From Tannerella sp. (GTDB lineage: Bacteria > Bacteroidota > Bacteroidia > Bacteroidales > Tannerellaceae), in contig JAITVS010000187.1 in assembly GCA_031285685.1 (NCBI GenBank), forward strand, positions 1 through 36,697: a stretch of 36,697 bases of DNA. The letters are read 5' to 3'. Of this stretch, positions 1 to 36,697 are shown piece after piece. A model generated the notes under the pieces. The model saw only the letters and a list, made by a program, of their open reading frames with translations, did no database searches and was not told the DNA's origin. Made by a program: the position numbers and the translations under genes. Every line of letters begins with the position of its first letter. The stretch's first letter is position 1.

Positions 1-256
1 AAAACAGGCTTTCAAGGCAAGTGGCTATATCCCCTTCACATGAAAAATGCTCGGTGATATTCCGTCCGTCTTTGTAATAAAACTGGCGGATTATCCCTTT
101 TTCAACGATATACATATAACGGCTAACCTGTCCCTGATTCAAAATAATTTCGTCTTTCCTGTATTCTTTGGGTTCCAGTATGGATGCGAATTTCTCGATT
201 GATTTTTCAGACAAACTCACATTATATTTTGCTGATAGTCTTTTTATAACATCCAT
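1..256 (-). CDS. Crp/Fnr-family transcriptional regulator, N-terminal part (truncated by window edge)
   Basis: The reverse strand encodes 85 residues from an ATG at 256, then leaves the window. The visible part is the start of a cyclic-nucleotide-binding beta-roll: a helical lead-in (MDVIKRLSAKYNVSLSEKS), then KDEIILNQGQVSRYMYIVEK, GIIRQFYYKDGRNITEHFS and the beginning of a GDIATCLES segment. This arrangement is typical of Bacteroidetes Crp/Fnr proteins of about 190 residues. The C-terminal helix-turn-helix is outside the window, so DNA binding is inferred from the family. No in-frame start lies just upstream of 256. A TATCTTTG box on the same strand (280-287) sits 24 bases upstream of the start. 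The gene is divergent from the glyoxalase-fold gene at 385. The ligand is unknown. Confidence 0.75.
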   Translation of the reverse strand, partial: MDVIKRLSAKYNVSLSEKSIEKFASILEPKEYRKDEIILNQGQVSRYMYIVEKGIIRQFYYKDGRNITEHFSCEGDIATCLESLF

Positions 257-279
257 GATATTCAATTGATTTACGGCAT

Positions 280-311
280 CAAAGATACATGTTTTTATTG
301 GGATTAACGAA
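280..311 (-). promoter_or_regulatory. Bacteroidetes-type promoter for the Crp/Fnr gene
   Basis: On the minus strand TATCTTTG (plus-strand CAAAGATA, 280-287) matches the Bacteroidetes -7 consensus TAnnTTTG perfectly. The -33 element is poor: TTCG at a 20-nt spacing (308-311) against TTTG. The predicted leader is short. Confidence 0.4.
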
Positions 312-325
312 ATTGACGCAGGTCA

Positions 326-356
326 TTTCATGTTCAATTACACCTATCTAATTTTG
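326..356 (+). promoter_or_regulatory. Bacteroidetes-type promoter for the glyoxalase-fold gene
   Basis: TTTC at 326-329 (three of four bases of TTTG), a 19-nt gap, then TAATTTTG at 349-356, a full match to TAnnTTTG. It ends 28 bases before the ATG at 385. It lies back to back with the putative promoter of the Crp/Fnr gene, so one regulator could bind between the two. Confidence 0.5.
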
Positions 357-384
357 TTGCCGGATATAATAACTATAGAAATAG

Positions 385-771
385 ATGAAAATCGAACATT
401 TGGCAATTTGGGTAGAAGATGTAGAATTACTCCGTCAATTCTATATAAAGTATTTTAGTGTTAGTTGTGGAGAAAAGTATGTAAATACAAAAAGGAACTT
501 TACATCTTACTTTTTGTCTTTCGGAGACGATAAAACGCGTCTTGAATTGATGCACATTCCGGATATGGAAAATCCTGTTAGTAGGGGAAATCTGAAAGGA
601 TTGGCGCATTTTGCGATTTCGGTAGGGGGCAAAGATGTTGTAAACGTTCTTACGGAAAGATTACGTGAAGACGGTTATATGATTGCAAGCGAACCGAGAA
701 CCTCCGGCGACGGATATTATGAGAGTGCCGTATTAGACCCGGAAGGTAATTACGTAGAAATAGTAGAATAA
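385..771 (+). CDS. VOC-superfamily (glyoxalase/bleomycin-resistance fold) protein
   Basis: This 128-residue cytoplasmic protein has the paired beta-alpha-beta-beta-beta units of the vicinal oxygen chelate superfamily. The first module starts at KIEHLAIWVED and the second at LAHFAISVGG. The four positions expected to bind the divalent metal are all present: His5, Glu54 (in LELMH), His75 and Glu125 (in YVEIVE), which fits a glyoxalase I-like lyase. Related small proteins include methylglyoxal lyases, dioxygenases and antibiotic-binding proteins, and the substrate cannot be chosen from sequence alone. It starts at an ATG 28 bases after a good -7 box, and it is divergent from a Crp/Fnr regulator that may control it. 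The fold is secure and the exact reaction is not. Confidence 0.8.
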   Translation: MKIEHLAIWVEDVELLRQFYIKYFSVSCGEKYVNTKRNFTSYFLSFGDDKTRLELMHIPDMENPVSRGNLKGLAHFAISVGGKDVVNVLTERLREDGYMIASEPRTSGDGYYESAVLDPEGNYVEIVE

Positions 772-879
772 TAAATACGAGAAATATTTTTCAGGTAAGG
801 CGACGGATTTTGGAATAAATGTTGTTTATTTGTAATTTGTTAAACCTGTTTGGATTTTAGTATTTTAAAACTATACTGC

Positions 880-3157
880 ATGAAACTATCTAAATTATCA
901 GTATTTATCCTGTTTTCTTTGCATTTTTTTGTCTTGTATGCCGCAGATAATAAGCCGTATGGTTTATTGACGGATTTGGTTGAGCATACGGATTATACAT
1001 GGCAAAACGGGTATGTTTCGAGTGTACCTGTCTGGCAGGTGAAAGATATGATAAAGCCTTTTCAATATGCCGGAATAAAATCGGCTTATCCTTCGTTCAG
1101 CTGGATAGTTCCAGGTGAATTGAACGGAACTTATCAGGTGTCTTACAGGATTATTGTTGCCGATAACATAGAGGACGCACGCTCCGGAATAGGAAATATC
1201 TGGGATAGCGACGTGGTCGGAAGCCGTAATTCTACTGCTGTGTTATATGGAGGAAGCGCATTGCAACCGAAAAAGAATTATTTCTGGCGTGTGAAAACCG
1301 TGACGAATACCGGTGGTGATAATGAATGGTCGGATGTGAAGGCTTTCCGTACGGCTGCTAAACTGTCGGAGTATGCCGCCGGTTTTTATCCGCAGGTGAA
1401 GACGATAGAGTATCCGGTTTCCATGAAGGTTAACGAAGATTCGGGTGTATTTGCGGATTTTGGGAAAGCGGCATTCGGACAATTGGCTCTGAGCCTGACT
1501 TCCGATAATGATAAAGACAGCGTTGTCGTGCATTTGGGAGAACATCAGATAAACGGAAAGGTAGACCGGAATCCGGAAGGAACGATTCGCTATCACCGAT
1601 ATACTGTCGGATTGTTAAGAGGAACACATACATATCATATAAAAATAGCTAAAGATAACCGGAATACAGGTTCTGCAGCAGTGCTGATTCCTGATTATAT
1701 AGGTGAGGTTATGCCTTTCAGGTATTGTGAAATTGAAGGCTATGAAAAACCGGTAACAACGACTGATGTAATCCGGGTATCCGTTCATTATCCGTTTGAT
1801 GAAAAGGCTTCCTTTTTTGAATGTAGTGACGATACATTGAATCAGATATGGGATTTGTGCAAGTATTCGGTAAAAGCGACCTCTTTTTTAGGCATTTATG
1901 TGGACGGTGATCGTGAGCGTATTCCTTACGAGGCGGATGCTTTGATTAATCAGCTTTGCCATTATGGTGTCGACAGGGAATATTCGATGGCCCGTCGTTC
2001 ACACGAGTATTTGCTGGAATACCCCACCTTGGCCGACAGAATGGATTTTACAGGCTGTGCTGATCGCATGGTATGATTATATGTATACAGGCGATAGCCG
2101 TTCGTTGAAAGCCAATTATGACATCCTGAAAGCCAGAAATTTAATGCAATTGCGGGAGAAGAACGGACTGATAAGTTCAACTACGGGATTGCTGACACCC
2201 GAATTCCTGTCGTCTATCCGTTTTAACGGACAGGTAAGGGATATTGTGGATTGGCCTCATACGGGGATTCTCGGTTTGAATAAGCACGAAGGCGGTGAAG
2301 CAGACGGTTTTGTCTTTACCGATTATAATGCAGTGACAAATGCCTATCATTATGAAGCGCTGAAGTTAATGGGGAAAATTGCCGGTGTACTTGGGGTGCA
2401 GGATGAATCTTCTTTTTATAACAAAGAGGCAAATTTGTTTCTTGGAAGGTATAATAAATTCTTTTTTAATGATAAGAAAGGATATTATGTAGATGGTGAT
2501 ACGACCAGTCACTCGTCTTTGCATGCGAATATGTTTCCCGTTGCATTTGGAATGGTTCCACAGAACAAGATGAATCGTGTGGTTGACTTCATACATACAC
2601 GTAAAATGGCTTGCAGTGTATACGGTTCACAGTTTTTGATGGATGCCTTATATGATGCATCGGATGCGGAATATGCGCTTTCTATGCTGACAAAGACAGA
2701 CGATAGGGGATGGTATAATATGATACGTGTAGGTTCGACCATTTCACTGGAAGCATGGGATAATAAGTATAAACCCAATCAGGACTGGAACCATGCATGG
2801 GGAGCCGTTCCGGCTAATATCATTCCGAGAAAACTGATGGGCGTCGAGCCATTACTTCCCGGATTTGATAAAGTGCGTATAAAACCGCAGTTGGCTTCTC
2901 TTTCATGGGCAAAGGCAGTTATTCCTACAATAAAAGGAGCAATAAGTCTGGAAATTGAAAATAAAAAAGGAGAATTCCGTATGCAGGTGACAATCCCTGC
3001 CAATATGGAAAGCGAAGTTTATTTGCCTTTATTATCAAATAAATATGAGGTGAAGGCAAATGGCGTCATACAAAAAACAACACGTGAAAAAAATGCTCCT
3101 TTCATCTCCTTGGGAAATATACCTTCCGGAGCCTATACGATTACGATGACTTATTAA
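880..3157 (+). pseudogene. Exported GH78-type alpha-L-rhamnosidase-like hydrolase, broken by one frameshift
   Basis: Two overlapping frames make one protein of about 758 residues. I start it at the ATG at 880, because MKLSKLSVFILFSLHFFVLYA is a clear signal peptide; a TTG at 850 would only add residues before it. After an N-terminal fibronectin-like part (ending in FWRVKTVT...WSDVKAFRT) and a beta-sandwich, the (alpha/alpha)6 catalytic part begins near DDTLNQIWDLCKYS. The acidic motif DGDRERIPYEAD starts at Asp342, and EAWDNKYKPNQDWNHAWGA with a C-terminal sandwich follows. These are marks of GH78 and its relatives, which release terminal rhamnose from glycans. The frame changes near 2026-2032: EYPT belongs to the first frame and WPTEWILQAV to the second. 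Removing one T from the TT at 2029-2030 restores EYPTWPTEW. It may be a real mutation or a sequence error. Substrate preference is unknown. Confidence 0.8.
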
Positions 3158-3743
3158 TCAGTCTTTTATATTATCCGGATGACAATGGCATGTTGTCAGA
3201 TGATCGTTTACGTACCCGACGGCCTGTAAGTGAGCGTAACAAATGGTGGTGCCGAAAAATTTGAATCCGCGTTTTTTCATATCTTTGCTGATAGTATCTG
3301 ATAAGGGTGTAGAAGCGGGGACTTCTTTTATGTCTTTCCAGCGATTGATGATGGGTTTGCCTTCCGGTAAAAATGATTTCATATAGGCGCAGAAACTGCC
3401 GAATTCTTTCTGTATTTCAAGAAATAACCGGGCATTGGATATCGCTGATTCTATTTTTTGTCGGTTCCGTATGATACCGGCATTTTGCATAAGGAGTTCC
3501 ACATTGTCGTTTGTAAATTTTGCTACTTTTTTTACATCAAAGTTTGCAAAAGCCTTGCGGTATTCTTCGCGGCGCCGCAAGATGGATCCAGCTAAGCCCT
3601 GCCTGTGCGCTTTCGAGAGTCAGAAACTCGAACATGGTCTTATCGTCGGTTACTTCCTGCCCCCATTCATTATCATGATAATCCATATAAAGCGGATCGT
3701 TTCCGCACCACTGGCAACGTTGTATTTCTTTATTCTTTTTCAT
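3158..3743 (-). pseudogene. tag: DNA-3-methyladenine glycosylase I, broken by one frameshift
   Basis: Tag is a base-excision enzyme that removes 3-methyladenine from alkylated DNA. The first frame gives CQWCGNDPLYMDYHDNEWG and LTLESAQAGLSW. The second gives RRREEYRKAF, NAGIIRNRQKIESAISNAR, KKRGFKFFGTTICYAHLQA and a C-terminal CHCHPDN. These match Tag along its whole length (about 195 residues after repair; the E. coli protein has 187). Zinc ligands expected in the family are present (Cys10, His23, and His and Cys in the C-terminal motif), as is the catalytic-pocket Glu44. The frames part at 3584-3585: two lost bases would give WITILRRRE, very close to the family's WITVLKKRE. As written the gene would make a truncated product. 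The stop abuts the stop of the rhamnosidase gene with no base between. Confidence 0.85.
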
Positions 3744-3776
3744 TGTTTTCTATTGATTCTGGATAGTAGATTTATA

Positions 3777-3815
3777 ATAAACGAGGTTTTCCGGAAATAG
3801 GAAAATCTCGTTTAT
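3777..3815 (-). terminator. Hairpin terminator of the beta-galactosidase operon
   Basis: TAAACGAGGTTTTCC (3778-3792) pairs with GGAAAATCTCGTTTA (3800-3814) through one G-T wobble, around a 7-nt loop, and A3777/T3815 extend it to 16 pairs. It lies 15 bases downstream of the GH42 stop on the minus strand. The U-rich tail there is interrupted (TTATTATAAATCT). A T-rich run on the plus side means it could act in both directions. Confidence 0.65.
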
Positions 3816-3830
3816 ATTTTTCGTTTGACT

Positions 3831-5930
3831 TTATTTTATAGAAAAGACCAATACTCCGGCCGTCGGGATATTCTGTTCCCTGATGATTGTTTTTGCTCCG
3901 GAAGGCAGGTCAAAGTGATATGGTTTATCGGAATAGTTAAGTACGATACCCAATCCATTACGGTATTCAAGCGTTACTCCATAAGGCAAATTCATAACCG
4001 GAATATTCAGACGTTCGTAAAGTTGTTTTAAAACATCCTCTTCAAATGTGCCGTCCGAAGAATCGACCCCCACATAAGTGACGGTACCTTTGCCCAGTTT
4101 GTAAAATGTAACGGCCGGCTTACCTTCGTAAAATTCTTCTTTATAGGTAGCCCATGTTTCGGCTCCGGCCTGTGGAATTAACATTTCTCCCCATGTGTTC
4201 CATGTGTATTTTTTTCCATTCATCTCAACCGTTCCCGGTTCGGCAGGCAATAGCAGATCGTAGAATTCCAGTTTGTTGCCTGCCAGTTCATCGATGATAT
4301 AGCGAAACGGCGCTTCAAATAAGCGTCCGTAGCGGTCTTTATGTCCGGTACGGCAGGAAAGGACAAGATTGCCTCCTTGTTTCACATAATCCGTCCAGCG
4401 TTTTACAAGCTCTTCATCAACTAATTGATAGGCGGGAGCGATAATTACCGGATAGTCGCTGAAATTCTTATCTTCCGTGATAAAATCAACAGGAGCGCCG
4501 AAGCTTTTTAATGGTTTGTAGTATTTCTCCACATGCTCAAGTGTGTTCCATGTTGTGTTTTGTTTCTGACGTGAAATACTCCATGCGTTTTCATGATTGA
4601 ACAGAATAGCGGTTTTGCGTTTCAAATACGCTTCCGGTTTCGTTTCACGGGTAGAAGCCACTTTTCTGACTTGTTTTATCTCATCGATAAATTGTTTGAA
4701 TTCAAATCCTCCGGGCGTAACGGTGACCCCGTCTGTTCCGACAATTCCATAATGATATTGTTCTGTTCCGTAAAGAGGTTGACGGTATCGGTAAGTGCAA
4801 ACAAAATCACTTCCTCCGGCAAACACACTCCATAACCATAGGCGTACAGCCCCCGGAAGAGGTTGCGGATTGATACTCCCCCAGTTTACCTGACCGGGTT
4901 GTAATTCCAGCACCCCGTATGTTCCCTGAACCGGGCGGAAAAAATCATTCGCCCATGCGATACGTAACGGATTACCTACCCGGTATCCGCGCCGCCCGAT
5001 CCCTTCGTTGTCACCGTATACCATGTAACGAGTGTATACCTGAAAATCCAGCGTCTTACTTCCTCCGATATGTCCCTCGTCGTAATTGGGGATATAGTTT
5101 GTTGTAACCCACTGATTTTTCGCGTATTTCCGGATGAGGAGACATTGTTCGTCTAAAAAGTCGTTTGTTTGCTTTGCCGCAAAACGGCGGTAATCGAGTA
5201 TCTGGTGATGATTCATGAACATCTGGCGTGTTTTAGGTAATGTGATTTCATCAAAGGAAGAGTAAATCTCACTCCAGAATGCCGTTCCCCATGCTTTATT
5301 CAGCGCCTGAATATCATTGTCGTATTTTTCGCGGAGGAAATCGCGGAAACCTTTTTCTGCTGCCGGGTTGTAATCGAACTGAACTGCCGGTTCGTTATCG
5401 AGCTGCCAGCCGATAATCCGGGAATCACTGCCATAATGTTCCGCTAATTTCTCAATCATTTTAAATGAAAGTTCCCGGTAAAGAGGTGAGGCGAACGAAG
5501 CGTGCTGGCGTGCGCCGTGGTCGAGCACCATACCGTCTTCCAGACGTATCAGTATTTCGGGATATTTGCGGCTTAGCCATACGGGAGGGGTGGCCGTTGA
5601 AGTACACATGATGACTTTCAGGTCATATTTTGCTGCAAGGGCGACAGCCCGGTCAAGCCATTCGAAATCAAATTTGCCTTCTTCCGGTTCCAGTTGCGCC
5701 CATGCGAATTCGGCAAAATGGGTAAACTCGAAACCCAGTTCTTTCATTTTTTTGAAATCACGTTCCCACTGGTTCTCGTCCCAGTGTTCTGGATAATAAT
5801 AAACGCCTGTCAGAGTCAGATCTTTGTCGTTAAACCATTGGGCGGGATTCTTTGCTTGCGCCTGGAGGCCGCTTGTTGTGAACATAACAGTACATAATGC
5901 CGTAAGGATTGGAAGTAATGCTTGTCTCAT
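3831..5930 (-). CDS. Exported GH42 beta-galactosidase
   Basis: This 699-residue protein has an N-terminal signal peptide (MRQALLPILTALCTVMFTTS, cleavage probably near LQAQA) and a GH42 (alpha/beta)8 barrel starting at LTGVYYYPEHWDENQWERD. Glu180 in WQLDNEPA is the expected acid/base. Glu342 in GVLELQPGQVNWG is the expected nucleophile, and the family usually has MEQQPG there. The trimerisation-type domain (about residues 440-640) and a short C-terminal sandwich follow, so the enzyme looks complete. GH42 enzymes cleave beta-galactosides, often galactan- or plant-derived oligosaccharides rather than lactose. The gene sits 41 bases behind the GH2 gene on the same strand and ends at a terminator, so the two are probably cotranscribed. 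Location is probably periplasmic, because there is no lipobox. Confidence 0.9.
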   Translation of the reverse strand: MRQALLPILTALCTVMFTTSGLQAQAKNPAQWFNDKDLTLTGVYYYPEHWDENQWERDFKKMKELGFEFTHFAEFAWAQLEPEEGKFDFEWLDRAVALAAKYDLKVIMCTSTATPPVWLSRKYPEILIRLEDGMVLDHGARQHASFASPLYRELSFKMIEKLAEHYGSDSRIIGWQLDNEPAVQFDYNPAAEKGFRDFLREKYDNDIQALNKAWGTAFWSEIYSSFDEITLPKTRQMFMNHHQILDYRRFAAKQTNDFLDEQCLLIRKYAKNQWVTTNYIPNYDEGHIGGSKTLDFQVYTRYMVYGDNEGIGRRGYRVGNPLRIAWANDFFRPVQGTYGVLELQPGQVNWGSINPQPLPGAVRLWLWSVFAGGSDFVCTYRYRQPLYGTEQYHYGIVGTDGVTVTPGGFEFKQFIDEIKQVRKVASTRETKPEAYLKRKTAILFNHENAWSISRQKQNTTWNTLEHVEKYYKPLKSFGAPVDFITEDKNFSDYPVIIAPAYQLVDEELVKRWTDYVKQGGNLVLSCRTGHKDRYGRLFEAPFRYIIDELAGNKLEFYDLLLPAEPGTVEMNGKKYTWNTWGEMLIPQAGAETWATYKEEFYEGKPAVTFYKLGKGTVTYVGVDSSDGTFEEDVLKQLYERLNIPVMNLPYGVTLEYRNGLGIVLNYSDKPYHFDLPSGAKTIIREQNIPTAGVLVFSIK

Positions 5931-5971
5931 CGTATGTTTTTATAAGAATCGTTTAAAATAAGTTGAAAAGA

Positions 5972-9094
<3,123 letters not shown>

Positions 9095-9237
9095 TTAAAA
9101 TCGTGCTGTAAAGATAATAATTATTACATAAAGCTCATAGATAATGGGATTTATTTTGTCTGTTTATTGTGAATGTCTTGAAAGTTAGGTGTGTGTAGTA
9201 TGAAGCTGTTAGGCTAATATTGTTTTTGATACACTTA

Positions 9238-9290
9238 AAAACGAATCTGTCTTTCAGTTGAAATGAAAAACAAAAACAAGTATTCGTTTT
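9238..9290. repeat. Spaced inverted repeat overlapping the yqeY-type promoter
   Basis: AAAACGAAT (9238-9246) and ATTCGTTTT (9282-9290) are perfect 9-base inverted copies 35 bases apart. The right arm covers three of the four bases of the -33 element at 9288-9291. Position and symmetry would suit a two-site operator. The rest of the 280-bp gap from 9074 holds nothing else that I recognise. Confidence 0.35.
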
Positions 9291-9318
9291 GCATTTTCCT
9301 TGGCTTGCACTATCTTTG
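9288..9318 (+). promoter_or_regulatory. Bacteroidetes-type promoter for the GatB/YqeY gene
   Basis: TTTG (9288-9291), exactly 19 nt, then TATCTTTG (9311-9318). Both elements match the Bacteroidetes primary-sigma consensus perfectly. The ATG follows at 9354 after an AT-rich leader with an AATTAATTAAAAATAAAA tract. Confidence 0.8.
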
Positions 9319-9353
9319 TAAGCCTAAATTAATTAAAAATAAAAGATACAGCT

Positions 9354-9803
9354 ATGGATTTGTTTGATCGGATAAGTGCAGATATAAAATCTGCTATGTT
9401 GGCGAAAGAGAAGGTAAAATTAGAAGCGCTCCGTAATGTAAAGAAATTCTTCTTGGAAGCTAAAACTGCACCGGGTGCAAATGATACACTAACAGACGAT
9501 GCAGCATTAAAGATTATCCAGAAATTGGTAAAACAGGGAAAAGATTCCGCTCAGATATACGCCGAGCAGAATCGTCCGGATCTTGCACAAACGGAACTTG
9601 AGCAGGTTAGCGTATTAGAGGCTTATTTGCCGAAACAACTGTCTGTTGAGGAAATTGAAACCGAGTTGAAAAAAATAATTGCAGAAGTAGGTGCATCCGG
9701 ACCACAAGATATGGGTAAGGTGATGGGAGCGGCAACGAAAGCATTATCAGGAAAAGCGGAAGGACGCATTATTTCGGAAACAGTGAAGCGCTTACTCGCT
9801 TAA
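9354..9803 (+). CDS. GatB/YqeY domain-containing protein
   Basis: This 149-residue soluble protein matches the YqeY family over its whole length. The N-terminal helical part begins MDLFDRISADIKSAMLAKEKVKLEALRNVKKF, the middle has KLVKQGKDSAQIYAEQNRPDLAQTELEQVSVLEAYLPKQLS, and the C-terminal tail-domain helices have GPQDMGKVMGAATKALSGKAEGRIISETVKRLL. The C-terminal part resembles the tail of GatB, the amidotransferase subunit that corrects misacylated tRNA. For the stand-alone protein a role in tRNA-dependent amidation or tRNA binding is proposed but not settled. It has its own strong promoter and its own terminator, so it appears monocistronic. Confidence 0.9.
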   Translation: MDLFDRISADIKSAMLAKEKVKLEALRNVKKFFLEAKTAPGANDTLTDDAALKIIQKLVKQGKDSAQIYAEQNRPDLAQTELEQVSVLEAYLPKQLSVEEIETELKKIIAEVGASGPQDMGKVMGAATKALSGKAEGRIISETVKRLLA

Positions 9804-9820
9804 TTATTCTTTGTTTGAAT

Positions 9821-9853
9821 GTTTCTGCCTCCTGCTCTGGAAGAGGCAGAAAC
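9821..9853 (+). terminator. Hairpin terminator after the GatB/YqeY gene
   Basis: GTTTCTGCCTC (9821-9831) and GAGGCAGAAAC (9843-9853) form a perfect 11-bp stem with an 11-nt loop. TTATATCCTTAATTCTTC follows. It starts 18 bases after the stop. Confidence 0.75.
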
Positions 9854-9915
9854 TTATATCCTTAATTCTTCTGACTGTGAATGTGCCGACACAGGAAATT
9901 CAATAAATCTTCAAT

Positions 9916-11343
9916 ATGATATCCTTTATCGGATGCCTTATATTTCTAATCGCAGGCTATTTTATCTATGGTAGTCTGATGGAGCGTATTTTTGGTGCGG
10001 ACTCTAATCGTCCGACACCCGCATTTGCACAACAGGATGGTGTAGATTATGTTCCTATGTCCTGGTGGCGCGTGTTTCTCATACAATTTCTGAATATTGC
10101 CGGGCTCGGCCCTATTTTTGGGGCTATTATGGGCGTGATGTTTGGTCCGGCTGCTTTTTTATGGATAGTTCTGGGGACAATATTCGGTGGCGCTGTGCAC
10201 GATTATTTTTCAGGAATGATGTCGATACGCGAGGGAGGGGCAAGTCTTCCGGAGTTGGTTGGAAAAGAATTGGGTAAATATATTAAATTTTTCATGCGCC
10301 TGTTTTCTTTATTGCTGATGATATTGGTTGGCGCTGTATTTGTATCCGGACCTGCAGGCTTGCTGGCGGGTATGGCGCCGGGTATAAGTGTACTTATATG
10401 GACCGGAGTTATATTCTTGTATTATATGTTAGCAACATTGTTGCCTGTCGATAAACTGATCGGACGGCTTTATCCGGTCTTCGGATTTGCTTTGTTGTTT
10501 ATGGCGGTGGGAATTCTTTGTACATTATTTATTCATCATGCTCCTATACCTGAATTTACGGATGGTTTTACCAACCGGCATCCGAATAAAAGCCTGCATC
10601 TCTTTCCGATGATGTTTGTGAGTATAGCCTGTGGCGCTATATCCGGTTTTCATGCGACCCAATCGCCGATAATGGCGCGCTGCATAAGAAATGAAAGGTA
10701 TGGTCGCCGCTGTTTTTACGGAGCGATGGTAGCGGAAGGCATCGTTGCTCTTATATGGGCGGCTGCGGCTTCTTCTTTTTTCGGATCATTGGAGGGGCTC
10801 CAGCAATATGTTGCAGAATTACCCGCTACTGCCAATAAAGCTGCAGAAGTCGTTAATCTTATTTCCAAAGACTGGCTGGGTACTGTTGGCGGATTTCTTG
10901 CCTTATTAGGGGTGGTAGCTGCGCCGATCACATCCGGCGATACGGCTCTTCGTTCGGCACGGCTTATTGCCGCTGATTTTTTGCGTATTGATCAAAAACC
11001 GATGAGTAAACGGTTGATGATCTCCATTCCGATCTTCATTCTTACATTTGTTGTCCTGCAAATGAATTTCGATATTTTATGGCGCTATTTCGCCTGGTGT
11101 AATCAAACATTGGCCGTTTTTACGCTGTGGACCATCACCGTTTACCTGTGCCGGAAGAAAAAACTTTACATAGTATCTTTGATACCGGCCATTTTTATGA
11201 CAATGGTTTGTTCAACGTATATTTTGGTCGCTCCCCGACCGGAAGGTTTGGGTTTACCCTATACATTATCTGTGCTTATTGGAGTGATCATTACAGTTCT
11301 GATCGTGATATGTTTTCTTGTATGGAAAAGAAAAATCTTTTAA
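9916..11343 (+). CDS. cstA: CstA-family (carbon starvation) membrane transporter, short form
   Basis: This 475-residue inner-membrane protein has about 12-13 hydrophobic segments. It carries CstA-family landmarks: GYFIYGSLMERIFG at the N-terminus, VDYVPMSWWRVFLIQFLNIAGLGPIFGAIMG, GAVHDYFSGMMSIREGG, and FHATQSPIMARC in the middle. CstA and its relative BtsT take up peptides or pyruvate in enterobacteria, and the substrate here is inferred only from family. The protein is much shorter than E. coli CstA (701 residues). It lacks the long C-terminal extension, and this short form is familiar to me from Bacteroidetes. The nitroreductase gene begins 11 bases after the stop, suggesting cotranscription. 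Confidence 0.9.
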   Translation: MISFIGCLIFLIAGYFIYGSLMERIFGADSNRPTPAFAQQDGVDYVPMSWWRVFLIQFLNIAGLGPIFGAIMGVMFGPAAFLWIVLGTIFGGAVHDYFSGMMSIREGGASLPELVGKELGKYIKFFMRLFSLLLMILVGAVFVSGPAGLLAGMAPGISVLIWTGVIFLYYMLATLLPVDKLIGRLYPVFGFALLFMAVGILCTLFIHHAPIPEFTDGFTNRHPNKSLHLFPMMFVSIACGAISGFHATQSPIMARCIRNERYGRRCFYGAMVAEGIVALIWAAAASSFFGSLEGLQQYVAELPATANKAAEVVNLISKDWLGTVGGFLALLGVVAAPITSGDTALRSARLIAADFLRIDQKPMSKRLMISIPIFILTFVVLQMNFDILWRYFAWCNQTLAVFTLWTITVYLCRKKKLYIVSLIPAIFMTMVCSTYILVAPRPEGLGLPYTLSVLIGVIITVLIVICFLVWKRKIF

Positions 11344-11354
11344 AAACTAAATAT

Positions 11355-12020
11355 ATGCAACCCGTAATTAAGTTGGCAATCGTTTTTTGTAGTGTGTTTT
11401 TATTTGCCTGTCAGGGTAAAAGCGGTAGAGTATCACAATCCGGAGAGTCTTCGGCTAATGATGATAATTCTAAACTGATTTCTCAAAAATATGATGCAGG
11501 CTCTTCGGTTGTCCAAAACCAAACCTTACAAACTATATTGAACCGTAAAAGCGTCCGGGATTATACCGGTCAGGAAATCTCCCCGGACATAATGGAGCAA
11601 TTGTTGAGAGCGGGTATGGCAGCGCCTTCGTCGAAGGATCGTCGTCCGTGGCATTTTATCGTTATTTCGGATAAGGTTATCCTGGAAAACCTTGGTACAC
11701 AGTTGAAAAATGCTTCTTGTCTGAAAGGTGCGGATAAGGCGATTGTGGTATGCGGCGACGATGAGTTGTCTGATAACTGTTGGTTTCTCGATTGTTCGGC
11801 TGCTACGCAAAATATTCTGATTGCTGCCGAAGCATTGGGGCTTGGTGCGGTATGGACCGCCGTTTATCCATATGATGACCGTGCCGGAATTGTCAATAAA
11901 ACGTTTAATTTAAATAAAAATATCCATCCTTTTGCAATTATTCCGCTTGGTTATCCGTTAGAAGAAAGTGAGGCAAAAGATAAATTTGACGAATCAAGGA
12001 TTCACTATGACAAATGGTGA
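11355..12020 (+). CDS. Nitroreductase-family protein with lipoprotein signal
   Basis: From the ATG at 11355 this is a 221-residue protein. MQPVIKLAIVFCSVFLFAC is a lipoprotein signal, with the acylated Cys at the end of LFAC, followed by a polar linker. The FMN-dependent nitroreductase fold starts at LQTILNRKSVRDYTGQEIS. The usual FMN phosphate-binding Arg-Lys-Ser-Val-Arg stretch, AGMAAPSSKDRRPWHF, the central AATQNILIAAEALGLGAVW and the final PFAIIPLGYPLEE are all present. Such enzymes normally work in the cytoplasm with NAD(P)H, so an exported lipid-anchored version is odd; its electron donor is unknown. An in-frame ATG at 11322, inside the end of cstA, would place 11 residues before this start. 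I prefer 11355 because it puts the signal peptide first. Confidence 0.8.
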   Translation: MQPVIKLAIVFCSVFLFACQGKSGRVSQSGESSANDDNSKLISQKYDAGSSVVQNQTLQTILNRKSVRDYTGQEISPDIMEQLLRAGMAAPSSKDRRPWHFIVISDKVILENLGTQLKNASCLKGADKAIVVCGDDELSDNCWFLDCSAATQNILIAAEALGLGAVWTAVYPYDDRAGIVNKTFNLNKNIHPFAIIPLGYPLEESEAKDKFDESRIHYDKW

Positions 12021-12046
12021 GTTGCCCGGGAGAATATAAATTTTCT

Positions 12047-12077
12047 TTTGGCATTTTATCAATTTGTACTATATTTG
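12047..12077 (+). promoter_or_regulatory. Promoter of the hybrid ABC/RND exporter cluster
   Basis: TTTG (12047-12050), 19 nt, then TATATTTG (12070-12077): a perfect match to the Bacteroidetes promoter with the same spacing as the one at 9288. The ABC ATPase ATG is at 12127. I found no comparable promoter further down the cluster. Confidence 0.75.
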
Positions 12078-12126
12078 TAACCTTTGTCATGGAAATACGT
12101 CAAAAGGAAACCTTACTTGAAATTGT

Positions 12127-13020
12127 ATGAGCATATCAATACGTTCATTAAATAAAAAGTATCCGAATGGTAATCATGCCCTGAAAAACATCAACATGGA
12201 GATACCTACGGGAATGTTTGGTTTGTTGGGTCCGAATGGAGCCGGCAAATCCACACTTATGCGCATATTGGTGGCTTTAATGGAGCCGACCTCGGGTGAG
12301 GTCGACGTGTTCGGGTATAATTTGCTGAAGGAACGTAAAGAGGTTCGTAAGATACTTGGATACCTGCCCCAGGATTTTCGTTTTTTTGCCAAATATAAAA
12401 CATATGAATTTCTCGATTATGCAGCGCGTCTTTCCGGTATGAATAACGGAAAACAACGTCGCCAGGCTGTTGATACGATGCTCGAAAGCGTAGGGTTATT
12501 TGATGTCAGGGAGCGTTATGCGAATAAGCTGTCCGGCGGGATGAAGCGTCGTCTGGGAATTGCCCAGGCCTTGATTCATCAGCCGAAATTGATCATTGTC
12601 GACGAACCGACTACCGGACTTGATCCGGAAGAACGTATTCGTTTCCGAAACCTTCTTGCGGAAGTCAGTGAGAAAGAAGTCACCATTATTCTCTCAACCC
12701 ATATTGTCGGTGATATATCAAGCACCTGTAATTGTATGGCGCTGATGAATAAAGGTGAAGTTGCTTTTTTCGGTTCGCCGCAGGATATGTTGAAAGAGGC
12801 GGAAGGCAAAGTGTGGAGAATGAAAGTAAGCGGAGACGATTTGCCGCTTATAGACAAAAAATATCCGGTTATATCGACGATACCTTCCGGCACGGGCTGG
12901 GAAGTGCAGGTAGTGGCGGATGAAATAAAAGGCTATGATGCGGAACCTTATCCCCCGAATCTGGAACATGCCTATGTCTATTATATGGAAAAAAAATTGG
13001 ATCGTTGGACTAATGATTAA
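12127..13020 (+). CDS. ABC transporter ATP-binding protein (stand-alone, first gene of the exporter cluster)
   Basis: This 297-residue cytoplasmic ATPase carries every catalytic element: an A-loop Tyr12, Walker A GPNGAGKST (35-43), Q-loop LPQDF, signature LSGGMKRR (from 135), Walker B LIIVDEPTTGLD with Asp159 and Glu160, and switch His in STHI. A C-terminal extension of about 80 residues, typical of ABC-2 exporters, follows. It is 11 bases ahead of a large ABC-2-like permease and should energise it. It is clearly paralogous to the ABC domain at the end of the RND fusion gene: both read GMFGLLGPNGAGKSTLMRI and DPxERIRFRNLL. The substrate is unknown. Confidence 0.93.
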   Translation: MSISIRSLNKKYPNGNHALKNINMEIPTGMFGLLGPNGAGKSTLMRILVALMEPTSGEVDVFGYNLLKERKEVRKILGYLPQDFRFFAKYKTYEFLDYAARLSGMNNGKQRRQAVDTMLESVGLFDVRERYANKLSGGMKRRLGIAQALIHQPKLIIVDEPTTGLDPEERIRFRNLLAEVSEKEVTIILSTHIVGDISSTCNCMALMNKGEVAFFGSPQDMLKEAEGKVWRMKVSGDDLPLIDKKYPVISTIPSGTGWEVQVVADEIKGYDAEPYPPNLEHAYVYYMEKKLDRWTND

Positions 13021-13031
13021 TAAACAAAAAG

Positions 13032-16000
13032 ATGTCGGTATTAAGTAATATACGCTCTGTTGCGAAGTATGAGAGCAAGCTTCTGATGAGAAGCTGGTTC
13101 TATAGGGTATTCCTTATACTGGCCGTATTGTTCTTATGTATTTTTAACTTCGCGGCGTTAATCTCCGAAGATAGTGGTGGTTTCTGGTTGATGAAAGCCT
13201 TGCCTTCGAATATTCCATATGTTAACTTGTTATTGCTGAATACCGGACAAGCAATTATTGCGGTTTTTTTATCTTCGGAATTCCTGAAGTCCGATAAAAA
13301 ACTTGATACATCCGAAGTCTTTTATGTTCACCCACTTAGTAACTCCGAATATGTAATCGGGAAAATATGGGGGAATATGAATGTTTTTTTTCGTCTTGAC
13401 CTGATTATTATTGTATTAGTTGTCATTTTTAATCTTGCTTCAGGAGTGTCTGTCGATTGGGCGGCATATATCATTTATTTTTTCCTGATATGTGTTCCTA
13501 CCTTGATATACATATTCGGATTGTCCGTGAGCCTGATGCTTATTATTAAGAATCAGGCTATTACATTTGTTATCCTATTAGGCTATATTGCTTTAACCCT
13601 GTTTTATATAGGAGATAAGTTCTACTATCTTTTTGATTATATGGTATATAATTTACCGCTGGTGAAGTCTGCCATTGTAGGTTTTACCAATTGGGCGGCA
13701 TTGATCAACCATCGTTTAATATACCTTTTGCTTGGTCTGGGATTTATTTGTATTTCCATATTTTTATTCAGAAGATTACCGAACACAAAATATGGTCGTT
13801 ATCGTTGGCTTGTATTGTCATTTTGCTTTATTCTGGCAGGATGCGCTGCTGCTTATAATCATGTCAGTTCCATATTGGAGGAAGCCAAAATGCGGAATTT
13901 GTATACGGAAGTCAATAATAAATATGTGAATTCTCCGAAGATGATTATTGACCATTATGATATATCTGTAGAACAGCATCCTGAAATGATTTCGGCGGAA
14001 GTCGTGATGAAAGGGGTGGCTTTGGAATCTTCGCCGGTTTTCACTTTTTGTCTGAATCCGTCATTGCAATTACGTGAAATAAAAGATAACCGGAAAGAAT
14101 TGTCGTTTGATCGCGAACATCAGATTATCCTTATTGATTTCGGTCGTAATCTGGTAAAAGGTGATACGGTGTCATTTACAATGAAATATGACGGACGCAT
14201 AGACGATATTTTTTGTTACCTGGATATTCCTGCTGAAGTATTGCAACAGGAATATTCAAGTGAGATGTTTCGTATAGATAAAAAGTATAGTTTTCAAAGT
14301 AGTAATTACCTGTTATTTACACCCGAAACATATTGGTATCCTCGCCCCGGAACTTCATATAGTAGCGATAGTCCGGATTGGCAGCAGGCCTATTTCAGTA
14401 ACTTTCGTTTGACGGTGAAGACAGTCAATGGTCTTAAGGCATTGTCGCAGGGAACACAAAAGTGGCCTCCGGCAAAGAAACCTGTTGCCCGGACCGGCCG
14501 CCCGAAAAAAACACGGGAAAAACTTCCGGGGGAAGAGGGAAGGGATTCTATCGGAGCGTCTGACACAATCCCCGGCAGAAAAGATCTGGTAGTTTCAGAC
14601 CGGAGGAGACCGGACGGAGAAGCCGGCCGCGACCTGGGAAGCGGTGATAGCAGGGCCCGTAGAGGCAGTGGAGAGAGAAGCAGTGGCTCACCTCGTGAAG
14701 GACGTCCTGAAGGGGGCGCGGGAAGAGGCGGAGAACGGCCTTCAAGAGGAAACGCAGAAAGTGGCCCTGAAAGAGGGGAAAGAAGGGAACGCCCCACAAA
14801 CACGGAAGGACGAGAAACCGGAGGAACGGGACATGCTGTTGCCGAAAATCAGGATAGAGTTCCGGAAGAGGAAACTGACGATATCAGAAACCGCGAAAGA
14901 AGCGGAGAAGAGGCGCCGGCTATTCCGGAAATGAAAGACAGCCTTTTTATATTTGAGACGGACTACCCGTCTCCTTCAATAACGCTTATTATCGGTGATT
15001 ATGAACAGAAGTGCATTGATGTCGACAGTACGTTGTTCAGTATCTGGCATCTGAAAGGGCATGATTATTTTACATCCAGCTTTGACTCTATTATGGATAC
15101 CATTCCTTCACAAATCAGAGAGCGCAGACGTTCGCTGGAGAGTACCTATTCTTTAGATTATTCGTTCAATCGTTTTTCTTTAGTGGAAACACCTGTACAG
15201 TTTTATAGTTACATCCGTACATGGACACAGGCGCAGGAAAAAATGCAACCGGAAATGGTACTGTTTCCTGAAAAAGGTTGTTTGTTTGATAATGCGGATG
15301 TTGTTAAAAGGGTAAAAAATGAAAAGAAATGGGCCAAATGGAACGGACAGGATATCAGTGATGAAGAGGCGGCCATGCGTACGTTGAATAATTTTATGTG
15401 GATATTCCAGCGTACGGAAAGCGACTTTAACTGGTCGCAGGAACGGGGCTCTTTTAATGTTACGGTAAAGCCTAATCCTTATTTTGTATTTCCTCAGTTA
15501 TATCATTTCAGATATAACATATTTTCGTCGGAATGGCCTATTGCCAATCGTCTGGTGGAGCTTTATCTGCAGGATAAATCCGACAATAATACCTGGATAA
15601 GGCAGATGAACGGAATAAGCAATAATGAAAAAGCCAATCTGTTAATGGAACAGCGTCCATTCAAAGAGTTGTTGTCCGATACGGAACAGCGTGATTTGCT
15701 GGATAATGTGATATCCTTGAAAGCGAATGACCTGTTTGCTCCGGCAGAGCGGAATATCGGCTACAAGGAATATCGTGATTCATTACGGGCTGTTTTGCAG
15801 CGGAATATATTTACCAATCTTCGGTTTGAAGATCTGCTTTACACAATGGGGGGGATTGCCGGGGAGGATTTAATTACGCCTCTTAAAGCATGGAATTATC
15901 CGACTCCTCTTCCTGTATATATTGTAGGAGCGCCTGAAGTAACACATATATCTAATCGTGATAAAGAAGTCTATGTGGTGAAATTACAGATTACGAATGA

Positions 16001-16829
16001 TTCCGACAATGATGGTATTATTAATGTCGAAACAAATATCGGAGGGCGTAACGATGTGTATGATCCACGGGCAAAACGTAAAATTTCTTTTGCCGCCCAT
16101 GAAACGAAACGGCTTGTTTCTGTCTGGGATGAAGCTCCGCGTAATATAAATGTAAATACATTAATATCGGCCAATCTGCCGAATCTTGTCAATTTGCCTG
16201 TAAGTAATATTATACGCGAACGAAATAAGCCGATTGATGAGGAAGGAGATTTTGTTCTTCAGAATATTTCATACAACATTCCGGGAGAGATTATTGTCGA
16301 TAATGAAGATTCTTTGTTATTTGTTTTGTCGGAGCCGGATGTTGTCGGATTATTGCCGCGATGGTTGGATCAGGTTGACGATAACTCGTTCCGTTATTCC
16401 GGCGTTTCAAATTGGCGTCCGCCATTACAATGGACGTTGACGACAAATGATAAGTATTACGGTACGCATGTTCGTTCCGCCTATGTTATCAAGAGTGGTA
16501 GCGGAAGTCAGAGTGCAACGTGGAAAATACCTGTTCCCGCAGCAGGACAATATGACTTGTATTACTATGTCTATAAGCCGGATGATGTCCGCAGGGGACG
16601 TCGCGGAGGCGGAGGTGATCGTGGCGGAAGCGGGGATGCGGAATATCATTTTACAGTAAGATACGACGACGATGAGGAGCATACGTATGTCGACCTTAGG
16701 CGTTCGGATGAAGGTTGGAGCATTTTGGGCACCTATTACTTTAATCAGGATACGGTAAGAGTGGTTTTAACAAATGACTGCAAACTACGCTCTGTAACGG
16801 CCGATGCCGTAAAGATCGTAAAAAGATAG
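13032..16829 (+). CDS. Giant ABC-2-type permease with degenerate M1-peptidase-like and golvesin-like extracytoplasmic domains
   Basis: This 1265-residue protein begins with about seven hydrophobic segments in residues 15-280 (for example WFYRVFLILAVLFLCIFNF and WLVLSFCFILAGCAAAYNHV), like ABC-2 permeases. No membrane segment follows, so nearly a thousand residues should lie outside the cytoplasm. Residues about 290-480 are beta-rich. Residues 480-633 are a charged Arg/Gly/Glu/Pro/Ser-rich insertion. Residues 634 to about 1100 resemble the fold of M1 aminopeptidases (FSLVETPVQFYSY, QPEMVLFPEKG), but I find no zinc-binding HExxH, so catalysis is unlikely. The end, from about 1150, reads like a golvesin C-terminal domain (SATWKIPVPAAGQYDLYYYV ... 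GWSILGTYYF ... VTADAVKIV), a carbohydrate- or wall-binding type of module. In Bacteroidetes ABC permeases fused to active M1 peptidases are known; this one departs from them. The M1 relation is an inference, the golvesin match is fairly strong. Confidence 0.75.
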   Translation: MSVLSNIRSVAKYESKLLMRSWFYRVFLILAVLFLCIFNFAALISEDSGGFWLMKALPSNIPYVNLLLLNTGQAIIAVFLSSEFLKSDKKLDTSEVFYVHPLSNSEYVIGKIWGNMNVFFRLDLIIIVLVVIFNLASGVSVDWAAYIIYFFLICVPTLIYIFGLSVSLMLIIKNQAITFVILLGYIALTLFYIGDKFYYLFDYMVYNLPLVKSAIVGFTNWAALINHRLIYLLLGLGFICISIFLFRRLPNTKYGRYRWLVLSFCFILAGCAAAYNHVSSILEEAKMRNLYTEVNNKYVNSPKMIIDHYDISVEQHPEMISAEVVMKGVALESSPVFTFCLNPSLQLREIKDNRKELSFDREHQIILIDFGRNLVKGDTVSFTMKYDGRIDDIFCYLDIPAEVLQQEYSSEMFRIDKKYSFQSSNYLLFTPETYWYPRPGTSYSSDSPDWQQAYFSNFRLTVKTVNGLKALSQGTQKWPPAKKPVARTGRPKKTREKLPGEEGRDSIGASDTIPGRKDLVVSDRRRPDGEAGRDLGSGDSRARRGSGERSSGSPREGRPEGGAGRGGERPSRGNAESGPERGERRERPTNTEGRETGGTGHAVAENQDRVPEEETDDIRNRERSGEEAPAIPEMKDSLFIFETDYPSPSITLIIGDYEQKCIDVDSTLFSIWHLKGHDYFTSSFDSIMDTIPSQIRERRRSLESTYSLDYSFNRFSLVETPVQFYSYIRTWTQAQEKMQPEMVLFPEKGCLFDNADVVKRVKNEKKWAKWNGQDISDEEAAMRTLNNFMWIFQRTESDFNWSQERGSFNVTVKPNPYFVFPQLYHFRYNIFSSEWPIANRLVELYLQDKSDNNTWIRQMNGISNNEKANLLMEQRPFKELLSDTEQRDLLDNVISLKANDLFAPAERNIGYKEYRDSLRAVLQRNIFTNLRFEDLLYTMGGIAGEDLITPLKAWNYPTPLPVYIVGAPEVTHISNRDKEVYVVKLQITNDSDNDGIINVETNIGGRNDVYDPRAKRKISFAAHETKRLVSVWDEAPRNINVNTLISANLPNLVNLPVSNIIRERNKPIDEEGDFVLQNISYNIPGEIIVDNEDSLLFVLSEPDVVGLLPRWLDQVDDNSFRYSGVSNWRPPLQWTLTTNDKYYGTHVRSAYVIKSGSGSQSATWKIPVPAAGQYDLYYYVYKPDDVRRGRRGGGGDRGGSGDAEYHFTVRYDDDEEHTYVDLRRSDEGWSILGTYYFNQDTVRVVLTNDCKLRSVTADAVKIVKR
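14469..14930 (+). other. GC-rich low-complexity insert inside the giant permease
   Basis: These 154 codons (residues 480-633) encode an almost purely Arg, Gly, Glu, Ser, Pro and Asp sequence with repeated pieces such as GRPEGG, GRGGERPS and RGERRERP. It is visibly richer in G and C than the flanking gene and has no hydrophobic residues to support a fold. It should be a disordered polyampholyte loop in the extracytoplasmic part. A second, short Arg/Gly run (RRGRRGGGGDRGGSG) occurs at 16585-16635 within the golvesin-like domain. Confidence 0.85.
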
Positions 16830-17080
16830 CACGCTTCGCTTGGCGAAGCATAAAGTATTTGAAAATGTGCGACCAAAGGTCGCTTGGAAAAAGAGTAAAG
16901 TGACAGAAATAAAAATAGACCGACCTTGTGCGGTGAGCCGTTAAGTAGCGACGGAGGCGTCCAAAATCTATGCTGTTTGAGCGAAGCGAGTTACATAGAT
17001 TTTAGCCGACAGAGCGTTAAGCTTAACGGTGCGAGGCACACGAAGTCTTGACTTTTTGGTTCTTTTTTGTCAAGAAAAAA
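16830..17080. repeat. Structured intergenic element with five inverted repeats
   Basis: The gap between the giant permease and the TolC-type gene contains: GCTTCGC/GCGAAGC with a 3-nt loop (16833-16849); GCGACC/GGTCGC with a 3-nt loop (16869-16883); a long-range pair GTGC...CCGTTAAG (16928-16945) with CTTAACGG...GCAC (17022-17039); inside it AAAATCTATG/CATAGATTTT (16963-17003); and TCTTGAC/GTCAAGA (17046-17075) followed by A-rich sequence. CGTTAAGCTTAACG (17015-17028) is also a perfect palindrome. No reading frame of interest is present. It may be an interspersed Bacteroidetes repeat of the REP/MITE kind, or a transcribed RNA structure that sets expression inside the operon. I recall similar TCTTGACTTTTTGGTTCTTT sequences elsewhere in Bacteroidetes but cannot verify this here. 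Confidence 0.7.
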
Positions 17081-17107
17081 GAATAGAATGTTTTAAAATG
17101 AAAGATT

Positions 17108-18601
17108 ATGAAAAACAAACTGTTATGGGTAAAATTAGCCTGCGTGGTAATTCTTTTTGCAGGGCTTCCGTTGTTCTCGTTCGCACAGGAACCGATAACA
17201 ATAGAGCAGGCGTTGGATATAGCGGAAGGGAATAATCCGACACTGATAACTTCCAAGCTGAATCTGGAGAGGTATCAGCAGAACCTTGTTGCGCAGCGGG
17301 CATCTCTGAAATCTCAGTTCTCGCTCGACCTCAACCCTGTCGGCTATACAAAGACGCGTAGTTTTGATAACCGTTTGTCACAATGGTATACGAATGAGAG
17401 ATTCAATTCAAGCGGAACGTTTCAGGTTACGCAGCCTATTCTGTTGACGGACGGAGAGATATCTCTTATCAATACTTTCGGGTGGCAGGATAATAAATCT
17501 ACGGTAGAAGGTGCGGACAACAGTAATAAAGCTTTTAGTAACGACCTTTATCTTCGTCTTAATCAGCCGATTTTTACGTATAACCGTCGCAAAATGGAAC
17601 TCAAACGGATAGAATATGATTATGAAAACGCGGGAATAAGCTATGCTTTGCAGCGCCTTAATACGGAGAGGAGTATTACCAATCAGTTTTATGCTGTTTA
17701 TATGGCTCAAAGTAATCTGGAAATAAGCCATGAGGAATATGAAAATGCAAAGCAGAGTTATGAAATAATCAAAAATAAAGTGGAGGCGGATTTATCTGCA
17801 AGGGAGGAACTTTATCAGGCAGAAGTGAATTTGGCTACCGCGCAGTCTTCTGTGGAAGAACGTATTGTTACACTTGAGAATGCCAAGGATGAACTGAAGC
17901 AGACATTAGGTATGTCACTTGGCGAGAATATCAACGTAGAAGCGGATATTGAAGTGAGTCCGGTGTCTGTTAATCTGGATCAGGCTGTTCAAAGCGGATT
18001 GCATTCGCGAATGGAATTGCGTCAGCGCGAGATAGATATAGAACTGGCGGAGTTGCAGATGATACAGACGAAAGGGCTTAGCGAATTTAAAGGAGATGTC
18101 TCCTTGTCAATCGGTATTATCGGCGATAACGAGAAGTTTGCAAATATATATGAGAACCCGACCCAAAACCCGAGGGTTGCTGTCAGCTTTACGGTTCCTA
18201 TATTTGACTGGGGAGAGAAAAAGGCGCGTGTGAGAGCGCAAAAGACAGCTCAGACAATTGCCAAGTTGGAACATGAAAATGAGAAAGTGGACATAGAATT
18301 GAATATTCGTCAGGTATGGCGCAGATTGGAAAACCTTCGTACACAGATAAGTATCGCAGAGAAGAATGTCCGTAACGCGCAACTTACCTACGACCTGAAT
18401 CTGACAAGATATCGTGAAGGTGATCTTACGGGGATGGAAATCAGTCAGTTTCAGACACAGCTTTCAAATAAAAAGATTACATACTCGCAGACTCTTATCA
18501 ATTATAAAATAGAATTGTTGAATCTGAAGATTCTTGCTCTGTACGATTTTGAAAAAGGAGTCCCGATCGTTCCGGTAAAAGAGTTGGACAACCAGGATTA
18601 A
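17108..18601 (+). CDS. TolC-family outer-membrane efflux protein
   Basis: This 497-residue protein has a signal peptide (LACVVILFAGLPLFSFAQ, cleaved before EPITIEQ). It also has the two-fold repeated outer-membrane-efflux architecture: ITIEQALDIAEGNNPTL opens the first repeat and VNLDQAVQSGLHSRMELRQREIDIELAELQ opens the second. Long coiled-coil helices (residues 195-270 and 370-470) form the periplasmic tunnel, and FTVPIFDWGEKKARVRAQ is the typical beta-strand/helix junction. A trimer would form the outer-membrane exit channel. It lies 34 bases ahead of the adaptor gene and so should serve the RND pumps downstream. I chose the ATG at 17108 because it gives the intact signal peptide. Confidence 0.92.
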   Translation: MKNKLLWVKLACVVILFAGLPLFSFAQEPITIEQALDIAEGNNPTLITSKLNLERYQQNLVAQRASLKSQFSLDLNPVGYTKTRSFDNRLSQWYTNERFNSSGTFQVTQPILLTDGEISLINTFGWQDNKSTVEGADNSNKAFSNDLYLRLNQPIFTYNRRKMELKRIEYDYENAGISYALQRLNTERSITNQFYAVYMAQSNLEISHEEYENAKQSYEIIKNKVEADLSAREELYQAEVNLATAQSSVEERIVTLENAKDELKQTLGMSLGENINVEADIEVSPVSVNLDQAVQSGLHSRMELRQREIDIELAELQMIQTKGLSEFKGDVSLSIGIIGDNEKFANIYENPTQNPRVAVSFTVPIFDWGEKKARVRAQKTAQTIAKLEHENEKVDIELNIRQVWRRLENLRTQISIAEKNVRNAQLTYDLNLTRYREGDLTGMEISQFQTQLSNKKITYSQTLINYKIELLNLKILALYDFEKGVPIVPVKELDNQD

Positions 18602-18636
18602 GGTTTGCATAGATTAAAAATTAAAATAGTAACATA

Positions 18637-19689
18637 ATGAAATACAGAAGCTTATTATCCGCGGCAATGATTGTTTTACTGACAGCATGTAACAATCAGC
18701 CACAAAGTAATCAGAACGATATTGAAACGCCTGTATCTGTACAGGAACTGAAAAAAGGTTCTATCAGCAAGTTGATTAATACTACCGGAACAGCGCAGGC
18801 TACATACAGTGTAGAACTGAACTCGGAGATGAGTGGTATGTATAAACTTCAGACGAACTCCAGAACCGGGAAACCGTATAAGTTGGGCGATGCGGTTAAA
18901 AAAGGCCAGCTTATCATCCACCTCGAAGATAAAGAATATGAGAATGGTATCGCGCTGGAATCTAAAAAGTTAACGCTTGAGATTGCGGAACAGGAGCAGA
19001 CCAAGCAAAAAGCGCTGTATGAAAAAGGCGGAGTCACTCTCAGTGAAATGCGTAATACGGAAGTGAGGGTTACCAACGCGCGTTATGACCTTGAAAATGC
19101 GCATCTCAACCTCGAAAAAATGAATATTACGGCGCCTTTTGACGGCGTGATCGTTTCTTTACCTCATTATACGACGGACGGAAGAGTTACGCAAGGGCAA
19201 CCAATGGTTGGAATAATGGACTATGCGCGTATGTATATGGATATAAATCTTCCGGAGAGTACAATCGAATATATCAAACCTAATCAACCGGTATACATTA
19301 CCCACTATACAATGCCGGAGGATACATTACGGGGAGTTATCAGTGAATTGTCGCCTGCGATAAGTATTGAGACACGTACATTCAAAGGAAAGATCTCTAT
19401 CGATAATACAGGTTTGAAATTACGTCCCGGAATGTTTGTAAAAGCAGATGTGGTGGTCGATAAGGCTGACAGTGCCATTATCATACCGAAGGATGTTGTC
19501 CTTTCCAGCAGAAACCGGAAGTATGTTTATGTTGTGGAGAAAAATACGGCGATTGTACGTAATATAAAAACAGGGCTCGAAGACGAAGATAATATTCAGG
19601 TAACGGAAGGTCTGAATGAAAATGATAACCTTGTTGTCAGAGGATACGAAACCTTGCGTGAAAATAGTCGCGTTAAGGTGCTTAAATAG
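18637..19689 (+). CDS. RND-type periplasmic adaptor (membrane fusion) lipoprotein
   Basis: This 350-residue protein starts with a lipoprotein signal (MKYRSLLSAAMIVLLTAC, acylated Cys18). The family order is intact: a barrel-sandwich half (TGTAQATYSVELNSEMSG), a short alpha-hairpin (about 105-160, rich in Glu and Lys), the second half (NITAPFDGVIVSLPHYTTDGRVTQGQPMVGIM), a beta-barrel (MYMDINLPESTIEYIKPNQPVYIT) and a membrane-proximal part (LRPGMFVKADVVVDKADSAIIIPKDVV). It should bridge the RND pumps and the TolC-type channel. The hairpin is short compared with AcrA. The same adaptor could also hold the ABC subunits, but that is inference. Confidence 0.92.
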   Translation: MKYRSLLSAAMIVLLTACNNQPQSNQNDIETPVSVQELKKGSISKLINTTGTAQATYSVELNSEMSGMYKLQTNSRTGKPYKLGDAVKKGQLIIHLEDKEYENGIALESKKLTLEIAEQEQTKQKALYEKGGVTLSEMRNTEVRVTNARYDLENAHLNLEKMNITAPFDGVIVSLPHYTTDGRVTQGQPMVGIMDYARMYMDINLPESTIEYIKPNQPVYITHYTMPEDTLRGVISELSPAISIETRTFKGKISIDNTGLKLRPGMFVKADVVVDKADSAIIIPKDVVLSSRNRKYVYVVEKNTAIVRNIKTGLEDEDNIQVTEGLNENDNLVVRGYETLRENSRVKVLK

Positions 19690-19733
19690 GCGGGTAATGA
19701 TAACTTTATTTACATTTTAAGTTTGCGTATTAA

Positions 19734-22700
19734 ATGAGAAAAATAATCACCTTTGCGGTAAAAAATCCTGTTACCATAAGCATGGTTGTACTGGCAATCC
19801 TGTTATTGGGAAAGATTTCGTACGATCGGTTGAACGTGGATTTATTACCTGATATGAATTCTCCGCGTCTTTTTGTCGAGATTGAAGCGGGAGAGCGTCC
19901 GCCGGAAGAGATCGAGAAAATGTTTGTGGAAAATATGGAGTCGATGGCCATACGGCAGAGTGATGTGACACAGGTATCGTCGGTTATTAAAGCCGGTTCT
20001 GCGCGTATTACGGTTGAGTATGTCCAAAACAAAGATATGGATGAGGCTTTTCTTGACCTTCAGAAAGCGATGAGTCCTTTTTCCCAGAATACGGATATCG
20101 AGTCTATCAATATTACGCAGCATGACCCCAATACTGCACCGGTAGTACTTGTAGCCATGTCTCACCGTTCTATAACGGATATGGCGGAATTGCGTAAAAT
20201 GGCGGAGAGTTATATCCGGAATGAACTGATACGTCTCGAAGGTGTCGCTGAGGTGTCGCTTTCCGGGCAGGAGATCCCTGTGCTGACCATAAAGACAGAC
20301 CCGTATAAGTTAAGCGCATTCGGGTTGACAATGGAAGAGATCTCATCGCGGATTGAGGCTAATAATCAGAGTATTTCAGGAGGACGTGTGAGCGAACTCG
20401 GCTTGCAGTACCTGGTGAAAAGTTCATCATTGTTTACGTCCGAAACCGATTTTGAAAACCTGATTGTCAGCTATAAATCGACAGAGGCGCCTGCGGCAGG
20501 AACAAATGCAGCAGCGGGAACATCCTCTTCGTCTGCTTCATCCGAAAGCAATAGTAAAGCTCCGTTGTACTTGCGGGAAGTGGCGACTGTGAAATTTGAA
20601 AACGCACGTCCCGAAAATATTGTCCGTATCAATGGTGAGCGTTGCATCGGATTGTCCGTTTACAAGGAAATGCAATATAATACGGTACGGGTAGTAGAGC
20701 ATATCACGAATCAGCTGGGTTTTATTGAACAGGCGTTGCCGGGTTATAAATTTCAGGTAATCAGTAATCAGGGTACATTTATAAAACAGGCTATAGATGA
20801 GGTTAAAAACAGCGCGGTTTTAGGTATGGTTCTTGCCGTATTAGTGTTGTTTGTTTTTCTTCGTCGCATAGGAACAACACTGATCGTCAGTTTGTCTATT
20901 CCGATATCTATTATCGCTACATTTAACTTGATGTATTTTAACGGATTGACGCTGAATGTGATGACATTAAGTGGTCTGGCCTTAGGTGGTGGTATGCTTA
21001 TTGACAACGCGATTGTGGTGATAGAAAGTATTTTCCGGAATCATGAACGCGGACTTAGCCGGAGGGAATCGATTATCACGGGTACGTCGGAAGTTTCGGG
21101 CGCTGTGATTGCTTCTACGCTGACAACAATCGTTGTTTTCCTGCCGATTGTATATATTCACGGTGTTTCGGGAGAATTGTTTAAAGACCAGGCATGGACG
21201 GTCGCGTTTTCGCTGTTATCATCTTTGTTTGTCGCTTTGCTTGTGATACCGATGTTGTATGATAAATTATCCGGGCGGAAAAATGCCAAGACAGAAACAA
21301 ACTCTATTCAGTTTAAATGGTATAACAGTGTGCTGTCTTCTTTGTTGAAACGTCGCTGGGTGGTTATCGGAATTTCCGTGTTGTTATTGATCGGTACGAT
21401 ACTCCTTCTTCCGTTTGTGGGAACAGAGTTTCTTCCCCGTTCCGAAAGCCGTGCATTTTCGATATCGGTAAAACTACCGGAGGGTACACGTATAGAGCGT
21501 ACCGACGCGGTGGTGAATAATCTGGAATACCTGGTTCATACGATAAGCGGAGATAGTTTGTGTACAGTATATAGTCATGTCGGCCAGGGTTCGTCTGAAA
21601 ATGAAGTTTTTGAAGGTGAGCATACGGCGATGATGAAAGTTATCTTGTCGAAATCATCGCCATTACCTCCGGAAATGGTGATGGAGCGTTTTGTAGAAGC
21701 GACAAATAATATAGAAGGGCTGGAGCTTACGTTTAAGCAGGAAGATAACTCTTTAGGATCATTGTTCGGAGATGAAGACGCGCCGATCATTGTTGAAGTG
21801 AAGGGTGAAGATCTGGATGAGATCGCTTCTATCACGGACGAAGTTCTGATGAAGATGGAGACCGTAGCCGGCATTTACAATATCAAATCATCAATGGCGG
21901 ACGGAGCTCCCGAACTAACCGTTTCAATCGACCGCACGATGGCTGGAATTAATAACATTACGGTTTCGACGGTTATTGAGCAGCTTAAACAACAGTTGCA
22001 GGGGCGTGATATCGGTAAAATGGATTATAAGGGAGAGATGCGCGATATTGTCATAAAAGTACCGGATGTCACCGTAAAAGATTTGCAAGATCTTGTAATC
22101 AAAAACGGAAATCAGGAATTCCGCTTACGTGAGATCGCGACAATTGAAAGTTCACTGGCTCCAAAAGAAATTTTCCGCCGGAATCAAAGCCGTATTAATA
22201 AAATATTAACCGATAAAGATGCCGGTAAATCATTGGATAAAGTGGCTCAGCAGATACGTCAGACCGTCAGTGAAATAAATCTCCCGACTAATTATTCAAT
22301 TAATGTTACGGGTGAAGAAGAAAAGCGTCAGGAGTCGATGAACAGTCTTCTATTTGCATTGCTTTTGTCGGTCATTCTCGTTTATATGGTGCTGGCGTCG
22401 CAGTTTGAGTCGCTGTTGCATCCGTTTACAATCCTGTTGACCATACCGCTTGCTCTTGTCGGCGCTATCCTGATGTTTTTGATTACCGGTACGACGATTA
22501 ATATAATGGGTGTTATCGGTATTATTATGCTGGCCGGTATTGCAGTGAACAACTCGATTATTCTGGTAGGGCGTATTAATCAGTTGAAAACAGAAATGAG
22601 TCTTACGGATGCCATAGTACAGGCCGGACAACAGCGTATTCGTCCTATTATTATGACAAGTTTAACAACAATCCTGGCGTTGTTGCCGATGTCATTTAAT

Positions 22701-22877
22701 ATCGGAGAAGGGGCTGCCTTACGTTCGTCTATGGCGATAGCCGTTATCGGAGGATTGATTACCTCTACATTGATGAGCTTGGTTGTTATTCCGTGTGTGT
22801 ACTATGTTTTTGAACAAATGAAACGTCGTGTGACTAAGAGACATCCGGAGACGGAACGAATGGTGCCGGAACAATAA
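19734..22877 (+). CDS. RND efflux pump permease subunit 1
   Basis: This 1047-residue inner-membrane pump subunit has 12 transmembrane helices and two large periplasmic loops after TM1 and TM7. It opens with IITFAVKNPVTISMVVLAILLLG. TM4 reads LGGGMLIDNAIVVIES, with Asp424 retained and the second relay Asp replaced by Asn425. TM10 carries AGIAVNNSIILVGRINQ, where AcrB has a Lys. This pattern belongs to HAE-type Bacteroidetes pumps unlike AcrB. Residues 250-276 form an Ala/Ser/Thr-rich insert (EAPAAGTNAAAGTSSSSASS) within the first porter loop. A second RND gene starts 24 bases after this one, so a hetero-oligomer like MdtBC is plausible. The substrate is unknown. Confidence 0.93.
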   Translation: MRKIITFAVKNPVTISMVVLAILLLGKISYDRLNVDLLPDMNSPRLFVEIEAGERPPEEIEKMFVENMESMAIRQSDVTQVSSVIKAGSARITVEYVQNKDMDEAFLDLQKAMSPFSQNTDIESINITQHDPNTAPVVLVAMSHRSITDMAELRKMAESYIRNELIRLEGVAEVSLSGQEIPVLTIKTDPYKLSAFGLTMEEISSRIEANNQSISGGRVSELGLQYLVKSSSLFTSETDFENLIVSYKSTEAPAAGTNAAAGTSSSSASSESNSKAPLYLREVATVKFENARPENIVRINGERCIGLSVYKEMQYNTVRVVEHITNQLGFIEQALPGYKFQVISNQGTFIKQAIDEVKNSAVLGMVLAVLVLFVFLRRIGTTLIVSLSIPISIIATFNLMYFNGLTLNVMTLSGLALGGGMLIDNAIVVIESIFRNHERGLSRRESIITGTSEVSGAVIASTLTTIVVFLPIVYIHGVSGELFKDQAWTVAFSLLSSLFVALLVIPMLYDKLSGRKNAKTETNSIQFKWYNSVLSSLLKRRWVVIGISVLLLIGTILLLPFVGTEFLPRSESRAFSISVKLPEGTRIERTDAVVNNLEYLVHTISGDSLCTVYSHVGQGSSENEVFEGEHTAMMKVILSKSSPLPPEMVMERFVEATNNIEGLELTFKQEDNSLGSLFGDEDAPIIVEVKGEDLDEIASITDEVLMKMETVAGIYNIKSSMADGAPELTVSIDRTMAGINNITVSTVIEQLKQQLQGRDIGKMDYKGEMRDIVIKVPDVTVKDLQDLVIKNGNQEFRLREIATIESSLAPKEIFRRNQSRINKILTDKDAGKSLDKVAQQIRQTVSEINLPTNYSINVTGEEEKRQESMNSLLFALLLSVILVYMVLASQFESLLHPFTILLTIPLALVGAILMFLITGTTINIMGVIGIIMLAGIAVNNSIILVGRINQLKTEMSLTDAIVQAGQQRIRPIIMTSLTTILALLPMSFNIGEGAALRSSMAIAVIGGLITSTLMSLVVIPCVYYVFEQMKRRVTKRHPETERMVPEQ

Positions 22878-22901
22878 TATAAACAGAGTGAAGGAAAAAG
22901 A

Positions 22902-25900
22902 ATGAATTTTCTGTTAAATAGAAAAATAACAATAACGATGTTGTTTATAGCGCTTACCCTGCTTGGGTATGTGTCGTATAAGCAATTGCCCGTGGAGTTA
23001 TTGCCTAACGCGGAACTGCCGATGTTATTTGTATCCGTCAATTCACAGCAGGAGATGGATCCTTCCTATGTGGAATCGGAAGTTATCATTCCCCTTGAAG
23101 GTGCAATAAGCTCAATCGGAGGCGTAGATAAAATACAGTCGGAAATTAGCAGTCGCCAGTCCTCCATACAAATTGATTTTAAGAGTAATGTCAACTTCAA
23201 AGCTACATCATTGAAGCTGGAGGAAAAGATGAAAGAAGTATCCGCATCGCTTCCGGACGGTTTTGTTGTGCGTGTCCAGAAAGTGGATGTGGCAATGATG
23301 ACAAATAATTTTATGACGCTTCAGGTGCGTGGCTCGGGGGGCGTTGACCGTGTACGTAATGTTGTTGATGAAAGAATAACTTCCGAACTGGAGAATATTG
23401 ATGGCGTAGCGGCCGTGAATGTATACGGCGGCCGGGAAAAAGCGATTGAAATTCGCTTAGATAAGGAAGCATGTAAGGCTTTAAACCTTACCACTTCGAG
23501 AATAAGCGGCCTGCTGAGCAGTAATACGCAGGAAAAAGTGTTTGTCGGGAATGTGATAGAGTCAAACAATCAGTTTTTTGTCCATGTTAATTCATCGTAC
23601 ACAAAGGTTTCCGACCTTGAAAATATTGTAGTAGCCCCAGGCCCTGTATTGCTGAAAGATGTGGCAACCGTATTTTTCGACCTGAAGGAAGAAACATCAT
23701 TCAGCCGCGTGAATGGAAAAGAAGCGATTTCGGTTTCACTGGTGAACGACGCACAAGCAAATCTGATCGATTTGTCACATCGTACGATAGATGTTATCAA
23801 TAAGTTAAATGAACGTCTGGAAAGTATGGATGTTGAGATTGTCATTGATTCCAATACTGCCGAAACAATGGAAAACAATATCAACCAGATTATAGACCTG
23901 GCGTTGGTTGGCGGGTTGCTGGCTATTGTTGTGCTTTGGTTTTTCCTTAAGAATATACGACTGGTATTCTTTATCGCATTATCCATCCCGATATCCGTAT
24001 TTACGGCTTTTAATTTCTTTTATGCGGCGGGAATATCTATAAACAGTCTTACGCTTGTCGGAATGGCGCTTGCTGTCGGGATGTTGCTCGATAACAGCGT
24101 CGTCGTGCTTGAAAATATCTACCGGCTGTCCGGTGCCGGTTCTTCGCCCGAACGTTCCGTTACGCAGGGTACTTCAGAGGTTTGGCGTTCGATTGTCGCG
24201 GCTACTCTTACGACTGTCACCGTATTTCTTCCTTTCGTTTTTACCGATAATTTTATGATAAAATTGATCGGTAATCACATCGGAGTTTCTATTATATCCA
24301 CGCTTTTAGTGTCTATGGCTGTTGCGCTTTTGTTTATCCCCATGGCGGCATATGTCATATTACGTAATAAGAAGAACAGTAGTGTTTTCTATGAAAAAGT
24401 TTCGTTATCGCAACGTCCTGTGCAGGTTTATCTTGTCCTTCTCAAGACTTGTATGCGTAATCTGGGAGTGACGATTTTCGGCTCTGTCGTCTTACTTTTC
24501 GTAACACTTATATTTTCATTGACTACAACTGTACAGCAGAATCAGGAAGTGGAGTCCGACCGCTTTAACGTTTATGTGACAATGCGTACGGGAAGCACGT
24601 TGGAAAGTACGGACAGGGTAGTCAAGGTATTGGAAGAGCGCCTGAATGAAATACCGGAAAAGAAAGATGTTATCAGCCGCATCAATGAAGAGGAGGCTGT
24701 CCTGACGTTTGTCTTGCAGGAAAATTATCAGAAGATAGGTAAGCGAAGTATTTCCGAAATTAAGTCCGATGTACAATCAAAAATGCCGAATGTGGAAGGC
24801 GCTGAAATATCCGTATCGGATGCGACAGGCGGACAGAACAGGGGCGGAGATATGGGAGGTATGATAGCTTTTATGAGTTTACTCGGGATTGGTGACAATC
24901 AGGAACGTGTTATCATCAAAGGTTCCGATTATGATATGATGCAGCTTGTTGCCGAAGATGTACGTTACTACCTGGACGAACAGGATTTTATCCGTAATTC
25001 ATGGGTTTCCTATACACGTCGTCAGCCGGAGGTACGTCTTAATTTCGATCAGGTACTGCTTACTTCTTACGAGATAACACGTGCCAATATAACTGCAGGA
25101 CTGGCAGATCTGAACACGGAATATCCGTCGGGTACTACTTTCAAGGTAGGTGAAGAGGCTTATGATATCATTATCCGTGACAAAACACCGGAAGAAGAGC
25201 GGGCGAAACAAAAAACAATAAATGACCTTGAGGCGATACAGATAATAAATGCAAATGGCGGTTTGCATAGCCTGAAAGATATTGCTACTGTAAACAGAGC
25301 ATTCGGTCGTTCGCGTATAACACGCGTCAATCAGGATAAGCAACTTGAAGTGCGGTATAATTTTATCCGTAGTGTCGAACAGTCCAATTCTTTACTGGAA
25401 GGTTATCGTGCTGAGATCGACCAGTTAATAGCGAATTATAATTTACCGTCGGGTGTGGCGATTGAAGTGATACACGAAGAAGATCTGTTTGCGGACTTTA
25501 AATTTCTTATCATTGCAGCCTTTATCCTGATATTCATGATACTGGCCTGTGTTTTCGAATCCGTATCGACACCATTTGTCTTATTGTTTTCCATACCATT
25601 AGCGGCAATCGGTTCGCTGCTGGCTCTGGTTATGACGGGAAATACGTTGCTGAGCGCCAATACATTGACCGGTTTTCTGATATTACTGGGAGTTGTTGTG
25701 AATAACGGCATCATCTTGATCGATTATGCCAATATATTGCGAAAGCGTGGCTTCCGTCGTGAGCGGGCGTTGATGACGGCGGGACTGTCGCGTATACGCC
25801 CGATATTAATAACAAGTATTACAACGATCATTGCCATGTTCCCGTTGGCCATGGGCGATTCGGAATATGCCGGAGCTATCGGCGCGCCTTTCGCTATTAC

Positions 25901-27584
25901 TGTTATCGGCGGACTCGCTTTCTCAACGTTGTTGACATTGGTTATCATTCCTACGGTTGCCATGGGACTGGAAAATACGTTGGTCTGGTATCGCACATTA
26001 TCACGCAAGATGAAAGCGTTACACCTTGTTCTTATTGTTGTCGGAATAGCTTGTATCTATTTTTATGTAGACGAATTGTTGTGGCAATCGTTATATCTTG
26101 TTGCACTCATTATTCTTGTACCCGGGGTTACGTATTTTGCACAGACGAGTCTGCGGCGTGCCAAGTCCGATGTGGTTGATAAAGAGCAGGAAATACATAT
26201 TGTAATAAGAAACCTTGTGAAGGTCTATGACCGCGCAGGACGTTTTTCGCGTCAGTGGAACAGCGGATTGGAATTACGTAAGCGTCTGGGTTTAAGCAGC
26301 GAATATCATTCGCTGAAAGATTTTGTCGGCATCAGCTGGCAATTTGCGCTATGGGGCTTTGGTATCTATTTCACCTATTTCTATGTTGAAAGTAAACTCT
26401 GGAGCTTCTTTCTGTCTTTTGCTGTTTATGCCTCTACTTTATATTTATGGCGTAAGATCAGAACCTATCTGTTCTATCGTTTTTCCGGCAGTAAGGTAGT
26501 GAAGTATATCAATCGTATCATATTCTGGAGTATTCCTCCGGTGATTTTATTCGGGCTGTACAAAAAGCTGGACAATCCTTCCATGACGGCGATCATCGGT
26601 GTGTTGTGGGCTGCCGGTATTGCGATATATATTACTTCCCAGTATTTGTATGAAAAGGAGATTAATATTGAGCGAATAAGCGGTCGTTTTGCCGGTCTTC
26701 GTCGTTCTTATTTCCGCATGGCAAAGAGTATTCCGCTTATCGGGAAGCGTCGTCGTCCGTTTAAGGCGTTGCGTGGCGTTTCTTTCGAAATAAAAACGGG
26801 AATGTTCGGTTTGCTTGGGCCTAACGGAGCCGGAAAATCCACGTTGATGCGTATCGTTACGGGTATTTTTGAGCAAAGTTACGGTAGTATATGGATTAAC
26901 GGATTGGATACACGTGTTTACCGCGAAGAATTACAGAGTCTTATCGGTTTTCTTCCGCAGGAATTCGGTACTTATGAGAATATGTCGTCCTGGGAATTTT
27001 TGGATTATCAGGCAATCATGAAGGGGTTGACAGACGAAAAGGTGCGAAACGGGCGTCTGGAATATGTACTGAAGGCTGTTCACATGTACGAACGGAGGAA
27101 TGATAAAATCGGTTCCTTCTCCGGAGGAATGAAACAACGTATCGGTATTGCATTGATATTGTTGCATTTGCCACGTATTCTGGTGGTCGATGAGCCGACT
27201 GCCGGTCTTGATCCACGCGAGCGTATCCGTTTCCGAAACTTGTTGGTTGAGTTGAGTAAAGACCGTGTGGTTATTTTCTCTACGCATATTATCGAAGATA
27301 TTTCAAGCTCTTGTAATCAGGTCGTTGTGATTAATAAAGGTGATTTGAAATATTTCGGCGAACCGGTCGGCATGGTAGGTATGGCAGTCGGTAAAGTATG
27401 GCAGTTCCTGATAGACAAAGAGTCGTTCGAAGGAAAGTTGGATAAATCGCTTATCGTACACAACATTCAGGAAGGCGATATGATACAGGTGCGCTATCTT
27501 TCAAAAGAACAACCCTATCCCGGCGCCGTTCAGGTAGAAGCGAACTTAGAAGACGCCTATTTATGTTTGTTGAAAAACATGTGA
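22902..27584 (+). CDS. RND pump subunit fused to a transmembrane linker and an ABC ATPase domain
   Basis: This single 1560-residue frame joins two transporter classes. Residues 1 to about 1030 are a complete RND permease: TM1 at MNFLLNRKITITMLFIALTLLG, GMLLDNSVVVLENIYR in TM4 with Asp397, VVVNNGIILIDYANILRKRG in TM10, and a normal TM12. Two extra hydrophobic helices follow (about 1035-1080). IVIRNLVKVYD (1100-1110) then resembles the first strand of an ABC ATPase with its A-loop Tyr. Four more hydrophobic helices come next (about 1135-1250). The rest of the ABC domain follows: ALRGVSFEI, Walker A GPNGAGKST (1306-1314), LPQEF, signature SGGMKQR (from 1407) and Walker B with Asp1430 and Glu1431. 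All catalytic motifs are intact, and no stop or frame change occurs at the junction. The next gene, a permease, starts 3 bases after the stop. Confidence 0.93.
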   Translation: MNFLLNRKITITMLFIALTLLGYVSYKQLPVELLPNAELPMLFVSVNSQQEMDPSYVESEVIIPLEGAISSIGGVDKIQSEISSRQSSIQIDFKSNVNFKATSLKLEEKMKEVSASLPDGFVVRVQKVDVAMMTNNFMTLQVRGSGGVDRVRNVVDERITSELENIDGVAAVNVYGGREKAIEIRLDKEACKALNLTTSRISGLLSSNTQEKVFVGNVIESNNQFFVHVNSSYTKVSDLENIVVAPGPVLLKDVATVFFDLKEETSFSRVNGKEAISVSLVNDAQANLIDLSHRTIDVINKLNERLESMDVEIVIDSNTAETMENNINQIIDLALVGGLLAIVVLWFFLKNIRLVFFIALSIPISVFTAFNFFYAAGISINSLTLVGMALAVGMLLDNSVVVLENIYRLSGAGSSPERSVTQGTSEVWRSIVAATLTTVTVFLPFVFTDNFMIKLIGNHIGVSIISTLLVSMAVALLFIPMAAYVILRNKKNSSVFYEKVSLSQRPVQVYLVLLKTCMRNLGVTIFGSVVLLFVTLIFSLTTTVQQNQEVESDRFNVYVTMRTGSTLESTDRVVKVLEERLNEIPEKKDVISRINEEEAVLTFVLQENYQKIGKRSISEIKSDVQSKMPNVEGAEISVSDATGGQNRGGDMGGMIAFMSLLGIGDNQERVIIKGSDYDMMQLVAEDVRYYLDEQDFIRNSWVSYTRRQPEVRLNFDQVLLTSYEITRANITAGLADLNTEYPSGTTFKVGEEAYDIIIRDKTPEEERAKQKTINDLEAIQIINANGGLHSLKDIATVNRAFGRSRITRVNQDKQLEVRYNFIRSVEQSNSLLEGYRAEIDQLIANYNLPSGVAIEVIHEEDLFADFKFLIIAAFILIFMILACVFESVSTPFVLLFSIPLAAIGSLLALVMTGNTLLSANTLTGFLILLGVVVNNGIILIDYANILRKRGFRRERALMTAGLSRIRPILITSITTIIAMFPLAMGDSEYAGAIGAPFAITVIGGLAFSTLLTLVIIPTVAMGLENTLVWYRTLSRKMKALHLVLIVVGIACIYFYVDELLWQSLYLVALIILVPGVTYFAQTSLRRAKSDVVDKEQEIHIVIRNLVKVYDRAGRFSRQWNSGLELRKRLGLSSEYHSLKDFVGISWQFALWGFGIYFTYFYVESKLWSFFLSFAVYASTLYLWRKIRTYLFYRFSGSKVVKYINRIIFWSIPPVILFGLYKKLDNPSMTAIIGVLWAAGIAIYITSQYLYEKEINIERISGRFAGLRRSYFRMAKSIPLIGKRRRPFKALRGVSFEIKTGMFGLLGPNGAGKSTLMRIVTGIFEQSYGSIWINGLDTRVYREELQSLIGFLPQEFGTYENMSSWEFLDYQAIMKGLTDEKVRNGRLEYVLKAVHMYERRNDKIGSFSGGMKQRIGIALILLHLPRILVVDEPTAGLDPRERIRFRNLLVELSKDRVVIFSTHIIEDISSSCNQVVVINKGDLKYFGEPVGMVGMAVGKVWQFLIDKESFEGKLDKSLIVHNIQEGDMIQVRYLSKEQPYPGAVQVEANLEDAYLCLLKNM

Positions 27585-27587
27585 GAT

Positions 27588-28298
27588 ATGAAGAAATACA
27601 TAACGCTGATAACTAAAGTTGTACGATATAATCTGAAGATTATATTCGCCGGCAAGTTTTTTTGGTTTTTATTAGCCGCTTTTGCCTTTTTCGCTTTTTT
27701 TATGTTTCAACAGGCGTGGAACAGAGCGGAAACGAACGAAGGTTCAATCTACAACCTGTTATTATTTCCCTGCCTGTTGCTGATCTTCTATCCGGTTGTT
27801 TTCGGCATTCAGAATGATGAGGATAACCGGATTCTTGAAATCATTTTCGGTATTCCCAATTATCGCTATAAGGTCTGGGGACTTCGTATGCTGATGGTCT
27901 ATGTCGCGGATTATTTTATCCTTGTTGTATTTGCTTATATCGCCCGTGTCTTGCTATATCCTGTCAATATATTTGAAATGGCGGCTCAACTCATCTTTCC
28001 TATGCTGTTTTTTGGTAATCTGGCCTTTATGTTTTCCACGATTACGCGGAGCGGCAATGGGACGGCAGTTATCATGATTATACTAGGCCTGGTATTTTTT
28101 ATCTTTATGAATGCCAATGGTGCAATCAACAATTCTTTTTGGAACGTTTTTCTGAATCCGTTTTCCATACCAAGAGATATTCATCCCATGATCTGGCAGA
28201 ATACGATCATTAAAAGCCGTCTCTTTTTATCAATTGGCGGAATTGTTTTTCTGATGATAGGCCTCCTGAATCTCCAGAAACGGGAGAAATTTGTGTGA
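27588..28298 (+). CDS. ABC-2-type permease subunit
   Basis: This 236-residue integral membrane protein has six predicted helices, among them FFWFLLAAFAFFAFFMFQQAW, YNLLLFPCLLLIFYPVVFG, YFILVVFAYIARVLLYP, LIFPMLFFGNLAFMFSTI, AVIMIILGLVFFIFMN and LFLSIGGIVFLMIGLLN. The order and the short amphipathic start fit ABC-2 exporters. It begins 3 bases after the RND-ABC fusion, a spacing that implies translational coupling, so it is the natural partner of the fused ATPase domain. It has no extracytoplasmic domain, unlike the giant permease at the front of the cluster. The transported substrate is unknown. Confidence 0.85.
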   Translation: MKKYITLITKVVRYNLKIIFAGKFFWFLLAAFAFFAFFMFQQAWNRAETNEGSIYNLLLFPCLLLIFYPVVFGIQNDEDNRILEIIFGIPNYRYKVWGLRMLMVYVADYFILVVFAYIARVLLYPVNIFEMAAQLIFPMLFFGNLAFMFSTITRSGNGTAVIMIILGLVFFIFMNANGAINNSFWNVFLNPFSIPRDIHPMIWQNTIIKSRLFLSIGGIVFLMIGLLNLQKREKFV

Positions 28299-28324
28299 TT
28301 ACAAACCATCATTAACGAATAAAC

Positions 28325-29635
28325 ATGCAGGAAACACATTATATATTGGAGTTAATCGACCGGTATCTGCCTGAAATTACAAATATCATTCAAGATATCA
28401 ACCATCATCCGGAGTTGGGATATAAAGAATCCTATACCTCAGGTATCGTCAATGATTTTCTGCGTCAGTCCGGTTATCTCACAGAAACCAATCTGGCCGT
28501 TACAGGAATAAAGGCGAAGTTGAAGGAGCAAAATGATCAACCGAATATAGCCTTGATAGGAGAATTGGATGCTATTATCTGCCGGGAAAGCAGCAATGCG
28601 GATAAATATACCGGTGCAACTCATCATTGCGGTCACCACCTGCAACTTGGTATTATGATGGCAGTGGCGCGCGCTTTTAAAGAGTCAGGAATAGGTGCCG
28701 GTTTAAACGGCAATATTTCGTTTATCGCGGCTCCGGCAGAGGAATATATAGAGTTGGATTACAGGAGAGAACTGAGACATTCCGGAAAAATCCGCTATTT
28801 CGGTGGGAAACAGGAACTGGTTCATTGTGGTGCATTTGATGATGTGAATGCAGCTATTATGGTACATTCACAAAGTAATACACCTTATCCGTTTGCCGGA
28901 TTAGTAAAAGCCGGAAACGGTTTTATTGCCGAAAAAATTAAATATACCGGAAAGACGGCTCATGCTGCCGCAAATCCGGAAGATGGTATAAATGCACTTC
29001 ATGCTGCCATACTCGGCATTAATAATGTGAATGCATTGCGGGAAACTTTACGCGACAGCGATCACAGTCGGGTTCATTATATCATTACCAAAGGAGGAGA
29101 TGCGGTAAATAGCATACCGGCGGATGTCCGGTTAGAATGCTTTGTCCGTTCCCGTACTACGGAGCACATACAGCATATCTTATCTAAAATAAACAGAGCC
29201 TTTTTGGCAGGAGGAGAAGCTGTCGGAGCGCAAACGGAATTTGAAGGGTTATCGGGTTATCTCCCATTGGTCTGTAACGAATCGGTGAACGAGTTGTATG
29301 CTGAAAAAGCTGCCCGGTTTATTCCGAAAGACAGGATTGTTCCGATAGCCCATTTCCATGCCTCAACAGATATGGGTGATATCACACACCTGATGCCGGC
29401 CATTCATGTATTATCGGGAGGCGTAAAAGGCAGTTTGCATGCAGCAGATTTTGAGGTGGTTGATTATCAGGCAGCTGTTGCTATTCCGGCAAAAACGATT
29501 GCATTGACATTGATCGGTTTATTATCCGATGAGGCGGCAATAATGAAATCAATTATCGCAGAAAATCCTCCGCTTCTTACCAAATCACAATACCTGGCGC
29601 TATTAGATTCATTTTTCACTTATCCTGGTGATTAA
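28325..29635 (+). CDS. M20-family amidohydrolase (M20D, AbgB/aminoacylase-like)
   Basis: This 436-residue soluble enzyme has the fold of M20D amidohydrolases, which cut amide bonds such as N-acyl-amino acids or p-aminobenzoyl-glutamate with two metal ions. Visible parts are HHPELGYKE near the start, ALIGELDAI, the metal motif HHCGHH, the Glu pair in APAEEY, AAIMVHSQS, the dimerisation-domain KYTGKTAHAAANPEDGINALHAAI, and a C-terminal SGGVKGSLHAADF with the last metal ligand. No signal peptide is present. The gene starts 26 bases after the last exporter gene and could be cotranscribed, but housekeeping use is equally possible. The precise substrate is not readable from the sequence. Confidence 0.85.
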   Translation: MQETHYILELIDRYLPEITNIIQDINHHPELGYKESYTSGIVNDFLRQSGYLTETNLAVTGIKAKLKEQNDQPNIALIGELDAIICRESSNADKYTGATHHCGHHLQLGIMMAVARAFKESGIGAGLNGNISFIAAPAEEYIELDYRRELRHSGKIRYFGGKQELVHCGAFDDVNAAIMVHSQSNTPYPFAGLVKAGNGFIAEKIKYTGKTAHAAANPEDGINALHAAILGINNVNALRETLRDSDHSRVHYIITKGGDAVNSIPADVRLECFVRSRTTEHIQHILSKINRAFLAGGEAVGAQTEFEGLSGYLPLVCNESVNELYAEKAARFIPKDRIVPIAHFHASTDMGDITHLMPAIHVLSGGVKGSLHAADFEVVDYQAAVAIPAKTIALTLIGLLSDEAAIMKSIIAENPPLLTKSQYLALLDSFFTYPGD

Positions 29636-29667
29636 TCTTCTGAAACTCCGGAAACGGTAGAAGATTA
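29633..29667 (+). terminator. Hairpin at the end of the amidohydrolase gene
   Basis: TAATCTTCT (29633-29641) and AGAAGATTA (29659-29667) are perfect 9-bp arms around a 17-nt loop. The left arm starts at the TAA stop itself. The following TATTC is only a weak U-tract. Confidence 0.45.
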
Positions 29668-29723
29668 TATTCAGCAAAATAAGATCCAGATAAAGACAAT
29701 GGAAAGAATCTGAGTAAAAACGG

Positions 29724-29764
29724 AAAGTTGTGTCATCTATTTTTATGGTTTATGACACAACTTC
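29724..29764 (-). terminator. Hairpin terminator of the SusCD/oxidoreductase operon
   Basis: AAGTTGTGTCAT (29725-29736) and ATGACACAACTT (29752-29763) form a perfect 12-bp stem with a 15-nt loop, 25 bases beyond the oxidoreductase stop on the minus strand. The minus-strand continuation CCGTTTTTACTC gives a U-run. It lies between convergent genes and may work in both directions. Confidence 0.65.
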
Positions 29765-29788
29765 CCCAATTTACTATGATGTTGTGAG

Positions 29789-31159
29789 TCAGATACTGAA
29801 AGGCATTTTCCTGGTTCTTGAAATCATGGCATTCGCTTCATCATTGTTTATAAAGGTTTCCGCTTTAGGATCCCAATATAGCTTTTGTTTTAGCTTCATG
29901 GATATGTGTTGTAACAGACAGACCGAACAGGTACGATGAGCTATTTCTGCGGTAGAAGCGGCGCGTTGCCTGGAAATAATGGAATCAATCCAGTTAAGAT
30001 GATGATCTTCGCTAACATATAAGTGTGTTTCGTTTGCTCCTATTTCTGAACTTAGTATTTTAGGGTCGCTGGCATTCAGTGTTTTACCAAGTCTGATAGC
30101 AACCGGATCGGAAGAGGTTACCGGCAGATTGCCTCCAACGGAAATAAACAACCAACCATCTGTACCCTTAAAGTGAACTCCGCTCGGATATTCTTTGGTT
30201 TCGTTTCTTGCAGTCAGTTTAATACCGTTTTCATACATCATTTCACTATGGAAATTACCATGTACATCCCATAACCCGTCTTTCGGAAATTCAGCTTCGG
30301 AGAATATTTCAACCGGGCCTGTGTGTTCCGTATCCATCCCCCATTGGGCAAGGTCGAACAAGTGCGCACCCCATCCGGTAATCATCCCGGATCCGAACTG
30401 TTCGCATCTTAGCCAGCCGGGTCGTCCATAGCCACTTTGAGGATGAACTCTCTCTTCTGTATAATACACTTCCGGCGTACTTCCCAACCACATCTTATAG
30501 TCAAATGTTTTTGGTACAGGCATTTCTGTTTTGTTTCCACCGGCAGGATCCACCGGCATGCGTACATCTACCTCAAGCAGGCGTCCGATTCTTCCATTTC
30601 TTACAAGTTCACAACCAACCCGGTATGCCTCCATGGAACGATATTGTGAACCGATCTGAAAAATACGTCCGGTTCGGTTTACCGCGTCACTGATTTTGCG
30701 CCCTTCTTCGATTGTCAAAGACATCGGCTTTTGCAGATAAATATCCTTCCCGGCGTATGCCGCATCAATTGCAATCCTGGCATGCCAATGATCCGGCGTA
30801 CTGATGACAACGGCATCAATATCCTTATTATCCAGTAAATCCTGGTAATATTGATAGGTGGTAGTTCCGTTATAGCTTCTGTTCAGCACTTTGGAATAAT
30901 GCTCATCAATCAATTTTTTAGCATCGGAAAGCCGGTTTAGATCCAAATCGCAGGCGGCTACAATACGTACTTTGTCACTTTTCCATATTCTTGGAAGATC
31001 GTGACTCCTTGAAATACGTCCATTTCCGATGGAGCCGATATTCAGTTGGTTACTTGGAGCCGAAGGGCTGAGAACAGATGCCGGAACGACAAAAGGAACG
31101 GAGAATGCTCCTGCTGTTCCGATTGCCATCTTTTTTATAAAATTTCTTCTGGTGCTCAT
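29789..31159 (-). CDS. Tat-exported Gfo/Idh/MocA-family oxidoreductase
   Basis: This 456-residue protein starts MSTRRNFIKKMAIGTAGAFSVPFVV, a twin-arginine signal, so it is probably folded with its cofactor before export. The nucleotide-binding fold reads LNIGSIGNGRISRSHD, then VRIVAACDLD, DAVVISTPDHWHARIAIDAAYAGKDIYLQKP and the conserved GWGAHLFDLAQWG. Family members oxidise or reduce sugars and their acids with NAD(P). One subgroup, GH109, uses NAD to cleave N-acetylgalactosaminides. The usual EKP is QKP here, seen in many exported Bacteroidetes members. It starts 29 bases after the SusD gene, so it should act on whatever that SusCD pair imports. Substrate and reaction are unknown. Confidence 0.88.
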   Translation of the reverse strand: MSTRRNFIKKMAIGTAGAFSVPFVVPASVLSPSAPSNQLNIGSIGNGRISRSHDLPRIWKSDKVRIVAACDLDLNRLSDAKKLIDEHYSKVLNRSYNGTTTYQYYQDLLDNKDIDAVVISTPDHWHARIAIDAAYAGKDIYLQKPMSLTIEEGRKISDAVNRTGRIFQIGSQYRSMEAYRVGCELVRNGRIGRLLEVDVRMPVDPAGGNKTEMPVPKTFDYKMWLGSTPEVYYTEERVHPQSGYGRPGWLRCEQFGSGMITGWGAHLFDLAQWGMDTEHTGPVEIFSEAEFPKDGLWDVHGNFHSEMMYENGIKLTARNETKEYPSGVHFKGTDGWLFISVGGNLPVTSSDPVAIRLGKTLNASDPKILSSEIGANETHLYVSEDHHLNWIDSIISRQRAASTAEIAHRTCSVCLLQHISMKLKQKLYWDPKAETFINNDEANAMISRTRKMPFSI

Positions 31160-31188
31160 AATGTTTAATTATTTTTATTTAGTGATTA

Positions 31189-33033
31189 TTATTCGATTTT
31201 ATCCAATGGGGCTACATTATTTTCATAACCGGTGTATCCTTTGTTTTGATTGACCGTTCCCAACGAATTTGCATCAATTACATTTTGAGGAATGGGCCAT
31301 AATACATGATACGGGCTCATTGTAAATTCATCGCCTGCGACCGTTGTGACGCCCTTATTAAAAAATTCGGTTTTTTCCATAATGCGGTCGTACCAGAAGT
31401 TCGACTCGGAAAATGAAGACAGGTTATATGTTTTTCCATTGTAACACGGTTTGCCTGTCTGTGCATAAGTAAAGGCAATACGTGTTAACTCGCATTTACG
31501 CGTTTCTTCATAAAATAGTTCACGGGCGCGTTCATCCAGAATGGTTCCGATATTAAAATTCGCTATATCCGTGAGCGATGATGCTCCGGCGCGTGTCCTT
31601 ACCATATTTACATCGGCCATCGCATTTGCTTTGTTATCTAGCCAAAAATAGGCTTCTGCACGTAGCAGGTATGTTTCCGCCAGTCTGAAGATATACCAGT
31701 CGGTATTTCCTCCACGGGGTTGTACACGGATCGGATCGGGAATGAATAATTTATAATGTGGCCATCCGCCGGTCCAGTTCCGGATCGTATCTTTCGTCAG
31801 GATATTACCCTCATCATCGTATAATTGCAGGTTTTTTCCGTAATAATCATCCACACTTTTAATTGCCGGGTTATTATATCTGAGATCTTCCATTACATAC
31901 CAGTTACCTTTGGCATAGCGCAAATCGTTCGGATCATCATTGATGTAACGTGTATAGTAATTTGTTCCACGGCCTTTGTTTACTCCTCTTCCGATTTCAT
32001 TAATAATATCGATTTCATTGGTAAGGCCTTCCGACATACCGGGATTTCCGTTTGGGGTCATGATGGCATTGGTTGCATTACCCCAACACGGAACAAAAAT
32101 ATACATGGAAGTCATGCCGTTTGCAATATTACCGGTCATTCCATAGCGGTCGATAACAGAAAAAATTTCTTCTTTGTTTTCCGGAATCGTTTTATTTGTC
32201 GGACGATGCAGATCCCAGATGACATTTTTTGTATCATCGTCTTTATCTGATCCGAAACGATTAGTCATCAGGGAATAATCTCCATCGATGACTGCTGAAG
32301 CTGATTTCACTGCATCGTCAAACTGATTGAGAGCGAGATAAATTTTGGTTAGTAAGTGATAGCACGCACCTCTGGACACTTTACCTTTGTCCATTTTTTC
32401 GGGTACCCACTGAACGGAAAATTCAAGGTCTTTTTTCAGTTGTTCGAGGATAACGTCTCTTTTTGTTGAGTAGAAATTCAGTTTGGGTTCTTTTATCTGT
32501 GAGTTGATCCAGGGGACATCTCCGAACCGGTGCGTAAGCAGATAAAACCAGTATGCTCTGTGAAAATAAGCTGTTCCCAATATTGCGTTTCTTTCACTTT
32601 CATCTATATAGGTGGGATAATCAATATTGGTAATCACATTGGATGCGCTTTTAATACCGGCATACGCCTCCGACCAGCATGTCCCGATCCGGTTGTAACT
32701 GGCATCGTTTAAGACCCCGCTTGGTATAACCAGTCGATTCATATCACGGCAAGGAAAAGTTTTATCCGTTGTTCCGTCAATCATCATCTCCGTAAATAAA
32801 TATTCCGTAAACATGCAGGGTGCAAAACTCCCATCCATATAATGGTTTCGGATGAGTATAGTGCTTGCCGACAGAGTGGAATACATTGATTTGGCATTTA
32901 CCAGTCCGGCTTCCGTAGTAATAAACGAGAGTGGTTTGGGTTGCAGGTAGTCTTCGGAACATCCTGATAAAATGCTCATGATACATATACAGTATATACA
33001 TTTCATTGAAATTATATTTTTGATCTTTTTCAT
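31189..33033 (-). CDS. SusD/RagB-family outer-membrane glycan-binding lipoprotein
   Basis: I start at the ATG at 33033, giving 614 residues, because [25 protein letters not shown] is a lipoprotein signal with the acylated Cys in LSGC. The frame stays open to 33123 upstream but adds a stretch unlike a signal. The SusD fold is visible: [30 protein letters not shown] at the N-terminus, [27 protein letters not shown] and [28 protein letters not shown] as TPR helices, and [39 protein letters not shown] near the C-terminus. It forms the lid on the SusC channel and binds the glycan. The cognate SusC gene ends 130 bases upstream. Confidence 0.93.
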
Positions 33034-33162
33034 ACGATAAATTATTTTAAAGGTAGGTATGGACCTTGCAGTAAGTATTCTCATTGCCTTTGATGTAAAT
33101 AGTGTTTGTATGCATCGTTTCATGGCCTATAGTGTTTATGTTAATCTATTCAGGGTTTATAT

Positions 33163-36100
33163 TTACATCGATAAGTTTAAGCCGAATGTTACATAAGAGG
33201 GTGTCGGGCCGTTATTCTCAGGATCCCATAGAACGAACTTCTTTGTCCAAACGGCCACGTTTCTGGCGCTTAATGTTAACTTTAACCGTGAGATTTTATA
33301 TTTATTCAGGAATTCCTGGGGTACGTTATACCCTAACGTGATATTGTCCAGCCGGACGAATGACATGTCCCTGTATACATTGAATGTCACACCGGCCATG
33401 TTGGAATTTAAGCGGGCAAAGTCATTCCTTTTATTTTCGGGTGACCAGTAGGGCAGTACATACGAATTAAACCGTTCCAAAGTCATCGTCGGGTTATGTT
33501 TCGCCTGATTAAAAACTCTTTTATGTCCCCAATAGGAATACATAGAGAAGGAAAAATCAAAATGCTTCATAAAATTAAACTCGTTACGCATGGACCATCT
33601 GAAACGAGGAGTCGTATATCCCTGAAATACCTTATCTTCATTGGTGAACTTGCCATCATTGTTTACATCTCTTAATTTGAAATCCCCCGGAGCCAGCTTG
33701 TATTTGCCTGCCTTTTCCTCTTCTCCAACCTGCCATACGCCGTCTATCTTATAATCCCATATCTCATCCGTGGCATGGCCGATAAACCATTTGTTGGCTA
33801 TATCATCGGCTTCTTTTCGGCCGATTACATTTCCATCGGAATCATAGATATCGACCATATCACCATATAGCGACTTTATTTCATTTCTGTTCATGGAAAA
33901 GTTGAATGATGTTCTCCATGAAAATTTTTCGGTATCTATATTATTCGAATTTAATGTGATTTCAAACCCTTTGTTGTTAATTTCTCCAAGATTGGACGCG
34001 ACGGAAGCGTATCCGGTGATATTGGGTAATGATCTGTCTACCAGTAGGTCATTTGTGTTCATTGTATACACATCCAGATTGGCGCTTAATCTCTCATTTA
34101 AAAATGACAGGTCAAAACCGATATTGAATGATTCTGTCTTTTCCCATTTCAGAAACTGATTGCTCATGCGGTTTGAGTTTAAAAATGACTCCTGATAAAG
34201 GGTGCCGTCCGAACCAACATAAGTGATCATACCATTTTGCATGGAGGATAATGCGTCGTATATACCAATAGAACGGTTTCCGTTTGAGCCCCATGACAGG
34301 CGTAATTTTCCGTAATTGAGCCATTCTGCCTGTTTCATGAATGATTCATTTGAGAAAACCCACCCCAGCGCGACGGAAGGAAATGTAGCCCGGGGATTAC
34401 TGGTTCCGAAAGCCGAGTAACCGTCCCTCCGGACAGTTCCTGTAAACAGGTATTTTGACTTGTAAGAATAGAATAAACGTCCCATGTACGCATCGCCTGT
34501 GCTATAATTATCCGTACTTCTTATCGTGACAACCGTAGCGGAACCCATATTATGAAATCCCAATACGTCGCTTGGTACAAATTGCTTTCCGGTCATACTC
34601 TGTTCCCATGTTTGATTTTTTTCCGCGTTAGCAAGCAAAGTGACATCCACACTATGGTCTGTTTTAAATGTGTACTTCCATCTCAGAATATTGTCAATCT
34701 GCCATAAGAATGTACTGCTGGGCGTGCGGGTGGCGATACCTCCGTCTTTGGCATATTCCGGATGTTCGGCTGATTGGTAGATGTATAAATCGTTATTGGT
34801 GATCCGGGGTGAATAATTAAATTCGTATGATATGCCGAAGGGAAGTGTCAGTTTGGCAAACAATGTGTTATCCAATGATTTGTATGTGTAATCACGTTCT
34901 GTAAATTCCCTGTCGATCAGCGGATGTTTGGCTGCTATGGCATCGTCGGTCGGATATATTTTATAAGAACCATCCGGGTTAGTCGGTTGTCCGTAAGGGG
35001 ATAGTTTTTCAATCTGGCTCCAGGCAACACCTCCTCCTCCATTTTCCATCCGGTAAGAAAATAAAGTATTTAATCCCACAGCCAGGAAATTTGTGACGTC
35101 TGCTTCCAGGCGAAGGCGACTTCTGAAAATAGAATATTCGTCTTTTTCAATAACCCCTTCGTTGTTTGTATACCCCAGTGACCAGTAGTAGGCAACTTTA
35201 TCACTTCTGCCCGAAAGGGCTACATTGTAATTCTGCTGCAGTCCTGTCCTGAAAACCATGTCTTTCCAGTCTGTCGTCTGACCCTTTACATAATTTCCTC
35301 TTTCAGGTTGTGACATACCAATCCTTCGAAGCCAGATATCAGTCTCATCTCCCGTTGAACCGTCATAGGCTTTCCATTCTTCAAGCGATACACCCGGGGG
35401 CAGTTTTCTCGGATCCTGAAAAACGTAGGCCGGTGCACTCCGGTTTATACTTTGTAAAACATCCGACCGCCAGTCAATGAAATTTTCTCCTTCATAGACC
35501 TCCGCGGAGCGAAACAGATCGGCAATACCTAAACCGATGTTGACTCCGATCGACGGTTTGCCCATCGTACCTTTCTTGGTGTTGATAATGACAACGCCGT
35601 TTGCGGATTTGGCTCCGTATACGGCAGCTGAACTGGCATCTTTTAACACATCAATGGATTCTATATCATTGGGATTGATGTCATCCAGGGATCCGTTATA
35701 GATGACACCATCCAACACTAAGAGAGGTGTAGCAGTCGCTTTTAGCGTTCTTTTTCCTCTTACCTGCAGGTCGCCTCCGCCTTTTGCACTGGTTGTCAAT
35801 CCGATATTCAAACCGGCAATGTTACCTCGTAATAAGTCCTGGATATTCTTCGGTTTTTCATCCTGGTATTTGGATGCCCGTACTGTACTGATGGAGCCGG
35901 TTAAATCCTGCTTCCGCATTGTTCCGTATCCTACGACAACTACTTCGTCCAGTGCCAGTAAACTTTCTGTCAGTTTTACATCAATCCGCGTTTGTTTGTC
36001 AATTCTGATTTCCTGAGACATGTAGCCGATATAGGTTATTACAAGTGTTTCTCCGGAGGAGACTTCAATACTATAATTCCCGTTAATATCACTTATCACC

Positions 36101-36345
36101 CCCCGTGTAGTACCTTTCACAGAAATATTGGCCCCAATAACTGTTTCGCCCTTTTCGTCAGTAACCGTACCTGTAATTATATAATTTTGTTGCGGGTTTG
36201 TTACTTTGTCGGCGCTTATAAGAGATATAGCATGTTTATGCTGGTCTGCCTTTATCAGATGGTGGCAAAAAAACATGATACAAATGCAGCATACGATTGC
36301 ATATGATCTCTTGTGTCTTGTAATATTAAATTTATGGTTGATCAT
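33163..36345 (-). CDS. SusC/RagA-family TonB-dependent outer-membrane transporter
   Basis: This 1060-residue protein imports a ligand across the outer membrane using TonB energy. After a signal region (RHKRSYAIVCCICIMFFCHHL) comes a carboxypeptidase-D-regulatory-like domain (ITGTVTDEKGETVIGANISVKGTTRG...DINGNYSI, about 55-130). The TonB-box region and plug start at LDEVVVVGYGTMRKQDLTGSI, with LLVLDGVIYNGSLDDINPNDIESIDVLKDASSAAVYGAKSANGVVIINTKKG inside the plug. A 22-strand barrel ends in YVTFGLNLSM. There is no STN secretin-like domain, so signalling through an anti-sigma factor is not indicated. Regulation is probably by something outside the window. It is the first gene of the SusC-SusD-oxidoreductase operon. 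Confidence 0.95.
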   Translation of the reverse strand: MINHKFNITRHKRSYAIVCCICIMFFCHHLIKADQHKHAISLISADKVTNPQQNYIITGTVTDEKGETVIGANISVKGTTRGVISDINGNYSIEVSSGETLVITYIGYMSQEIRIDKQTRIDVKLTESLLALDEVVVVGYGTMRKQDLTGSISTVRASKYQDEKPKNIQDLLRGNIAGLNIGLTTSAKGGGDLQVRGKRTLKATATPLLVLDGVIYNGSLDDINPNDIESIDVLKDASSAAVYGAKSANGVVIINTKKGTMGKPSIGVNIGLGIADLFRSAEVYEGENFIDWRSDVLQSINRSAPAYVFQDPRKLPPGVSLEEWKAYDGSTGDETDIWLRRIGMSQPERGNYVKGQTTDWKDMVFRTGLQQNYNVALSGRSDKVAYYWSLGYTNNEGVIEKDEYSIFRSRLRLEADVTNFLAVGLNTLFSYRMENGGGGVAWSQIEKLSPYGQPTNPDGSYKIYPTDDAIAAKHPLIDREFTERDYTYKSLDNTLFAKLTLPFGISYEFNYSPRITNNDLYIYQSAEHPEYAKDGGIATRTPSSTFLWQIDNILRWKYTFKTDHSVDVTLLANAEKNQTWEQSMTGKQFVPSDVLGFHNMGSATVVTIRSTDNYSTGDAYMGRLFYSYKSKYLFTGTVRRDGYSAFGTSNPRATFPSVALGWVFSNESFMKQAEWLNYGKLRLSWGSNGNRSIGIYDALSSMQNGMITYVGSDGTLYQESFLNSNRMSNQFLKWEKTESFNIGFDLSFLNERLSANLDVYTMNTNDLLVDRSLPNITGYASVASNLGEINNKGFEITLNSNNIDTEKFSWRTSFNFSMNRNEIKSLYGDMVDIYDSDGNVIGRKEADDIANKWFIGHATDEIWDYKIDGVWQVGEEEKAGKYKLAPGDFKLRDVNNDGKFTNEDKVFQGYTTPRFRWSMRNEFNFMKHFDFSFSMYSYWGHKRVFNQAKHNPTMTLERFNSYVLPYWSPENKRNDFARLNSNMAGVTFNVYRDMSFVRLDNITLGYNVPQEFLNKYKISRLKLTLSARNVAVWTKKFVLWDPENNGPTPSYVTFGLNLSM

Positions 36346-36697
36346 AAAAAAGAATGTTTTAAATTAAATTTTTTAAATTATTTTTTGGTTCTTAATTGTC
36401 GTATGACATTCTTCTTTGTTTATTCATAGGCAGATTTGTTTTTAATAGTTGTTTCAGGGACAAAATCATAGCTTCTGGATATATTTGATATATCAGTCTG
36501 AGTGTAATAAAGATTAACCGGGTTTAACCACTTGCCGGATTAACGAAATGAAGTCAATAGTTTTTTCAATACATGTTGATTCTAAGATTGCGGTTTTTTG
36601 TAAAACTGATTATTAATACATACCTAATTCTACTTTAACACATTTCATTTTCTTGTTTATCAAACGCATAATTGATATCTTTTTGCCTTCGACAATG
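36346..36697. other. Non-coding leader of the SusC operon up to the right edge
   Basis: I see no gene in these 352 bases. They are strongly AT-rich next to the SusC start (AAATTAAATTTTTTAAATT at 36360-36378), as expected for a Bacteroidetes leader, but I find no full TTTG/TAnnTTTG promoter for the minus strand. On the plus strand TATCTTTTTG (36676-36685) resembles a -7 box and the window ends in ATG, so a divergent gene may start just beyond the edge. Confidence 0.4.

Follow-up and report, generated by a model that had tools for sequence, protein, structure and literature searches.

A conserved gene fusion joins an RND permease to an ABC ATPase within a set of export genes

The window, by which we mean the whole stretch of 36,697 nucleotides that was analyzed from a Tannerella sp. 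contig, carries a set of seven genes on its forward strand. The first gene encodes a separate ABC ATPase of 297 amino acids (positions 12127 to 13020; ABC_tran, 111 bits, motifs intact). It is followed by a gene for a 1265-amino-acid protein in which Pfam and hhalign recognize an ABC-2 half-permease, an M1-like domain and a Golvesin_C domain (13032 to 16829). Next are genes for a TolC-type outer-membrane channel (17108 to 18601; OEP, 146 bits), a periplasmic adaptor, or membrane fusion protein (18637 to 19689; TIGR01730 RND_mfp, 197 bits against a cut-off of 94.9), and an RND permease of ordinary length, 1047 amino acids, termed RND1 (19734 to 22877; ACR_tran, 695 bits). The sixth gene (22902 to 27584) is the fusion described below. 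The seventh encodes a 236-amino-acid protein that, judging from AlphaFold2, Foldseek and gene neighborhood, is probably a small six-helix permease of the ABC-2 type (27588 to 28298).

This seven-gene set is conserved. RND1 lies directly upstream of the fusion in every one of the 37 fetched loci with enough sequence on that side, and the gene for the 236-amino-acid protein lies directly downstream in 42 of the 43 fetched loci with sequence there; for the sole exception, L129, only 421 bases were fetched on that side. Both the separate ATPase and the 1265-amino-acid permease are upstream in the eight loci, out of eight, that extend far enough. Some genomes contribute two loci to these counts, the gene being parted between contigs, and two re-fetches (L124 and L125) are uncounted. 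The related loci showed neither the M20-family gene at 28325 nor the surrounding sugar-utilization genes. Elsewhere in the window, at 850 to 3157, an alpha-L-rhamnosidase occupies two overlapping frames (850 to 2076 and 1964 to 3157) that divide its 6-hairpin domain; either the gene is broken or the sequence contains an error. In the locus of a Rikenellaceae metagenome-assembled genome (MAG) (L033, 1 to 2695), the permease and the TolC gene each consist of two abutting in-frame pieces with one stop codon between them, unlike the adaptor, RND1 and fusion frames, which are open.

The initial annotation had described the sixth gene as an unbroken frame running from an RND permease into an ABC ATPase, and translation bears this out: positions 22902 to 27584 form a single open frame of 1560 amino acids with no internal stop. 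Both domains score above their Pfam cut-offs, with a full-length ACR_tran match at residues 2 to 1019 (523 bits, cut-off 28) and an ABC_tran match at residues 1290 to 1434 (87 bits, cut-off 25). The RND part consists of residues 1 to 1024 (22902 to 25973), and its TM4 residue Asp397 is at the position of AcrB Asp407. The first strand and A-loop of the ATPase, including Tyr1109, were located at residues 1098 to 1109 (26193 to 26228) by alignment of fused with unfused ATPases and by structural superposition. The remainder of the ATPase domain, defined by ABC_tran and invariant columns, is residues 1287 to 1560 (26760 to 27581).

The ATPase appears fully equipped. Walker A (GPNGAGKST) is at residues 1306 to 1314 (26817 to 26843), the signature (SGGMKQR) at 1407 to 1413 (27120 to 27140), and the Walker B pair at Asp1430 and Glu1431 (27189 to 27194), exactly where the initial annotation had placed them. 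In addition, we find the Q-loop residue Gln1353 and the H-loop residue His1462 (27285 to 27287). All of these motif positions, along with Tyr1109, are invariant across 16 aligned sequences (that of the window and 15 relatives), and the domain superposes on whole ATPases as an ABC ATPase fold. Five ATPase motifs are present in all 45 fused ATPases fetched, which indicates that ATP hydrolysis is under selection. Thus, the fusion of RND permease and ABC ATPase is confirmed as real, intact and conserved.

Residues 1025 to 1286 had earlier been taken for a spacer. Hydropathy and an AlphaFold2 model instead point to a membrane-embedded region, which begins with a predicted two-helix hairpin between the RND part and the ATPase (residues ~1035 to 1088; 26004 to 26165). 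A second membrane segment (residues ~1110 to 1286; 26229 to 26759) is predicted by hydropathy, the model and alignment to lie inside the ATPase domain. The model, which covers fusion residues 1025 to 1560 with moderate confidence, has four helices in this insert at ~1138 to 1251, where hydropathy alone gives two peaks. Alignment of nine fused with eight unfused ABC ATPases places the insert after the first strand and A-loop of the ATPase, and superposition of whole ATPases begins at model residues 67 to 75, which correspond to fusion residues 1091 to 1099. The rows of the VIA-align comparison mainly span the ATPase domain, and we make no claim about the fold of the inserted helices. Alignment, hydropathy and the moderate-confidence model together support a membrane segment that is probably nested within the ATPase domain. 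Because four is an even number of helices, the ATPase would stay cytoplasmic.

The insert varies among relatives. Two fusion variants (L133, 837 to 5444, and L134, 1035 to 5579) have a shortened insert of about two helices versus four, and a fusion frame of 1627 amino acids (L135, 560 to 5440) has an ATPase insert that opens with a long, probably disordered stretch rich in Gly, Ser and Asp. For the linker alone, no Pfam family scored above its cut-off, and searches of plasmids (at E 1e-5) and phages gave no match. When the linker and ATPase were searched together, at least 5000 plasmid records matched, all below 60% identity; the ten matches listed cover 50 to 54% of the query, which is the ATPase part. 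Two records cover at least 80% of this query, and a linker match at E 1e-5 was excluded separately.

A search with the whole protein produced matches far above ordinary RND proteins in 33 of 100 genomes. In 26 of these, including the genome of the window, the fused frame is complete (1557 to 1640 amino acids), and the other seven have pieces only. The best matches in the remaining 67 genomes have E values of 1e-107 or weaker, and among the matches listed, unfused RND proteins have at most 33% identity to the fusion. The 25 other genomes with complete frames carry the same joined frame at 50 to 94% identity, a recurrence that is more than chance. The initial annotation had called for a database search for RND and ABC domains in one chain, and these complete frames provide the expected conservation.

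Searches that began from the C-terminal part extend this distribution. An alignment of residues 1025 to 1560 matches 52 of 393 Bacteroidales genomes at 1e-92 or better, with 44 of the matches in frames of 1515 to 1640 amino acids and eight in shorter frames. The RND part was confirmed by alignment in eight of the 44 genomes with long frames (G000, G053, G066, G082, G529, G671, G719 and G783). For the other 36, the evidence is frame length, except in G014 and G048, which are covered by the whole-protein search. Across the phylum, six of 395 genomes match linker and ATPase, in frames of 1561 to 1640 amino acids that are all confirmed as fusions. The other phylum matches listed start no earlier than position 207 of 536 and hence are without most of the linker; their frames are 288 to 411 amino acids long, except for one chance frame of 1432 amino acids (G443). 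That frame, which contains an ABC ATPase, was rejected as a fusion: as judged by eye, its ATPase has its own internal start, and the preceding stretch, which has no membrane helices, looks like G+C-rich DNA translated by chance. Three candidates were scored per genome in both searches. The distribution is patchy, with no linker match in 341 of the 393 Bacteroidales genomes or in 389 of the 395 from the phylum.

Holders of the fusion among the matches listed include an uncultured Proteiniphilum, Parabacteroides massiliensis SN4, Draconibacterium mangrovi GM2-18, and MAGs assigned to Rikenellaceae (one), Carboxylicivirga (one), Bacteroidales (three) and Candidatus Latescibacterota (one). The nearest named relative among these matches is a Proteiniphilum MAG, at 82% identity over the C-terminal part. 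The Latescibacterota copy, whose contig ends within the fusion gene on both sides, has identities of 31%, 23% and 58% in RND part, linker and ATPase, respectively; it is an example beyond Bacteroidota, the phylum that the systematic searches covered. In a phylogenetic tree of ATPases, the 14 fused sequences form one clade with a support of 0.998. The tree left out nine sequences in which the Walker A pattern was unmatched, namely six unfused ATPases and the fused L037, L112 and L113, all three of which have every ATPase motif. Because the fused ATPases form one clade and share the linker, the fusion probably had a single origin.

Could the frame have been joined by an error of sequencing or assembly? 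The window does come from a fragmented assembly of 423 contigs. However, among the 100 genomes searched, 25 besides that of the window have the identical join in a complete frame, and named isolates such as P. massiliensis SN4 and D. mangrovi GM2-18 carry it. An assembly artefact is ruled out by this recurrence in relatives, and we regard the chance of such an error as negligible. The fusion would also have been called into question by relatives with two separate genes, as the initial annotation recognized. Such relatives were looked for, and every short frame followed ended at a contig end; none revealed a split RND/ATPase gene. The short frames followed were those of G073, G081, G006, G018, G019, G039, G070 and the second copy of G011 from the whole-protein set, and those of G539, G587, G707, G709, G725 and G729 from the Bacteroidales set. 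Each of the eight shorter Bacteroidales frames runs into a contig end at its start or its finish. Among the seven genomes with pieces only, four have pieces that extend past the RND part, and the pieces in G019, G039 and G073 do not cross the junction and are uninformative on the join.

The 1265-amino-acid permease scores 47 bits against Golvesin_C, which is over the cut-off, and 22 bits against ABC2_membrane_2, which is under the cut-off of 27. Golvesin_C is present in all five permease copies scanned. By hhalign, this protein aligns to the second transmembrane half and the M1 domain of one-piece ABC/M1 permeases (probability 99.95), and it and eight related copies have only 6 to 7 predicted transmembrane helices, versus 11 to 14 in the one-piece proteins. 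Since only the second half is present, the protein seems to require another half-permease as partner. All nine copies (the window permease and the eight related ones) lack the HExxH zinc site of M1, which each of 15 full-length permeases adjoining unfused ATPases has. The latter comparison was given 25 loci; no such frame was seen in L057 and L058, and eight were set aside because the ATPase pattern was not found in them. The window permease is 111 to 170 amino acids longer than the eight related copies, whose frames have 1095 to 1154 amino acids, and its residues 482 to 637 (14475 to 14942) are a charged, low-complexity stretch rich in Arg, Gly and Glu. The separate ATPase of the operon groups with the ATPases of ABC/M1 permeases (support 1.0), apart from the fused ATPase. 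We rejected the idea that it is a degenerate ATPase without Walker B, as this motif is intact.

The 236-amino-acid protein matches no Pfam or NCBIfam family, including the ABC-2 families, and its own family has the consensus QNDEDxRILEILFGIPNYRYKVW. AlphaFold2 predicts six helices with a pLDDT of 84.4. The top 14 Foldseek matches of this model are to PmtCD, NosY and ABCG-type ABC-2 transporters, with probabilities of 0.94 to 1.00 and E values of only 0.018 to 0.56; the best is PmtCD (probability 1.00, E 0.018 at best). As modeled, the protein thus has the fold of an ABC-2 permease. Its profile shows no similarity to the transmembrane part of the 1265-amino-acid permease (hhalign probability 0.1). 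Against one-piece ABC/M1 permeases, the hhalign probability is 83 for the first half and 54 for the second, both weak, and against the first half alone it is 65. Even so, this protein is the obvious substitute for the first transmembrane half that the 1265-amino-acid permease is missing. Its place next to the fusion also makes it a likely partner of the fused ATPase.

To assess the RND parts, 18 fusions and 17 RND1 proteins were aligned with AcrB, MdtB and MdtC. We take Asp407, Asp408, Lys940, Arg971 and Thr978 of AcrB to be its proton-relay residues. Asp407, Arg971 and Thr978 are kept in all 18 fusions and all 17 RND1 proteins. At the Asp408 position, 17 of the fusions, including that of the window, have Asn and one has Thr; RND1 proteins have Asn in 16 cases and Asp in one. 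The Lys940 position is Asn in every fusion, again including that of the window, and is Asn in 16 RND1 proteins and Ser in one. With Asp408 and Lys940 replaced in the fusions, and Lys940 in all RND1 proteins, proton drive is not assured, and a relay reduced in this way could mean weaker or different proton coupling. Four other RND proteins of the same genome were also aligned. The Lys is retained in two of them (own1 and own3), whereas most of the relay set is missing from own5, which has none of the acidic residues or the Thr. The fourth, own8 (locus L008), shows the reduced pattern of the fusion; therefore, this pattern is not a mark of the fusion.

The recurrence of the fusion in a conserved export gene set suggests an export machine with two engines. 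Our preferred reading, held tentatively and at somewhat below even confidence, is an exporter with two stages: an ABC-2 module, one of whose ATPases is welded to an RND subunit, would feed an RND/adaptor/TolC conduit. The operon would then build one trans-envelope machine from an ABC-2 stage and an RND stage. Each of the two different half-permeases would have its own ATPase; both of these ATPases have intact motifs, and one is welded to the second RND protein. The fused ATPase would pair with the separate ATPase, or perhaps with itself, beneath the 236-amino-acid protein and the transmembrane part of the 1265-amino-acid protein. ATP hydrolysis would bring the substrate, whether it starts in the cytoplasm or in the inner leaflet, to the periplasmic side. 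There, a trimer of RND1 and RND2 (the RND region of the fusion), and thus bearing the fused ATPase, would receive it and expel it through the adaptor and TolC channel, presumably driven by protons via the retained Asp, Arg and Thr. The extra helices would hold the ATPase beside the RND core and thereby keep pump and ATPase in a fixed ratio and position. The initial annotation had proposed either a dual-energy pump or an RND trimer that has three ATPases and docks ABC permeases; two energy sources for the pump, like three ATPases in the trimer, are hypothetical. The 42 of 43 loci with an ABC-2-like permease gene directly downstream agree with the choice of partner; the physical docking we infer. 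As for the trimer, the second RND gene directly upstream in all 37 loci makes a mixed assembly of RND1 and RND2, carrying one or two ATPases, at least as likely, and this neighborhood is suggestive of a heterotrimer like MdtBC.

The operon might instead supply two separate ABC transporters to one RND assembly, one made of two 236-amino-acid proteins and two fused ATPases, with the separate ATPase and the 1265-amino-acid permease forming a pair apart. The RND trimer would then hold two or three ATPase-bearing subunits. An ATPase gene followed directly by its permease gene is a usual ABC-2 order, and the position of the fused ATPase apart from the operon ATPase in the tree makes a homodimeric second transporter possible. 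The two ATPases thus come from different clades, and the two permeases are not detectably similar. However, the 6 to 7 predicted helices of the 1265-amino-acid permease, versus 11 to 14 in its one-piece relatives, and the occurrence of both ABC sets together in eight of eight loci argue against this arrangement, which we consider a less probable one. Still less probable is that ATP directly drives or gates the RND core, replacing or supplementing proton drive, through a dimer of fused ATPases below the trimer that acts via the hairpin and inserted helices. In favor of such a role are the predicted anchoring of the ATPase beside RND TM12 by about six extra helices and the relay being reduced to Asp, Arg and Thr in both fusion and RND1. 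However, own8 has the same relay among the four other RND proteins aligned, an ordinary ATPase partner is encoded next to the fusion in nearly every locus, and a dimeric ATPase does not match the symmetry of a trimer.

A more novel reading is a dual-energy transporter, in which membrane-nested ATPases attached to the RND chain would act on the RND core itself as well as on the neighboring ABC-2 permease. This is unlikely in our estimation; if true, proton- and ATP-driven steps would be mechanically coupled in one machine. Finally, the ATPase might be a tether or regulator, with FtsEX-like signaling or control of RND trimer assembly, rather than a transport motor. An M1-like domain that lacks HExxH in nine of nine copies and is followed by Golvesin_C would fit a periplasmic part that binds or signals and does not cut. 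This role seems quite improbable, given that the ATPase motifs are of the transport type and that the operon encodes an adaptor and a TolC channel, which indicate export.

Exporters of the RND and ABC types are regarded as distinct classes, each with its own fuel, and here a conserved chain joins both, with membrane helices carried by the ATPase domain itself. The fusion is a natural system in which to test whether RND and ABC exporters can be coupled, including the way in which an ATPase dimer is seated on a trimeric pump and whether substrate passes from an ABC to an RND stage. Among the papers listed by searches of an open-access library, we recognized no description of the fusion, and uncharacterized annotations of this architecture may well exist.

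Several known systems share parts of this arrangement. The membrane part of MacB is of the ABC type, whereas the main membrane part of the fused chain is an RND permease. In MacAB-TolC, as in the operon, an ABC ATPase belongs to a pump that also includes an adaptor and TolC, in that case a tripartite one, and ATPase and membrane part share one chain (PMC8277102). Like RND pumps of the AcrB and MdtBC type, the fusion has a full-length ACR_tran domain and adjacent adaptor and TolC genes, and as with mdtB and mdtC, two different RND genes are side by side. It differs from these pumps in its C-terminal hairpin, nested helices and ABC ATPase, and in the replacement of the residues equivalent to AcrB Asp408 and Lys940. 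YbhFSR, which we take to be an ABC-2 exporter with adaptor and TolC, is the comparison system for that class, and PmtCD and NosFY are ABC-2 exporters to which the fold is likened. With such exporters the operon shares an ATPase of similar type, a six-helix ABC-2-like partner encoded downstream, and an adaptor and TolC; it differs in having the ATPase within an RND chain and a membrane insertion after the A-loop. Pairs of ABC permease and M1 peptidase (for example, loci L041, L046, L049 and L052) have ATPases that group with the operon ATPase, and their second transmembrane half and M1 domain match the 1265-amino-acid permease, which differs in the missing first half, the loss of HExxH and the added Golvesin_C. 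Pumps of the RND class, exporters of the ABC-2 class and ABC/M1 permeases are all known kinds of system, and the fusion, with its nested membrane segment, is a variant that joins two of them.
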